A stretch of 64,000 nucleotides of DNA from Microbulbifer sp. HZ11 (GTDB taxonomy: Bacteria > Pseudomonadota > Gammaproteobacteria > Pseudomonadales > Cellvibrionaceae). The notes under the pieces are model-generated. The model ran no database searches and was not told the origin of the DNA. It was given only the letters and a program-made list of their open reading frames with translations. The stretch spans positions 310,001-374,000 of the forward strand of contig NZ_JELR01000001.1 of NCBI RefSeq assembly GCF_000708675.1, given 5' to 3'. Position numbers and translations under genes: made by a program. Positions 1-64,000 of the stretch are shown in pieces; positions within the stretch are counted from its first letter, which is position 1, and each line of letters begins with the position of its first letter.

Positions 1-104
1 GTTCCGTGGGTGGTATGCGTGCTTCCCTGTATAACGCGGTGCCTTTGGCAGCGGTTGAGGCTCTGGTCGCCTTTATGGCGGACTTCGAACAGCGCAACGG
101 CTGA
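1..104 (+). CDS. serC: Phosphoserine aminotransferase, C-terminal end (partial)
   Basis: Only the last ~33 codons are in the window, in the frame beginning at base 3 and ending at TGA 102-104. The residues read [14 protein letters not shown] and then end in FEQRNG, which matches the usual C-terminus of SerC (class V PLP aminotransferase making O-phosphoserine for serine synthesis, also acting in pyridoxine synthesis). The next gene is pheA, the neighbour expected for serC in Pseudomonas-type gammaproteobacteria. The 5' part lies outside the window. Confidence 0.85.
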
Positions 105-151
105 TTGCAGCCGGATATTGATTGGAAGGATTAGGTAAGAGGGCGATAGTT

Positions 152-1255
152 ATGTCTGAAGATAAGCCCAAGCAGGACCCGCGCCTGCTCGAACTGCGTG
201 ATCGTATCGACAGTCTCGATAGCGACATTGCGAAGCTCATTTCCGAGCGCGCCAACTGTGCGCTGGAAGTGGCAGAAGTCAAAAAAAAGAACGGTGAGAA
301 CGCACTCTACTACCGTCCCGAGCGCGAGGCGCAGGTACTGCGTCGTGCCATGGAGCGCAATCAGGGGCCGCTGACCAATGAGGAGATGGCGCGGCTGTTC
401 CGTGAAATTATGTCTGCCTGCCTGGCGTTGGAAGAGCCCATCAAGGTCGCCTACCTGGGGCCGGAAGGCACCTTTACCCAGCAGGCGGCATTGAAGCATT
501 TCGGGCATTCTGCGGTTTCCAAGCCGCTGGCGGCCATCGATGAAGTGTTCCGCGAAGTGGAAGCCGGTGCGGTAAATTACGGTGTAGTGCCGGTGGAGAA
601 CTCCACCGAGGGTGTGGTGAACCACACCCTGGACAACTTTATGACGTCCAACCTGAAAATCTGTGGGGAGGTGGAGCTGCGTATCCACCAGCACCTGATG
701 ATTTCCGATATCACCCGCAAGGAATCCATTACCCGCATCTACTCTCATGCACAAAGCCTGGCCCAGTGTCGCAAATGGCTGGATTCCTACTATCCGAATG
801 TGGAACGGGTAGCGGTGGCCAGTAATGCAGAAGCCGCCAAGCGCGTCAAAGGTGAGTGGAATGCGGCGGCCATCGCCGGCGATATGGCTGCGGAGATGTA
901 CGGCCTGAAGATCCTTAATGAGAAAATTGAAGATCGCCCGGACAACTCCACCCGCTTCCTCATTATCGGGACTCAGGCTGTGCCCGCCAGTGGCGATGAC
1001 AAGACTTCTCTAATGGTCTCCATGCGCAACGAGCCGGGTGCCTTGCACGATCTGCTGGTGCCATTCCAGACCCACAAAATTGATCTGACCCGTGTGGAAA
1101 CCCGTCCGTCCCAGAGTGGCAACTGGACGTACGTATTCTTCATCGACTTTGTTGGTCACCGCGATACCGAGAATATCGCCGCGGCGCTTAAGGATGTGGG
1201 TGCCTGCGCATCGGATATGAAAGTGCTGGGCTCCTACCCCCGCGGAGTTCTGTAA
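152..1255 (+). CDS. pheA: Bifunctional chorismate mutase / prephenate dehydratase (P-protein)
   Basis: Converts chorismate to prephenate and then to phenylpyruvate for phenylalanine synthesis. The AroQ-type chorismate mutase helices occupy roughly residues 8-90. The dehydratase domain begins near residue 98 with the motif KVAYLGPEGTFTQ and contains the TRF catalytic triad in DNSTRF near residue 270. The C-terminal ACT regulatory domain shows NEPGALHDLL and ETRPSQSG, the residues that bind phenylalanine for feedback inhibition. The start chosen is ATG 152 (MSEDKPKQ), preceded by a purine-rich AGGTAAGAGGG; an in-frame TTG at 122 would add ten residues not expected for the family. The 367-residue length fits. 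The stop codon directly abuts the start of tyrA-aroA, so translation is probably coupled. Confidence 0.95.
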   Translation: MSEDKPKQDPRLLELRDRIDSLDSDIAKLISERANCALEVAEVKKKNGENALYYRPEREAQVLRRAMERNQGPLTNEEMARLFREIMSACLALEEPIKVAYLGPEGTFTQQAALKHFGHSAVSKPLAAIDEVFREVEAGAVNYGVVPVENSTEGVVNHTLDNFMTSNLKICGEVELRIHQHLMISDITRKESITRIYSHAQSLAQCRKWLDSYYPNVERVAVASNAEAAKRVKGEWNAAAIAGDMAAEMYGLKILNEKIEDRPDNSTRFLIIGTQAVPASGDDKTSLMVSMRNEPGALHDLLVPFQTHKIDLTRVETRPSQSGNWTYVFFIDFVGHRDTENIAAALKDVGACASDMKVLGSYPRGVL

Positions 1256-3529
1256 ATGCCGGAAGCAGGGACTTTGGCGGGTCAGGATGCAGCAGCCGGG
1301 ATTGGCCGTTTGGTCGTGGTCGGTATTGGTTTGATTGGTGGCAGTCTCGCGCTGGGATTGAAGGCGGCCAGTGGTTGTCGTGAGGTTATTGGCGTTGCCC
1401 GCCGCCCCCAGACCTGTGAGCAGGCAGTGGCGCTGGGTGTGGTGGATCGCGCGGTTACCGATATCGCGGATATCCTACCGGAGCTGGAAGCCGGGGATGT
1501 GATTTTCGTAGCGGTACCTACGCTGACGGTCGAGGCGGTATTCGCCCAGCTAAAAGACCGGGTACCTGCGGGTGTCACCATTACCGATGGGGCCAGTGTA
1601 AAGGGCAGCGTGATTGCCGCGGCAAAAAATGTCTGGGGCGAAGTGCCAGAATTTCTGGTGCCGGGCCACCCCATCGCCGGCTCCGAGCAGAGTGGGGTGA
1701 CCGCCGCTCGCGACGATCTCTATATCGCGCACCGCATTATTCTCACACCGATGGAAAATACCGCGGATGAGCATGTACACCGCATTCGGAAAATGTGGGA
1801 AGCGGTGGGTGCAGAAGTGCTGAGTATGCCGGTCGATGAGCACGACGAAGTGCTCGCCGCTACCAGTCATTTGCCTCATGTGATCGCTTTCGGTCTTGTC
1901 GATACCCTGGCCCATGATGCGGAGAACGAAAATATTTTTCGTTACGCGGCCGGCGGTTTCCGCGATTTCACCCGTATCGCTTCCAGTGATCCGGTGATGT
2001 GGCGGGATATAATGCTGGCCAATCGCGATGCCATTCTGAAATCCATCGATCTCTACACCTCCAATCTGGGTTCTCTGCGCAGTGCCATTGCCAGCGGCGA
2101 CAGCGAGCAGCTGATGGGGGTATTTACCCGAGCCAAGGCGGCGCGGGATCACTTCACCAAAATGCTGGCCAAAAAAGCGTATACGGAAACTATGGAAGCG
2201 AAGGAAGTAACTTTTATTGCCCAACCGGGCGGTGCGGTAAATGGCGACCTACGAGTGCCTGGTGACAAGTCCATGTCTCACCGCTCGATCATGCTGGGTT
2301 CCCTGGCGGAAGGCGTCACTGAGGTGGAAGGGTTCCTGGAAGGGGAAGATGCCCTCGCCACGCTGCAGTCGTTCCGCGATATGGGTGTGGTGATTGAGGG
2401 GCCGGTCAACGGCCGCGTTACCATTCACGGCGTGGGCATGCACGGTCTGCAGGCGCCTCCCGGGCCTCTGTACGTGGGTAACTCCGGCACTTCCATGCGT
2501 CTGCTGGCGGGCCTGCTCGCCGGACAGAAGTTCGATACCGTGCTGACCGGTGACGAATCCCTGTCCAAGCGCCCGATGAACCGTGTGGCCAACCCGCTGC
2601 GTGAAATGGGTGCGGTGGTGGAGACCGGAGAGGAAGGGCGTCCGCCGCTCAAGATCAAAGGGGGTAATGCGCTCAAGGCCATCGATTACACCCTGCCCAT
2701 GGCCAGCGCCCAGGTAAAGTCCTGTGTGTTACTGGCGGGCCTGTACGCCGATGGTGAAACCAGTACGACCGAGCCGGCGCCAACTCGCGATCACACCGAG
2801 CGTATGCTGTCGGGCTTCGGCTATGAAGTGCAGCGTGACGGTCCCCGCGCCAGCCTGAAAGGCGGCGGCAAACTGACCGCTGGCCACATCGATGTGCCCG
2901 CGGATATTTCTTCTGCCACCTTCTTTATGGTGGCGGCTTCCATCGCACCGGGCTCCGACGTGCTGCTGCAGCACGTGGGTATCAACCCGACCCGCGACGG
3001 TGCCATCAATATCCTGCGCGCCATGGGTGCCGACATAACCCTGGAGAATCAGCGCGAAGTGGGCGGTGAGCCGGTGGCGGATATCCGTGTGCGCTACGCC
3101 CCTTTGAAAGGCATCAAAATTCCGGAAGACCAGGTGCCCCTGGCCATCGACGAATTTCCGGCGATCTTTGTCGCCGCTTCCTGTGCCGAGGGTGAGACTG
3201 TGCTGACCGGTGCGGAAGAGCTTCGGGTCAAAGAGAGTGATCGCATTCAGGCCATGGCCGACGGCCTCGAAGTTCTGGGTGTGGATGCCAAGCCGACTGC
3301 GGATGGCATCGTGATTCAGGGTAAAGGTGGTGAAGGCGCGGTATTTGGTGGCGGTGAGGTGGATAGTCTTGGCGATCACCGTATTGCCATGTCCTTCGCG
3401 GTAGCCGCTCTGCGTGCCGGTGCGGATATCCGTATCAAGCACTGCGCCAACGTGGCCACCTCCTTCCCCAATTTTGCCGAACTGGCGAAAGGTGCGGGTA
3501 TGAACCTGCGGGTAGTTTCCCTGGGTTAG
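1256..3529 (+). CDS. Bifunctional prephenate dehydrogenase / EPSP synthase fusion (TyrA-AroA)
   Basis: A 757-residue fusion of two shikimate and tyrosine enzymes. Residues ~20-300 are a TyrA-type prephenate dehydrogenase with the NAD-binding glycine motif VVGIGLIGGSLALG and a conserved HPIAGSEQSG. Residues ~315-757 are a class I 5-enolpyruvylshikimate-3-phosphate synthase, with PGDKSMSHRS near its start, GNSGTSMRLLAG, and LRVKESDR near the end. EPSP synthase makes EPSP from shikimate-3-phosphate and PEP; the dehydrogenase commits prephenate to tyrosine. The fusion is known from Pseudomonas relatives. There is no base between the pheA stop and this start. The hisC-like aminotransferase that often sits between pheA and tyrA in pseudomonads is absent here. 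Confidence 0.95.
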   Translation: MPEAGTLAGQDAAAGIGRLVVVGIGLIGGSLALGLKAASGCREVIGVARRPQTCEQAVALGVVDRAVTDIADILPELEAGDVIFVAVPTLTVEAVFAQLKDRVPAGVTITDGASVKGSVIAAAKNVWGEVPEFLVPGHPIAGSEQSGVTAARDDLYIAHRIILTPMENTADEHVHRIRKMWEAVGAEVLSMPVDEHDEVLAATSHLPHVIAFGLVDTLAHDAENENIFRYAAGGFRDFTRIASSDPVMWRDIMLANRDAILKSIDLYTSNLGSLRSAIASGDSEQLMGVFTRAKAARDHFTKMLAKKAYTETMEAKEVTFIAQPGGAVNGDLRVPGDKSMSHRSIMLGSLAEGVTEVEGFLEGEDALATLQSFRDMGVVIEGPVNGRVTIHGVGMHGLQAPPGPLYVGNSGTSMRLLAGLLAGQKFDTVLTGDESLSKRPMNRVANPLREMGAVVETGEEGRPPLKIKGGNALKAIDYTLPMASAQVKSCVLLAGLYADGETSTTEPAPTRDHTERMLSGFGYEVQRDGPRASLKGGGKLTAGHIDVPADISSATFFMVAASIAPGSDVLLQHVGINPTRDGAINILRAMGADITLENQREVGGEPVADIRVRYAPLKGIKIPEDQVPLAIDEFPAIFVAASCAEGETVLTGAEELRVKESDRIQAMADGLEVLGVDAKPTADGIVIQGKGGEGAVFGGGEVDSLGDHRIAMSFAVAALRAGADIRIKHCANVATSFPNFAELAKGAGMNLRVVSLG

Positions 3530-3606
3530 TTTCCTGGGAAGTGGCAGAATCTCTGCCAGAGGCCATCGCGGCTAACTAAAGTAGTACTGGATTTCGTGAG
3601 ACTGAT

Positions 3607-4284
3607 ATGACCACCAAAGCCCCTGTAATCACCATCGACGGCCCGAGCGGCTCCGGTAAAGGCACCATTGCCAAGCTGGTCGCAGACAAGCTCGGCTATT
3701 CGCTGCTGGATTCCGGGGCGCTGTACCGTTTGACCGCGCTGGCCGCTTTGGATGCGGAGGTAGATCTGGCGGATGAGAAGAGGGTGGCAGAGATAGCTGC
3801 CAACCTCGATATCCGCTTCGCCATTGCCGGCGGCGAAGTCAGTGCGGTGTTGGCTGGTAAAGATGTCAGCCGCGATATCCGTATGGAGCGCGTCAGCATG
3901 GCGGCGTCCAAAGTGGCGGCTTTACCCGCTGTGCGTGAAGCGCTGCTGCAGCGGCAGCGGGATTTTCGCGAGTTGCCGGGGCTCGTCGCCGACGGGCGTG
4001 ATATGGGCACCACCGTGTTCCCTGACGCGCCGGTCAAAGTGTTCCTGACGGCCAGTGCGGAAGAGCGCGCCCGCCGCCGCTTCGATCAGTTGCAGGGTAG
4101 GGGTGTTTCTGTTAGCCTCCGCGACCTGCTGGAGGACATCCGCGCCCGGGACGACCGGGATATGAACCGCGCAACCTCCCCTCTGGCCCCCGCAGAAGAC
4201 GCCGTGGTGCTGGATAGCACGGACATCGATATAGAGGGTGTTCTGCAACAAGTGCTCGAATTGGTACAAGAACGTATCAGTTGA
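3607..4284 (+). CDS. cmk: Cytidylate kinase
   Basis: Phosphorylates CMP and dCMP with ATP. The P-loop GPSGSGKG is at residues 12-19, followed by the substrate-binding segment [23 protein letters not shown] and the Arg-rich lid segment [10 protein letters not shown] are also present. The length of 225 residues is normal. It sits 77 bases after tyrA-aroA and upstream of rpsA, the usual cmk-rpsA order in proteobacteria. Confidence 0.95.
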
Positions 4285-4351
4285 GCCAGACTGACAACAG
4301 GGTGCTAAAGCGCACCGGTAGTGATCAGTCCAAACAATCTGTTTCTAACGT

Positions 4352-4387
4352 CAGCGGCCGGGATCAGCCAGAATTGCCCGGCCGCTG
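4352..4387 (+). promoter_or_regulatory. Strong GC-rich hairpin in the rpsA leader
   Basis: An inverted repeat (CAGCGGCCGGG pairing with a CCCGGCCGCTG-type arm, with a ~13-base loop) lies in the 206-base gap between cmk and rpsA. No T-run follows, so it is not a typical intrinsic terminator. A structured leader upstream of rpsA agrees with known autoregulation of S1 synthesis in enterobacteria; assigning that role to this hairpin is inference. Confidence 0.4.
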
Positions 4388-4490
4388 TCGTAATCTAGCC
4401 CGCGTGCTGGCAGCGCGGCGGGGTCTGAGCTGAAGATCGACTACGTTTTACAGTCATCCGCGGCCGGGCCCACCTAAATAGGTATGAGTA

Positions 4491-6170
4491 ATGACCGAGA
4501 ACTTTGCTGAGTTATTTGAAGAAAGCTTGAAGAGTGTCGAGATGGCGCCTGGCGCTATCGTGACCGGAATGGTTATCGACATCGATAAAGACTGGGTTAC
4601 CGTTCACGCGGGCCTGAAGTCTGAAGGTGTGATTCCTGCAGAGCAATTCAAAAACGAAAAAGGCGAAGTCGATCTGCAGATCGGCGACGAAGTACAGGTT
4701 GCCCTGGAAGCCGTAGAAGATGGCTTCGGTGAAACCCGTCTGTCCCGCGAAAAAGCCAAGCGCGCTGAAGCCTGGAAAATCCTCGACGCTGCACACGCTG
4801 CAGACGAAGTGGTCAAGGGTGTTATCAGCGGCAAGGTTAAAGGTGGCTTTACTGTTGACGTTGCGAACATCCGCGCGTTCCTGCCGGGTTCTCTGGTAGA
4901 CGTTCGCCCGGTTCGCGACACCGCGCACCTGGAAGGCAAAGAGCTCGACTTTAAAGTGATCAAGCTGGACGCCAAGCGCAACAACGTTGTTGTTTCCCGT
5001 CGCGCCGTGATGGAAGCAGCCAACAGCGAAGAGCGTGAAGCCCTGCTGGCCAGCCTGCAAGAAGGCATGGCGATCAAAGGTATCGTGAAGAACCTGACCG
5101 ACTACGGTGCTTTCGTAGATCTGGGCGGTATCGACGGCCTGCTGCACATTACCGATATGGCTTGGAAGCGCATCAAGCACCCGAGCGAGATCGTGAATGT
5201 TGGCGACGAGATCGAAGTAAAAGTACTGAAGTTCGACCGCGAGCGCAGCCGTGTATCCCTGGGCCTGAAGCAACTGGGCGAAGATCCTTGGGTATCCATC
5301 AAGCAGCGTTACCCGGAAAACAGCCGCGTGAAAGCGGTTGTCACCAACCTGACCGACTACGGCTGCTTCGCCGAGCTGGAAGAAGGTGTGGAAGGTCTGG
5401 TACACGTTTCCGAAATGGATTGGACCAACAAGAACATTCACCCGTCCAAAGTTGTCAATGTTGGCGACGAGGTCGAGGTAATGATTCTGGATATCGACGA
5501 AGAGCGTCGTCGTATTTCCCTGGGTATCAAGCAGTGTCAAGAGAACCCGTGGGATGCCTTTGCGCGTAAATTCGCTAAAGGCGACAAGATCTCCGGTAAG
5601 ATCAAGTCCATCACCGACTTCGGTATCTTCATCGGTCTGGACGGCAGCATCGACGGTCTGGTTCACCTGTCCGACATCTCTTGGAACGAAGCTGGCGAAG
5701 AAGCCGTGCGCAAGTTCAAGAAAGGTGACGAGCTGGAAACCGTTATCCTGGGTATCGACTCCGACCGTGAGCGTATCTCCCTGGGTATCAAGCAGCTGGA
5801 ATCCGATCCGTTCTCTGATTACGTAGCCACCAACGATCGCGGCAGCATCGTAATGGGTACCATCAAAGAAGTTGATGCCAAGCAAGCCATTATCACCCTG
5901 GCGGACGAAGTGGAAGGCGTACTGCGCGCTTCCGAAATCAGCCGCGACAAGGTTGAAGATGCGCGCAACGCTCTGAAAGAAGGCGAAGAAGTAGAGACCA
6001 AGATCACCAGCGTGGATCGCAAGAACCGCGTGATCAGCCTCTCCATCAAAGCCAAAGATCAGGACGATGAGAAGCAAGCGATCAAGGATCACAGCAAGAA
6101 GCAGGCTGAACAGGTTCAGCCGGCGACTATCGGTGACCTGATCAAGGCGCAGATGAATAACAAAGACTGA
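4491..6170 (+). CDS. rpsA: 30S ribosomal protein S1
   Basis: A 559-residue protein made of six S1 (OB-fold) RNA-binding repeats. The repeats recur about every 85 residues, with signatures such as [39 protein letters not shown] and [21 protein letters not shown]1 helps the 30S subunit capture and unfold mRNA. The start is ATG 4491 ([12 protein letters not shown]), the normal S1 N-terminus. The gene ends 140 bases before ihfB with an intrinsic terminator in the gap. Confidence 0.98.
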
Positions 6171-6218
6171 TAAGGTTTTGTTATCAATGGTTTTGGCTCA
6201 ATGAGCTGAGGCTATGCG

Positions 6219-6253
6219 AAAGCCGGACTGGGGTTGCCCAGTCCGGCTTTCTA
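6219..6253 (+). terminator. Rho-independent terminator between rpsA and ihfB
   Basis: A 12-bp stem (AAAGCCGGACTGG paired with CCAGTCCGGCTTT around a short GTTG loop) is followed by CTATT. It lies 48 bases after the rpsA stop. The T-tract is weak, so partial readthrough into ihfB is plausible. Confidence 0.7.
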
Positions 6254-6310
6254 TTAGATGATTGCCGCTATTCCAGAATAATCAATGACTTAGAAAGGAT
6301 TGCGGACTGC

Positions 6311-6619
6311 ATGACCAAGTCTGAACTGATCGAGAAAATTGCTCTGAGGTTGGATCAGCTGCCGGTTAAGGATGTTGAACTGGCGGTCAAAGTCATGCTG
6401 GACACTATGTCGAGTGTTCTGGCAGAAGGGGAGCGTATAGAAATTCGCGGTTTTGGCAGCTTTTCCCTGCATTATCGCGCGCCGCGCACCGGGCGCAACC
6501 CGAAAACCGGTGACTCCGTGGAGCTGGCGGGCAAATATGTTCCGCACTTCAAACCGGGAAAAGAACTCAGGGATAGGGTAAACCAGCAGATGAAGCGGGA
6601 TGTCTACGAGGACGCGTAA
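6311..6619 (+). CDS. ihfB: Integration host factor subunit beta
   Basis: The beta subunit of the IHF heterodimer, which bends DNA at specific sites. The protein has 102 residues with the HU/IHF fold: N-terminal helices ([11 protein letters not shown]), the [18 protein letters not shown] segment leading into the DNA-intercalating arm, and the arm proline in RNPKTG. The rpsA-ihfB order is standard. The partner ihfA is at 23819 in this window. Confidence 0.97.
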
Positions 6620-6716
6620 GTCGCGGACGAGGATTCCATTGCTGAGCTGGTCACAGTGGGCTAACACTGTAACGGACTTTTAGATTTTCACATTCCTTCC
6701 GGAACCGGAGGTTCAC

Positions 6717-7025
6717 TTGTCATTTCTGCGCTGGATATCGCGTTTGCTGTTCGGGATATTGGCACTGGCGTGTATTGCGCTGGGTGTATATTTTGCAGTC
6801 GATAACCCCGAAAGCATTACCCCCCGATTTGCGGGATATCCCCTATTTGCGGGCAGTGTCGGCTTCTGGCTGATCGGTTTCCTGCTGATCGGTGCCTTGC
6901 TCGGGTTTCTCGCCAGTCTTCTGCCTTATTGGACTGAGCGGCGTCGGGTGAAAGGCCTGGAGCGCCAATTACTGCGCACCGAGCGCGAGTTGCATACGGT
7001 GCGTCGACAGGTTGCCGGAGAGTAG
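6717..7025 (+). CDS. lapA: LapA/YciS family inner-membrane protein
   Basis: A 102-residue protein with two predicted TM helices (about residues 5-25 and 44-65) and a short basic, coiled C-terminal tail (ERRRVKGLERQLLRTEREL). This is the LapA (DUF1049) layout; LapA works with LapB in controlling LPS assembly and LpxC stability. Translation starts at TTG 6717, supported by a good Shine-Dalgarno sequence (CCGGAGG) just upstream. The gene ends one base before the chosen lapB start. Confidence 0.88.
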   Translation: MSFLRWISRLLFGILALACIALGVYFAVDNPESITPRFAGYPLFAGSVGFWLIGFLLIGALLGFLASLLPYWTERRRVKGLERQLLRTERELHTVRRQVAGE

Positions 7026-7026
7026 T

Positions 7027-8217
7027 TTGAGCGACCTGATATTTTTCATTTTCATTTTTGCGGCTATTGCCATTGGGTGGTATCTCGGTCGCAAGAGTGG
7101 CAAGAAAAAGGGTGCCAAGAATAACGAGCACCAAGCCCTGGCGCAGTCTTATGCGCAGGGGTTGAATTACCTCTTGAGTGAGCGCCACGGCGACGCCATC
7201 GAAAAGTTCATTGACTCGCTTGAAGTCAGTAGCGCCACCTTTGAAACCCACCTTGCCCTCGGCAACCTGCTGCGTAAACGCGGGGAGCACGATCAGGCTA
7301 TTCGGGTGCATCAGAACCTGCTCGCACGCCCCAGCCTTAATCGTATCAGCCAGCAAAAGGCGCAACTGGAACTGGCGCGGGACTATATCGCCGCCGGTTG
7401 GCTCGACAGAGCAGAGCGTTTGTTGCAGGAGCTGGTGGAAACGTCTTCTGAGCTGCGTAATACCAGTCTTGAATATCTGGTTGAGGTTTATCGAGATGAA
7501 CGGGAGTGGGCCAAAGGTATTCATGCAGTTAACCTACTGCACGGCCGTCGCTTCAAGCGATTGTCCAGCGAATGGGCGCCTATTCAGGCGCATTTCTGTT
7601 GTGAACTGGCGGAAGAGGCGATCAATGGCAAGGACTACCTGAGCGCGCGTAAACATATTGACGCGGCGCTGGGATACGACAAGCACTCGGTGCGTGCCAA
7701 TCTGCTGCTGGGTCGGCTGGAGCATATTCTGGGGCGCCCACAGGAAGCGATTCGTGTGTTAGAGCGGGTGCCCAAACAGAATCCGGATTACATCCCGGAA
7801 ATCCTTGAATTACTGATTACCTGCTACGACGCGCTAGGCGACGAGCGGGGGCTCGAGCGCTATCTTGAGGCGCTGCAGAGAGAGCACCCCACAAATAGTG
7901 TGTTGATCGCGCTGGCAGAGCGTATTCATCAGCAGCAGAGTGAAGCGGAAGCGGCGGCCTTTATGGGTAAGCAGCTCGCGCTACGTCCTTCACTGCGTGG
8001 CCTGGGCCATTTTCTGAACCTGCATATCGACAGTACTGAAGGGCGCTCTCGAGAGAACCTGTACCTGCTGAAAAACCTGATCGATCAGCTGATTGCAAGC
8101 CGTCCTCACTACCGCTGTAATCACTGCGGTTTTTCCGGCAATCAACTGCACTGGCTGTGTCCCAGCTGCAAGCGTTGGGATACCGTGCGCTCGGTCAAAG
8201 GGATTGAGGGCGAATAG
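7027..8217 (+). CDS. lapB: LPS assembly protein LapB (YciM)
   Basis: An N-terminal membrane anchor (about residues 2-20) is followed by a basic GRKSGKKKG turn, a series of TPR repeats (about 40-350), and a C-terminal rubredoxin-type metal-binding knuckle with two CxxC pairs (CNHCGFSG and CPSCKRW). LapB recruits FtsH to degrade LpxC and so balances LPS and phospholipid synthesis. I prefer TTG 7027 as the start because GGAG at 7017-7020 is well spaced; an earlier in-frame TTG at 7012 overlaps lapA. The lapA-lapB pair followed by pyrF is the usual gammaproteobacterial order. Confidence 0.92.
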
Positions 8218-8270
8218 CTCCGGTCCGGCCGACTTATTTCTTTCACCCATTCCTGACACTGAGGTGTTCA

Positions 8271-8981
8271 TTGACTGAATCTGTTTCTTCTCCGGTTATC
8301 GTGGCTCTGGATTACGATAATGCCGACGACGCTCTGGCGATGGCCGCGCAACTGGATCCGGCAGTCTGCCGTGTCAAAGTCGGAAAAGAACTGTTTACCA
8401 TCACCGGCCCGGAGCTGGTGCGACAGCTGGTGGCGTTGGACTTTGACGTGTTTCTCGATCTGAAATTTCACGATATTCCGAATACGGTGGCGGCCGCTGT
8501 ACGTGCGGCCGCCAATCTCGGTGTCTGGATGGTAAATGTGCACGCCTCCGGCGGCGAGAGAATGATGCGCGCCGCTCGCGACGCCCTGGAGTCCTTTGGC
8601 GACAGGCGCCCGCTGCTGATCGGGGTAACCGTGCTGACCAGTACCGCCGAGGAAGAGCTGGCGCCGGTAGGGGTGACGCGTGCTCTGGGTGAGCAGGTTA
8701 CCGCGCTGGCCAGGCTTGCTCAAGAAAGTGGCCTTGATGGTGTTGTCTGTTCTGCGCGTGAAGCGGGTGCGCTCAAAGCTGCATGCGGCAAGAATTTTGC
8801 GCTGGTGACCCCCGGTATTCGTCCGGCGGGTGCGGCAGCAGACGACCAGCGTCGTATCGTAACGCCGGCAGATGCAGTGAAAAACGGCTCTGACTATCTG
8901 GTGATTGGTCGCCCGATCACCGCGGCGGAAGATCCAGCTGGAGCGCTGCAGGCGATCGTGCGGGAATTGGCGGGCCATTGA
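8271..8981 (+). CDS. pyrF: Orotidine 5'-phosphate decarboxylase
   Basis: Catalyses the last step of UMP synthesis. The 236-residue TIM barrel shows the opening [11 protein letters not shown], the catalytic motif [11 protein letters not shown] near residue 65, and the phosphate-binding end YLVIGRPIT. Translation begins at TTG 8271, preceded by GAGGTG. It is the third gene of the lapA-lapB-pyrF run. Confidence 0.96.
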
Positions 8982-8992
8982 TCGTAATGTAA

Positions 8993-9024
8993 ACCGGTGT
9001 AACGCGGTGTAATGGCGTGTAATG
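8993..9024 (+). repeat. Three imperfect ~10-base direct repeats upstream of the ComEA-like gene
   Basis: The motif GGTGTAA or GCGTGTAA occurs three times in a row at about one helical turn of spacing, 115-145 bases before the comEA-like start. Helically phased repeats can be protein-binding sites, but no known operator is recognised. Confidence 0.35.
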
Positions 9025-9139
9025 GCTCAGGGCTCAAAAGGTTGCAGATAGTTTGCTAGAGTGCTTCCGCCTGGGGAGGTTTGTGGTCCCACGGATTGAA
9101 GACCATAACACTTTGAGCAATTACAAAAAGGAATTTGCC

Positions 9140-9436
9140 ATGAAACTGTTTCGTTTCCCTCTTGCTGCACTATTTGCCCTTTCCATGTTGCTGGTCAATG
9201 TACCGGCTGTATTCGCCGAAGATATGCCGGCGCAGGAAGTGCAGGTCGTGAACCTGAATACTGCCACAGCGGAAGAATTGTCCGCAGCACTGGATGGCGT
9301 AGGGGCGGCGCGTGCAGAGCTGATCGTCCAGTATCGAGAAGAAAACGGTAGCTTTTCCAGCGTTGAAGAGCTTCTCGAAATCAAGGGGATCGGCGTAGCC
9401 ACGCTGGAGAAGAATAGAGATCGGATCCAGTTGTAA
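9140..9436 (+). CDS. ComEA-family helix-hairpin-helix protein, secreted
   Basis: A 98-residue protein with a Sec signal peptide (MKLFRFPLAALFALSM..., likely cleaved after VFA) and one HhH DNA-binding domain (VNLNTATAEELSAALDGVG ... LLEIKGIGVATLEKNR). ComEA-like proteins bind incoming DNA in the periplasm during natural transformation; short stand-alone versions are common in gammaproteobacteria, where their role is less certain. The start at 9140 follows AAAAAGGAATT; a longer frame from 9053 would bury the signal peptide. It stands alone and is followed by a terminator. Confidence 0.85.
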   Translation: MKLFRFPLAALFALSMLLVNVPAVFAEDMPAQEVQVVNLNTATAEELSAALDGVGAARAELIVQYREENGSFSSVEELLEIKGIGVATLEKNRDRIQL

Positions 9437-9448
9437 ATAAGTACCAAA

Positions 9449-9477
9449 ACAGCGCCCCAGGGCGCTGTTTCTTTTTT
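9449..9477 (+). terminator. Rho-independent terminator after the ComEA-like gene
   Basis: The stem AACAGCGCC pairs with GGCGCTGTT around a CCAG loop and is followed by TCTTTTTTG, 12 bases after the stop codon. Confidence 0.85.
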
Positions 9478-9650
9478 GATCGATGAGGGCCGATAGTTGA
9501 GGGGCGTTGGCTGCACCTGGGAGTTAAGACAGGTTTCCTTGATGTTCAAAGGAGCGAGCTATATAGTTCAGCGCGAATAAAAAATGCACTGAATTGGCGC
9601 GCAAATCGACGCTACAGTCAGTATTTACGGGGCTTGGACGGGGATCGTTG

Positions 9651-10565
9651 ATGGGGGCGTATTTTGATCACGGTTGGTGGTCGCTGCTTATTTATTGCGC
9701 AGTGTCCGGCGCCGTCGCCGCGATGGTGTTGCGACTGCTTCTAACCCGGCTGCGTGAATTTGCCTTGGATGCGCCGAATCACCGCTCCCTACATGAAACG
9801 CCGGTGCCGAGAACTGGGGGTTGGGGGCTGCTGACTGGCACCTCTGTCGGATTACTGCTAAGTCAGCCGGAATTTCAACCTGGCATCGTTTTTGCCTTTA
9901 TCGCGTTACTGCTGGTTTCTGTGGCCGATGATTTGCGCTCGCTGAGCGCGCGATTGCGTTTCTCTGTACAGATTTTATCCGTAATGGTCTTGCTGTATTC
10001 GTTGGCGCTGTCGTTTGTTACGCCAAGGTCGTGGGTTATATGGCCGCTGTTGGTCCTGACCGGCGTCTGGGTTGTCAATCTGTATAACTTTATGGATGGC
10101 ATGGACGGGTTTGCCGGGAGTATGACGGCGATCGGCTTTGCAGCGTTGGGTGCGATCTGCTTTTTGAGAAATGTGCCGCAAATCGGAATTATTTGCCTGT
10201 TGGTCGCAACAAGTAGTGTCGTTTTTTTGTACTACAATTGGCCGCGTGCACAAATTTTCCTCGGTGATGCCGGCTCAACCGTAATCGGTCTGGCGGTTTT
10301 TGCAGTGAGTGTGGCAGGCTGGCAGCAGGGCGCCTTTGGGTTGGTGGTTCCGTTGCTGATATTTCTGCCGTTCTGGCTGGATGCCACGGTTACCCTGATC
10401 ATCAGAATGCTGCGCAGAGAGCGCTGGTGGGAAGCGCATCGCCAGCATTTTTACCAGCGGATGGCACTGAAGCACGGCGTGAAAACGTCATTGTTTATCG
10501 AAGTGGCCGTGATGGTGAGCACGTCTTTGTTAGCCCTGGTGCTGGTAGCATCCGGGGTGGCTTGA
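9651..10565 (+). CDS. Undecaprenyl-phosphate glycosyltransferase family 4 (WbpL/WecA-like)
   Basis: A polytopic membrane enzyme of the MraY/WecA superfamily that would load the first sugar phosphate of an O-antigen or exopolysaccharide repeat onto undecaprenyl phosphate. It has about ten TM helices, the N-terminal HRSLHETPVPRTGGWG segment, the Asp-rich VADDLRSLSAR motif, the NLYNFMDGMDGFAG motif, and FLGDAGSTVIG. ATG 9651 (MGAYFDHGWW) gives 304 residues and begins just before the first TM helix. An in-frame TTG at 9594 is possible but adds a non-family leader. The next gene is wbpM-like. Confidence 0.85.
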   Translation: MGAYFDHGWWSLLIYCAVSGAVAAMVLRLLLTRLREFALDAPNHRSLHETPVPRTGGWGLLTGTSVGLLLSQPEFQPGIVFAFIALLLVSVADDLRSLSARLRFSVQILSVMVLLYSLALSFVTPRSWVIWPLLVLTGVWVVNLYNFMDGMDGFAGSMTAIGFAALGAICFLRNVPQIGIICLLVATSSVVFLYYNWPRAQIFLGDAGSTVIGLAVFAVSVAGWQQGAFGLVVPLLIFLPFWLDATVTLIIRMLRRERWWEAHRQHFYQRMALKHGVKTSLFIEVAVMVSTSLLALVLVASGVA

Positions 10566-10673
10566 CGGCCCCACAAAGTGGTTGCGAAGGGTAAATGACG
10601 TAAAGGGCATTTCGGTTGTTTGTGTTTGTGGGAGGGCCTGTGGTGCCCGGTAAAGGAATTTTTTGGGGGGTTG

Positions 10674-12668
10674 GTGAAAAGCTTTTATAAAGCTGCGCAA
10701 AAAAACTACAAGCCGTTTTTGATGCTCTGCTATGACCTGCTGATGCTCACGGCTGCGTTTTTACTGGCCATGACCATTCGCTTTAATGGTGCTGGCACGG
10801 TCACCGAGCCCGCTATGGCGTTGTGTCTGGCCATGACACTCATTTCCAGTAGTTTTATTTTCCTCCGCCTGGGGTTGTATCGCACGGTAATCCGCTACAT
10901 GGGTCAGCAGGCTATTGTGGCTGTGCTGCAGGGCGTGACGGCGTCTGCCGTGGTCTTGGCGGTGGCTTCCTACCTCACCTATGCCGGTGTGCCGCGCTCT
11001 GTCCCGGTCATTTACTGGTGTTTCGCGCTGATTACCGTGGGTGGTTCCCGCTGGTTGGTGCGTGTCTACTACCAGATGGCGCTGGAAATTCACAAAACTC
11101 GCGTTGCAATTTACGGTGCGGGTACCGCTGGCCTGCAGCTGTACAAGGGGCTGATTCACGGCGAGATGTACAAGACCGTCGCTTTTTTTGACGACAACGC
11201 CTCCAAACAGAATACGCTGATTGATGGTGTATTGGTTTATAGCCCGGCCAATATCCACGAAGTGATTGCCGAGCGGGACATTTCCGAAATCCTGCTGGCA
11301 ATGCCCGGCGTGCCCAAGCGTCGTCGTCGAGAGATCACTCGCAGCCTGCGTGAGCGCGGTATCGTGGTGAAAGTGATTCCGGGTATGGAGGAGTTGGTAG
11401 ACAGTGCCGGCCGCGTATCCGATGTCTCCCAGATTTATGAAAACATCCTGGGGCGTGCCCCGGTTGAGCCGCAGAAAGAGCTGGTCTCAGCATCCATTAC
11501 CGGCAAGGTGGTGATGGTGACAGGGGCGGGTGGCTCTATCGGCTCGGAGCTTTGTCGTCAGATTATCCAGTGGGCACCTGCCAAGCTGATAATGCTCGAG
11601 TCTTCAGAGTTCTCCCTGTACCAGATCGAGCGCGAGTTACAGCAACAGCAGCAGGATGAAGGCCTGCAAGTGGAAGTGACAGCGCTGTTGGGGGATGTTC
11701 GTAATCGCGGGCGGGTTGCCGAGATTATCCAGTCATTCGAAGTGCACACCATCTATCACGCGGCGGCCTACAAGCATGTGCCGCTGGTGGAGCAGAATGT
11801 GGTGGTGGGTGCCGAGAATAATGTGCTGGGTACTCTCGCCGTGCTGGAAGCTGCCGAGGCGTACGGCGTGGAGCAGTTTGTACTGGTTTCCACGGATAAG
11901 GCGGTGCGCCCGACCAATGTCATGGGAGCGACTAAGCGCCTTGCCGAGTTGATCTGTCAGGATTTTGGGCGTCGTTTCGGGCGTACCCGGGTTTGCATGG
12001 TGCGTTTCGGAAATGTACTGGGTTCTTCAGGCTCGGTTATTCCGCTGTTTACCGACCAGATCAATGCCGGCGGCCCGGTGACGGTGACCCACCCCAAGGT
12101 GACCCGTTTCTTTATGACCATTCCTGAAGCGGCACAGCTGGTGCTACAGGCGGGAAGCATGGGGCGCAAAGGGGAAGTCTTTGTGTTGGATATGGGTGAG
12201 CCGGTTCGCATTCTGGATATTGCCCGGCGTCTGATTCAGATTATGGGTCACACCGTGCGCGATGAGGCCAACCCCGATGGCGATATCGAAATTCAGATTT
12301 CCGGGTTGCGCCCGGGTGAGAAGCTTTACGAAGAGTTATTGCTGGGGGATGCGGTTGCGGGAACTGATCACCCTATGATCATGCGCGCCGAAGAGGAGCG
12401 CCTGCCCAGTGAGCAGCTTCAGTCGTTTATGGTCGAGCTGAAAGACGCCTGCGTGCGCCAGGATTGTGCTGCGGTGCATCGCCTGTTGATTGAAGCGGTG
12501 AAAGACTATACGCCGAAACAGGAGTTGGTGGACACAGTCTGGACGCAGTTGTCGGAAGCCGGTGTATCTGGAAGTGCTGTGTCGGAGGGCGCAGAAGTGC
12601 GTCGTTTGCCTGTAGCGTCAGGTGGTCGCCGGGTGCAAAGAATCACCGGCGAAGTGCCGGAAGTATAA
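10674..12668 (+). CDS. Nucleoside-diphosphate sugar epimerase/dehydratase, WbpM/CapD family
   Basis: Makes UDP-4-keto-6-deoxy sugars for the first residue of O-antigen or capsule. The N-terminus (about residues 1-130) has four TM helices. A first Rossmann-like domain begins at VAIYGAGTAGLQLY. The catalytic SDR domain begins at VVMVTGAGGSIGSELC and carries YHAAAYKHVPLVE, VLVSTDKAVRPTNVMGA and LRPGEKLYEELL. GTG 10674 gives 664 residues, close to the known ~665 of P. aeruginosa WbpM. In-frame TTG codons at 10671 and 10620 are alternatives and no clear Shine-Dalgarno decides. In Pseudomonas, wbpM is the last gene of the O-antigen locus and lies next to tRNA-Asn and uvrB, exactly as here. Confidence 0.9.
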   Translation: MKSFYKAAQKNYKPFLMLCYDLLMLTAAFLLAMTIRFNGAGTVTEPAMALCLAMTLISSSFIFLRLGLYRTVIRYMGQQAIVAVLQGVTASAVVLAVASYLTYAGVPRSVPVIYWCFALITVGGSRWLVRVYYQMALEIHKTRVAIYGAGTAGLQLYKGLIHGEMYKTVAFFDDNASKQNTLIDGVLVYSPANIHEVIAERDISEILLAMPGVPKRRRREITRSLRERGIVVKVIPGMEELVDSAGRVSDVSQIYENILGRAPVEPQKELVSASITGKVVMVTGAGGSIGSELCRQIIQWAPAKLIMLESSEFSLYQIERELQQQQQDEGLQVEVTALLGDVRNRGRVAEIIQSFEVHTIYHAAAYKHVPLVEQNVVVGAENNVLGTLAVLEAAEAYGVEQFVLVSTDKAVRPTNVMGATKRLAELICQDFGRRFGRTRVCMVRFGNVLGSSGSVIPLFTDQINAGGPVTVTHPKVTRFFMTIPEAAQLVLQAGSMGRKGEVFVLDMGEPVRILDIARRLIQIMGHTVRDEANPDGDIEIQISGLRPGEKLYEELLLGDAVAGTDHPMIMRAEEERLPSEQLQSFMVELKDACVRQDCAAVHRLLIEAVKDYTPKQELVDTVWTQLSEAGVSGSAVSEGAEVRRLPVASGGRRVQRITGEVPEV

Positions 12669-12771
12669 TTGATGGATACGTGGGGTGGGGCGAATTGTGT
12701 TTGCCCCCTCCGTATTCCCGGAATAAAGGCCCAATCAAAGTGCCTGCCGAGGCCACCAAACGTCAGGCAAT

Positions 12772-12808
12772 AAAAAACCCCGTAACCGGTTAGGGTACGG
12801 GGTTTTTT
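12772..12808. terminator. Bidirectional intrinsic terminator
   Basis: A near-perfect inverted repeat (AAAAAACCCCGTAAC and its partner ending in ACGGGGTTTTTT) lies between wbpM-like and the first tRNA-Asn gene. It carries a T-run on both strands, so it can end the rightward polysaccharide operon and the leftward tRNA transcript. Confidence 0.85.
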
Positions 12809-12811
12809 GTT

Positions 12812-12887
12812 TGGCTCCGCCTGCTGGGCTCGAACCAGCGACCCAATGATTAACAGTCATTTGCTCTACCAACTGAGCTAAGGCGGA
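12812..12887 (-). tRNA. tRNA-Asn (anticodon GTT), copy 1
   Basis: Read on the minus strand, this is a complete 76-base cloverleaf starting TCCGCCTTAGCTCAG, with anticodon loop CTGTTAA (GTT), T arm GGTTCGAGCC, and acceptor GGCGGA-G-CCA with encoded CCA. It is followed by the terminator at 12772-12808. Confidence 0.95.
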
Positions 12888-12992
12888 ATTTTCGGTTAGG
12901 GCGCCTGCCTCTTGGTGAAGGTGGCCCTGAAAGAGCATAGCTCTAAATAAAATCTTCGTGGCAATTAAGTGTCGCAACGAACATTTTGAATT

Positions 12993-13068
12993 TGGCTCCG
13001 CCTGCTGGGCTCGAACCAGCGACCCAATGATTAACAGTCATTTGCTCTACCAACTGAGCTAAGGCGGA
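12993..13068 (-). tRNA. tRNA-Asn (anticodon GTT), copy 2
   Basis: Identical over all 76 bases to the copy at 12812-12887. The two lie 105 bases apart on the minus strand and are probably co-transcribed, with this one first. Two tRNA-Asn genes between wbpM and uvrB are also found in Pseudomonas aeruginosa. Confidence 0.95.
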
Positions 13069-13300
13069 ACTGCCTGATCGGTCTTGCAAATGCCGTCCCG
13101 GTCAGGTGGCGCGTATCTTATAGAGCACCCCAAACCAGGTCAACCCTTTTACCTAAAAATAAGCCTTTGATTTTGCAGTGTTTATTTTCTCGCCGCCCCG
13201 TTCAAGCTAAGACCTGATTTGTCCCGCACCGGGGTGTGCGCCTACAATTTCCCACCCCGGAGTGCCGGGCGTGAAGCGAAACCGGAGTGGTAGTTGGTCA

Positions 13301-15310
<2,010 letters not shown>

Positions 15311-15321
15311 GGTGTTGGTTG

Positions 15322-16329
15322 CTAGTTCGTCTGATTGGTTGCGGGCGCAGCCTTGGGTTGTGTTGGTTGCTTCACCGGCTGCTTCACTGGTTGCTTCAAT
15401 AGCAGCAGGCTGCCGATAATCACCACCATGCCGAACAGGTGGATCGTGGTAAAGGGTTCCCCCAGTACCAGTGCGGCAGCAATCAGTGTCACCACCGGGC
15501 CGGATGTGCCAATGGCGCCGGTCGTCGCGGAGCCGATCTGCAGGATCGCCGCGCTCATCATTAACGACGGAATCACCGTGCACAGAAACGCGACCGCCAG
15601 CGCATAGCTGTAAACCGGCCACGGTTGTTGCAGGCGCGACCAGTCCCCCTGGATTGCAAAATGCACCGCAATCGCGGCGCTTGCGGCCATCATGGCCAGG
15701 GCGGTGAACTGCCGGCTTCCTAGTGTCTGGATCACTTTCTCGCTGAAGGCCACATAGAGTGAAAAGCTGAGTGCACTGCCGAAGGTCAGAAGCGCGCCCC
15801 AGCTCACGCCCTCAAGGTTTACCCAGGAGGGGGTTGGCACCCCGGTACTGAAATCCTGGTCCTGCCAGTAAATCAACAGAATCCCCCCGTAGGCGCCCGC
15901 CAGGCACAGCAGCTGCCGGGGTGAAGCGGATTTCCCCAGAAACAGCCAGCCGAGGATCAGTACCAGGGTGGGGTACAGGTAAATGATCAGGCGCTCGAAG
16001 TTCGCGCTGATATAGCGCAGCCCCTGCAGGTCGAGAAAGCTCGCCAGGTAATAGCTGCAGAGCCCCAGAGCGACGGTAATCAGCAGGTTGCGTCCGCTCA
16101 CCGGTTGCCACTGTCCTCGCTGGTGTAGCAAAAGCAGAATGGCGATGTAAAACGGCAGTGCCAGGGCCATGCGCAGGAGAATAAAAGTCTCCACATCGAC
16201 GCCATAGCGGTAGGCCAGTTTGATAAAGATCGCCTTAATGGAGAAGAGGGCGGCGGCGCCCAGTGCCAGCAGAAATCCACTGCGGCTGATATTGCTGTCA
16301 GTGGCGATGTCGGTAGGTGAGGTGCTCAT
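15322..16329 (-). CDS. EamA/DMT-family transporter
   Basis: A 335-residue protein with about ten TM helices arranged as two EamA repeats, typical of drug/metabolite exporters. The substrate cannot be told from sequence. The N-terminal ~20 residues are hydrophilic. The C-terminal tail carries a short tandem repeat (KQPVKQPVKQP) encoded by 12-base DNA repeats, a low-complexity extension outside the membrane. It converges on uvrB. Confidence 0.85.
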   Translation of the reverse strand: MSTSPTDIATDSNISRSGFLLALGAAALFSIKAIFIKLAYRYGVDVETFILLRMALALPFYIAILLLLHQRGQWQPVSGRNLLITVALGLCSYYLASFLDLQGLRYISANFERLIIYLYPTLVLILGWLFLGKSASPRQLLCLAGAYGGILLIYWQDQDFSTGVPTPSWVNLEGVSWGALLTFGSALSFSLYVAFSEKVIQTLGSRQFTALAMMAASAAIAVHFAIQGDWSRLQQPWPVYSYALAVAFLCTVIPSLMMSAAILQIGSATTGAIGTSGPVVTLIAAALVLGEPFTTIHLFGMVVIIGSLLLLKQPVKQPVKQPTQPKAAPATNQTN

Positions 16330-16536
16330 AAAGTCCTTTAAATACTATGGCAGGAGACCGGTCGGACACGGTTGCGGTCTCGGCGCTGCATCCTGCAGCC
16401 GGGCCACGATACCCCAAGTGCTTGATTGGCGGAAATTTTTTCTGATTTCGGCAGTTGAAAAGCAAAAAAGCTGGTGCTAAAGTTCGCGTCCTCTGCAGCG
16501 GGGGCCGTGTCCTACGGGTTCCAGTTGTCAGTCTTT

Positions 16537-16613
<77 letters not shown>

Positions 16614-16734
16614 TTTTCTCGCGAGTTCTTTCTCCTATCCTGATCTAGCTCGCACCGGGCCAAAGCCCACTCTTCACACACTGTGAATCACGCGGTCTTT
16701 CGTAGGGATCGCCACTGAAACAAAAGGAAGAACA

Positions 16735-18669
16735 ATGCCTGTTGTTACCCTCCCTGACGGTTCCCGTCGCGAATTCTCCAACCCTGTTTCCGTATTCGAC
16801 GTTGCCAATGATATTGGTCCCGGCCTGGCGAAAGCTGCCCTGGCGGGTGTTGTCGACGGCAAGGAAGTGGACACCAGTTTTGTGATTGATCACGATGCCG
16901 ACCTGGCCATCGTGACCGATCGCCAGCCGGAAGGCCTGGAAATCATTCGTCACTCCACCGCACACCTGCTGGCCCAGGCGGTCAAGCAGCTGTACCCCGG
17001 TGCTCAGGTCACCATCGGCCCGGTGATCGAAGACGGCTTCTATTACGATTTCGCCTACGAGCGGCAATTTACCCCGGAAGATCTGGAAAAGATCGAGAAG
17101 CGCATGGAAGAGCTGGCCAAGGAAGATATTCCGGTCAGCCGTCGCCTGCTGCCCCGGGATGACGCGGTCAAATACTTCCGTGAGATGGGGGAAGAATACA
17201 AGGCGGAAATTATCGCCAGCATTCCCACCAACGAAGATATCTCCCTGTATCGCCAGGGCGACTTTGAAGACCTGTGTCGCGGCCCGCACGTGCCGTCTAC
17301 CGGCAAGCTGAAGGCCTTCAAACTGACCAAAGTGGCCGGCGCTTACTGGCGTGGCGATGCCAAAAACGAAATGCTGACCCGTGTTTACGGTACCGCCTGG
17401 GCCAACAAGAAAGAGCTCAAGGCGTATCTGCACCGTATCGCGGAAGCGGAAAAGCGCGACCACCGCAAGCTGGCGAAGAAGTTTGACCTGTTCCATATTC
17501 AGGAAGAAGCGCCGGGCATGGTGTTCTGGCACCCCAACGGTTGGACGGTATACAGCACCGTTGAGCAGTACATGCGTGAGCGCCAGCGCGAGCGCGGCTA
17601 CAAAGAGATCAAGACCCCGCAACTGGTGGATTTCTCCCTGTGGCAGAAATCCGGTCACGCCGACAAGTTCGGCGACGACATGTTCACACTGACCAGCGAA
17701 GAGCGTCAGTTCGCCATCAAGCCCATGAACTGCCCCTGTCACGTGCAGGTGTTCAATCAGGGCCTGCGCAGCTACCGCGATCTGCCCCTGCGACTGGCGG
17801 AGTTCGGCTCCTGTCACCGCAGCGAACCCTCCGGTTCCCTGCACGGCCTGATGCGTGTGCGCGGTTTTGTGCAGGACGATGGCCACATCTTCTGTACCGA
17901 AGATCAGATCCAGTCCGAAGTGTCCGAGTTCATGGACCTGCTGCACGCGGTCTATAAAGACTTCGGCTTCGAGGAAGTGATCTATCGTTTATCTACCCGT
18001 CCGGAACAGCGCGTCGGCTCTGACGAAAGCTGGGACAAGGCGGAGAAAGCCCTGGCGGATGCCCTGAATGCGGCGGACCTGCCGTGGGAAGAGCTGCCGG
18101 GTGAGGGTGCCTTCTACGGGCCCAAGATCGAATTCTCCCTGAAAGACTGCCTCGGCCGTGTATGGCAGTGCGGCACCATTCAGGTGGACTTCTCCATGCC
18201 GGGCCGCCTGGACGCCCAGTATGTGGCGGAAGATGGTTCCCGTCAGACCCCGGTAATGCTGCACCGTGCGACCCTCGGGTCGTTCGAGCGCTTTATCGGT
18301 ATTCTGATCGAGAACTACGAGGGTGCCTTCCCGACCTGGCTGGCCCCGCAGCAGGTGGCGGTGCTGAATATCACCGACCGCCAGTCTGAATACTGCCAGA
18401 ACCTCGAGTCCAAGCTGGGTGCAGAAGGTTTCCGCGCCGCTGCCGACTTGAGAAACGAGAAGATCGGCTTTAAAATCCGCGAGCACACGCTTCAGCGTGT
18501 ACCTTATCTGCTGGTAATCGGCGATAAGGAAGTGGAAAACCAGACGGTCGCCGTGCGGACACGTAGCGGTGAGGACCTCGGAACCATGACTTATGAGTCT
18601 TTCCTTGAGCTCCTCCGCCAGGATGTGGATCGCCGCGGCCGTTCGTCTATTGAGGGCGCAGCTGAATAA
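16735..18669 (+). CDS. thrS: Threonyl-tRNA synthetase
   Basis: A class II synthetase of 644 residues, close to E. coli's 642. It has an N-terminal TGS domain ([14 protein letters not shown]), an editing domain with the HSTAH zinc/editing motif, the catalytic core with MNCPCH (zinc-binding Cys), FRSE-like motif 2 within [10 protein letters not shown], and a C-terminal anticodon-binding domain. AACAAAAGGAAGAACA precedes the start. It leads the thrS-infC-rpmI-rplT-pheST-ihfA run. Confidence 0.98.
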
Positions 18670-18709
18670 GTGCCCAGTAGACTTTTATTAATTACCGGAG
18701 ACGAGTGTT

Positions 18710-19249
18710 ATTAAACGAGATATGAAAGGAAAGTCCAAAAAGGCCCGCATCAATGATCAGATCGAAGCATCGCAACTGCGACTGATCGGTGCGGATGGTG
18801 AACAGGTAGGTATTGTTTCTCTGGAAGAGGCGCTGGAACACGCGCAGAAAGCCAGCCTGGATCTCGTTGAAATCGCCTCGGACTCCGACCCCATCGTCTG
18901 TAAAATCATGGACTATGGCAAGCACGTATTTGAGGCCAAGAAGGCTAAAAATGCGGCTAAGAAGAAACAGAAGCAGCAGCAGATCAAGGAAATGAAGTTC
19001 CGTCCCGGTACCGATATCGGCGACTACCAGATCAAGCTGCGCAACCTGACCCGCTTCCTGGAAGCCGGGGACAAGGCGAAAGTCTCCCTGCGCTTCCGCG
19101 GCCGTGAAATGGCCCACCAGGAGTTGGGGATGGAAATGATGCAGCGCATCGAGAAAGATCTCGAGGAGCTGGGTACTGTGGAGCAGCGGCCGAAGATGGA
19201 AGGCCGTCAGATGATCATGGTCATCGCGCCCAGTAAAAAGAAAAAGTAA
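18710..19249 (+). CDS. infC: Translation initiation factor IF-3 (ATT start)
   Basis: Binds 30S subunits and checks start-codon and initiator-tRNA pairing. The body shows [17 protein letters not shown] (N domain), a Lys-rich linker helix and the C domain ([16 protein letters not shown]). The first in-frame ATG is at 18722, but its Shine-Dalgarno GGAG (18697-18700) is 21 bases away. An in-frame ATT at 18710, read as (M)[10 protein letters not shown], is 9 bases from that GGAG and gives the usual N-terminus. A rare AUU start is a known hallmark of infC and allows IF3 to repress its own translation. The length is 179 residues. Confidence 0.93.
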
Positions 19250-19390
19250 GGCGCAGGGTTCACTCTGCACCTTCTTTTCGGGAAGTGATCGGGCGACGGC
19301 TGCCTTCTCACTCCCGCACAGTTACAGGCCTCGGCCTGTAGCCAATTAAACAAGCCCATTCGTGGGTCATTATTTACTTTGGAGTACAAA

Positions 19391-19585
19391 ATGCCGAAAG
19401 CAAAAGTACACAGTGGCGCTGCCAAGCGCTTCAAGAAGACGGCTTCGGGCTACAAGCACAAGCACGCCAACAAGAGCCACATCCTCACCAAGATGACCAC
19501 CAAGCGTAAGCGTCAGCTGCGCGGCACCAACACTTTGAACAAGTCTGATGCCACCCTGGTCGATCGCATGCTGCGCGCCAAGTAA
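19391..19585 (+). CDS. rpmI: 50S ribosomal protein L35
   Basis: A small basic ribosomal protein (64 residues) starting [18 protein letters not shown] 19391 has TTGGAGT just upstream; the longer frame from 19379 is not needed. The 141-base leader before it holds a small hairpin (ACAGGCC/GGCCTGT near 19324-19340) where L20 autoregulation acts in relatives. Confidence 0.97.
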
Positions 19586-19621
19586 TTGGCTGCACACGTA
19601 AGTTTTTAAGAGGATATTGAT

Positions 19622-19981
19622 ATGGCCCGTGTAAAACGTGGTGTAGTGGCGCGTCGCAGTCACAAGAAAATTCTGAAGCAGGCTAAAGGTTACTACGGTG
19701 CGCGTTCTCGCGTATTCCGCGTAGCCAAGCAGGCAGTCATCAAAGCTGGTCAGTACGCTTACCGCGACCGTCGCGTTAAGAAGCGTAACTTCCGCGCTCT
19801 GTGGATCACGCGTATCAACGCCCAGTCCCGCGCTGAAGGCCTGAGCTACAGCCGACTGATTGCTGGCCTGAAGAAGGCGGATATCGCTCTGGATCGCCGT
19901 GTTCTGGCTGATCTGGCGGTATACGACAAAGCCGCTTTTGCTGCCGTAGTTGAAAAAGCCAAGGCAGCCCTGGCAGCTTAA
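19622..19981 (+). CDS. rplT: 50S ribosomal protein L20
   Basis: A 119-residue basic protein needed early in 50S assembly; it represses rpmI-rplT translation in E. coli. The start [16 protein letters not shown] and the conserved [15 protein letters not shown] are typical. AAGAGGATATTGAT precedes the start. A strong terminator follows 48 bases downstream. Confidence 0.98.
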
Positions 19982-20028
19982 TTAGCGCCTGCAGAATAAA
20001 TCGGCCCGCGAGGGCGGATTTGTGCTTT

Positions 20029-20070
20029 AAAAATAGGGAAGGGCTGTTTGGCTCTTCCCTATTTTTTTAT
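20029..20070 (+). terminator. Rho-independent terminator after rplT
   Basis: The stem AAAATAGGGAAGGGC pairs with GCTCTTCCCTATTTT around a short loop and is followed by a T-run. It separates infC-rpmI-rplT from pheST, and may act as a constitutive terminator or attenuator ahead of pheS. Confidence 0.85.
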
Positions 20071-20183
20071 CTGTAATGTCTATACAGAACAAATTTATGA
20101 CGCGGTGGACTGCTATTATCCGCTGCGGAAAATAAGTACTCATTGTCACTCATCGATCAGAACGAGTCAGAGCGAGCGAATAG

Positions 20184-21221
<1,038 letters not shown>

Positions 21222-21301
21222 ATCGAATCCAATTTATTGGGAGCCCACTGTGTGGGTGAACCGCGCAAAGCGCGCAAGAAACAAATAGCTAGAGATCAGA
21301 T

Positions 21302-23686
21302 ATGAAATTCAGCAACGCCTGGTTACGGGAGTGGGTAAACCCGGACCTGACAGCACAGCAGCTGGCCGACCAGATCACCATGGCGGGCCTGGAAGTGGAC
21401 GCCGTAGAGCCAGTAGCCGGCGCATTTTCCGGTGTGGTCGTGGGTGAAATCGTCGCCTGTGAACAGCATCCGGACGCCGACAAACTGCGCGTCTGTAAAG
21501 TAAAAGGCCACCCGGAAGGGGAGATGCAAGTGGTCTGCGGCGCACCCAATGCGCGCACCGGCATCAAGATTCCTTTCGCTTTAGTGGGCGCCAAGCTGCC
21601 CGGCGATTTCAAAATCAAAAAAGCCAAACTGCGCGGCGTCGAGAGCTTCGGCATGCTGTGTGCCCAGACCGAACTGGAACTGGGTGACGACAACGACGGT
21701 ATCTGGGAGCTGCCAGAAGACGCCGTTACCGGCACCGACCTGCGCGAATACCTGCAGCTGGACGACAGCACTATCGAGGTCGACCTGACCCCGAACCGTT
21801 CCGACTGCCTCGGCGTCGCCGGTATCGCCCGTGAAGTGGGTGTGCTGAACCGCTGCGAAGTCACCCCGCCGGTTATCGAGGCGGTTGCCCCGGTAATCGA
21901 CGACAGCCTGCAAGTTTCCCTGCTCGCCGAAGACGCCTGTCCGCGCTACGTCGGCCGTGTGATCCGCAACATCAATATCGACGCAGAAACCCCGCTGTGG
22001 ATGCAGGAGCGCCTGCGTCGCAGTGGTGTGCGCAGCATTGATCCGGTGGTGGATGTCACCAACTATGTTCTGCTGGAACTGGGCCAGCCCATGCATGCCT
22101 TCGACCTCGCCAAACTGAGCGGCGGCATCAAGGTGCGTATGGCGGAGCAGGGCGAAAAGCTCACCCTGCTGGACGAGCAGGAAGTGGAACTGAAAGCCGA
22201 CACCCTGCTGATTGCCGACGAGAAAGGCCCACTGGCCATCGCGGGCATCATGGGTGGACTGGATTCCTCCGTCACCAAGGCCACCAACGACATCTTCCTG
22301 GAAAGCGCCTTTTTCAGCCCGCTGGCCATTGCCGGTAAAGCCCGTTCCTACGGCCTGCACACAGATTCCTCCCACCGCTTCGAGCGCGGCGTGGATTACC
22401 GCCTGCAGGAAAAAGCCATTGAGCGCGCGACCCAGCTGCTGCTGGAAATCGTCGGCGGTGAGCCGGGCCCGGTACACCTGCGTGAAGTGACCGAAGCCAT
22501 GCCGGCCGAGCGCAATATCACCCTGCGCCGCCAGCGTGTAAGCGGTGGTCTCGGTATCGAAATGAGCGATGCCGAGATCGTTGAGATTGTCACCCGTCTG
22601 GGCCTGGAAAAGATCGCTGAAGACAGCGAAGGCTGGACCTTCCTGGTGCCCAGCTTCCGTTTCGATATCGCTATCGAATCCGACCTGCTGGAAGAACTGG
22701 CACGCGTCTACGGCTACAACCGTATTCCCAGTGTCGCCTTGAAAGCGTCTCTGGATATTGTGCCGCGCGCCGAAGCCAATGTGGCCCAGTCCCGCCTGGA
22801 GCAGACCCTACTGTCCCGCGGCTATCAAGAGGCCATCACCTTCAGCTTTATCGATCGCGATGCCTCCGCCAAATTCGACCCGGAAGTAGAGCCTGTAGCC
22901 CTGCAGAACCCTATCAGCGCAGAGCTCTCCGTCATGCGCACCACGCTGATGCCGGGCCTGGTCAAAGCCCTGCAGTACAACCTCAACCGCCAGCAGGACC
23001 GCCTGCGCCTGTTCGAAACCGGCCTGCGTTTCGTGCCCGGCAATGAGGGTGGGGCACTGCAACAGGAGCGTATGCTCGCCGGTCTGATCTACGGTACCCG
23101 TCAGCCGGAAGGCTGGACCGGCTCCAAAGACCTGGTGGACTTCTATGACATCAAAGCGGATGTGGAAGCGCTGCTGAGCCACTTCGAGGCAGAGGGCGAA
23201 TTCACCTTCGTTCCCGCCAGGCACTCCGCTCTGCACCCCGGCCAGTGCGCCGAGCTGCAGCGCAACGGCAAGCCCGTTGGCGTACTGGGCGCACTGCACC
23301 CGGAACTGCAAAAAGCCTACGACCTGCCAAAAGGTGCCTTCCTGTTTGAGCTGAGCCTGGACGGGCTGGGGCAGGCGGTCATTCCTGCCTTTATTCCACT
23401 GTCTAAATTCCCCGAGGTGCGCCGCGATCTCGCCATACTGGCAGACGTAGAGACCCCGGTTGGTCAGCTGGCTGAATCGGCGGTCAGCGCCGCTGGTGAA
23501 TTTTTGACAGACTTCAACATTTTTGACGTCTATCAGGGCAAAGGCATTGATTTTAATAGAAAAAGTGTCGCCATGGGCTTGACCTTTCAGCATCCCTCGC
23601 GCACCCTTAACGACGAAGAAATCAATGCCGCCGTGCAAGCGGTTGTTTCTGAACTAGAACAAAAATACAACGCCAGCCTGCGCTGA
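21302..23686 (+). CDS. pheT: Phenylalanyl-tRNA synthetase beta subunit
   Basis: The 794-residue structural and editing subunit. It has an N-terminal EMAP-type tRNA-binding domain (residues ~40-150, VVGEIVACEQHPDADKLRVC), B3/B4 editing domain, B5 domain, a catalytic-like core (RFERGVDYRLQEKA), and a C-terminal FDX-ACB domain beginning at LSKFPEVRRDLAILAD. Length and order are normal. Confidence 0.97.
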   Translation: MKFSNAWLREWVNPDLTAQQLADQITMAGLEVDAVEPVAGAFSGVVVGEIVACEQHPDADKLRVCKVKGHPEGEMQVVCGAPNARTGIKIPFALVGAKLPGDFKIKKAKLRGVESFGMLCAQTELELGDDNDGIWELPEDAVTGTDLREYLQLDDSTIEVDLTPNRSDCLGVAGIAREVGVLNRCEVTPPVIEAVAPVIDDSLQVSLLAEDACPRYVGRVIRNINIDAETPLWMQERLRRSGVRSIDPVVDVTNYVLLELGQPMHAFDLAKLSGGIKVRMAEQGEKLTLLDEQEVELKADTLLIADEKGPLAIAGIMGGLDSSVTKATNDIFLESAFFSPLAIAGKARSYGLHTDSSHRFERGVDYRLQEKAIERATQLLLEIVGGEPGPVHLREVTEAMPAERNITLRRQRVSGGLGIEMSDAEIVEIVTRLGLEKIAEDSEGWTFLVPSFRFDIAIESDLLEELARVYGYNRIPSVALKASLDIVPRAEANVAQSRLEQTLLSRGYQEAITFSFIDRDASAKFDPEVEPVALQNPISAELSVMRTTLMPGLVKALQYNLNRQQDRLRLFETGLRFVPGNEGGALQQERMLAGLIYGTRQPEGWTGSKDLVDFYDIKADVEALLSHFEAEGEFTFVPARHSALHPGQCAELQRNGKPVGVLGALHPELQKAYDLPKGAFLFELSLDGLGQAVIPAFIPLSKFPEVRRDLAILADVETPVGQLAESAVSAAGEFLTDFNIFDVYQGKGIDFNRKSVAMGLTFQHPSRTLNDEEINAAVQAVVSELEQKYNASLR

Positions 23687-23818
23687 TTCGGAAATCGCTC
23701 CGGGGTACGCAGTCTGACGCGCGTATCCCGAGAGCGTCTGCCTCCGGGTTCCAAGCCAACGCGGTACCAGGCTGAACAACCGGGAGTCGACGCCTCTGAA
23801 TCTGTTGGGCAGGAACCA

Positions 23819-24124
23819 ATGACAGAGGCACTGACCAAAGCCGGGCTCGCCGAGAAGTTGTACGAAGAGCTGGGTTTCAACAAGCGCGAAGCCAAAGAAA
23901 TCGTCGAATATTTCTTCGAGGAAATCCGCAACGCCCTTGAAAATAACGAGCAGGTCAAACTGTCGGGGTTTGGCAATTTCGATCTGCGTGACAAAAGCCA
24001 GCGCCCGGGACGGAACCCCAAGACTGGCGAAGAAATCCCCATTTCCGCGAGAAGGGTAGTCACCTTCAAGCCGGGGCAAAAACTCAAGGCACGAGTAGAA
24101 GAAGATGCTGGAAGCGAGTCATAA
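23819..24124 (+). CDS. ihfA: Integration host factor subunit alpha
   Basis: The alpha partner of ihfB (6311). It has 101 residues with the HU/IHF fold ([37 protein letters not shown]). It lies 132 bases after pheT, its usual place, and overlaps the next gene by 20 bases, so the two are translationally coupled. Confidence 0.97.
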
Positions 24125-24470
24125 CAGCGAACTCCCTGTAATCCCGGGGAAACGCTATTTCACCATCGGTGAGGTCAGCGAGCTGTGTGCTGTCAAACCT
24201 CACGTACTGCGCTACTGGGAACAGGAATTCCCGCAGCTCAGCCCGGTCAAACGTCGCGGCAACCGCCGCTACTACCAACACCAGGATGTCATCCTCATCC
24301 GTCAGATCCGTGCGCTCCTGTACGAAGAGGGCTACACCATTGGCGGCGCACGCCTGCAGATGGAAAGCGGTACCTCCGAGAAAGTGCAGACGGTTCAGCT
24401 GAACCAGGTGATCCCACAGATGATCGCCGAGCTCGAAGGTGTGCTGGAATTGCTGGAAGTGGAAGCCTGA
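24105..24470 (+). CDS. MerR-family transcriptional regulator
   Basis: A 121-residue protein with an N-terminal MerR winged helix-turn-helix ([22 protein letters not shown], then [13 protein letters not shown]) and a short C-terminal helix, with no cysteine-based effector domain. This small MerR gene after ihfA is conserved in Pseudomonas and relatives; its targets are unknown. It overlaps the ihfA 3' end by 20 bases. Confidence 0.9.
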
Positions 24471-24607
24471 TCTAACCAGAGTCAAAAAGGCGCAAAACGG
24501 GCTTGCATTCCCTCCGTACTTCGGTATGATTTGCGCCTCATCGCCAAGCGATGCCCCTTATAAATCAAGCACTTACGTCACTTTGACCGCTCGGTTTATA
24601 TCTCCAT

Positions 24608-24684
24608 CGGAGTGTAGCGCAGCCTGGTAGCGCACCACACTGGGGGTGTGGTGGTCGTCGGTTCAAATCCGGCCACTCCGACCA
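24608..24684 (+). tRNA. tRNA-Pro (anticodon GGG)
   Basis: A complete 77-base cloverleaf. The acceptor CGGAGTG pairs with CACTCCG, the anticodon loop is CTGGGGGTG (GGG), the T arm is GGTTCAAATCC, and CCA is encoded. It marks the boundary between the conserved operon and an AT-rich accessory island, so it is a candidate integration site. Confidence 0.95.
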
Positions 24685-24711
24685 TAAAATCGTTGTAAAT
24701 CAACGACTTAG

Positions 24712-24738
24712 AAGCCCGTCAAGTTAGCGGGCTTTTTT
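24712..24738 (+). terminator. Terminator of tRNA-Pro
   Basis: The stem AAGCCCG pairs with CGGGCTT around TCAAGTTAG and is followed by TTTTTT, 27 bases after the tRNA CCA end. Confidence 0.85.
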
Positions 24739-24945
24739 GTGTCTGGAATTTAAGTCCATATTAAGTCCTAGTGGCGACAATGCCGGCTGGTCTTGCAGCG
24801 CTTGCCATCAATAAGGAAGAGAGGTGGGCTGCTATCGCAATCGTATCCAGCAGTGACGCAGCCTCTGGAAGCCGTAGGTTGTGTCCGTCTTACTTTTACA
24901 TGTATAAGAACTACTGGTCGCTTAGTTTAAAAAAAGGGGGCGCAG
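24739..24945. other. Junction between tRNA-Pro and the accessory island
   Basis: About 200 bases with no convincing gene. The sequence TTAAGTCCATATTAAGTCC contains two TTAAGTCC-type direct repeats at 24750-24768, which could be a remnant of an integrase arm or att region, but no integrase gene or second tRNA-end repeat was found. A short open frame from 24771 has no recognisable domain. The end of the segment holds AAAAGGGGG, the ribosome site for the STAND gene. Confidence 0.4.
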
Positions 24946-27246
24946 TTGGATTTAACGAAAAATAAAAGAAAGACCGCGATGTTGCTTTATGAACTTGAGG
25001 AGTCATTGGGTAACTATGTTCGTGACAACGAGGGTGCCATATCACTCGGGAACTCTGGATATTCCGATGTAAATATCGGAAATGAGCTCGAGAAGAGTTA
25101 TCTCGACGATATTTTTAAGCTTGCTATTGCAGCAACTCAAGGTACAAGCTCGGAAAATCATGTTAAGCATTTGTACCGTTTAGCTCACGATTTATCTCTA
25201 TTTGAAATTCGCAATGCGATTGCCCATCCTAATCGTACTTTTTTTAATTGTTACTGGTATAGGGTTGCAGCAATTTGCTCTGACCCGGCATTCGAGCGGC
25301 TAGGGATCAAGGAGTTAATGGGCTGCCTGTATTCCGCAGAGAATAATACGATAGAAGATCCACCTGAAGGGTGGGAAGACCGCTATAAATGGGAGATTCC
25401 TAATAATTTGCCAGCTACAGCGGAATCCGATGTTACGGGACTCATTGGCCGTAATAAGGAGCATGACTACCTTACCAAAAAACTTAAATCGCCAAGAACT
25501 AACACGCTTGCCATCGTGGCCCCTGGAGGATTTGGAAAGACAGCCTTGGCGATAGACCTTTTGAAGTCGATTGTGTCCTCCCCCAGTTCCACAGATTGGG
25601 TTGATGGAGTTTGTTATTGCTCGCTAAAGGTTGAGGAGTTGACACAGGGTGGGGCCAAAAAAATTGCGTCTGACTTCGAATCTCTGCAATTAGAGGATCA
25701 AGTTCGTAAGATATTAAATGACGTATTCGATGAAAATTTTGATAATATCCGCGAATTTATTGCAAGTTACGCAGATAAGAGGCTTTTGATTTGCATTGAT
25801 AATCTTGAAACTATTCTTAGGGATAGTCCTGAGGTTTTTGAGGAGGTGGTAGATTTACTTCCACAAACGTGGAAGGTATTGGTTACAAGTCGAGTGACCA
25901 TCACAAATGCTTATATCCACACGCTGTCCGAGCTGCCTGAGCGATCAGCAGAACATCTTGCGCGCCTCTATAATAAGAATCGAGGTGGTGAGGAGTTAGA
26001 GAACTCGAGATATTTGGAAATTGCGAAACTCTGCTACTGTAACCCTCTAGCAATACGATTGACGATCGATTTAATTTTATCTGGAAATGAAATTCCTGAT
26101 TCAATTAGCCAGGCAAAATCTAGCATCTCTGAATTTTCATTTAAAAACTTAATCGATTCATTGCCCGATTTATCAGTTCAGGTGCTTGAGTTGATATTTA
26201 TCCGTGGCGTGTGCGATAGGAGAAGTGTGTGTGAGATATTAGGTTGTAATCCTGACCAGGCTGCAGAGGCGTTGTCTAATCTATTCCGTACATCGCTGAT
26301 CAAGAGGATTTCTTCTAAAGACGATGTTGAATCTTATCAGGTTAATGGCTCAGTTGAAGAGCTTCTCGCGTATAATCCAAAAAACTTACTAGTGCGAGAA
26401 AAAATACAACAAAAAATCTCCTCGAGAAAGGCAATAGCTACGCAAATTGATGTTCAGCAGCGAGTCAATAAAACCCCGTCTTGGCACATTGATTTTATTC
26501 CAGTTGATACTGATGACGCTCTTAAGATTATCTTGCAGAAGTCGAATAGAGCTTTCAAGAAGCGAGAGCTCCTCGCGGAAGCATATAAAGAATTTAAAGA
26601 AAAATATGTTCACTACTCGGAGAATGAGTTCTTTTTAAGGGCGTACGCCTTAATACTCTTAAAGCTTCAGTTAATTGATCAGGCTGAAGTTGAATACAAA
26701 AAGGCTGTTTCAGCATCTGATAATCCTTTGGTTATGATGTATGGTTTGGGGCGATTTTATCATTCTGCCATGCAGCCAGAAAAGGCTGTGGTCGTATACC
26801 GAGATATTCTTTCGGACTTTGGTAGGGTTGAATTGGTTGATGATTTTGAAGACTTTGAAAGATCTGTTTACCAAGGTTATTACCTGGGGCTGATTTATAC
26901 AGGGGAGTTCTTGCAGGTTATTGAGGAGACAAAAAAATGGAAGGAATTGGGTCATCTCAAGGGTATTGTAGGTACATTTAGAGCTACGGCCTTTAAAAGA
27001 AAGTTGGAGCTAGAAATACATTCGGATCATGAAGGGGCGAAGAAATCCCTAAATAGTGCGTTGAAGATTACAGACGAAGTGTTGTCTCATGAAGGCTACG
27101 CAGCTGCTTTCTGTGTTCAAGCATTTAAGTTGGTTGAAGAAATTATTGTATGTTTTGTAAATCAATTATTTCGTAAAAACAATGTTGATCTTGCCCGTGA
27201 TGCTCTAGTTTTTTGTGATAAGCACTTACTTGATATTGTTGACGGG
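24946..27246 (+). pseudogene. HEPN-like / STAND NTPase / TPR gene, 5' part, disrupted by an IS
   Basis: 767 codons of a large protein whose 3' end lies at 28885-29277, beyond an IS3-family insertion. An N-terminal helical domain (1-130) has the motif EIRNAIAHPNR at 87-97, matching the R-x4-H signature of HEPN ribonucleases (R89, H94). A STAND/NB-ARC-like NTPase core follows: Walker A APGGFGKT (192-199), Walker B LLICIDNLE (D285), the arginine-containing VLVTSR (311-316), and CNPLAIRL (365-372), the GLPL-like motif. A winged-helix-like segment comes next, then TPR-like helical repeats (about 550-760). The start TTG 24946 has AAAGGGGG five bases upstream. STAND proteins with nuclease domains are often antiphage sensors (Avs, NLR-like); that role is inference. 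The gene is AT-richer than its neighbours, suggesting transfer. As it stands the frame ends inside the IS (PYVSG then TAG). Confidence 0.75.
27243..27246 (+). repeat. Target-site duplication CGGG, left copy
   Basis: CGGG immediately precedes the left end of the IS3-family element and recurs at 28881-28884 after its right end. Removing one copy plus the element restores the STAND reading frame. Confidence 0.8.
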
Positions 27247-27293
27247 CCCTATGTGTCAGGGTAGTTGTCGCCTGAACTTTTCAGAGGACAACC

Positions 27294-27794
27294 ATGCCCC
27301 ACTATTCACCTGAACGTAAAGAGGCCATCCTCAAGAAGATGGCGCCGCCTCACAGCATGACCGTTGCCGAACTGGCGAGCCAGGAAGGCATCAGTACCGC
27401 TACCCTGTACAATTGGCGTAAAGCCGCCAGACAACGAGGTGCTGTTTTGCCTTCCAACTCTGCTACTCCCGATAATTGGAGTAGCGAAGAAAAATTCAAA
27501 GTCGTCCTTGAAACTGCCCCAATGACTGAGGCGGAGCTCAGTGAATACTGCCGCAAGAAAGGCCTTTACCCCGAGCAGATTGAGGCCTGGAAAACGGCCT
27601 GCATGTCAGCCAATGCTGTATCTGACGAGCAGTCTAAACGCAACCAAAAGGCCAGTAAGGCCGAGAAAAAGCGTATCAAAAAGCTTGAGGCAGAGCTGCG
27701 ACGTAAGGAGAAGGCGCTCGCTGAAACCGCTGCGCTCCTCACACTGTCAAAAAAAGCCGAGGCGATCTGGGGCCACAAAGACGAGGACGAATGA
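27294..27794 (+). CDS. IS3-family transposase OrfA, copy 1
   Basis: A 166-residue DNA-binding subunit. An N-terminal helix-turn-helix (MTVAELASQEGISTATLYNW) resembles IS3-type OrfA, a second helical segment (TEAELSEYCRKKGLYPEQIE) follows, and the C-terminal third is a Lys/Glu-rich coiled coil suited to dimerisation. Its stop overlaps the orfB start (ATGA at 27791), pointing to termination-reinitiation rather than a -1 frameshift. Confidence 0.9.
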   Translation: MPHYSPERKEAILKKMAPPHSMTVAELASQEGISTATLYNWRKAARQRGAVLPSNSATPDNWSSEEKFKVVLETAPMTEAELSEYCRKKGLYPEQIEAWKTACMSANAVSDEQSKRNQKASKAEKKRIKKLEAELRRKEKALAETAALLTLSKKAEAIWGHKDEDE

Positions 27795-28837
27795 CCAGCC
27801 TCCCAGATCGCCAGCAGATCGTTGCTCTGATTGCCGAAGCCAATCGCAGCGGAGCCCGGCTGGCCAAGGCCTGTGCCTTGCTGAACTTGAGCGTACGCAC
27901 CTATCAACGCTGGGTCACTGACGAGGTTGTCAGGGAAGATCAGAGGCCCGTGGTGCCGAGGCCGGAGCCATCGAACAAACTGACGGCTAAGGAGCGTCAA
28001 GCCGTAATAGCCCTGTGTAATCAACCTGAATACCGAAGCTGCCCTCCAGCATTTATTGTTGCTGACCAGCTGGATCAGGGCCATTATCTCGCCTCTGAAT
28101 CAACGCTCTACCGGGTTTTACATGAATACAATCAAGTCCACCGTAGAGGCCGCCAGAAGGCGCCGGAGCGGAAGCGAGCAGCGACCACACACAAAGCATC
28201 AGAACCAAACTGTCTGTGGTCGTGGGATATCTCGTGGCTACCAGGACCAGCATGCGGAACCTGGTATTACCTTTACTTGGTTATGGATGTTTACAGCCGG
28301 AAAATTGTCGGCCATGAGGTGTATGAGCGTGAGACCGGAGAGTTGGCTTGTGAGTTTATCGAGAAAGCCTGCTGGCGTGAGCGCCTGACGGCGAAGAGCA
28401 AGCCGCTTGTACTGCACTCCGATAATGGTAGCCCCATGAAGGCGGCGACATTCCTGGAGAAACTGTATGACCTTGGTATAACCCCCTCGAACAGCCGCCC
28501 CCGAGTGAGCAACGACAATGCCTACTCTGAGTCATTGTTCAAGACGCTGAAGTTCCGACCGGGCTTCCCGGCAAGTGGCTTCAAAACGATCAATGAAGCT
28601 CGGAACTGGGTGCTGGCGTTTGTGCGATGGTACAACACCGAGCATCGCCACAGTGGCTTGAACTACGTAACACCTGAGCAACGCCATAATGGAGAGGCTC
28701 ACGAGATACTGATTCAGCGCAGAGTTGTGCTTGAGGCTGCGAAGGCCAAGAACCCTCGACGCTGGTCAGGAGAAACCAGAAACCTCAGCTTGCCGGAGTC
28801 AGTAATGCTGAACCCGGACAAGGCGGTAAATTGTTAA
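27791..28837 (+). CDS. IS3-family transposase OrfB (DDE integrase), copy 1
   Basis: A 348-residue transposase catalytic subunit. It has an N-terminal helix-turn-helix (LAKACALLNLSVRTYQRW), an HTH_21-like region, and an rve-type RNase H fold with the DDE residues visible in WSWDISW, LHSDNGSP and NAYSESLFKTLKF, ending with WYNTEHRHSGLNYVTPEQRH. The frame is full length here, unlike in copy 2. Confidence 0.93.
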   Translation: MTSLPDRQQIVALIAEANRSGARLAKACALLNLSVRTYQRWVTDEVVREDQRPVVPRPEPSNKLTAKERQAVIALCNQPEYRSCPPAFIVADQLDQGHYLASESTLYRVLHEYNQVHRRGRQKAPERKRAATTHKASEPNCLWSWDISWLPGPACGTWYYLYLVMDVYSRKIVGHEVYERETGELACEFIEKACWRERLTAKSKPLVLHSDNGSPMKAATFLEKLYDLGITPSNSRPRVSNDNAYSESLFKTLKFRPGFPASGFKTINEARNWVLAFVRWYNTEHRHSGLNYVTPEQRHNGEAHEILIQRRVVLEAAKAKNPRRWSGETRNLSLPESVMLNPDKAVNC

Positions 28838-28880
28838 AGAGCTGATACCTTAAACGCGACAACTACGTTGACAGATACCG

Positions 28881-28884
28881 CGGG
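28881..28884 (+). repeat. Target-site duplication CGGG, right copy
   Basis: Matches 27243-27246 and flanks the right end of IS3-family copy 1. Confidence 0.8.
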
Positions 28885-29277
28885 CATCCAAGGGCGAATT
28901 TGGACTCGGTTGTTGAGAAAGTTAGTTCGTTGATGGAGATTGATGTACCCGATAATCCTTTCAAATCAAAGTATAGATGGAAAACATACCTTTCTCCGAT
29001 AATTTCTAACGGGGTTGAAATCGATGAAATTGTTGGAGAGTTCGTTTTAGTGAAAATTGTGCATTTCGCTAAGAATGAAAAGGGGAACCGGTCTAATTTC
29101 CTTTTTGCAAAGGATGCAAGTGATGAAGAATACTTTGTTCATTTGCAATATCTGACTAATTGTGAGTGGCAGGACTGGGTGAAGCTGCGAGAGGGGAACC
29201 AATTGGCGGTTCTTTCTTTTGATAGTGTTAAGGGAAAAGCTCATCATGTGACGGATTGTCTGATGATAAATACGTAG
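28885..29277 (+). pseudogene. STAND gene, 3' part: OB/cold-shock-like C-terminal domain
   Basis: Continues the frame of 24946-27246 once the IS and one CGGG are removed: ...DIVDG joins HPRANLDSVVEK, giving an ~897-residue protein. The C-terminal ~80 residues (EFVLVKIVHFAKNEKGNRSNFLFA, EEYFVHLQYL, VKLREGNQLAVLSFDSVKGKAHHV) have the strand pattern of a cold-shock or S1-like OB fold, including a DVFVH-like YFVH, which suggests nucleic-acid binding. This is a by-eye fold guess. A GTG/TTG-started fragment (TTG 28900) could still be made. Confidence 0.7.
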
Positions 29278-29295
29278 TTAAATTTGCCCGTACAG

Positions 29296-29599
29296 TTATT
29301 GACAGTACTCCAAGGGAGGGGCGTTCGCCCCTCCTATTGCTCTCGCCTCCGCTCCGCAGCTTTCGAATTCAGCAACTGGTCGAACTGTCCATTCGTGAAA
29401 GCGGGTGACAACCCGAGATTTGGCTTGGAATAGCAGGCCGATCAGTTTTTGAGCTTCTTGGCCGTATTTGTTTAATCCCTCTTTGGCGACGTGCAGCGCC
29501 CGCAACGGTAGGCTGGCTCGTTCTGGAGTGGGGCCACCAGATAGCTCGGTAAAGGTCTCCCAGTCTCCCTTATCAGCGGCCTCGATGAGTCCTTTTAAA
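29296..29599 (-). pseudogene. Remnant resembling a P2-type phage replication endonuclease (GpA) C-terminus
   Basis: An open minus-strand frame runs from the IS66 left end to a stop at 29296. It reads EAADKGDWETFTELSGGP, then RASLPLRALHVAKEGLNKYG, then RVVTRFHEWTVR. The DW...GGP...R..LPLR...YG order, and the position at a protein C-terminus, resemble the replication gene A proteins of P2-like phages. The 5' part is missing at the IS66 border, so this is a fragment of a decayed prophage or phage satellite. The resemblance is from memory of the family. Confidence 0.5.
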
Positions 29600-29679
29600 G
29601 TAAGCGCTCAATTAACCCCATCTAAAACTCGGCAACCCTGCCCGGTACGCTTCTGATTTTTAACGATCAGGAGATCCAC

Positions 29680-29976
29680 ATGACCACCCAAAGTAAAACC
29701 GATTTCTGGCAGCAGCACATTGCGGACTGGCATGCTAGTGGTTTATCTCAGGCTGTCTACTGTGACCAGCACAATCTAAAGCTCAGCACCTTCACCTACT
29801 GGCGCAGCAAGCAGAGCAAGCCCCGGCCGAAATTGATCCCGGTATCTATGCCGACAACCTCCGATCTGGCTGAGCTCTCACTGCCGGGCGGGATTCAGCT
29901 TCAGCTTCCGGTCACCGCTCTTGGGCAAATACTGCCGATACTGTGGCGCCTGCTGCGAGAGCAGCGCACATGTTAA
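29680..29976 (+). CDS. tnpA: IS66-family accessory protein TnpA
   Basis: A 98-residue protein beginning MTTQSKTDFWQQHIADWHAS, with a helix-turn-helix (GLSQAVYCDQHNLKLSTFTYW) and a short tail, typical of IS66 TnpA. ATCAGGAGATCCAC supplies the ribosome site. It overlaps tnpB by seven bases. Confidence 0.88.
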   Translation: MTTQSKTDFWQQHIADWHASGLSQAVYCDQHNLKLSTFTYWRSKQSKPRPKLIPVSMPTTSDLAELSLPGGIQLQLPVTALGQILPILWRLLREQRTC

Positions 29977-30326
29977 GGCCGGCACAGTCCGCCCAAGTTT
30001 ACCTGTACATGGAGCCGGTGGACATGCGCAAGTCCATCGACGGCCTCGCGGCACTGGTGGAGCTGGAGATGGAGCTGTCGCCAGCGCTCGAGGCCATCTT
30101 CGTGTTCTGCAACCGCGGGCGCGACAAAATCAAGCTACTCTACTGGGAACGCAACGGCTTCGTGGTCTGGTACAAGCGCTTAGAGAAACAGCGCTTCCAG
30201 TGGATGCGCGATGCGGACTTTGTCTATCAGCTACGCACTGGTCGCGATCTAAACCAGCTCCTCGACGGGCTCAATATCTGGAGCCAAAAACCCCACCGAT
30301 CTATCCAGTTCGACTCGGTTACCTGA
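29970..30326 (+). CDS. tnpB: IS66-family accessory protein TnpB (Orf2)
   Basis: A 118-residue protein with the strongly conserved IS66 Orf2 motifs VYLYMEPVDMRKSIDGLAAL and NRGRDKIKLLYWERNGFVVW. ATG 29970 is chosen, overlapping the tnpA stop; a longer frame from 29943 is unlikely. TnpB is needed for transposition in IS66 elements, but its biochemical role is unclear. Confidence 0.92.
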   Translation: MLRPAQSAQVYLYMEPVDMRKSIDGLAALVELEMELSPALEAIFVFCNRGRDKIKLLYWERNGFVVWYKRLEKQRFQWMRDADFVYQLRTGRDLNQLLDGLNIWSQKPHRSIQFDSVT

Positions 30327-30343
30327 GCCCGCGCTGCGATACA

Positions 30344-30459
30344 ATGGCGGTCATGAAGAAGCTGACCGCCGAACAACTCCCAGATGATATCGATGCGCTG
30401 AAAGCGCTTCTGGTTCAGCAGCAATCTCAGTTGCTGCAGAAGCAGCAGCGTATCGACCT
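30344..30459 (+). pseudogene. tnpC: IS66 transposase TnpC, 5' part
   Basis: Codes for MAVMKKLTAEQLPDDIDALK and the start of the N-terminal coiled coil, then is cut by the IS3-family copy 2 at ...QQRIDL. A second ATG at 30353 is also possible. Joined to 32100-33594 it gives a ~536-residue TnpC. Confidence 0.88.
30456..30459 (+). repeat. Target-site duplication ACCT, left copy
   Basis: ACCT precedes the left end of IS3-family copy 2 and is repeated at 32096-32099. Confidence 0.85.
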
Positions 30460-30502
30460 CGGTATCTGTCAACGTAGTTGTCGCGTTTAAGGTATCAGCT
30501 CT

Positions 30503-31551
30503 TTAACAATTTACCGCCTTGTCCGGGTTCAGCATTACTGACTCCGGCAAGCTGAGGTTTCTGGTTTCTCCTGACCAGCGTCGAGGGTTCTTGGCCTTCG
30601 CAGCCTCAAGCACAACTCTGCGCTGAATCAGTATCTCGTGAGCCTCTCCATTATGGCGTTGCTCAGGTGTTACGTAGTTCAAGCCACTGTGGCGATGCTC
30701 GGTGTTGTACCATCGCACAAACGCCAGCACCCAGTTCCGAGCTTCATTGATCGTTTTGAAGCCACTTGCCGGGAAGCCCGGTCGGAACTTCAGCGTCTTG
30801 AACAATGACTCAGAGTAGGCATTGTCGTTGCTCACTCGGGGGGCGGCTGTTCGAGGGGGGTTATACCAAGGTCATACAGTTTCTCCAGGAATGTCGCCGC
30901 CTTCATGGGGCTACCATTATCGGAGTGCAGTACAAGCGGCTTGCTCTTCGCCGTCAGGCGCTCACGCCAGCAGGCTTTCTCGATAAACTCACAAGCCAAC
31001 TCTCCGGTCTCACGCTCATACACCTCATGGCCGACAATTTTCCGGCTGTAAACATCCATAACCAAGTAAAGGTAATACCAGGTTCCGCATGCTGGTCCTG
31101 GTAGCCACGAGATATCCCACGACCACAGACAGTTTGGTTCTGATGCTTTGTGTGTGGTCGCTGCTCGCTTCCGCTCCGGCGCCTTCTGGCGGCCTCTACG
31201 GTGGACTTGATTGTATTCATGTAAAACCCGGTAGAGCGTTGATTCAGAGGCGAGATAATGGCCCTGATCCAGCTGGTCAGCAACAATAAATGCTGGAGGG
31301 CAGCTTCGGTATTCAGGTTGATTACACAGGGCTATTACGGCTTGACGCTCCTTAGCCGTCAGTTTGTTCGATGGCTCCGGCCTCGGCACCACGGGCCTCT
31401 GATCTTCCCTGACAACCTCGTCAGTGACCCAGCGTTGATAGGTGCGTACGCTCAAGTTCAGCAAGGCACAGGCCTTGGCCAGCCGGGCTCCGCTGCGATT
31501 GGCTTCGGCAATCAGAGCAACGATCTGCTGGCGATCTGGGAGGCTGGTCAT
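30503..31551 (-). pseudogene. IS3-family transposase OrfB, copy 2, frameshifted
   Basis: Matches copy 1 OrfB to ...YDLGITP, then shifts frame at the run after ATAACC (six instead of five C's, 30855-30860) and again at GCCG-C6-GAG (six instead of five, ~30838-30843), so translation ends at LEQPPPE. The C-terminal part (30503-30835, from SNDNAYSE) holds the catalytic Glu in another frame. The product lacks the E of the DDE triad and should be inactive unless slippage restores the frame; copy 1 could act in trans. A homopolymer sequencing error is an alternative. Confidence 0.88.
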
Positions 31552-32048
31552 TCGTCCTCGTCTTTGTGGCCCCAGATCGCCTCGGCTTTTTTTGACAGTG
31601 TGAGGAGCGCAGCGGTTTCAGCGAGCGCCTTCTCCTTACGTCGCAGCTCTGCCTCAAGCTTTTTGATACGCTTTTTCTCGGCCTTACTGGCCTTTTGGTT
31701 GCGTTTAGACTGCTCGTCAGATACAGCATTGGCTGACATGCAGGCCGTTTTCCAGGCCTCAATCTGCTCGGGGTAAAGGCCTTTCTTGCGGCAGTATTCA
31801 CTGAGCTCCGCCTCAGTCATTGGGGCAGTTTCAAGGACGACTTTGAATTTTTCTTCGCTACTCCAATTATCGGGAGTAGCAGAGTTGGAAGGCAAAACAG
31901 CACCTCGTTGTCTGGCGGCTTTACGCCAATTGTACAGGGTAGCGGTACTGATGCCTTCCTGGCTCGCCAGTTCGGCAACGGTCATGCTGTGAGGCGGCGC
32001 CATCTTCTTGAGGATGGCCTCTTTACGTTCAGGTGAATAGTGGGGCAT
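31548..32048 (-). CDS. IS3-family transposase OrfA, copy 2
   Basis: A 166-residue protein identical to copy 1 OrfA (27294-27794). It is intact and could still bind the ends of both copies. Confidence 0.9.
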   Translation of the reverse strand: MPHYSPERKEAILKKMAPPHSMTVAELASQEGISTATLYNWRKAARQRGAVLPSNSATPDNWSSEEKFKVVLETAPMTEAELSEYCRKKGLYPEQIEAWKTACMSANAVSDEQSKRNQKASKAEKKRIKKLEAELRRKEKALAETAALLTLSKKAEAIWGHKDEDE

Positions 32049-32095
32049 GGTTGTCCTCTGAAAAGTTCAGGCGACAACTACCCTGACACATAGGG

Positions 32096-32099
32096 ACCT
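32096..32099 (+). repeat. Target-site duplication ACCT, right copy
   Basis: The pair with 30456-30459. Removing IS3-family copy 2 and one ACCT restores ...QQRIDLLEEQILLMRD in the tnpC frame. Confidence 0.85.
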
Positions 32100-33594
32100 G
32101 CTCGAAGAGCAGATTCTACTGATGCGGGACAAGCACTTTGCCCGCAGCAGTGAACAGTCCCCGGATCAGTACGGCTTCTTTGATGAGGCTGAAGTCGAAT
32201 CGGAAACGCCTGCGCCGGATCTTGCCGAAGAACCCCCTTCTGAAAACGCCACAAAACCTCAGTCGAGAAAGACCTCCGGTCGCCGCGCCTTGCCGGCGGA
32301 ACTTCCACGTGTCCGCCGTGAGCACGATCTGCCGGAGGAGCAAAAGAGCTGTACTTGCGGCTGCCAGCTCCAGGCTATTGGCGAAGAGATCAGCGAACAA
32401 CTCGACATCATCCCGGCCAAAATCCAGGTCATCCAGCACGTACGCAAGAAGTACGCCTGCAAGACCTGCGAGTCCAATGTCAAAACGGCGCCACTACCGG
32501 CCCAGCCCATCCCGAAAAGCAATGCCAGTCCCGGCCTGCTGGCCCAGGTCACCGTTGCCAAATACCAAGATGCACTGCCGCTGGCCCGACAGGAAAAGAT
32601 CTTCGCCCGATATGGCGTAGATCTCCCACGTAACACTCTGGCCAACTGGATTATCCGCTGCGGTGAGCTGGTACAGCCACTGCTGAACCTGATGGAAGAC
32701 CGATTACGATCAGGTCCCATCATTCAGTGCGATGAAACACCAGTGCAGGTACTCAAGGAGCCCGACAAGCCACCGGAGAGCAAATCCTATATGTGGGTAC
32801 GCCTCGGCGGCCTCCCGGATGAGCAAGTCGTACTCTACGACTACCACGCCAGCCGCAGTGGCGACGTGGCCGGCCGCCTATTGTCCGGCTACACCGGCTA
32901 TCTACAGACCGACGACTATGCCGGTTACCACGCCGTGGGTAGTGAAAACACCATCACGCACATCGGTTGCTGGGCCCACGCGCGGCGGAAATTTATCGAG
33001 GCACAAAAGGTTACCGGCGGCAAAGATAAAAAGAGCAAAAGCAAATCGAAATCGCCCAGTAAAGCCGATATTGCATTGAATTACATCGGCCACCTCTATG
33101 GCATCGAGCGGCAAGCTAAAACGTGTACTGCGGAAGAGCGCTATCAGATCCGCCAGGCGAAAAGCCTGCCCGTACTGGACAAGCTGCGCGGGTGGCTCGA
33201 TAAAAACCTACCGAAAATACTACCCAAGAGCACACTTGGCAAAGCAATGTCGTACCTCGATAAGAACTGGACGAAGCTCTACCGGTATACGGAAGATGGC
33301 CGCCTACGTATCGGCAACAACGCCGCAGAAAATGCCATACGTCCGTTCGTGATCGGCCGCAAGAACTGGCTCTTCAGTGATACGCCGAAAGGGGCCAAAG
33401 CCAGTGCGGCGCTATACAGCCTGATTGAAACGGCTAAGCTGAATGGCCTGGAGCCGCACAAATATCTGGCTGCGGTATACAGCCGTCTGCCACAAGCCGA
33501 ATCAGTGGAGGCCATCGAGGCATTGCTACCGTGGAAGATCAGAGCTGCTGGGCTACCTGAAAGCAATACTCGCGTCGAGGGCGGGGAAGACTGA
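32100..33594 (+). pseudogene. tnpC: IS66 transposase TnpC, 3' part
   Basis: Continues the frame from 30344-30459 (LEEQILLMRDKHFARSSEQ). It contains the Cys-rich zinc-finger segment (CTCGCQ, CKTCESN), and the DDE-type core with IIQCDETPVQV, QTDDYAGYHAV and RIGNNAAENAIRPF. The C-terminus ends just before the IS66 right end. Read alone from an internal ATG (32122) it would give a ~490-residue protein lacking the N-terminal coiled coil; it is probably non-functional. Confidence 0.9.
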
Positions 33595-33602
33595 TCGCTT
33601 AC

Positions 33603-33950
33603 GAGGATCTAGTCAATGGATTGCGGGTTAAAGACTGGTATCTTTCATCCGACTTGCAGTGGGTGCTTCCGCATTCTCAGATGGGTTTGTCTTTTTCTTC
33701 CAATTGGCAGCACCTGAAAGGTTTGCACAAAATGAAGCAAAAGCACAATCCTGGTGCTGCGGTACATGTATATTGGGTTCTTGAGACCGCAGATATTCCG
33801 CCGGGGCTTGAATTTTTGCCTGATGAACGTAAAAAGGGACACTATTTTTTGACGGTGACGCAGAAAATGCTGGTACATCAATTAATAGAAAAGTTGCAGT
33901 GGATTGCAGATCGAATGTCTGTGATTGAAGATGCCGGAGTAGCGCTATGA
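33603..33950 (+). pseudogene. Tse2-like (ADP-ribosyltransferase-fold) toxin domain, 5'-truncated by IS66
   Basis: The frame runs open from the IS66 border (EDLVNGLRVKDWYLSSDLQW) to TGA at 33950. The C-terminal part, ADIPPGLEFLPDERKKGHYF then MLVHQLIEKLQWIADRM, follows the pattern IPP-x-L...HY...M...L seen at the end of P. aeruginosa Tse2, a T6SS toxin. No start codon with a ribosome site is visible except TTG 33621, so the beginning was probably lost with the IS66 insertion. Its stop overlaps the next gene (ATGA). The family call rests on a remembered alignment and is moderate. Confidence 0.5.
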
Positions 33951-34240
33951 TCGAGTACAAATATCAGGAAGAGAAAGTTGTCGCCAAGTTTTTCGCAAAT
34001 CTGCTCAACGATGGAGAAACGCTAGCTATTATTGACCGGGGTTTCGTAAGTTCCGCGGAGGAAGCAACACATCTGAGTAAGTTTTTCTGGGCCATGGTTA
34101 ATAAATCTGCTCAGGGAGTGAACTTGCCTTGCGAGGGTACATCGGAGTACTGGACGGAGAAGCTTTATAGCACGCTAGGTGGGTATCTGGAGCGTGCAGG
34201 CTACGAGCAACAGTGGAATGACGAAATCGATAATGCGTAA
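33947..34240 (+). CDS. Putative immunity protein to the Tse2-like toxin
   Basis: A 97-residue acidic, soluble, helical protein (MIEYKYQEEKVVAKFFANLL ... WNDEIDNA) with no recognised domain. Its ATG overlaps the toxin stop by four bases, the spacing expected for a coupled toxin-immunity or toxin-antitoxin pair. It is followed by a terminator at 34310. The function is inferred from position only. Confidence 0.5.
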   Translation: MIEYKYQEEKVVAKFFANLLNDGETLAIIDRGFVSSAEEATHLSKFFWAMVNKSAQGVNLPCEGTSEYWTEKLYSTLGGYLERAGYEQQWNDEIDNA

Positions 34241-34309
34241 GTTATCGCAACGTTCCTTTTATAGTAGGGGGTGGTAGGGACGGGGTAAGCGTAAAGCGCG
34301 AATGCAAAT

Positions 34310-34340
34310 GACCCGGAAGCGTTTCAGTAGCTTCCGGGTC
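34310..34340 (+). terminator. Terminator-like hairpin after the toxin-immunity pair
   Basis: GACCCGGAAGC pairs with GCTTCCGGGTC around a nine-base loop and is followed by GTATTTA. It lies 70 bases after the immunity gene and ends the island transcript. The weak T-run makes efficiency uncertain. Confidence 0.7.
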
Positions 34341-34515
34341 GTATTTACCCAAATCGGTGTCAATTCTTATCAGAGGTCGGGGTCAATATATTGACTTAAC
34401 AGTATCTGCTGGGAGCGGCCAGTTTTGATTAGTCCAATCTATTTCCATTGCTATAGTCATCTCACCAAGAAACCACGCATTATTAAGCGTGAATGTACCT
34501 TTGTGCCGGCGAAAC

Positions 34516-34995
34516 TTATTGCTTCTTGGGAGAAATCCGCATTGTGATATCCGCGTAGAAGACCTCCTCGCCGTTGGTATCAAATACGCTCACCGGCATC
34601 ACCACATCCTGTGCTGAATCCCAATGAAAGTCGTCGACCCTACACACGGCGCGCAGGTCGGTTTTGGCCATCTTCAGGTATTGCACGGTCATGCCAACCG
34701 GAATCCAGCGGAAATTGCCATTCAGGGATACGTCCAGGCATACGCCTCCAGCCAGTTCGGCAGCGTTACACATGGCGATGGCGTGCACGGTTTTAATGTG
34801 GTTTTGTACTGCACGGCGCTTCTTCAGTCGGACTTCAACCAGGCCCGGCTGTATCTGCTTGAAGCGAGGTTTGATTGAACTGAAGTAGGGGGCATTGAAA
34901 CAGACAATTTTGCTCACCAGCCAGCGGCCAAGGCTATTGCCGCCCAGGGTGTTCCAGAGTTTCAGAATCGGGCTTTTGGAGGGTACGTAGGTCAT
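34516..34995 (-). CDS. DUF4442 hotdog-fold protein (PaaI thioesterase-like)
   Basis: A 159-residue protein with the DUF4442 pattern: N-terminal helix (WLVSKIVCFNAPYFSSIKP), VRLKKRRAVQNHIKTVHAIA with the family's conserved NHIGTVHA-like motif, AMCNAAELAGGV, and a final strand (VFYADITMRIS). These proteins resemble PaaI acyl-CoA thioesterases; the substrate is unknown. It stands alone. Confidence 0.8.
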   Translation of the reverse strand: MTYVPSKSPILKLWNTLGGNSLGRWLVSKIVCFNAPYFSSIKPRFKQIQPGLVEVRLKKRRAVQNHIKTVHAIAMCNAAELAGGVCLDVSLNGNFRWIPVGMTVQYLKMAKTDLRAVCRVDDFHWDSAQDVVMPVSVFDTNGEEVFYADITMRISPKKQ

Positions 34996-35168
34996 TTGCT
35001 ATCTCGTGACTCGCTGCATCATAGGGTTGCCTATCTTGCACCTTTGTTACCCGCAGATTTAGTGTCAAACTGCCCGATGGGCTTGTCCTTATCACTAGTT
35101 GTTGTCCTCAGCGCCTTAACAGTAGTTCTTTCTGGCGCAAATGGGTTGGTTGGGCGGTTTGAGTCTAT

Positions 35169-35834
35169 TCAGTGGGTAGGGCTCTTTAGCAGTCTGGTGC
35201 GCAGCTCGTTTGCCCCAATTAGCAGCATTTCGTAACCATTGCCAAATGCATTGGGATTGTTCCAATCCATACGCACTATCAAGTCTTCCGTGCCGTCGCC
35301 ATCCAGGTCACCTCTGGCCAGAAGGGTATAGTCAATATCAAGGCCAGCAAGGTTACTTTGGACCACTGTTGGGCTTATTTCGACTATTTCAGAGTTGGGG
35401 AAAGCCTGTGCTATTTCTTGATTTGATACTGGCGATGGGTCACCTCCTAGATCCGGGGTGGCGTTTGCAGGTAGTTGCTGAATAAGCTCACTGGTAAGCA
35501 CGGGGGGGAAGAATGACTTTCGGGAGTTACCTGCAGAGAAGTAAAGCTTTAATGCCTCGCAGTTCACGTTCAACATGGTGAATAGTGAGAACTGATCTTC
35601 CCGGATCTCGCTTGCCTTGGTCTGCTTGATGTCCCCGCAGGTCTGAAATTGGATCGTTGATCCATTTTTTGTGTCCAGTTCGTAGTCGAATTTGCTCTCG
35701 TTGTAGTTTTTTCCGACCTCGACGAGTCCTGCGAAGTTGTCAGAATAAATAGCTTTTTCAATATGCGGGTTGCCGGACTTTTCGGTACAGGCGGAAATAA
35801 TCATTACCGAAAAGAGAGTTAATAATGATCGCAT
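35169..35834 (-). CDS. Lipoprotein with an FG-GAP-like tail; possible immunity protein
   Basis: A 221-residue protein with a lipoprotein signal (MRSLLTLFSVMIISAC, Cys16). The middle is unrecognised. The C-terminus has a Ca-binding-like DLDGDGTEDLIVRMDW repeat. It lies ten bases after the T4-lysozyme-like gene on the same strand. An envelope lipoprotein co-transcribed with a muramidase is a common arrangement for periplasmic immunity proteins, but this role is inference. Confidence 0.6.
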   Translation of the reverse strand: MRSLLTLFSVMIISACTEKSGNPHIEKAIYSDNFAGLVEVGKNYNESKFDYELDTKNGSTIQFQTCGDIKQTKASEIREDQFSLFTMLNVNCEALKLYFSAGNSRKSFFPPVLTSELIQQLPANATPDLGGDPSPVSNQEIAQAFPNSEIVEISPTVVQSNLAGLDIDYTLLARGDLDGDGTEDLIVRMDWNNPNAFGNGYEMLLIGANELRTRLLKSPTH

Positions 35835-35844
35835 GATGTCGTCC

Positions 35845-36462
35845 TCAGGGCTGTGCTGAAACCGCAGTTTGGTGGGCAGACTTAAGGAGATTCTGAACGT
35901 ATGCGTTCCTGCTGGGGCTGACCTGAGGGCGGTGGCTCTCGGTACTCGCGGCCAGCCAGTTTTCGTTCTGTATGGCCTTGTTGAACTTTATGAACTGTTT
36001 TTTCAGTTTGGTAGCCCCAATGTTAAATATCATGTCGAACAATGCTAACTGAACTTTATCCGGAAAACTGTCGAAGTTTTTTGCGTAGCCATTTGCAGTG
36101 CTGTAGAGCGTGCTTAACTCGATGTAGAAACTGCTGATATGCCGATCCCGCTGAATCTCTATGTCACTGTCTTTCATGATGAGTTTGCAATACTGTTTGT
36201 ACCATTTGGCGCGAAAGTTCCGCTTCTGTTTTGATATGTGATCAAACTCTTGCTGCTTTTCAGCGGTGGTGGCTGGAGTCGTCGCGATCCCGTTTTGTGT
36301 GTTGTACATTGGGATTGTTGTTATGGCATGGCGGTCTGGAATCAGGTGTCCTATGCCTACGGTGACTTTGCCAACCGTATCTAAATAAAGATGGTTGTAA
36401 CGGCCTTCGTACTCTTCGAGCTTCTTCGCCACGGTGTGCTTTATTGCCGGGTTAAGAGGCAT
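35845..36462 (-). CDS. T4-lysozyme-like (GH24) muramidase
   Basis: A 205-residue protein with the GH24 catalytic arrangement: E19 in YEG, D28 in YLD and T34 in KVTVGIGH, with spacing +9 and +15 exactly as E11-D20-T26 in T4 lysozyme. The C-terminal half has LALFDMIFNIGATKLKK and ends with residues usual for phage-type lysozymes (VSPSRNAYVQNLLK). No signal peptide is visible, so it would need a holin, phage or T6SS route. No other phage lysis genes are nearby, and a lipoprotein gene follows, so a secreted antibacterial effector is likelier than a prophage endolysin. Confidence 0.75.
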   Translation of the reverse strand: MPLNPAIKHTVAKKLEEYEGRYNHLYLDTVGKVTVGIGHLIPDRHAITTIPMYNTQNGIATTPATTAEKQQEFDHISKQKRNFRAKWYKQYCKLIMKDSDIEIQRDRHISSFYIELSTLYSTANGYAKNFDSFPDKVQLALFDMIFNIGATKLKKQFIKFNKAIQNENWLAASTESHRPQVSPSRNAYVQNLLKSAHQTAVSAQP

Positions 36463-36764
36463 GCTTTCATCCCGTAATGATTTTCTAAAGCCTAATTTTA
36501 TCTCTGTCGCGTCGAAAATTGAATCGAGAGTTCAGGTACGATCGTTCAGAGTCTCGAGCATAAGGCGTAGGGATTTGATAAAGCGATCAGAGTCCTGTTA
36601 TCGGTAACCGTGAAACGTGCTAGGTGTGGTGGCACGGCGAAATATATTGAACAGCCTAGCTGTCAGTTTGGCGCGCAAAGCTTCATTGGGTCCCAGCTTT
36701 TTTCCCACAACACCAAATCTCTGCCTACACTTGTTCTTCGATAAAAAGAATCACAGGATTGCAG
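36463..36764. other. Divergent intergenic region with no gene
   Basis: About 300 AT-richer bases between the leftward muramidase and the rightward ATP-grasp gene, presumably holding both promoters. CACAGGATTGCAG before ATG 36765 is the only clear signal. An overlapping frame from 36617 is a shadow of the ATP-grasp gene. Confidence 0.5.
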
Positions 36765-37565
36765 ATGGCCGTTTTCGTCGAAAAGGGCCTGGACGGTTGT
36801 TTCGATGTAGAGTCCAAGCTCATCATGGAATACTGCACAGCCAACCGGATACCTACCCAGGTGTTCGAGCCGTTCGATATTTGCAGTGGCAAGCTCTCCC
36901 TGAAGTATGCGCAGCTGGTGGTAGGCTGTGTTGGTGCGGTCAAGGATGCATTGAAAACCCTTGGTGCGGCGCCGCCCTCTCTGGATCCCTATCCCGCCTC
37001 CCTAAGACCCTATCTCCGCCGGGCCGTATGGCCGACCACCGTAGAAAATCTGCTCAACCGGGTTCAGCGTGGGGAAATGGCGTTTGCCAAATCGATGGCC
37101 TGGGGGCTGGTGCCGGGCAACGTCTATTCGCCGGATTGCGACAACAATGCACTGCACTATGCGCCGCCTGCGCTGGATGTGTACGCCTCCGAGGTGGTGG
37201 AGTGGCTGTGTGAATTCCGCCTATACGTAGTGGACGGAGTGATTGTTGGGGGCGGCCAGTACGCCGGCCCAGCGGGGCCTTCCATCGATATGCGCGTGGT
37301 GCACAGGGCGCTGAAAGCATTCCGCGCCGACCCTGCCGCGCCGCGGGCCTTTGCGATGGATTGGGGAGTGATGGCGAGAGGGCACACCGCACTGGTTCAG
37401 GTAAAAGACGCCTGGTCGCTCAAGGCGTTTGGTGATATCCATGCGGCCAGTTACTACCGGGTATTGAAGGCGCGCTGGAATGAGCTGGTGGGAGCAGCGC
37501 GGGTGGAAGCGGGCGGCAAACGGGCCGCTGCGGCGGTGTTTGCCGGCCGTTCCGTATCGGTATGA
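36765..37565 (+). CDS. ATP-grasp domain protein (DUF4343-like)
   Basis: A 266-residue protein with an N-terminal pre-ATP-grasp region (MAVFVEKGLDGCFDVESK), a central substrate or nucleotide region, and a C-terminal ATP-grasp fold (FRLYVVDGVIVGGGQYAG, FAMDWGVMARGHTALVQVKD) with acidic residues suited to Mg-ATP binding. Such proteins ligate a carboxylate to an amine or thiol. The partner is unknown, as no precursor peptide or pathway gene is next to it. ATG 36765 is well spaced from AGGA; TTG 36759 is in frame. Confidence 0.7.
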   Translation: MAVFVEKGLDGCFDVESKLIMEYCTANRIPTQVFEPFDICSGKLSLKYAQLVVGCVGAVKDALKTLGAAPPSLDPYPASLRPYLRRAVWPTTVENLLNRVQRGEMAFAKSMAWGLVPGNVYSPDCDNNALHYAPPALDVYASEVVEWLCEFRLYVVDGVIVGGGQYAGPAGPSIDMRVVHRALKAFRADPAAPRAFAMDWGVMARGHTALVQVKDAWSLKAFGDIHAASYYRVLKARWNELVGAARVEAGGKRAAAAVFAGRSVSV

Positions 37566-37662
37566 AAGTGGCTTGGTGCCCGGTAAATTTCCGTTTGCGG
37601 CCAAGGCACCTTAAGCTGAAGGTGCGCCCCGTGTATTTTGGCTGAGCGCGGTAGGAGGCAAT

Positions 37663-37908
37663 ATGGACCTACAGATACTTTCGCTGGAAGGACAATTTTA
37701 TATCGTAAAGACGGTAGATGAATCTGGTTCCCACCTTCTTACCGATCGCCACAACGCACCACAAAAGTTTCACTGCCTCGAAGAGATTCGGGACCACTTT
37801 GCCTGGAAAAGCCTGGACGATGTGTGGCTGGAGCAGCAGACGCCCTATGAAGAGATGTGCGGCCTGACCGATGATACCGCACCCCTTCGGATCAAGTTGA
37901 ACTGGTAG
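37663..37908 (+). CDS. DUF6482-like small protein
   Basis: An 81-residue soluble protein (MDLQILSLEGQFYIVKTVDE) ending EEMCGLTDDTAPLRIKLNW. The EMCGL motif near the end is typical of small proteins annotated DUF6482 in gammaproteobacteria. No function is known. GTAGGAGGCAAT is a strong ribosome site. Confidence 0.7.
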   Translation: MDLQILSLEGQFYIVKTVDESGSHLLTDRHNAPQKFHCLEEIRDHFAWKSLDDVWLEQQTPYEEMCGLTDDTAPLRIKLNW

Positions 37909-38008
37909 CTCAGCAATTCACTACCGGTGTCAGCCGCCGAAAATTGTGTCGTCTATCAACCCTGATGTAGTCTTTGAACCAAACCTAACGGACTCAAAGA
38001 CACAGTAA

Positions 38009-39757
38009 ATGCCTTCGTCAAATACCTCTGCTCGCCTTTCTCGCCGGCATGCCTGCCTCGGCGTTCTGATTCTCAATATCGTGACAGTCCTTGTGGCCGG
38101 GTGTAGTACGCCGGCACGTCAGGTGGTTTCTGAGGCATACCACAGTGAGAAGCCGCGCATCGATCAATGGGCGGCAGACTGGCACAAGGATTCTGACGCC
38201 GAGTTCCGCTCGGACAGATCGGTGCTGGTGGCCACGTATGCGACAACAGAGTTTACCAATGTGAAGCGCTTGCGCAGCACCGACGAACTGGTGTCCGCAA
38301 AAACACCGATGGTGGTGGCATGGCTGGAAATGAAAAAGGGACCGCAGGCGATTCCGCTGTACCGATATGTGGTAATCCCTCTGAAATATGTAAGTGCAGA
38401 GACGCTTATCCAGCAGGGTGCCTATATCAGTGAGCAGAAAGACCTTGGACTGCCCGCACAAATGCCCGCAAGTCCGTATAAGGGTGCCGTGGTTACCGAC
38501 TGGCAGTATTGCTACGCCTGCTTTGCCCAGCGCGAGATCGAAGAACTGGAAATGCGAGACCTGAACTTTCTCACATCCAGTGTAAAACGCCGGATGGAAG
38601 CCCGCTCGTTGGGTGGCCTGTACTTTCTGAACACGGCAGCTGCGGCGCGCACGCGCTCTGCCGGTACGGCGACGTTGACCGTGGAAGTAGGCGAGCGTGC
38701 CCGGGAGCAACAGCAGGCATTTACCGATTATTACCTGAAAAACAGGGCCGCCCTGGCGGATGCCCGTGAGGGAGATGCGCGCTATCGCCGCTTCTGGCGC
38801 GAAGAGGTCGAACCGCTCCTGTTCGATGCTTTTGCCGTGTCCCAGGGTTGTCCGAAAGATTTCCAGTCGTCCCGTCAACGCTATAAGCGATTGGCACCAA
38901 TGTATGTGGAACAGCGTATCCGCCTGAACCGGGAATATGTGGAATGCCGGAGCGATGCACTGGCGCGGTACGACCTGAATACTTACCAGTCTCAATATGC
39001 GCAGTTGCAGCAGCGTGAGAGCGCGCTGTGGGCCCAGTCCAGCGGTTCCCTTCGCCGCAAGATGATACCGCCGCAGGAGGTGGTGCCGCAGGCGGTGAAA
39101 TGGATCGATGAGGCTGCGGAGGGAATCGAAAGTGCCTACCACGACCTGGCGAATATTGAAAAGGCAGAAGCGCGGGCGGCGGCTTCGAAGCAGCGCGCGG
39201 AAGCCTTTAGTCAGGCTACCTGGCAGTCGACATTCAGTGCCATCAGCAACCGCAACGCGCAGGTGTTACAGCAGTCTCGCCAGATCAGTGCCATGGTCGA
39301 CCGTGCACAATCTGCGCCCCGTCCGGCGTTTGGTAAACCGAACGAGGAGCGAAAATCTGCGGAATCGGGTTCGGAATCGGAAGTGGGAAAGAAAGTGCAG
39401 TATAGGCCCGACACGGCGAGCCCTGCACTCGTCGCCGCTGCCAAGGAAGCAGAGCCCATGGGAGCCGAAGAAAATAGCGAAAATGCCTATGTGGGTGCGG
39501 GGCGCGATTACCCGCTCAGCGGAAGTTCCAGCAGCTACTATCAGCGATCCGTGGCCATTGACCTGGCGGAAACCAATTTGCGTAATCAGGCGGCCGAGTT
39601 CTGCGGGAGCAGCTACAAGGCGGAGATTCGCTGGAGCCCGGATGCGGAGTGTAAGCGGAGCGCCGTGGCCGAGAGTTTTCTCTGTACACGGGACGCCTTG
39701 GTGAACTGTTACGAAAACCGGTGCGAGCAGGAATTTTGCGGAACGCGATCGCCCTAG
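38009..39757 (+). CDS. Large predicted lipoprotein, function unknown
   Basis: 582 residues. The N-terminus has a Sec signal with a lipobox (VLVAGC, Cys near residue 32). The middle is Arg- and Glu-rich, helical and probably coiled-coil, with Cys pairs (YCYACFAQ). The C-terminal ~60 residues hold several cysteines (FCGSS, DAECKRS, FLCTRD, CYENRCEQEFCG) that could form disulfides. No known domain was recognised. A bidirectional terminator follows. Confidence 0.6.
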   Translation: MPSSNTSARLSRRHACLGVLILNIVTVLVAGCSTPARQVVSEAYHSEKPRIDQWAADWHKDSDAEFRSDRSVLVATYATTEFTNVKRLRSTDELVSAKTPMVVAWLEMKKGPQAIPLYRYVVIPLKYVSAETLIQQGAYISEQKDLGLPAQMPASPYKGAVVTDWQYCYACFAQREIEELEMRDLNFLTSSVKRRMEARSLGGLYFLNTAAAARTRSAGTATLTVEVGERAREQQQAFTDYYLKNRAALADAREGDARYRRFWREEVEPLLFDAFAVSQGCPKDFQSSRQRYKRLAPMYVEQRIRLNREYVECRSDALARYDLNTYQSQYAQLQQRESALWAQSSGSLRRKMIPPQEVVPQAVKWIDEAAEGIESAYHDLANIEKAEARAAASKQRAEAFSQATWQSTFSAISNRNAQVLQQSRQISAMVDRAQSAPRPAFGKPNEERKSAESGSESEVGKKVQYRPDTASPALVAAAKEAEPMGAEENSENAYVGAGRDYPLSGSSSSYYQRSVAIDLAETNLRNQAAEFCGSSYKAEIRWSPDAECKRSAVAESFLCTRDALVNCYENRCEQEFCGTRSP

Positions 39758-39780
39758 TATTCGATCGCTTCCTTTTATTG

Positions 39781-39823
39781 TTTAAAGTCCGGGCACACCG
39801 GGTTTTACCGCCCGGACTTTTAA
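39781..39823. terminator. Bidirectional terminator between convergent genes
   Basis: AAAGTCCGGGC pairs with GCCCGGACTTT around a 15-base loop, with A and T runs on both sides, between the lipoprotein gene and the leftward hydrolase gene. Confidence 0.85.
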
Positions 39824-39830
39824 ACCGCGC

Positions 39831-40904
39831 TTACTGCTTGCCGGGGGCTTTCAGAAATTCGGTCAGTGCCGCCATATAGCGGTCAAAGTCTTCAAACTGC
39901 GGTACGTGACCGATGCCGTCCAGCTCCACCAATTGCGCATTGGGGATGGCTTCTGCGGTTACTTTACCGAGTCTGTCGTAACGGCCGAGATCGGCGCGGG
40001 TGGACTCCGGCGCGCGATTGCGGCCAATGGCGGTGCGATCGCGGGTGCCGATAATCAGCAGGGTGGGGGCCTTCAGGTCGCCGAATTCGTACAGCACCGG
40101 TTGGGTGAACACCATATCGGATGTGCGCGCGTCAATTTCCGCAATCTTGTCTGCGTCCGGACCAATGGTCCAGCCGGCCTGAATAGCCAGGAGCGGGTCG
40201 TAGGCCGCTTTCCATTTACCGTCAAAGTAGGCGGCGGTCATATAGCTTTTCACCTTCTCCGGGGTCTGCTGTTTTTCCTGGGCAATGGCCTGCTCGACGG
40301 GCTGATAGGGGGTGAACCGCTTCCAGTCTTCCAGGCCGATGGGGTTGATCAGCACCAGCTTTTTGACGGTTTCCGGGTACATCAGGGCAAAGCGGGTAGC
40401 GAGCATCCCGCCCATGGAATGGCCGGCGACGGTGGCGCGGGAAACGTCGAGCTTGTCCAACAGTGCTTTGGTGCTGTCCGCCAGCGCCTGAAAGGTGAAC
40501 TGGAAGCCCTCCGGCTTACTGGATTTGCCAAAGCCAATCTGATCCGGCGCGATAACCCGATAGCCCTGTCTGCTGAGGGCATCGATGGTGCTCTGCCAGT
40601 AGGCGCCGGAGAAATTCTTGCCGTGCAGTAACACAACGGTTTTGCCATTGGCGTCCGCTGCCGGCGGTACGTCCATATAGACCATTTCCAGTGGCTGCTG
40701 CTGGTCGCGGAACGCAAAGGTCTCGACCGGGTAGGGGTAGTCCATATCGCTCAAGCGGGCATCCTGGGGTTTTACCGCAGGGGCGCTTTCTGCGGCCAGG
40801 GAAGCCGGCGGCCAGATCAGGCCGAGCGTGGCCATGACCAGGGGTATAAGAAATCGGGGCAACAGGGGCAGTCGGATCCACGGTTGGCGGGTGGCATTCA
40901 GCAT
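39831..40904 (-). CDS. Secreted alpha/beta hydrolase
   Basis: A 357-residue protein with a signal peptide (cleavage after SLA). The alpha/beta-hydrolase core has the oxyanion motif [12 protein letters not shown], the nucleophile elbow [14 protein letters not shown], an acid in [10 protein letters not shown], and the catalytic His in [11 protein letters not shown]. The substrate is unknown. Confidence 0.85.
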
Positions 40905-41251
40905 AAGTCTTCGTACTCCTTGAGGTATTGCGAATGTTCGGCTGGGTGAGCCGTGGTTCTGTCTCTCTGCACGATCGCGCCGCTGCTAATTTGTTCTGTT
41001 TATAAAACGACCTGGACAGCAGCGCCGATGATCATAGCACTGATAGATGACTGACCGTATTTACCGCGATGGATTCCCGGTGGCTGTCGGGTCTACCACA
41101 GGGCATGGCTCCAAGGGGCTATTTCTGTGCGAGGAATCACAAATTTCATCGAGTTCTGTTTAAAATGGCTGCTGGTCCCTCTCCGTAGATGATTCTTCGT
41201 GAATAAATCGTGCCGCTTCATCGGCGGCCACAATAAGTTCGAGACGTAGCA
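40905..41251. other. Intergenic region with no gene
   Basis: About 350 bases upstream of two divergent genes. I see no ORF with a ribosome site, no tRNA and no strong hairpin. It presumably carries promoters for the hydrolase and the coiled-coil membrane protein. Confidence 0.5.
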
Positions 41252-43147
41252 ATGGCCCGCACCCAGCAAATCGAAAACCACTTCCGCCAGACCGTATCCG
41301 ATGCCCGCAATCTTGCCGCCACCCTGGAACAGGGCCAGGCGGAAATGCCGCTGGCCGAGCACTTCGGTAGCCTGATTCAATCTCTGGATCGTCGGCCGTT
41401 TTCCGTCACGCTGCTGTGCCTGGACAAGCCCAGTCGGGAGCGGGTGCTGAAGTGGCTGTACGGCCACCAGTTTGCGGTTTTCTCACTGCAGATTTCCGGG
41501 CAGATCGGCCTGTTGGAAGTGCAGCTGAAGGACAAGGGCTACGCGGTTGAAAACAGCAGTGGCTCGCGTCAGGAGTTCGATACCTGGGAGGAGCTGGTAC
41601 AGGTGGTGGGCGATCCGTCCGGCATGACGGACAGCAGTGGCCAGGAACTTACACTGGTGACGGAGCGGGTAAACGACCTGAAGAACCTCAACCTGCTGTT
41701 GCCGGACAGCACAAAATTTGTGCAGGAGTCGCCCGCATTACTGACACGCATTCTGCGCGAGACCAATATTCTGATGGTGGCAGGGCATCCGCACTACGCT
41801 TTGTCGGAAATCGAGCGCGGTGTGATCAATGATCTGATGGCGGAGATGGAAGGCTTCTGGCCGTTGCTGCCCGTGGATGAGCTTGCGGAAGAGGTGAGTA
41901 TTCCGGAGAACGGCTGGTGGCAGCAGGTGGCACGCCCCAAGATCAACCTGCCACCCAAGCTGATTACCACCCATGTTGAGGCCGAACTGCCCGGGTTCCT
42001 TACCAGCCCGGAAAATGCGCTGCGCCAGACCTTGCAACTGCTGCTGCTCGGTCGCAAGGCGGAGACTGCGGTCGAGGCGGTCAACGAGCGGCTGTCTCAG
42101 GAGCTGCGTCAGCTGGAGAGCCGCAAAAAGCGCGAAGCGCGCAAAACCCAGACCAGCGCTGCATTGGGCAATGACATGGGTTTCGCCAGTCAGCTGCGCA
42201 ACCACCTCGGGGATGGGGTGAGTGACATCAATAAATCCCTGCAGGAAAAGGCCCGTCGCAACGACACTGGCACCGGCAACGCCGGTCAGCAGTTGAAGCA
42301 GTTTATCGACTCCATGCACATCGACGATCTGGCGATGGAGAAGGGGTACAAATCGATCAAGCTATCTCTCAGCAACAAGTATCAGGAATCCCTTACCCGT
42401 TTTCTGCGCGACGCCTTGAAAAACGGGGTTAAACGCGATGCGGAAATGCTCAATAGCGAACTGGATTCCCTCAAGCGCTCCCTGTCCAATGAATTCAAAA
42501 GCAAGACCGGCGTGGAGCCGGTGCTGGAGTTCGATCCGCTCAATCGCGATGGCCTGATTGATGATCTCGCCAGCTCGGTGAATCTGGAGATGCGCTACCA
42601 GGGCGAGATGCCCAAGCGCGGCTTTTTTCAGCGTTTGGGGGAAGCGCGCCGCGCGGCCTTCGTCATTCTGATGAGTGTTTCGCTGCTGGCGATGATGGGT
42701 ATCAATCTGCGGGATAACCCACTGATCGGCGTCATTATTTTCTTTGTGTTTGTCGGTGCTTTTGTTTTCACCTATTACGGCTGGAAGCGGGAGGACGAGG
42801 AGCGCCTTGAGAAAGAGGTCAGCCGCGTGCGCGAGGAAGTTCTCGGCAGCAGCCGCCGGCTATTGGGGGAACTGACCCGTGAGAAGCAATCGCGCATCGG
42901 CGATTTTCTCGAGCGCATCAAAAAACAATGGCAACTGGTGCTGGACCGCACCTTGCAAGACTGGCAACAGCGCGAGCGCCAGACCAGCGAAAAGCAATCC
43001 CATCAGTCCCGCCAGCGCCTGGCGAATATCGATACGCTGATCAATCAGTGGCAACGGCAACAGCTACCCGCGCAGAAACTGCAGGGCAACGTAAGCAAGA
43101 TCGTCAGTGATTGTCGGGCCCAACTCGAAATGCTGGTGGACGCTTGA
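41252..43147 (+). CDS. Two-TM coiled-coil protein with a degenerate dynamin-like N-terminus
   Basis: 631 residues. Residues 48-110 look like the first strands of a dynamin-type GTPase (RPFSVTLLCLDKPSRERVLK), but the P-loop GxxxxGK[ST] is replaced by LDKPSRER, so nucleotide binding is unlikely. A long helical, coiled-coil middle follows (NERLSQELRQLESRKKREAR), then two TM helices (about 478-497 and 503-522), then a basic amphipathic C-terminal coil (REKQSRIGDFLERIKKQW). This resembles bacterial dynamin-like membrane-remodelling proteins in layout. It overlaps the opposing DUF4384-like fragment by 84 bases. Confidence 0.55.
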   Translation: MARTQQIENHFRQTVSDARNLAATLEQGQAEMPLAEHFGSLIQSLDRRPFSVTLLCLDKPSRERVLKWLYGHQFAVFSLQISGQIGLLEVQLKDKGYAVENSSGSRQEFDTWEELVQVVGDPSGMTDSSGQELTLVTERVNDLKNLNLLLPDSTKFVQESPALLTRILRETNILMVAGHPHYALSEIERGVINDLMAEMEGFWPLLPVDELAEEVSIPENGWWQQVARPKINLPPKLITTHVEAELPGFLTSPENALRQTLQLLLLGRKAETAVEAVNERLSQELRQLESRKKREARKTQTSAALGNDMGFASQLRNHLGDGVSDINKSLQEKARRNDTGTGNAGQQLKQFIDSMHIDDLAMEKGYKSIKLSLSNKYQESLTRFLRDALKNGVKRDAEMLNSELDSLKRSLSNEFKSKTGVEPVLEFDPLNRDGLIDDLASSVNLEMRYQGEMPKRGFFQRLGEARRAAFVILMSVSLLAMMGINLRDNPLIGVIIFFVFVGAFVFTYYGWKREDEERLEKEVSRVREEVLGSSRRLLGELTREKQSRIGDFLERIKKQWQLVLDRTLQDWQQRERQTSEKQSHQSRQRLANIDTLINQWQRQQLPAQKLQGNVSKIVSDCRAQLEMLVDA

Positions 43148-43516
43148 TCCATTTAACAGCTGCCCCAGCGCCGTCTCGGTCAGTGGCACATCGGTGACCA
43201 GTGCAATGTAGGAATCCGTTGTGGGGGTGTCCGGTGCAATCAGCCCCGCCTCCCACACACCGCCGCTTTCCGGGATGGTGATGGCGTTTGCCCGGCGCAT
43301 GGTCAGGTCCTGTCGCAATATATCCACCTCACCATTTTGATACACGCCCAGCAGATGCAGATAGCCGGGGTTCCCGGTTTTTATCTGCCAGCGGTATTCG
43401 GCGGCCGCAGGTACCTGGAGGGGCAGTCGTTGGCCGTTGACACGCTCCGGGTAGAGGGTGAGTTGGCGACGGTCAGGCTTATCAGGAATGGTTTTGCGGT
43501 TGCTGTTCTTGGCATA
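43064..43516 (-). pseudogene. DUF4384-like C-terminal domain, cut off by an in-frame TGA
   Basis: Continues the same frame as the coiled-coil gene at 43517-45328 after a single TGA (43517-43519): YAKNSNRKTIPDKPDRR, then YRWQIKTGNPGYLHLLGVYQ, then APDTPTTDSYIALVTDVPL. The GYL-x-LL-x-V...G-x-V...AP-x-P-x-TD-x-x-I-AL-V-x-D pattern is that of DUF4384. There is no ATG or GTG with a ribosome site before residue ~60, so the domain is probably made only by readthrough, or the gene is broken. Whether the TGA is real needs raw reads. Confidence 0.65.
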
Positions 43517-45328
43517 TCAGATATTCGCCCAACCATTGGGTGTGCTGTTCGCTTTATCCAGTTTCTCGCGCTTGCGCTGTTCCGCTACCCGCGCCCAGTC
43601 TTCGGCCTCGTCGCGACTGGATTGGGCATCACTTTTTTCCGCGGTGCAGCTGGATGTCATCCGCTGGCACTGGCCCAGTCCATTGCTGGCATCGCCGTGA
43701 TGCTGAGCGGTCTGTTCCGCGGAAACCTTGGCCGCGTCGGCGTGCTCCTGAGCTTTGTCGCGGTTGGCCTCGGCGGTGACCTGGGCGTTGAACGCATCCA
43801 GGTTTGCATCCAGTGCGCGATTCTTAGCATCCATGGCTTCTTTGAGCAGCTCGTTGAAGCGGCTGCGACTTTCCTGCGCGGCGTCCTCGGCGTAACTCAG
43901 CAGATCCTGGATGTCGGACTTGAGGCCGTCGGTGTCGTCCCGTGTCTGTTGGGTATCCTGGGACAGCCGCTGGATCTGCGCGAGTAATTTGTCGACTTCA
44001 CTGGCGTGGACGTCTGCTGTGGCGTGCGCCCGCTGCGCGGCATCGTCGAAACGCTCGGCAGACTGCATAGCGGTTTGCGCATTGGCGGACGCGGTCTGTG
44101 CGGAAGAGACTTCGCTCTGGGCGCGCCCCACCGCAGCGGTGGCCTGGGCGGTTGCAGACGCGGCTTCGTTCGCCGCGCTGCCCGCGTGCGAGGAAGCCGC
44201 GTTGGCCTTGGCGTTGGCGTCTTCCGCGGACTGGCTGTTGCTCTCGGCGGTTTCCGCCTGTTGCTGTGCCTGTTCGCTGGCCTGTTGTGCAAGGTTGGCC
44301 TGTTGTTCGGTTTCTGCACGCAGACGCGCGGCCTCGGCGGCGAGATTGTCTGTGCTCTGCTGCTGATCACGGGCAGCGTCGGCAGCACGCTCCGCGGCAG
44401 ACTTTTGCGTGTCAGCGGATTCCGCCGAGGAATTTGCGGTGTTTGCGTTATCTCCCGCGGCACTGGTGGCATCACCGGCGTTTTCGGCCTGCTGCTGTGC
44501 GCGTCCGGCGGAATCGGTCGCGGTATCTGCACCGGTTTGCGCGCTGGCGGCAGCGGTCCCGGCATCGCCGGCTTGGTCCGCGGCGGTACCGGCGGCCTGG
44601 GACGCGTCGTTGGCCTGCGAGCGTGCAGCATCGGCAGCCTGGCCAGCCTTGCCGGCGTGGTCGCGCGCCTGCTCACTGGCGCTGCCGGCCGCGGATGCGG
44701 CGGACTGGGCTTCCTGCGCGGAGGCATTGGCAATGCTGCTTTGGGACTGCGCATCGCTTGCCGCACTACCGGCGGTCTGGGCACTGCCCTGAGCGCTGCT
44801 GGCGGCACTGGCGGAGTTGCCGGCCTGGGCCTGTGCGTTGCTGGCCGCGCTTTGCGCGGCACCACTGGATTGTTGCGCCTGGCTGGCAGCGGCATTGGCG
44901 GCCGTGGCAGCGCGGCTTGCCTCTTGCGATGCGTTTTCTGCCTGGCGGGAGGCACGGCCGGCATCTTGTGCTTCGCGCTCTGCGGTATCTGAGGCGCTTC
45001 CGGCCTTGGCCGCGTGTCGCTGTGCTTCGCTGGTTGCCTGCTGGGATTGCTGTGACTGTTGCTGGGCGGTATTGGCGCTGCTCTGTGCCTGTTGCGCCTG
45101 CTGGCTTGAGCGGGTGGCAGATTCGGTAGCCGACTGAGCCGTGCTGCGGGCCTGTTGCAGGGCTTCGCGGCTGGCCGCGGCCTGCTGCTGGGCAATACCT
45201 GCTTCGATTTCCGCGGCCTGTTTGTCGGCCTGTGCCTGCTGGGCAGCCTGGCGGGCCTGTTCGGCTTCCGCGCGAGCCCGCGCCAGTGCGGCTTCCAGTT
45301 CGCTGCGGTCTTTGGTTGTGGAATCCAT
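43517..45328 (-). CDS. Ala/Gln/Ser-rich coiled-coil protein, paralog 1
   Basis: 603 residues, no signal peptide. The N-terminus (LEAALARARAEAEQARQAAQ) is a normal coiled coil. The central ~400 residues are low complexity, built from Ala, Gln, Ser and Asp with an apparent 7/14-residue period (AxxAxxQAxxA). The final ~150 residues are mixed coiled coil (LLSYAEDAAQESRSRFNELL) with Cys. The stop TGA lies just after NGWANI and the frame continues into a DUF4384-like domain. It is a tandem paralog of the next gene upstream. Confidence 0.65.
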   Translation of the reverse strand: MDSTTKDRSELEAALARARAEAEQARQAAQQAQADKQAAEIEAGIAQQQAAASREALQQARSTAQSATESATRSSQQAQQAQSSANTAQQQSQQSQQATSEAQRHAAKAGSASDTAEREAQDAGRASRQAENASQEASRAATAANAAASQAQQSSGAAQSAASNAQAQAGNSASAASSAQGSAQTAGSAASDAQSQSSIANASAQEAQSAASAAGSASEQARDHAGKAGQAADAARSQANDASQAAGTAADQAGDAGTAAASAQTGADTATDSAGRAQQQAENAGDATSAAGDNANTANSSAESADTQKSAAERAADAARDQQQSTDNLAAEAARLRAETEQQANLAQQASEQAQQQAETAESNSQSAEDANAKANAASSHAGSAANEAASATAQATAAVGRAQSEVSSAQTASANAQTAMQSAERFDDAAQRAHATADVHASEVDKLLAQIQRLSQDTQQTRDDTDGLKSDIQDLLSYAEDAAQESRSRFNELLKEAMDAKNRALDANLDAFNAQVTAEANRDKAQEHADAAKVSAEQTAQHHGDASNGLGQCQRMTSSCTAEKSDAQSSRDEAEDWARVAEQRKREKLDKANSTPNGWANI

Positions 45329-45354
45329 GACAGTGTCCTAGTTCGTTGACCGCA

Positions 45355-47088
45355 TTAAATGCTGTTGGCTGCCGAGCGCGCATCGGATGCCGCTTCGCGG
45401 GCATCGCCGGCGGCGTCGTTGGCAGTGCTCAGGGTGTCCCGCGCGGTGTCCACAAATCCCACGATCTGTTGCGCGCCGTTTTGCGCCTCGCCGGCATAGC
45501 GCTCGGCGGTGTCCATATGCTTTTGCGCGTCGATCATTGCGTCCATGGCTTTTTCATTGTGTTTCCACGCGTCGGTGGCCGCATTCTTTGCATCCAGTGC
45601 TTCGCCTTCGGTTTTGTCCACCGCGGCGATGGCCTGCTGCTCCATATCCGACAGCAGGTTTGCCAGTTGTTCAGAGGTCGAGCGGGCGTCGTCGCGCAGG
45701 GACTCGGCTTCCTGTCGCGCCGCCTCTGCCTGTTGCAGTTGCTGTTCTGCGCGGGCCAGGTAGTCCTGTGCACGGCGCAGTGCCTCGTCGGTCTGTTCCG
45801 CACTGCTGTGCGCCTGATAGGCGGCACTGGCGGCGGCGGACGAAGCGGACGCCGCCTGGCTCGCCTCGGACTGGGCTTCGGATGCGGCAGCAGATGCCTG
45901 TGAGGCTTCCGACTGTGCCTGTGAGGCGGAAGACTGCGCCTGGCTTGCGGCACCAGCGGCCTGGCTGGCGTCGCTGTCGGCTTGTTGTGCCGCAGACTCC
46001 GCCTGTTCGGCGGCCGCGCTGGCGGTCTGCTGGGCCTCGTCGGCTTCTTCCGCTTCGCTATCGGCGGTTGTGCGGGCTTCTTTTGCACTCTCCGCCTCTT
46101 CGGCAATCGCCTGGGCCTGCTGCTGGGCCAGTTCCGCCGCTTTTTGCGCGGCCAGCTGCTGTTCTTCACTGCTCACTGCGGCGTCCGCCGCGCGGGTTTC
46201 GCTCTCCTGGGCCACGTCAGCGGCGCTCTGTGCCTGGTCGCGCAGGGTACTGGCGGTTTCCGATGCTTCCGCCGCGCGCTCGGCTTCCTGAGTTGATCGG
46301 TTGGCGGCGTTCGTGGCGCTGTCGGCCTGAGTCTGGGCATCGGTTGCGGCGGTTGTGGCCTGATCGGCACCGGTTCTCGCGGTGTCGGCGGACTGGCCAG
46401 CATCTCCGGCCTGGGTGTGTGCCTCGCCGGCCGCGGTGCCGGCGTCTGTGGCCTGCGCCTGCGCGTCCTGGGCGGAGCTATTCGCCGCGCCAGCCTGGTT
46501 TTGCGCGTCTGCGGCGGATTGCCCCGCCTGGGAGGCCTGGTTCTGGGCATCGGTCGCTGCGGCGTTTGCCTGGGAGGCCTGGGTCTGTGCATCGCTGGCG
46601 GAAGCCCCGGCGGCGCTGGCCTGTTGTTCTGCGCTGCTCGCTGCGGAGCCGGCGGTACTGGCCATCTGTGCCGCTTCACTTTGATTTGCGGCAGCATCGG
46701 AACTGGCAGAGCGGGCGGCCTGGGCTTCCGAGTCAGCGGTGTCCGATGCCTGGCGGGCCTCGGCGGCTTCGCGCTGCGCTTCGGCGGCGGCCTGCGCGGC
46801 CTGGTTGGCCTGCTGTTGAGCATCGCTGGCGGAGGAGCTCGATTGCTGCGCACCGCTGGCGGCCTGGCTCATGGACTCGGTCGCTGCCTGGGCCTGTTGC
46901 TGGGCCACATTCAACGCTTCCTGGCCCTGTGTCGCCTGATCTTTGGCGAGGGAGGCTTCGCCTTCCGCCTTCTGTTTATCCAGTTCGGCGTCCTGCGCAG
47001 CCTGACGGGCTTTTTCCGCTTCGGCGCGTGCCTGGGCAAGCTGCTGTTCAAGTTCGTTGCGAGTGGAGCTGAATTCCTTGCTGGGCAT
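45355..47088 (-). CDS. Ala/Gln/Ser-rich coiled-coil protein, paralog 2
   Basis: 577 residues from MPSKEFSSTRNELEQQ (CAGGAA is eight bases upstream of ATG 47088). An earlier in-frame start at 47145 lacks a ribosome site. Same layout as paralog 1: charged N-terminal coil, long Ala/Gln/Ser repeat tract (ATDAQNQASQAGQSAADAQN repeats), and a C-terminal coil (DAKNAATDAWKHNEKAMDA). It ends with SDARSAANSI and has no DUF4384. Gap to paralog 1 is 26 bases, so one operon. The function is unknown; it may be a rigid filament or scaffold. Confidence 0.65.
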   Translation of the reverse strand: MPSKEFSSTRNELEQQLAQARAEAEKARQAAQDAELDKQKAEGEASLAKDQATQGQEALNVAQQQAQAATESMSQAASGAQQSSSSASDAQQQANQAAQAAAEAQREAAEARQASDTADSEAQAARSASSDAAANQSEAAQMASTAGSAASSAEQQASAAGASASDAQTQASQANAAATDAQNQASQAGQSAADAQNQAGAANSSAQDAQAQATDAGTAAGEAHTQAGDAGQSADTARTGADQATTAATDAQTQADSATNAANRSTQEAERAAEASETASTLRDQAQSAADVAQESETRAADAAVSSEEQQLAAQKAAELAQQQAQAIAEEAESAKEARTTADSEAEEADEAQQTASAAAEQAESAAQQADSDASQAAGAASQAQSSASQAQSEASQASAAASEAQSEASQAASASSAAASAAYQAHSSAEQTDEALRRAQDYLARAEQQLQQAEAARQEAESLRDDARSTSEQLANLLSDMEQQAIAAVDKTEGEALDAKNAATDAWKHNEKAMDAMIDAQKHMDTAERYAGEAQNGAQQIVGFVDTARDTLSTANDAAGDAREAASDARSAANSI

Positions 47089-47163
47089 ATTTGAGGTTCC
47101 TGGCAGGTACGACCAATGTTGTTGTAGTTGTGTGATTTTTTTCACATTTTACGGTGGCGCCTT

Positions 47164-47442
47164 TCAGCGAGAAAGTTCTTTCTCAAGCTCCTGCTGGGCT
47201 TTGGCTACGCGGAATTCTTTCAGCAGGTTTGTGGCGAGTGCCTGGGCGAAGGTTTCTGGCCTGGATTGTCCCGAGTAGGTTTTGCAGCGCGACCAGTCAT
47301 TCTCACTCAGGCGATCGATGACATAGGTGCAGGCTTCTTCCGCAAGGCCAGGCTGGCCGAAGCGCGAGTTGGCGAGGCGGTCGAGCTTGCCGATCCATGC
47401 TTCAGAGAGTATTAACGCTGGCCAGGAATTCGTACTGCGCAT
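47164..47442 (-). CDS. Short sigma-70 region-2-like protein (possibly truncated)
   Basis: 92 residues. LANSRFGQPGLAEEACTYVI then DRLSENDWSRCKTYSGQSRP then ETFAQALATNLLKEFRVAK follows the pattern of ECF-type sigma region 2 (A..YV...L...DW.R...Y.GQS...F......LL.+F). Region 4 is missing, so it is either a remnant or a small regulator. It lies 75 bases upstream of paralog 2 on the same strand. Confidence 0.45.
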   Translation of the reverse strand: MRSTNSWPALILSEAWIGKLDRLANSRFGQPGLAEEACTYVIDRLSENDWSRCKTYSGQSRPETFAQALATNLLKEFRVAKAQQELEKELSR

Positions 47443-47711
47443 GAAATTGTTTTTGTCGTTTTTTATTTACTGCAAGTTCAGTCGCGGATATTGGTGTCGG
47501 GAAATCCACACTGGATGACAGCATCTGCATCGATTGGATGTGATTTTCTCGTACTCGTGTCTGATCGTCGCATTTTATGCTGCGCAATTCACGCATTAAA
47601 TGGTACCCTTGTCGCATTATTGAACACGTTCAATAAAGAGCTGGGTGATTGTGTGTAATGCACCGATTTGGCCATCTGTAACAACAACGAAAACAGCACG
47701 CATCCCATCAC

Positions 47712-48356
47712 ATGAAACAGGTCGTATCGTGTCTTTTGGCACTGACTTTGTGTATTTCGGGCAATTTGGTCTGGGGCGACAGCGAATTCAATCGCTGGAA
47801 ACAGAAGCAGCGCGGCGCCTTTGAGGGATTTGTTACCGCCCGTGACCGTGAATTTGCGAAGTATTTGCGCACCAGCTGGCGTGAATTCCAGGCGCATAAG
47901 GCGCTGGTTCGCGAGCAAACGCCAAAGCCGAAATGCCAGCCTCGTGTCCCGCAATTAGAAGCATCGCAGGGAGCGATGGAGCCAGCTCCGACGAATAGCC
48001 CTTTCGGGCCCGACTCTTTAGAGCCATTGCAGGCTCCCCAGCCAAAACCTGCCGCACCGAACAAAAATCCTGTCACTCAACCCGGTACTTTTTCCGAGCA
48101 GAAATCGCCGCAACAGGAAAATTTAATTCGCGTTGGTCTCTATGGTAGCGCGCTGCGATTTCCTCCGGCGCCCAACCTGCGAAACGTGCGCCTGATGCAC
48201 GTTGTACAAAACGGATTCAAATATCAGACCAACGATGAGCAATTCGGCGGTGAGCGCTACCTGTTGCCCTCAGAATCTATTTACTACAACGCGATCGACT
48301 GCGAAGACCGATCTTTAGTTCGAAGGGGTACGCCCACTATGCTGGCGGTGAATTGA
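47712..48356 (+). CDS. Secreted protein with a possible truncated transglutaminase-like end
   Basis: 214 residues with a signal peptide (ending near NLVWG). The first mature part, FNRWKQKQRGAFEGFVTARD then EFAKYLRTSWREF, is a helical motif I associate with uncharacterised periplasmic proteins found near DUF4384 and kinase genes. A Pro-rich linker follows (residues 70-135). The end reads NAIDCEDRSLVRRG; DCEDRS resembles the start of a transglutaminase-like catalytic region, but the expected remainder is absent. It may be frameshifted or truncated. It is upstream of the kinase gene. Confidence 0.5.
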   Translation: MKQVVSCLLALTLCISGNLVWGDSEFNRWKQKQRGAFEGFVTARDREFAKYLRTSWREFQAHKALVREQTPKPKCQPRVPQLEASQGAMEPAPTNSPFGPDSLEPLQAPQPKPAAPNKNPVTQPGTFSEQKSPQQENLIRVGLYGSALRFPPAPNLRNVRLMHVVQNGFKYQTNDEQFGGERYLLPSESIYYNAIDCEDRSLVRRGTPTMLAVN

Positions 48357-48445
48357 CGATGCTTCACAGGTTGCCCGCCGCTCGACGCGCACCTTGCAGG
48401 GCAGCGGTTGCAGAAACGTAATTTAAAATATTGGAAAACGACACA

Positions 48446-50680
48446 ATGAATCAAAGCGCAGTTGCTGAACTTGTGGGGCTTGATGAAAGTGCCAGCGCAG
48501 ATCAGATACGGGAGGCGATCGCACAGAAAATCGTGCAATTGCAGCAGGCTCAAGCCAAGGCGCCGACGGATGTTTTGCGCAATAAGTATCAGCGGCAACT
48601 GGATCAATTGCAGCTTGCTCGTGGGCAATTAACCGCTCAGGACAGCGAGAGCGGGCATGTGAATGCCGCTCTTTCGCAGACCAAAATGGCGGACCTGCCG
48701 CAGTCGGGCACGCAGTTTGATGCGGCGAACAATGTGCAAATTCGGCTTCAATCCGGTCAGCTTCTTGCCAACCGCTACGAGATTCGTGAGCAGATAGGCT
48801 CGGGTGGCATGGGCGCGGTGTATCGTGCGTACGATACGACCCGGCAGGATGAGATCGCGCTCAAAGTGTTATTACCCGGATTGGTTCGCAATGAGCGGGC
48901 CCGCGAGCGCTTTCTGGATGAAGCGCGCATCTCGTCCAAGCTGAGCCATCCGAATATCGTCAATGTATTCGACGTCCAGCAGGATGGGGACCTCTTTTTC
49001 CTGACTATGGAGCTGTTGGAGGGGCAGGACCTACGACAGCTGATGGAGGTGCGGAGTCTCACTCGTCAGCCGTTCACCGAGGAGGAAGCCCGCGGGTTGG
49101 CGGTCACACTCGCGCAGGCACTCGTTCACGCGCACCAGTTTACTGTTCACCGGGATATCAAGCCTGAGAATATCTGGGTCACCGAAGACGGTGACTACAA
49201 GATTATGGACTTCGGTATTGCCCGCATTCAATCCGCGAGCCAGCGCACCCAGACCGGTGCGGCCATGGGGACTGCCTATTACATGGCACCGGAGCAGTTG
49301 AAGGGCAGTAACGCCATTGACGGGCGCGCCGATCAATATGCGCTGGGGGTGTTGTTGTATGAACTGCTCGCTGGTGAAGTCCCTGCGGGCCGATTCCGGC
49401 CGCTACGCGATCTTCGTAAAGATTTGAGCAAGCGTTTTACCGACGATATTGAAAAGGCACTGGATACACTGCCCGAAGGGCGCTTTGATGATATGGCCGC
49501 GTTTGCGCAGGCGTTGGAAAAAAGCAAAGGCCGGACCAGGTTGAACCTGCCCTGGAAAGGAATCGGTATCGCTGCCGGCCTACTGGTGGCGCTGTTGGGC
49601 GTCGGTGGTCTGGCTTCCAGTGGACATATCGGGTTAGACAGCCTGAAAAGCCTGCTGCCCATGAGCAAGGAAGAGATCGCCATACGCAAGGCCGGCCTCG
49701 CCCGTATTCAGGGGGAAATCAAGGTGCTGAAACAACGTCTGGATTCTTCCCGACGTGATCTCGACAGTGATCTGCGGGATGCAAAACGCAACGAGAGCCC
49801 GGAGTTGAGAGCATTGGAAAATTGGCAGCAGGCTACAGAGCAGGGCATTTTCTCAGGCCACCGCCTGACGGAGCTGGAAGGAGATTTGTCGATGGCTGAG
49901 ACGTTGTTGCGCGATGAGGCCTTTGATCAGGCGCAACCGGTCTTTGAGAAAGTGCGTTCCGGTTTTTCTGCCTTATTGGAGGATTTCGATGCGGCAGCCG
50001 GGCTCCTTATGGCACAAGCGGCCTTCGATGAAGCCCGAAACGATTGGGAGCGTGTACAGGATGAGTACAGTTTGAGTGCACCTGCTCAGGTATCCGCAGC
50101 ACTGGAGGCGAAGAATCAGGCAGTACTGGCCGAGCAACGGGGCGACTTTGCCGCCGCCCTGGGGGGCTGGAAATTGGGTGAGAAACAGTGGCGCGAGGCT
50201 CCAGAGGCCATGGGCGACGAGATCGCTCGTATTGATGCGGAAAGAAAGGCAGCCGTAGTGGCCGCCAAGCGCAAACGGGATGCGGAAGCGGCGGAGAAAA
50301 AGCGCCGGGCAGAGCTTGCCGCGGCAGAACAGCGGCGCCGCGAGGCAGAAAAAATGGCGGAGCAAAAGCGCCTCGAAGCGCTGGCACGTAAAGAAGAGCA
50401 GGCAAAAATGGATAAGCTGCAACCCCTTGTTCGAATCGCGCCTCGCTATCCGATACAGGCAGCGCGGGATGGCATTGAAGGGTTTGTGATCGTCGCGTTT
50501 GATATTAATGAGGTGGGTGCGGTTGAAAACGTCCAGGTCGTGGATTCGCGCCCCTTACGTGTGTTTGACCGTGAAGCAAAAAGAGCGGTATCCAAATGGA
50601 AATATAAGCCACTGATTGAAGATGGTGTTCCAGTGCGCACGCGCGGAGTGATGACACAATTGGACTTCACTTTGCAGTAA
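48446..50680 (+). CDS. Transmembrane Ser/Thr protein kinase fused to a TonB C-terminal domain
   Basis: 744 residues. An N-terminal ~65-residue helical segment resembles a J-like or binding module. The PknB-type kinase domain has the Gly loop IGSGGMGAVYRA (117-128), K140 in IALKVL, HRDIKPEN (235-242, D237), DFG (255-257) and MAPEQLKG. A TM helix spans ~372-391. A periplasmic coiled coil rich in Ala/Glu/Arg (about 400-655) leads to a TonB C-terminal domain (RIAPRYPIQAARDGIEGFVI ... RGVMTQLDF). The kinase thus faces the cytoplasm with a TonB-like tip in the periplasm. ATG 48446 is chosen; TTG 48431 is in frame. Hsp70 and PP2C genes follow in the same direction. Confidence 0.85.
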   Translation: MNQSAVAELVGLDESASADQIREAIAQKIVQLQQAQAKAPTDVLRNKYQRQLDQLQLARGQLTAQDSESGHVNAALSQTKMADLPQSGTQFDAANNVQIRLQSGQLLANRYEIREQIGSGGMGAVYRAYDTTRQDEIALKVLLPGLVRNERARERFLDEARISSKLSHPNIVNVFDVQQDGDLFFLTMELLEGQDLRQLMEVRSLTRQPFTEEEARGLAVTLAQALVHAHQFTVHRDIKPENIWVTEDGDYKIMDFGIARIQSASQRTQTGAAMGTAYYMAPEQLKGSNAIDGRADQYALGVLLYELLAGEVPAGRFRPLRDLRKDLSKRFTDDIEKALDTLPEGRFDDMAAFAQALEKSKGRTRLNLPWKGIGIAAGLLVALLGVGGLASSGHIGLDSLKSLLPMSKEEIAIRKAGLARIQGEIKVLKQRLDSSRRDLDSDLRDAKRNESPELRALENWQQATEQGIFSGHRLTELEGDLSMAETLLRDEAFDQAQPVFEKVRSGFSALLEDFDAAAGLLMAQAAFDEARNDWERVQDEYSLSAPAQVSAALEAKNQAVLAEQRGDFAAALGGWKLGEKQWREAPEAMGDEIARIDAERKAAVVAAKRKRDAEAAEKKRRAELAAAEQRRREAEKMAEQKRLEALARKEEQAKMDKLQPLVRIAPRYPIQAARDGIEGFVIVAFDINEVGAVENVQVVDSRPLRVFDREAKRAVSKWKYKPLIEDGVPVRTRGVMTQLDFTLQ

Positions 50681-50763
50681 TTAGCTGAATTTTTATACGA
50701 ATAACATGCGCTGTGAGTGTATGGAAATAGCCGCAAAGCGGAAAGACTTTTTGGAGAAATACA

Positions 50764-52275
50764 TTGTTGCATTTGGGGATAGACCTCGGAACCACATTCA
50801 CGGTAGCGGCCTTCGTCAACGACCGTGGCCAGCCGACCCTGTTTCCTGATTTTCACGATGCCAATGAATTCCGCACACCCAGTGTGGTGCATCTTGGGGA
50901 GGAGGGGTGTCTGGTAGGCACGCCGGTGGAAGAAATTCTGGAAGATGAACCGGGATTACCTCACGCGCGGTTTTTCAAACTGGATATGGAGGCGAATCGG
51001 CCAGTATTTACTGATAGCGATAAACGGGAGTGGTATCCACAGGCACTCTCGGCGCTTGTGTTGAAGAAAGTCCTCAAGGATGTCGATGCGTTTGCTCATG
51101 AAGATATCGGTGGTGTACTGATTGCCGTGCCTGCCAATTTCAACGATGCACAGCGTCGGGCGACCAAGCTCGCAGCGCAGATGGCAGGCATTTCCCAAGT
51201 AAAGTTGATTGAAGAGCCTGTGGCGGCGGCCACTTTTTACGGAGTGCATCAGGTCGGCGGAGAGCAGACCCTGTTCGTGTACGATCTGGGTGGTGGCACT
51301 TTTGATGCCACGGTATTGCAGTCTTCCGAGGACGGGCTTTACGCGCTGTCGACTCAGGGTAGCAATCGTCTTGGTGGAAAGCACATTGACGAGCGCATCG
51401 TACGGTTTATTGTCGAAGAGTTTGAGCGTCAGCACGGGTTCAAACCGGACGATCCCGCGTCGCTGCAAACCCTACGCCGTTTTGCCAATGAGGCAAAACA
51501 CACCCTGGCCAAACCGGGTAAAGGCCGTGTCAACAAAACACTGGTTCTCGGAGGTCGTACGCTGGAATTTATTCTTACCAAAGATCGCTTCAACCAGCTC
51601 ATCGACGATTTTGTTGATGACACTCTGGCGGTGTGTAACAGGGCGTTACAGGCTTCGGGTATGGATTGGAGCTTTATCGATACCGTGCTTCTTACCGGCG
51701 GATCATCACTGCTACCTCTAGTGTTGGATAAGGTCGCGCGAGCGAGTGGCAAGGCACGCGACCAGCTGGTGTGCAAGCAACCCCATCAGGCGGTCGCCTA
51801 CGGCACAGCCATTCTGGCCCAGCAGACCTTCGGCCATTCAAGCGGAAAAGCGCTACAGTCCATCTGCTCCTATGATCTGGGAATTCGGACGCTCGGGCGT
51901 GATGGCGAGCCGATGGTAAAAGTATTGATCGAACAGAACTCTGCGGTTCCCGCCAGTGCAGTCACCACCTTTTATACCAGCCGTGACGACCAGACCCGCA
52001 TGATCATCGAGGCGGTGCAGAAACGCGGTGAGGGTGAGTCCGCGGAAGAAAAGAGTCTGGGGTACTTTGCGTTTGGCCCTATCGAAAATCCGCGCAAGAA
52101 ATACCCGGTGGAAATTGAGATGTGCTATGACCTGGAGGGGATAGTGACCATCACTGCGCGGGATCCGGAAACCGGACGGGAAATTCGCCAGGTCATGGAC
52201 GAAGAATCCGAAGCGTTGGATCGCGCGCTGTTTGAACAGCAGGGTTGGCTGCAAAAGCTGGATGTCAATAGTTAA
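50764..52275 (+). CDS. Hsp70-family chaperone (HscC/DnaK-like, short)
   Basis: 503 residues, shorter than DnaK (~640), lacking most of the helical lid. The ATPase domain has GIDLGTTFTVAAF at its start, VYDLGGGTFDATVL, and LLTGGSSLLPLV. The substrate-binding region has DLGIRTLGRDGEPMVKVLIE. TTG 50764 is the start, with GGAGAAATAC upstream. It sits between the kinase and the phosphatase, and probably acts within that module. Confidence 0.87.
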   Translation: MLHLGIDLGTTFTVAAFVNDRGQPTLFPDFHDANEFRTPSVVHLGEEGCLVGTPVEEILEDEPGLPHARFFKLDMEANRPVFTDSDKREWYPQALSALVLKKVLKDVDAFAHEDIGGVLIAVPANFNDAQRRATKLAAQMAGISQVKLIEEPVAAATFYGVHQVGGEQTLFVYDLGGGTFDATVLQSSEDGLYALSTQGSNRLGGKHIDERIVRFIVEEFERQHGFKPDDPASLQTLRRFANEAKHTLAKPGKGRVNKTLVLGGRTLEFILTKDRFNQLIDDFVDDTLAVCNRALQASGMDWSFIDTVLLTGGSSLLPLVLDKVARASGKARDQLVCKQPHQAVAYGTAILAQQTFGHSSGKALQSICSYDLGIRTLGRDGEPMVKVLIEQNSAVPASAVTTFYTSRDDQTRMIIEAVQKRGEGESAEEKSLGYFAFGPIENPRKKYPVEIEMCYDLEGIVTITARDPETGREIRQVMDEESEALDRALFEQQGWLQKLDVNS

Positions 52276-52278
52276 AGC

Positions 52279-53049
52279 GTGGAAACCAGGTTGATGCAGG
52301 GGCGAATTGAGAGCATTGCCGTATCCCGGGTAGGGCACGTACGTGAGCACAATGAAGATGCGGTGTTCAATGACGATGAGCGCGGTTTGTGGCTCGTTGC
52401 GGATGGCATGGGTGGACACGCCGCGGGTGAAGTGGCGAGCCAGTTAGCGGTGGATACGGTGGTGCAGGACATGATCGCGGGGGATGACCTGCGCCAGGCG
52501 GTGCAGCGTGCCCACGTGGCAATTAAAGCCGCTGCTCGCGATAACCCCGATCAGTCGGGTATGGGTACCACGCTCGTTGCGGTACAGCGATGCCGGCGTG
52601 GATTCCGGCTGATTTGGAGTGGCGATAGCCGTGTTTACGCCTGGGATGAGAAGGGGCGACTGCGACAATTGACCCGGGATCATTCCTTCGTGGAAGATCT
52701 GATTGAGCGTGGGGTTCTGAGTGAAGAGGAGGCCCAGAATCACCCGAAAAAAAATCTGATCAATCAGGCCCTGGGCCTGGTGGAGCTACCGCATCTGAAT
52801 CCGGGCGAATCCTACTATCGACCGGGCTCCAGGGGTGGGCTAATGCTTTGTTCAGACGGTGTGAGCGATATGCTCAGCCCCGGTGAGCTGAGCGATATAT
52901 TGACGTCGGGTGGCGATCTACAAGAAACCGCAGCAGCGCTCACGCGTGCGATCGAAGGCACCAGTGCAACAGATAATTTCAGTTTTGTTCTGTTAGCACA
53001 CCCCACACCTGGCTTGAAAGGTCTGTTTCAGCAATGGCTAGGGCGCTAG
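52279..53049 (+). CDS. PP2C-type Ser/Thr phosphatase
   Basis: 256 residues with the PP2C/PPM metal-binding motifs: HVREHNEDAV, LVADGMGGHAAGEVAS, IWSGDSRVYAWD, LMLCSDGVSDML, and TDNFSFVLLAH. It probably reverses the kinase upstream. Starts are GTG 52279 or ATG 52294. It begins four bases after the Hsp70 stop, so the two are translationally linked. Confidence 0.9.
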   Translation: METRLMQGRIESIAVSRVGHVREHNEDAVFNDDERGLWLVADGMGGHAAGEVASQLAVDTVVQDMIAGDDLRQAVQRAHVAIKAAARDNPDQSGMGTTLVAVQRCRRGFRLIWSGDSRVYAWDEKGRLRQLTRDHSFVEDLIERGVLSEEEAQNHPKKNLINQALGLVELPHLNPGESYYRPGSRGGLMLCSDGVSDMLSPGELSDILTSGGDLQETAAALTRAIEGTSATDNFSFVLLAHPTPGLKGLFQQWLGR

Positions 53050-53101
53050 CTCCAGCCTGCGAATTATTAATTTAGGTGCTTTTTTCATGGTGCAGACCCT
53101 T

Positions 53102-54955
53102 TCAGTATTTCAGTAAAACCGGGTACTTCAGATATTCTTGGTCGTAGTAAGGGCTGCGCTGATAGAAAAAAGAAAGCCTGGCGGAGGGACTCTCGGCGAA
53201 GGTTTTGTCCTGTAGCCGCTTCTCAAAGGCGCTTCTCAGATCGGCATCCTGCGCCAGCATTTTTTCTGCCAAGGGGATGAGTGCGTAGGGTTCCGCGTAC
53301 TCGGTACGCTGGAAAATCTGGTTGAAGAATCCCCATTGGAAAAAGGAGTCAGGGCCGCGAGGGTCCAGGAGCGCAGTGGCAAGCTTTCCCAATGGCTGGT
53401 TGGTGGATACCTCAAGGTAATCATCAACCGGCCGTTGAATGCGTTCTCGCGAGAACTTTGCATCGACACGGAAGTGGCCTTCAAACGGCGCCTTGCCAAA
53501 CTCGTGGGCTTCAACAGTGAACTGGGTAAGCGGGAGTGGTCCGCCCTTAGCATTGGACATTTCGATGCCGTGCGCTTTCAGGCGCTCGACGACGAGCTTT
53601 TCATGGCGGGGGATGTAAAAGGCTTCCGGTACGCGCACCTCTACGGCTTTAACGTCGTCTCTGAATACCGGTAACCCCCGATAATCTCTGGCTTTGCCGA
53701 GCCAGACCACATTTTCTTTGCCGCTGATGGGGTTCTGTTTTTTCTCGTAGGCCATGCCTTTGAAGGGCTTTTCAGCATAGACGCTGAGGTCTGGTGTCTT
53801 GTTGGCGCTCCAGGCAAGCACCTGGGTCTGTGGGCGCTGCTGCTGATCTTCCGTGATGGCAGCGCGCAGTGCATTGCCGTGCTCCGCGAGTGAGGCTAGG
53901 CTCGCCTTGATCAGTTCATAGGTGCCCAGCACACGCTGGCGATACGGCTTCAGTGAGTGGTTTTCCACCAGAACCGTGGGCGTGTGGCGCAGATCGCCGA
54001 GTCCGTTGGAGTAGCGGGGACTGGCGGTCCAGTGGCTGATGCCATCGGAGAATTCGTTGCTGTTGACGCCGAATACCAGCGGGCCGGGAATATGTCCGGC
54101 TTTTGCCAAGGCCGTGTCCACGTCTTGCTGGAAGGTCTGCTCAAGCCAGCGCGCGATCTTTGGTGAATCACTGGCGAAGGAGCCGTTGTAGCCGTAGGTG
54201 ATGTCGTACTGGTAGTCCTCACCATCGGTGACGTGGATGTCCAGGTAGAGTTCTGGCTTGTACTGGTTGATCACGTCCATCACCGCGCGCAGTTCTGGTG
54301 TGTCCAGTTTGGCGTAGTCGCGGTTCAGGTTGAGGTTGTTGCGGTTGGTGCGCCAGCCCGCGTTGTGTGGCCCGCGCTGGTTCATCCGGGTGTGCGGGCC
54401 GGCGCGCTCGTGTCCGTCGACATTCAGAATCGGGATGATCAGCAGGTTGACTTTGCTGATGAGCGCCTTCAATTCCTTGTCACCGCCGATATAGTCGCGC
54501 AGCAGCATAAAGCTCGCGTCTTTGCCGTCAATCTCGCCGGAGTGGATACCCGCCTGGGCCAGCAGGGTAGGCTTGCCGTTGGCTATCGCGTCGCTGCCAC
54601 CTTCCGTCACGGTAATCAGCTGGATTTTGCGGCCGCTGTTGGCGGCACCGATATCGCTTACCTGAATATCGTCACTGGCCGCAGCCAACCGATTGGCAAA
54701 GACTCGGGTTGCTTCGTAATCGGGCGTGGTTTTGAAGTCGCTGGCTTCCGCCGGGGTCACCCAGTCGCCTGTCTGCTGGACGAGTTTTTCCGATGTACCC
54801 TTCCAGGGAAGCAGTTTTGGGAGTGGGGCGGTCAGCTCATTGGATGCCATAGCAGAAGCGCTGCTGGCCAGGGCCAACCCCGCAATAAACCGGCACAGGT
54901 GTGAGCATGCGCGGCGGCGGAAGGCGGGCGTGCGATGAATGGACATCAGGGACAT
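53102..54955 (-). CDS. M14-family zinc carboxypeptidase, secreted
   Basis: 617 residues with a signal peptide (cleavage near ASA). The HxxE zinc motif is HSGEID near residue 138; substrate residues are in MNQRGPHNAGWRTNRNNLNL, and a zinc His lies in LYLDIHVTDGED. The C-terminal third is a non-catalytic extension found in related bacterial M14 proteins. It would degrade peptides in the periplasm or outside the cell. Confidence 0.85.
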   Translation of the reverse strand: MSLMSIHRTPAFRRRACSHLCRFIAGLALASSASAMASNELTAPLPKLLPWKGTSEKLVQQTGDWVTPAEASDFKTTPDYEATRVFANRLAAASDDIQVSDIGAANSGRKIQLITVTEGGSDAIANGKPTLLAQAGIHSGEIDGKDASFMLLRDYIGGDKELKALISKVNLLIIPILNVDGHERAGPHTRMNQRGPHNAGWRTNRNNLNLNRDYAKLDTPELRAVMDVINQYKPELYLDIHVTDGEDYQYDITYGYNGSFASDSPKIARWLEQTFQQDVDTALAKAGHIPGPLVFGVNSNEFSDGISHWTASPRYSNGLGDLRHTPTVLVENHSLKPYRQRVLGTYELIKASLASLAEHGNALRAAITEDQQQRPQTQVLAWSANKTPDLSVYAEKPFKGMAYEKKQNPISGKENVVWLGKARDYRGLPVFRDDVKAVEVRVPEAFYIPRHEKLVVERLKAHGIEMSNAKGGPLPLTQFTVEAHEFGKAPFEGHFRVDAKFSRERIQRPVDDYLEVSTNQPLGKLATALLDPRGPDSFFQWGFFNQIFQRTEYAEPYALIPLAEKMLAQDADLRSAFEKRLQDKTFAESPSARLSFFYQRSPYYDQEYLKYPVLLKY

Positions 54956-55006
54956 TCGGGGGGCTCCACGGTGTAGGTAGGATCTATCTTTATTAACGGG
55001 CCGCCC

Positions 55007-55732
55007 TCAGGGCAGCTGCCAGCCAAATCGCTCAATCAATGTCATAAGACAGCCTCTGGGTGGTGCCACAATCTCGAGGCGTTCACCGGATTCAGGGTGC
55101 TGTATGGACAGCCGATAGGCATGCAGCAAGAGTCTTGCACATTGCAGCTCTTCTGCGAAGAAGCGGTTGTGGGTGGATTTTCCGTATTTCGGGCAGCCGA
55201 TCAGCGGGTGCGATAGGTGCTTGAAGTGACGACGAATCTGGTGGCGGCGGCCGGTCTTCAGTTCGACTTCCACCAGGGAATAACGGCTGCTGGGGTAGCG
55301 GTCGACGGAGTAGGGGAGCTCCACAGTGCCGAGACGCCGGAAATGGGTAATCGCATCCTGGCGGGGTAGATCGCTTTTTGGCCGTTTGCGCTGGTGCTTG
55401 AAGTCCGCCACCGGCGGCAGTGGGTGGTCGATGACACCGCTTTCCGGGCAATAGCCGCGACAGATGGCGAGGTACTGTTTGATCGAGGAGTCACTGTCCA
55501 GCTGCCCCTGCAGTTTGGCGGCTGCCTCTCCGCTTTTGCCAAACACGATCACACCGGAGGTTGGTTTGTCCAGCCGGTGCACCGGGTACAGGTGCACACC
55601 GACCAGATCCCGCAGGTACTGTAGCAGGATGCGGTCTTCATGCTTGTCGATATCCGAGCGGTGCACCAGCCAGCCCTCCGGTTTGTAGGCGGCGATCAGG
55701 TGGTCGTCTTCGAAGAGTAACTCTGGTGTCAT
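55007..55732 (-). CDS. truC: tRNA pseudouridine synthase TruC-like
   Basis: 241 residues of the RluA/TruC family, which modifies U65 of tRNA in E. coli. YPVHRLDKPTSGVIVF carries the catalytic Asp (HRLD). LVEVELKTGRRHQIRRHFKH and HPLIGCPKYG are the family's C-terminal motifs. The start MTPELLFEDDHL at 55732 is typical; the open frame reaches back to 55873 without reason. Confidence 0.87.
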   Translation of the reverse strand: MTPELLFEDDHLIAAYKPEGWLVHRSDIDKHEDRILLQYLRDLVGVHLYPVHRLDKPTSGVIVFGKSGEAAAKLQGQLDSDSSIKQYLAICRGYCPESGVIDHPLPPVADFKHQRKRPKSDLPRQDAITHFRRLGTVELPYSVDRYPSSRYSLVEVELKTGRRHQIRRHFKHLSHPLIGCPKYGKSTHNRFFAEELQCARLLLHAYRLSIQHPESGERLEIVAPPRGCLMTLIERFGWQLP

Positions 55733-55911
55733 TTGCGAGGCGCTGCTCGGCTGGAAACGGAATGGAATTATAAAGTGTGTCTTAGCGGGAAACACGCAGA
55801 GAACCGAACAGGATCGAGAAAATTTCCGGAAAAGTATTGACACTGGGGCTGAAGCCAATATGCTTGCGCGCAATCTTTATTGCTTGATTTAAGCACATAC
55901 CAACAGGAGAC

Positions 55912-56013
55912 ATGAAATGCAGTTACGGAGTAAACCCAGTAGTTCAAATTGAACGGCCTTTCATGTGCTCGCGCTTGAAAGGTGATACCGCCTTTCAAGC
56001 CAGACCTCTTTGA
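55912..56013 (+). CDS. Candidate 33-residue ORF with attenuator-like structure, upstream of rtcB
   Basis: ATG 55912 follows AACAGGAGAC, a good ribosome site, and the frame ends at TGA 56011 (MKCSYGVNPVVQIERPF, then LKGDTAFQARPL). An alternative 11-residue frame begins at ATG 55917. The RNA contains CCTTTCA (55957), TGAAAGG (55976) and CCTTTCA (55991), which can form two mutually exclusive hairpins. A terminator follows directly. It may be a leader peptide or a small protein; no known family was recognised. Confidence 0.45.
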   Translation: MKCSYGVNPVVQIERPFMCSRLKGDTAFQARPL

Positions 56014-56046
56014 AGCCCTGGCAGTTGCCGGGGCTTTTTTATTTTT
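56014..56046 (+). terminator. Rho-independent terminator before rtcB
   Basis: AGCCCTGGCA pairs with TGCCGGGGCT (one G-U) and is followed by TTTTTTATTTTT. It lies just after the short ORF stop and 61 bases before rtcB. Confidence 0.85.
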
Positions 56047-56106
56047 ACGTCCAGCGAATTCTGAAAGGCATCTGAATACATACGTGGAGAAATCCAGGGA
56101 CAAGTT

Positions 56107-57315
56107 ATGCCTGTAAAAATGGTACTCAATGGCAATGCACCTGCCGGCACCGTGCCGGTAAAAATTTATACGCAAGACGTAGAAAATGCCGCATTGCAAC
56201 AACTTAAAAATATTGCCCAGTTGCCCATCATTCATTCCCATGTGGCAGCTATGCCGGATGTGCATATGGGCATTGGTGCAACAGTTGGATCGGTGATCCC
56301 TACGGTGGGCGCGATTATTCCCGCCGCGGTTGGTGTGGACATTGGCTGCGGCATGAATGCGGTGTGTACCTCATTGCATGCCAATCAGCTGCCCGATAAC
56401 CTGAAGCCACTGCGGGATGCCATCGAGCGGCGCGTACCGGTCGGCTTTGGTCGCCACAAGCGGATCAGTGCCCGCGAGGCAGCGGCAAAGAACCTGGCCA
56501 GCGGTGCCGAACAGCTTTTTGCCAAACATCCACAGCTGCTGAAACGGTTGCGTAACCCTCAAGAAACCTGGGTAACCCAGCTAGGTACTCTGGGGAGTGG
56601 AAATCACTTTATCGAGATCTGTCTCGATGAGAACAACCGTGTGTGGGCAATGCTGCACTCCGGTAGTCGTGGAATTGGCAATGCCATCGGCCAGCACTTT
56701 ATCCAGCTGGCGAAGAAGGACATGGAAGGGCATATGCACAATCTGCCCGACCGTGATCTGGCTTACTTCCGAGAGGGCAACGGTCACTTTGACGATTACA
56801 TCGCCGCGGTGCACTGGGCTCAGGGGTACGCCCGGGTAAATCGGCAGGAGATGATGAAGCTGGTGGTCGGCGTGCTGCAACAGCAGTTACCGCCGTTTAC
56901 GCTGGAGCGCGAGGCGATAAATTGCCACCACAACTATGTGGTACGCGAGCAGCATTTCGGGCGCGATGTTTTTGTGACTCGCAAGGGTGCGATCAGCGCG
57001 CAGAAAGATCAGCTGGGAATTATCCCCGGTTCCATGGGCGCACGCTCTTACATTGTGCGTGGGCTTGGAAATACAGAATCTTTCTGCTCCTGCGCCCATG
57101 GGGCGGGTCGCCGTATGAGCCGTACCGCTGCACGCAAGCGCTTCACCCGCGATGATCTGGAGGCCCAGACTCGCGGTGTGCAGTGTCGAAAAGACAAGGG
57201 GGTGATCGATGAGATCCCCGCAGCCTATAAAGACATTGATCAGGTGATGGAAAATCAGCGTGATCTGGTGGATGTGGTGCATACCCTGAAGCAGGTGATC
57301 TGTATCAAGGGGTAG
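56107..57315 (+). CDS. rtcB: RNA-splicing ligase RtcB
   Basis: A 402-residue GTP-dependent ligase joining 2',3'-cyclic phosphate and 5'-OH RNA ends, with a role in RNA repair. Motifs: MPDVHMGIGATVGSVIP, GVDIGCGM (Cys/metal), HSGSRGIGN, PGSMGARSYIV, and CSCAHGAGRRMSR, whose His is guanylylated. No rtcA or rtcR is nearby. A terminator and short ORF precede it, so expression may be controlled by attenuation. Confidence 0.93.
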   Translation: MPVKMVLNGNAPAGTVPVKIYTQDVENAALQQLKNIAQLPIIHSHVAAMPDVHMGIGATVGSVIPTVGAIIPAAVGVDIGCGMNAVCTSLHANQLPDNLKPLRDAIERRVPVGFGRHKRISAREAAAKNLASGAEQLFAKHPQLLKRLRNPQETWVTQLGTLGSGNHFIEICLDENNRVWAMLHSGSRGIGNAIGQHFIQLAKKDMEGHMHNLPDRDLAYFREGNGHFDDYIAAVHWAQGYARVNRQEMMKLVVGVLQQQLPPFTLEREAINCHHNYVVREQHFGRDVFVTRKGAISAQKDQLGIIPGSMGARSYIVRGLGNTESFCSCAHGAGRRMSRTAARKRFTRDDLEAQTRGVQCRKDKGVIDEIPAAYKDIDQVMENQRDLVDVVHTLKQVICIKG

Positions 57316-57338
57316 CAGTTTTTACTCTGGAGAAACGA

Positions 57339-57545
57339 ATGAAGAAAAAAACATCGGGGAAAAGCACCCCGAAATCAATGAAGGTCATGCGCAGCCCCCG
57401 CAATCGGGTTGCGCAGAATCCACTGCTTGGTAAGGGTGGGCCGCATGTGCGCGCCAAATCCGCCGAGCGTTTCAGTCAAAAACAGAAGGCACGTAAAGAG
57501 GCGCGGGAGTGGCAGGGCTCCCGCGGCCAGCGCGCCTGCGCATAG
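57339..57545 (+). CDS. Small basic protein downstream of rtcB
   Basis: 68 residues, strongly basic (MKKKTSGKSTPKSMKV ... NPLLGKGGPHVRAKSAERF). NPLL-x-KGG-x-H resembles small proteins found in other gammaproteobacteria, and slightly the ArfA-type ribosome rescue factors; I do not assign it. CTGGAGAAACGA before ATG 57339 is a good ribosome site, and the 23-base gap suggests co-expression with rtcB. Confidence 0.6.
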   Translation: MKKKTSGKSTPKSMKVMRSPRNRVAQNPLLGKGGPHVRAKSAERFSQKQKARKEAREWQGSRGQRACA

Positions 57546-57574
57546 CCGTACCTGGCTTTCCCCGCGTTCTGCTT

Positions 57575-57964
57575 TCACATGTGTGACGATGGCCACTGCT
57601 CCAGCGGCCCGACATACACCCAGCGTTTTTTATACAGCTTGAACAGCGATATCTCGTGCAGCACCCGCTCGGATTCCTCTGCTGCGAACCATGCTTTGAA
57701 TTCTACGATCGATTTCTTTAGACCCTTTTTGCTCTGAAGAACTTCGAGGCGCAGCCAGAGGGTGCGGAGGTCGTCGCTGTTGAGATCTGGACAGGTATCC
57801 GGGTGCCAGCTTTTGATCAGGTAGGGAAGGTTTCCGGTGGCGTAGGCACTGTAGCGGCTGCGCATTAGCAGCTCTGCGTTATTCGGGTAGGCCTTGCCAG
57901 ACAGGTAGAGCCCGCAGCATTGATCCATGGGTTTGCCGGTACCGCAGGGGCAGGAGGTAGACAT
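57575..57964 (-). CDS. YchJ-family protein with SEC-C-type zinc motif
   Basis: 129 residues. The N-terminus CPCGTGKPMDQCCGLYLSG is the metal-binding motif of the YchJ/SEC-C family. RSRYSAYATGNLPYLIKSWH then LRLEVLQSKKG form the NTF2-like body. It has no established function. Confidence 0.87.
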   Translation of the reverse strand: MSTSCPCGTGKPMDQCCGLYLSGKAYPNNAELLMRSRYSAYATGNLPYLIKSWHPDTCPDLNSDDLRTLWLRLEVLQSKKGLKKSIVEFKAWFAAEESERVLHEISLFKLYKKRWVYVGPLEQWPSSHM

Positions 57965-58159
57965 CAGGGCCTCAGAGGGTGTTCACGTGGCGGCGTATCA
58001 TAGCAGCTGGGGGGTAGACTGGCAGGTCGATACCCCGGTGTCTTTGTGAAGAGATTTGCGCCAGAGCTGCTAAGCTCAATGGAGAGGTTCACGTTCCGGT
58101 GGGCTCCCCGGTGTCGCCCTGGTGGTGCGTCGCCGGAATACAGTTTGCGAGGGTTCCTT

Positions 58160-58489
58160 ATGAATCGCTGCGATCAGTGGGTATTCGGCTGGTTGATACT
58201 GGCGTGTCTGGCAACCAGTCCGGCTTCGGCCCAGAGTGACTCGGAGGGCGGCGAAATGACCGGGCAACCGGGGGGAGGGCAGAGCCCGTACCTGAGCTTT
58301 TGTCAGGAACGTTTCTATGACGAGGATGACGGGATCATTTACTGCAATTGGTCGGTCAACTTCCACTATGCCTGTCTCGCCCCATACCCCTCGCGAATTC
58401 CCCGTCAGGCGGGATCACTGATATCGAAGCCTGAAGTGGTTGGCGAGTGTGATAATGGTGAGCCGATCATCAAGATATTGCACTATTGA
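58160..58489 (+). CDS. Small secreted protein, function unknown
   Basis: 109 residues with a signal peptide (MNRCDQWVFGWLILACLATS, cleavage near ASA). Three mature cysteines (SFCQERF, IYCNW, YACLAP) plus a fourth (GECDNG) could form disulfides. No domain was recognised. The frame extends upstream to 58046, but ATG 58160 puts the signal peptide at the start. Confidence 0.5.
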   Translation: MNRCDQWVFGWLILACLATSPASAQSDSEGGEMTGQPGGGQSPYLSFCQERFYDEDDGIIYCNWSVNFHYACLAPYPSRIPRQAGSLISKPEVVGECDNGEPIIKILHY

Positions 58490-58511
58490 CCGGGCCGGTA
58501 TTTAGCATGGT

Positions 58512-60152
58512 TTATTTCCCCTCTGGTGGCTGGCCTCCTAGTGGCGCGAACAGCAGAGAGATTTTCTGCTCCAGCTGGTCGTAGGTAAACGGCTTCTTTA
58601 TACAGTCGAGAATGCCATCGGCAAGAATTTCCTGCACTTTGGATTCGACACTGTAACCGGTTGATAGCATGGCCTTGATGGCAGGGTTGATTCGCTTCAA
58701 TTGTGCAAACAATTGCTGCCCATCCATTTGCGGCATAATCATGTCGAGGAGCACCAGATCGATTTCCTGATAATGCTTCTCGTAGTGTTCAATCGCCTCT
58801 ATGGCTGTGGCAAAGGTGTCGACGCGATGGCCGTGCATCTCGAATAGTGCTTTGGAATAACTGCGAACGATCGCTTCGTCGTCCACCAGCATCATGCGAA
58901 TTGCCCGAGTGCAGTGCATGGCTTTCGGGTAGCGCTGCTGTTTGCCACCGTTGCTAATGACTGGCAGGTACAAGTCAAAATTACTGCCTTTGCCCACCTC
59001 GGAACGGCACTGAATCGCACCTTTATGCAGGTGCGTTGTGCCATATACTGCTGCCAGCCCGAGCCCTGCGCCGCGGCCACATGCCTTGGTGGTAAAGAAG
59101 GGCTCGAATATCCGTTGTCGGATCTCTTCCGTCATGCCGGTGCCACTGTCACAGACATTGATGCGCAAGTATTCACCTGGCTCCAGCTGGAAATCGGATA
59201 TGGCGAGAGGCTCGGTAACTTCAACGTTACTGGTGCTGAATACCAGATGGCCGCCGGTTGGCATGGCATCTTTGGCATTGATGCCAAGATTCAGCAGAGC
59301 GCTTTTCAACTGGGAGGGGTCGCCCTTGACGTTTGGCAATTCGGCCCCCAAATTCTGGCGCACTACAATGCGACGGTCGATAGTGCGTTCGAGCATTGCG
59401 CAGACGTCGCGCACGATGTCGTGTGTATTGCAGTCGTGTAGCTGATAGGAGCCCTTGCGGGCGAAAGTAAGAAGCTGTTTGGTCAGTTCCGCGGCGTGGT
59501 GGGCGGTCGTCAGAATCTGCGTTGCATATTCTGATATTTTCGCATCATAGGTTGTCTGCTTGATAACCTCGGCGAAACCGGCAATACCGTGCACCATATT
59601 ATTGAAATCGTGGGCGATACCGCCGGCCAGTTCGCCGATCGCCTGCATCTTTTGCGCCTGCCGCAGTTCTTCCTCCAGCAGTCGCTGCTTGGTGATGTCG
59701 GTACCGATACTCAGTACGCCGATTGCTTCACCGTCGTCATTCGTCAGTAATTTGTTGGTCCAGGCCACCCATACCCGGGTTCCATTTTTGGTGACATTTT
59801 CATTGACGTTATAGCGGTGTTCTTCGGGGTGGTTGCAGATATGGTCCATCAGTGGGCGCAGGTCGCGGCCGGTACTCTCGTTTTCGGGCACAATAGTGCC
59901 CACCACATGCCTGCCGATTATTTCCGCTTCCCTATACCCGAAAAAACGCTGCGCGTACTCGTTGAAAAAAGTAACGACTCCGTTGCGGTCCCAGCGGAGA
60001 ATGATCGAATTGGCATGTTCGACCAGTTCGCGGTAGCGCTCCTCACTTTTTCGTAAGGCTTCGTAAACCTCCTGTGAATCATGTTCTGCTGGCGGCGGTT
60101 CTGCGTTCGCGGGTGTGGGGCCGCTGCTCGCCGTGTTTACTCTGGTTTCCAT
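58512..60152 (-). CDS. Hybrid PAS sensor histidine kinase with receiver domain
   Basis: 546 residues, no TM segment, so cytoplasmic. A PAS domain (about 33-155, YRELVEHANSIILRWDRNGV) is followed by a phosphoacceptor H-box of the ..GGIAHDFNNMVHGIAGFAE type (His near 180), N-box LNLGINAKDAMPTGG, G-box VCDSGTGMTEEIR and GRGAGLGLAAVYG. A C-terminal receiver has LVDDEAIVR and DLVLLDMIMPQMDG with the phospho-Asp. No separate output regulator is adjacent. ATG 60152 follows GAAGGACAA. Confidence 0.9.
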   Translation of the reverse strand: METRVNTASSGPTPANAEPPPAEHDSQEVYEALRKSEERYRELVEHANSIILRWDRNGVVTFFNEYAQRFFGYREAEIIGRHVVGTIVPENESTGRDLRPLMDHICNHPEEHRYNVNENVTKNGTRVWVAWTNKLLTNDDGEAIGVLSIGTDITKQRLLEEELRQAQKMQAIGELAGGIAHDFNNMVHGIAGFAEVIKQTTYDAKISEYATQILTTAHHAAELTKQLLTFARKGSYQLHDCNTHDIVRDVCAMLERTIDRRIVVRQNLGAELPNVKGDPSQLKSALLNLGINAKDAMPTGGHLVFSTSNVEVTEPLAISDFQLEPGEYLRINVCDSGTGMTEEIRQRIFEPFFTTKACGRGAGLGLAAVYGTTHLHKGAIQCRSEVGKGSNFDLYLPVISNGGKQQRYPKAMHCTRAIRMMLVDDEAIVRSYSKALFEMHGHRVDTFATAIEAIEHYEKHYQEIDLVLLDMIMPQMDGQQLFAQLKRINPAIKAMLSTGYSVESKVQEILADGILDCIKKPFTYDQLEQKISLLFAPLGGQPPEGK

Positions 60153-60342
60153 TTGTCCTTCCAGGAACCTGGGAACGTTTCTCGATTGCAACACGGCTTA
60201 TTGAAATTGTCTAGTAAACGGACAGCGATTGCCGTGGCGAAATCGGAAGTTGCTGCTGGCGTCACATTGGTGTTGAATCCGGTAGTCCCGTAAAAAATTC
60301 GACAATAGTTTCCTAATAACAAATCAGGGGGTAGGAAAGGGC

Positions 60343-61800
60343 ATGCGCTTATCTTGGAAAGTAGTAAAAAGTCCGCAAAGGCGATGGCATTGCCCGCTGG
60401 TGATGTGGGGGGCGCTTATGGCCAGTGTTGTGCTTACTGCCTGTGGTGGCGAGGACAAAGAGACACATTCAGACGGTCCGGATTTTGCTCGCCTGGGGGA
60501 TTTCCCCAGCACTTATCAGCCGGACGAGGCCGCGCCGGTGCTGATTCGCGGGGCGACGGTTTTGACCGGCACCGGCGAAAAACTGCTCAATACCGATCTG
60601 CTCCTGAAGGAAGGCAAGATCGCAGCGATTGGCGATAACCTGAAAGCGCCAAAGAAGGGCCTGGTGGTAGAAGGTGCAGGTAAGTGGGTGACGCCCGGTA
60701 TTATCGACGTTCACTCCCATCTGGGGGACTACCCGGCTCCCTCCATTGAATCCTCTCAGGATGGAAACGAAATGACGTCCCCGAATACCGCCCAGGTATG
60801 GGCGGAACATTCGGTGTGGACACAGGACCCTCAATTTGCTCTGGCTTTGGCGGGCGGGGTGACGACCCTGCAAATTCTACCGGGCTCCGCCAACCTGTTT
60901 GGGGGCCGCGGTATCACTCTGAAAAACGTACCCGGTCGTAGTGTCCAGGATATGAAATTTCCCGGCGCGCCATACGGTCTGAAAATGGCTTGTGGTGAGA
61001 ACCCCAAGCGGGTGTACGGAGGGAAAGGTAGTCTGCCATCCACGCGTATGGGTAACGTGGCGGGTTACCGGCAAGCCTGGATCGATGCCGCTGCATACAA
61101 GGAGAAGTGGGAAAATTATCACATTAATGGTGGAGACGCGCCGGACCGGGATCTGCAAATGGAGACACTCGCCGGTGTACTGAATGGTGACATCCTGGTG
61201 CACAACCACTGCTACCGGGGTGAAGAGATGGCCATCATGATGGATATTGCGCGGGAGTTTGATTTCCAGATATCGACATTCCACCACGCAGTTGAAGCCT
61301 ATAAGGTGGCTGATCTGCTTGCGAAGAATAATGTGTGTGCGGCGATGTGGGCAGACTGGTGGGGTTTCAAGCACGAAGCCTTCGATATGACCGAGGCCAA
61401 CATCGCCATCGTTGATCAGGCCAAGGCGTGCGCCATGATCCATTCCGATTCTGCAGTGGGTATTCAGCACCTCAATGAAGAGACCGCAAAGGCCATGGTA
61501 GCCGGCCAGCGCGCCGGCTTCGAGATCCAGCCCCGCCATGCGGTCACCTGGATGACACGTAACCCCGCCCGGGCATTGGGCATCGATGATGTCACTGGAA
61601 CCCTGGAGAAGGGCAAAATGGCGGATGTGGTGGTTTGGTCCAGCAACCCGTTCAGTGTCTACGCCAAGGCCGAGCAAGTATTTATCGACGGGGTACTGAT
61701 GTACGACCGCAATAATCCTGCGCGACAGCCGCACAGTGATTTTGAGTTGGGTATTCTGGACGCTGACGGTGAGCGTCTGCCGGAAGGAGGGGAGCGCTAA
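60343..61800 (+). CDS. Amidohydrolase-family lipoprotein 1 (active-site HxH present)
   Basis: 485 residues with a lipoprotein signal (VVLTACGG, Cys near 31). The urease-superfamily fold has the metal motif IDVHSHLGDY near residue 124, further His residues in VHNHCYRGEE and STFHHAVEAY, MIHSDSAVG, and a final GTLEKGKMADVVVW. The substrate is unknown; imidazolonepropionase-like dipeptidases and hydantoinases share the fold. Its stop overlaps the next start by one base (TAATG). Confidence 0.85.
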   Translation: MRLSWKVVKSPQRRWHCPLVMWGALMASVVLTACGGEDKETHSDGPDFARLGDFPSTYQPDEAAPVLIRGATVLTGTGEKLLNTDLLLKEGKIAAIGDNLKAPKKGLVVEGAGKWVTPGIIDVHSHLGDYPAPSIESSQDGNEMTSPNTAQVWAEHSVWTQDPQFALALAGGVTTLQILPGSANLFGGRGITLKNVPGRSVQDMKFPGAPYGLKMACGENPKRVYGGKGSLPSTRMGNVAGYRQAWIDAAAYKEKWENYHINGGDAPDRDLQMETLAGVLNGDILVHNHCYRGEEMAIMMDIAREFDFQISTFHHAVEAYKVADLLAKNNVCAAMWADWWGFKHEAFDMTEANIAIVDQAKACAMIHSDSAVGIQHLNEETAKAMVAGQRAGFEIQPRHAVTWMTRNPARALGIDDVTGTLEKGKMADVVVWSSNPFSVYAKAEQVFIDGVLMYDRNNPARQPHSDFELGILDADGERLPEGGER

Positions 61801-63095
61801 TGGGAATTTCAAACTCGCTGCGGGCTGGCGTACAAGCTTCCCTGTTCTGCCTGCTAGGATTTGCCCTGGGTGCCCAAGGTCAAACGATTCTGATCAAGGA
61901 TGCCAGAATCCTCACCCTTGGCGATCAGGGTACGTTGGAAAATGGTGACTTGCTTGTGCGTGATGGCAAGATCCTGCAGATCGCAGAAGAGCTTGGTGAT
62001 GTTGCGGCGGAATTGATTATCGACGGTCGTGGCAAGGTGGTGACTCCGGGGTTGATTGCCCCCAGTAGTGAACTGGGGCTGACCGAAATCGGTGCGGCTG
62101 CGTCTACCAATGACGGTGCAGTGGTCGAACAATCTATTGGTGCCGCCTTTGATCCAGTGGTGGCATTCAACGCCCGGTCCACGCTGATCCCCTTCAACCG
62201 GGCCGGTGGCCTGACCCGCGCAATCGTATTGCCCGCCAGTGAAGAAAAGATCTTTGCAGGGCAGGGGTTCGCCATCAAGCTCACGGGAGAGTTCGACAGT
62301 GTCACAGACCGACAGCTGGTGCAGAAGGTGTACTTTGGCGAGTATGGCGCGCAGCTGGCAGGGGGCAGCCGAGCCATGGCGTTCACCCAGTTGGAGAGTG
62401 CGCTGCAACAGGCAAAGGAATACTCGGATAACCGGGATCAGATTCGCCGGGGACAATGGCGAGAACTGGACTTTACGCTGGACGACCTGGAGGCTCTGCA
62501 GCCGGTACTGCGCGGTGAGCAGCGCCTCTTGGTCAGCGCGGACCGCGCCAGTGATATCTTGCAGCTTCTGACATTGGCGGATACCTACCAGATTCGACCA
62601 ATCATTATCGGTGCTGCTGAAGGCTGGATGGTCGCCGATCAGTTGGCGAAAGCGCGGGTACCGGTGGTTGTCGATGTGCTGGGCAACACTCCAGATGCGT
62701 TTGAGAAACTTGGGGCGCGGATGGACAACGCCGCGCTGCTGCACAAGGCCGGTGTTACCGTGGCTATCAGTGGCCCCGGATACGCAGGGTCACACAATAG
62801 CTATCTGTCGCGTCAGGCTGCGGGCAACGCGGTCGCCTATGGGCTGCCCTTCGAGGAGGGAGTGCGTTCGGTGACCGCCAACGTAGCTGAAATCTTTGGT
62901 ATCGATGGCGGTGTTCTGGCACCGGGCGGTGCCGCGGAGCTGGTTGTGTGGAGTGGTGATCCGCTGGAGGTCACCAGCTTCGCTGAACTGGTGCTGATCG
63001 ATGGCAAACCTCAGTCTCTCGTCAATCGCTCCACACGATTGCGGGATCGTTACTTACACCCCAAGGCGGGTACCGGACATGGATATAAAAACTGA
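61800..63095 (+). CDS. Amidohydrolase-like protein 2 (metal HxH absent)
   Basis: 431 residues with a signal peptide (cleavage near ALG). Same fold as the preceding gene, but where HxH should follow VVTPGLI the sequence is APSSELG, so the usual metal site is lacking. The C-terminus has LAPGGAAELVVWSGDPLE. It may be an inactive partner of amidohydrolase 1, with which it overlaps. The next gene overlaps it by one base. Confidence 0.8.
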   Translation: MGISNSLRAGVQASLFCLLGFALGAQGQTILIKDARILTLGDQGTLENGDLLVRDGKILQIAEELGDVAAELIIDGRGKVVTPGLIAPSSELGLTEIGAAASTNDGAVVEQSIGAAFDPVVAFNARSTLIPFNRAGGLTRAIVLPASEEKIFAGQGFAIKLTGEFDSVTDRQLVQKVYFGEYGAQLAGGSRAMAFTQLESALQQAKEYSDNRDQIRRGQWRELDFTLDDLEALQPVLRGEQRLLVSADRASDILQLLTLADTYQIRPIIIGAAEGWMVADQLAKARVPVVVDVLGNTPDAFEKLGARMDNAALLHKAGVTVAISGPGYAGSHNSYLSRQAAGNAVAYGLPFEEGVRSVTANVAEIFGIDGGVLAPGGAAELVVWSGDPLEVTSFAELVLIDGKPQSLVNRSTRLRDRYLHPKAGTGHGYKN

Positions 63096-63487
63096 TGATT
63101 AGTGTACAAATTACTGCGCTCTATGGCGGCCTATGTGCATTGTTGGTAATTGCGCTGGCATTTAACGTGGTACGTTTCCGTCGCGGCAAAAAGATTGGAA
63201 TCGGCACCGGAGGTGATAAAGAGGGCGCAGTACTGGTGCGCGCGCATGCGAATGCGATTGAGTACATTCCACTTGCCTTGATTCTGTTACTGGTGGCGGA
63301 GATCAATGGGGTTTCGGCGGTGTGGCTGCACTGTCTGGGTGGGGCTTTGGTGTTTGCACGAATTCTGCACGCGATTGGTCTGGTGGGCGGCAAAGGGGGG
63401 TATCACCCCGGTCGGTTTGGCGGTACCGCACTGACCTGGCTGGTGATCATTATCCTGGCGGTCATCAATATCCTTACCGCGGTCTGA
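63095..63487 (+). CDS. MAPEG-family membrane protein
   Basis: 130 residues with four TM helices. The conserved MAPEG segment RAHANAIEYIPLALILLLVA is at residues 49-68. Eukaryotic MAPEG members handle glutathione and lipid mediators; the bacterial substrate is unknown. The start overlaps the previous stop (TGATG). Confidence 0.87.
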   Translation: MISVQITALYGGLCALLVIALAFNVVRFRRGKKIGIGTGGDKEGAVLVRAHANAIEYIPLALILLLVAEINGVSAVWLHCLGGALVFARILHAIGLVGGKGGYHPGRFGGTALTWLVIIILAVINILTAV

Positions 63488-63518
63488 TATAGACCGGTGT
63501 CCTGACCGGCTTGCGGGG

Positions 63519-63543
63519 AAAAAAAAGCCCGGCAAGCCGGGCA
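63519..63543 (-). terminator. Terminator of yebG
   Basis: On the minus strand GCCCGGCTTGCCGGGC is followed by TTTTTTTT, 42 bases after the yebG stop. Confidence 0.85.
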
Positions 63544-63585
63544 TAGTACAGGGATGGAAACCAGAATATTGGTATCCAGGGGGGA

Positions 63586-63882
63586 TTACTGATTTGCCGC
63601 CAGCGGTGTGACGTTTTCATCGCTGGACTGCTCGTCCTGCTCTTCCGTGGCGAGCAGCTCTTCCGGCTTGCCTTTACAGGCTTTCGCCAGAACTTCGCGG
63701 CGCTTGGCCAGCATCAGGCCGATTTCTTCACTCGCTTCTTCGGACACGCCCTCAACGTTGCGCTCGATCAGTGCGGTGATGTTGGCGGCAAGTTCCAGCA
63801 TCTTGTCGTGTTCTTCGGCATCTTTTTTGTTATCGAACATGGCTCCGTCTCTATCGCATTTCCAAACGGCTACTACCGCCAT
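63586..63882 (-). CDS. yebG: YebG family DNA damage-inducible protein
   Basis: 98 residues. MAVVAVWKCDRDGAMFDNKK and DAEEHDKMLELAANI match YebG, an SOS-induced protein of unknown detail in E. coli. The C-terminus is acidic and low complexity (LLATEEQDEQSSDENV). CAGGAGGCCCAGT before ATG 63882 is a strong ribosome site. A LexA-like box lies upstream. Confidence 0.9.
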   Translation of the reverse strand: MAVVAVWKCDRDGAMFDNKKDAEEHDKMLELAANITALIERNVEGVSEEASEEIGLMLAKRREVLAKACKGKPEELLATEEQDEQSSDENVTPLAANQ

Positions 63883-63946
63883 ACTGGGCCTCCTGAGGTC
63901 TTGGTATTGTGGTTATGTGTCGTTGATGTGGATGGATATACAGTAT

Positions 63947-63962
63947 CTGTATGAATATTCAG
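63947..63962 (-). promoter_or_regulatory. Candidate LexA (SOS) box of yebG
   Basis: CTGTATGAATATTCAG fits the consensus CTGT-N8-ACAG with one mismatch, 65 bases upstream of the yebG start. yebG is SOS-controlled in E. coli, which supports the call. Confidence 0.6.
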
Positions 63963-64000
63963 TGTCAACTGCAATACACCACATTCCGCGCCAGTGTACG

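What the first reader, a model, noticed from the sequence alone, without database searches (positions are those of the whole stretch)
24946..29277. HEPN-like / STAND NTPase / TPR / OB-fold gene: a possible new antiphage sensor, broken by an IS
Rejoining 24946-27246 and 28885-29277 gives an ~897-residue protein. It has an RN-x3-H motif (R89, H94) in an N-terminal helical domain, Walker A APGGFGKT, Walker B LLICIDNLE, TPR-like helices and a cold-shock-like end (YFVH...KLREG). STAND proteins with nuclease effectors are established antiphage sensors. A HEPN effector paired with a C-terminal RNA-binding-like OB fold is not an arrangement I know. The gene is AT-rich and sits by tRNA-Pro. Domain calls are by eye.
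Basis: partly seen in the sequence, partly recalled or inferred. Interest (0 to 1): 0.8.

Follow-up and report, generated by a model that had tools for sequence, protein, structure and literature searches.

The report
IS-broken HEPN–NLR-like mobile defence gene
A bacterial gene built like an animal or plant immune sensor, with a likely RNA-cutting head and a nucleic-acid-binding tail, sits in a cargo slot left by a phage-related mobile element and has been broken by a jumping gene; its design was already described from sequence, but I found no report of it being tested.

The parts
24608..24684 (+). tRNA-Pro(GGG), inferred integration site of the element; its 3' 25 bases recur as a perfect copy at the far end of an intact-looking element in sibling locus L127 (not elsewhere in the window)
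24769..29287 (.). Variable cargo interval: conserved flank ends at 24768, conserved P2-like gene A tail begins at 29288; other genes occupy it in the sibling genomes whose frames were read
24946..27246 (+). 5' part of the HEPN-NTPase-TPR-OB gene (767 residues, TTG start; frame stays open to 27264 inside the IS)
24946..25410 (+). HEPN-like all-helical domain; R89-N90-x3-H94 at 25210-25227
25411..26415 (+). STAND (NB-ARC) NTPase and winged-helix region: Walker A 25519-25542, Walker B 25783-25809, TSR 25879-25893, GLPL-like NPLAIRL 26041-26061 (borders approximate, taken from the homologue model)
26416..27246 (+). TPR-type helical repeats (part before the IS; border approximate)
27247..28880 (+). 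IS3-family-like element (two transposase-like frames; family name recalled), flanked by 4-bp direct repeats
28885..29277 (+). 3' part of the same gene (130 residues and stop)
29035..29274 (+). OB/cold-shock-like C-terminal domain
29288..29598 (-). Relic 3' end of a P2-like replication gene A; 85% identical in protein to L127's copy over 109 residues. The PF05840 model itself finds only the fuller sibling copies, not this relic

Best explanation
The gene encodes (in intact relatives) a single-protein, NLR-like defence sensor carried as cargo by mobile elements. TPR helices, perhaps with the OB tail, sense something made during infection; the NB-ARC NTPase then switches from a closed ADP state to an ATP-bound ring, as in resistosomes and apoptosomes. 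Ring assembly brings N-terminal HEPN domains together in pairs, forming the Rx4H RNase site, which cuts RNA and stops growth. The OB tail either reads foreign RNA or places the substrate. In this genome the gene arrived in the cargo slot of a P2-gene-A-type element at tRNA-Pro; most of the element has since been lost, and an IS split the gene before the OB domain. Shown here: architecture, motif conservation, predicted folds, mobile context, cargo variability, disruption. Inferred: oligomerisation, RNase activity, trigger, antiphage outcome.
Confidence: 0.66

Rival explanations
1. It is a competition device of the mobile element (superinfection exclusion, element-element exclusion, or an addiction/toxin module) rather than a host defence gene; same biochemistry, different trigger and beneficiary.
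For: Sits on plasmids as small as 8 kb, on a viral contig, and in a gene-A-adjacent slot like the one where P2 carries old and tin (passage in PMC9122126).
Against: I saw no recurrent partner gene in the seven relative loci whose frames I read by eye (L021, L022, L024, L020, L026, L032, L154); the large sensor architecture suits trigger-dependent activation.
Confidence: 0.18
2. A STAND-type regulator (MalT-like) of RNA or transcription, the HEPN-like domain being a structural or binding module.
For: STAND proteins include regulators (recalled; MalT also appears in the listing); some HEPN families are inactive (2013 paper passages); the HEPN structural match is modest.
Against: R, N, H are among the most conserved residues; patchy spread (2 of 390 genomes of the order at E<=1e-60, window included) and mobile carriers do not suit a housekeeping regulator.
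Confidence: 0.12
3. The window copy is simply a dead remnant and the antiphage story is irrelevant to this strain; alternatively the 772-residue tail-less product retains a function. (About this copy only; compatible with the best explanation.)
For: IS insertion before the OB domain; most of the carrier element gone.
Against: The 5' frame is open and carries HEPN, NTPase and most TPRs.
Confidence: 0.6

Closest known systems
Bacterial HEPN-STAND(-TPR-S1 / cold-shock) proteins of Anantharaman et al. 2013 (PMC3710099), e.g. Npun_F6454, MED222_16016, Desac_1927, and the Bacillus cereus example
   Same: N-terminal HEPN with Rx4-6H, STAND NTPase, TPR, C-terminal OB-type RNA-binding domain (passages)
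   Different: I did not align those exact proteins; the window's tail is divergent and has no Pfam match, and no CSD or S1 is among the 25 of 43 families listed for its close group
Avs/AVAST and bNACHT antiphage STAND proteins
   Same: Effector + STAND NTPase + C-terminal repeats, single-gene sensors (recalled, and passage)
   Different: Pfam favours AAA_16/NB-ARC over NACHT (NB-ARC 22, NACHT 4 of 24 members); HEPN effector; OB tail; no Avs model among the PADLOC matches of the family, though an Avs4-like gene lies near one relative (L030)
TIR-NLR / SIR2- and nuclease-STAND systems of the P2/P4 hotspots (Rousset et al. 2022, PMC9122126)
   Same: STAND cargo in diversity hotspots of P4-like and P2-like elements; the P2 hotspot lies beside gpA (passages)
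   Different: HEPN instead of TIR/SIR2/Mrr; here the slot lies between gene A and tRNA-Pro in an element where I saw no capsid genes by eye, rather than between gpA and gpQ
Plant NLR resistosomes (NRC4; 6j5t, which I recall as ZAR1), CED-4, Apaf-1
   Different: N-terminal effector and C-terminal sensor are unrelated (recalled); oligomerisation of the bacterial protein untested; ORC/Cdc6 ATPases score similarly

Membership tests
HEPN superfamily | Rx4-6H motif | tested here: met
   RNAIAH; R, N, H invariant in 26 of 26 rows, motif in 29 of 29 close-group rows
HEPN superfamily | Characteristic all-helical fold | tested here: inconclusive
HEPN superfamily | RNase activity of paired domains | not testable with these tools
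   no assay
STAND NTPase, NB-ARC type | Walker A/B, TSR and GLPL-like motifs with NB-ARC fold | tested here: met
   motifs; PF00931 E 9.8e-5, just under its cut-off, in the window protein, E<=0.1 in 22 of 24 members; plant NLR, CED-4 and Apaf-1 structural matches
TPR repeat protein | Tandem helix-turn-helix repeats | tested here: met
   TPR models below cut-off in the window protein, TPR_2 at E<=0.1 in 12 of 24 members, TPR profile matches, helical solenoid in the homologue model with an 8-repeat TPR chain among its matches
Cold-shock/OB domain | Five-stranded OB fold | tested here: inconclusive
   beta-beta-beta-alpha-beta-beta order at 829-899 of the L023 model, read from DSSP only; the domain was not searched alone
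Cold-shock/OB domain | Sequence homology to CSD | tested here: inconclusive
   profile match to distant relatives' tails E 2.4e-7 (controls); those match CSD structures at E 1.5e-16; window-group profile alone does not
Known antiphage system (PADLOC) | Convincing hit to a system model | tested here: not met
   best E 0.015 for P0001 and for P0002; best 7.2e-5 for any of 24 members (mad8, a short NTPase stretch in the member shown)
P2-type gene-A-adjacent cargo slot | Variable cargo next to gpA 3' end | tested here: met
   gene-A sequence or relic in 6 of 24 tRNA-Pro loci; frames read in four of these siblings (L124-L127) differ from one another and from the window

The most novel reading that the evidence does not exclude
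A bacterial resistosome whose executioner is an HEPN RNase: NB-ARC ring assembly pairs HEPN domains, while the exchangeable C-terminal OB domain (cold-shock, S1 or the divergent tail seen here) is the RNA sensor or RNA guide, so that foreign or abnormal RNA is both trigger and target. It spreads as cargo of P2-type elements and small plasmids across at least Proteobacteria, Bacteroidota and Cyanobacteria.
Probability: 0.33. Interest if true: 0.8.

Novelty: new member of a known kind. Interest (0 to 1): 0.45.

Why it matters
It gives a compact set of intact single-gene candidates for an NLR-like immune receptor with an RNase effector, a class proposed from sequence in 2013. My literature searches (listings) turned up no paper reporting a test of it; the library lacks most subscription papers, and one 2026 screen validated four HEPN-containing systems of which I saw only one described. 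The change of C-terminal OB type between relatives makes the question 'does it sense RNA?' directly testable by domain exchange in laboratory strains.

Tried and rejected
Rejected: 'arrangement unknown' (prior art). Rejected as real homologues: five of the seven matching family genomes (query stretches of 92-106 residues in frames of 758-798 aa), which look like ClpA-type proteins; so 2 of 144, the window's genome and one other. Reverse transcriptase/AbiLi-type PADLOC hits among neighbours (two members each): for L032 the frame looks like a group II intron maturase by eye, so I did not count it as defence. The dGTPase beside L029 may be a housekeeping dgt. Whole-model structure search in 'pdb' mode was never accepted; the OB tail was not folded or searched alone, so its topology rests on one model and on profile comparison. 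A viral-library structure search was not run. HEPN_Swt1 and CSD do not appear for the window pieces in Pfam. Neighbour scans used 150 of the 189 ORFs listed (mostly the shorter ones dropped); the tallies show only 25 of 70, 162 and 75 families; single assignments were made for 20 neighbours (5 of 20 matched at E<=1e-8, one of them a helicase matching many generic models); no control for the base rate. The N-terminal profile of the distant group used only the 40 of 59 rows that have the motif, which favours agreement at the motif itself. PF05840 finds no gene A in the window's genome, G073 or G069 (2 of 5 genomes positive); the relics there rest on similarity to the sibling copies.
Full report
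WHAT IS THERE. Frame 24946-27246 (767 residues, TTG start) and frame 28885-29277 (130 residues) are parts of one gene. Between them is a 1634-bp element with two transposase-like frames (27294-27794, 27791-28837), flanked by a 4-bp direct repeat; one search found it at 7 other places in the genome, one partial. Each half matches the same single open frames elsewhere. The halves were analysed apart; intact relatives supply the whole protein.

FAMILY. Counting ORFs, 29 rows form a close group at over 250 bits; these include two copies of the window itself and two duplicate pairs (L010/L027, L016/L017), so 25 distinct relatives, two of them truncated (L038, L040). They come from Acinetobacter, Methylobacter, Psychrosphaera, Paraglaciecola, Salinicola, Teredinibacter, Photobacterium, Vibrio, Pedobacter, Flavobacterium and other Bacteroidota, Anabaena, Hydrogenophaga, Sideroxydans, Rubritalea, Archangium and others, at about 31-41% identity to the window protein. 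A further 59 rows are distant; 40 of the 59 also have R[ND]x3H in the first 260 residues. The gene is rare and patchy: really 2 of 144 genomes of the family (7 passed the threshold, 5 judged spurious), 2 of 390 of the order at E<=1e-60 (window included), in the class 4 of 369 at E<=1e-20, the window and 3 distant NTPase matches, 11 of 72,556 plasmid records, 6 of them covering most of the query, none of 50,697 phage records, 1 IMG/VR contig.

CONTEXT. All 26 genus genomes searched match the tRNA-Pro neighbourhood. I fetched 23 of the 25 siblings (L137, L149, L150 and L151 are short because contigs end, L137 with nothing downstream), scanned all 23 by tblastn and read the frames of 8. In L124 the conserved flank ends at the same window base (24768) and resumes at 29288 with the end of a gene that in L125 and L127 is a fuller P2-like replication gene A (PF05840, E 3.3e-87 and 1.2e-86, 2 of 5 genomes positive; 42% to Salmonella phages SEN4/SEN5). 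PF05840 finds nothing in the window's genome or G073; the relics there rest on similarity to the sibling gene. Gene A or a relic follows tRNA-Pro in 6 of 24 loci, window included (small pieces only in L126). The interval between holds different cargo in the four siblings read: in L125 a reverse transcriptase (PF00078, 5.6e-14) and Abi_C (PF14355, 4.5e-16); in L127 a phospholipase-D-like and two DNA-methylase-like frames (by eye); in L124 frames I recall as sce7726/sce7725-like plus a RES-like one (by eye); in L126 HNH- and GIY-YIG-like frames (by eye) and a transposase. L127 shows the whole element: 25-base tRNA end repeated perfectly at 832 and 10213, a tyrosine integrase (PF00589), gene A and cargo. 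The gene-A relic is 87% identical between the window and L124, where the chromosome on either side is 94-97%, as if cargo and gene-A tail were replaced together. In P2-like phages of E. coli the slot between gpA and gpQ is a described antiphage hotspot where P2 has old and tin (PMC9122126, passages). Two further relatives are near frames I read as P2-like by eye: L136 follows tail-like frames (the largest matches 376 phage records, 18 of them named Peduovirus, the best ones unannotated), and L154 lies about 6-8 kb from gpD- and gpU-like frames.

OTHER NEIGHBOURHOODS. A phage-type integrase lies about 0.24 kb from L022's gene, an integrase-like frame beside L026's, a Rep3-like plasmid frame on L020's contig (by eye; Rep3_N once in the tally); the A. 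baumannii relative is on plasmids from 8 kb. L024's gene follows guaB- and guaA-like frames (by eye). Of 20 neighbours scanned singly, 5 matched PADLOC models at E<=1e-8: Avs4-like by L030, dGTPase by L029, PDC-M29A by L041, Ppl/mad3 by L032, a generic helicase by L035. Many others are metabolic (25 of 75 families shown). This is supportive, without a base rate.

PRIOR ART. [quoted passage not shown] Passages of PMC7159879 name S1-like and cold-shock OB domains in NTP-dependent conflict systems. Passages of PMC13092281 report four validated HEPN-containing systems, of which only one (CBS-HEPN) is described in what I saw, so a tested relative is not excluded. Passages of PMC9122126 name no HEPN-STAND-OB system. 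Literature searches: (listings).

MECHANISM. Inferred from families: ligand sensed by TPR and/or OB, NB-ARC exchange and ring, HEPN pairing, RNA cleavage, growth arrest. Nothing beyond architecture, predicted folds, conservation and context is shown. The window copy lacks the tail and is probably inactive or altered.

HOST. It shares a family with a genome whose relative (L010) gives the same alignment figures and the same tail sequence as Teredinibacter waterburyi's (L027). Genus not determined.

Noticed in passing
L127 (G071:C8, reverse coordinates about 832-10237): Intact-looking ~9.4-kb integrative element: perfect 25-bp tRNA-Pro repeats, tyrosine integrase, AlpA-like stretch, P2-like gene A, nuclease/methylase-like cargo, no capsid genes seen by eye; possibly a small satellite-type element using P2-type replication.
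   Followed up: partly
window 29599-33602: IS66-like element (name recalled) lying against the gene-A relic, itself interrupted by a second, inverted copy of the same IS3-type element (30457-32095).
   Followed up: no
window 35980-36471: About 0.5 kb, most of a phage-lysozyme-like frame (35845-36462, PF00959 E 1.3e-5), is absent from sibling L124 where the flanks abut.
   Followed up: no
window 33621-33950: 109-aa frame with weak match to the Tse2 ADP-ribosyltransferase family (PF18648 E 0.0015, below cut-off).
   Followed up: no
window 40769-54960: About 14 kb of the window is missing at the corresponding place in L124; includes an Ala/Gln-rich 603-aa frame.
   Followed up: no
L073:7431-10487: Planctomycetales relative carries an S1 domain in place of the cold-shock tail: natural exchange of OB type.
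   Followed up: partly
L054:3544-4983: A Heimdallarchaeota bin holds a partial relative with the RN-x3-H motif.
   Followed up: no
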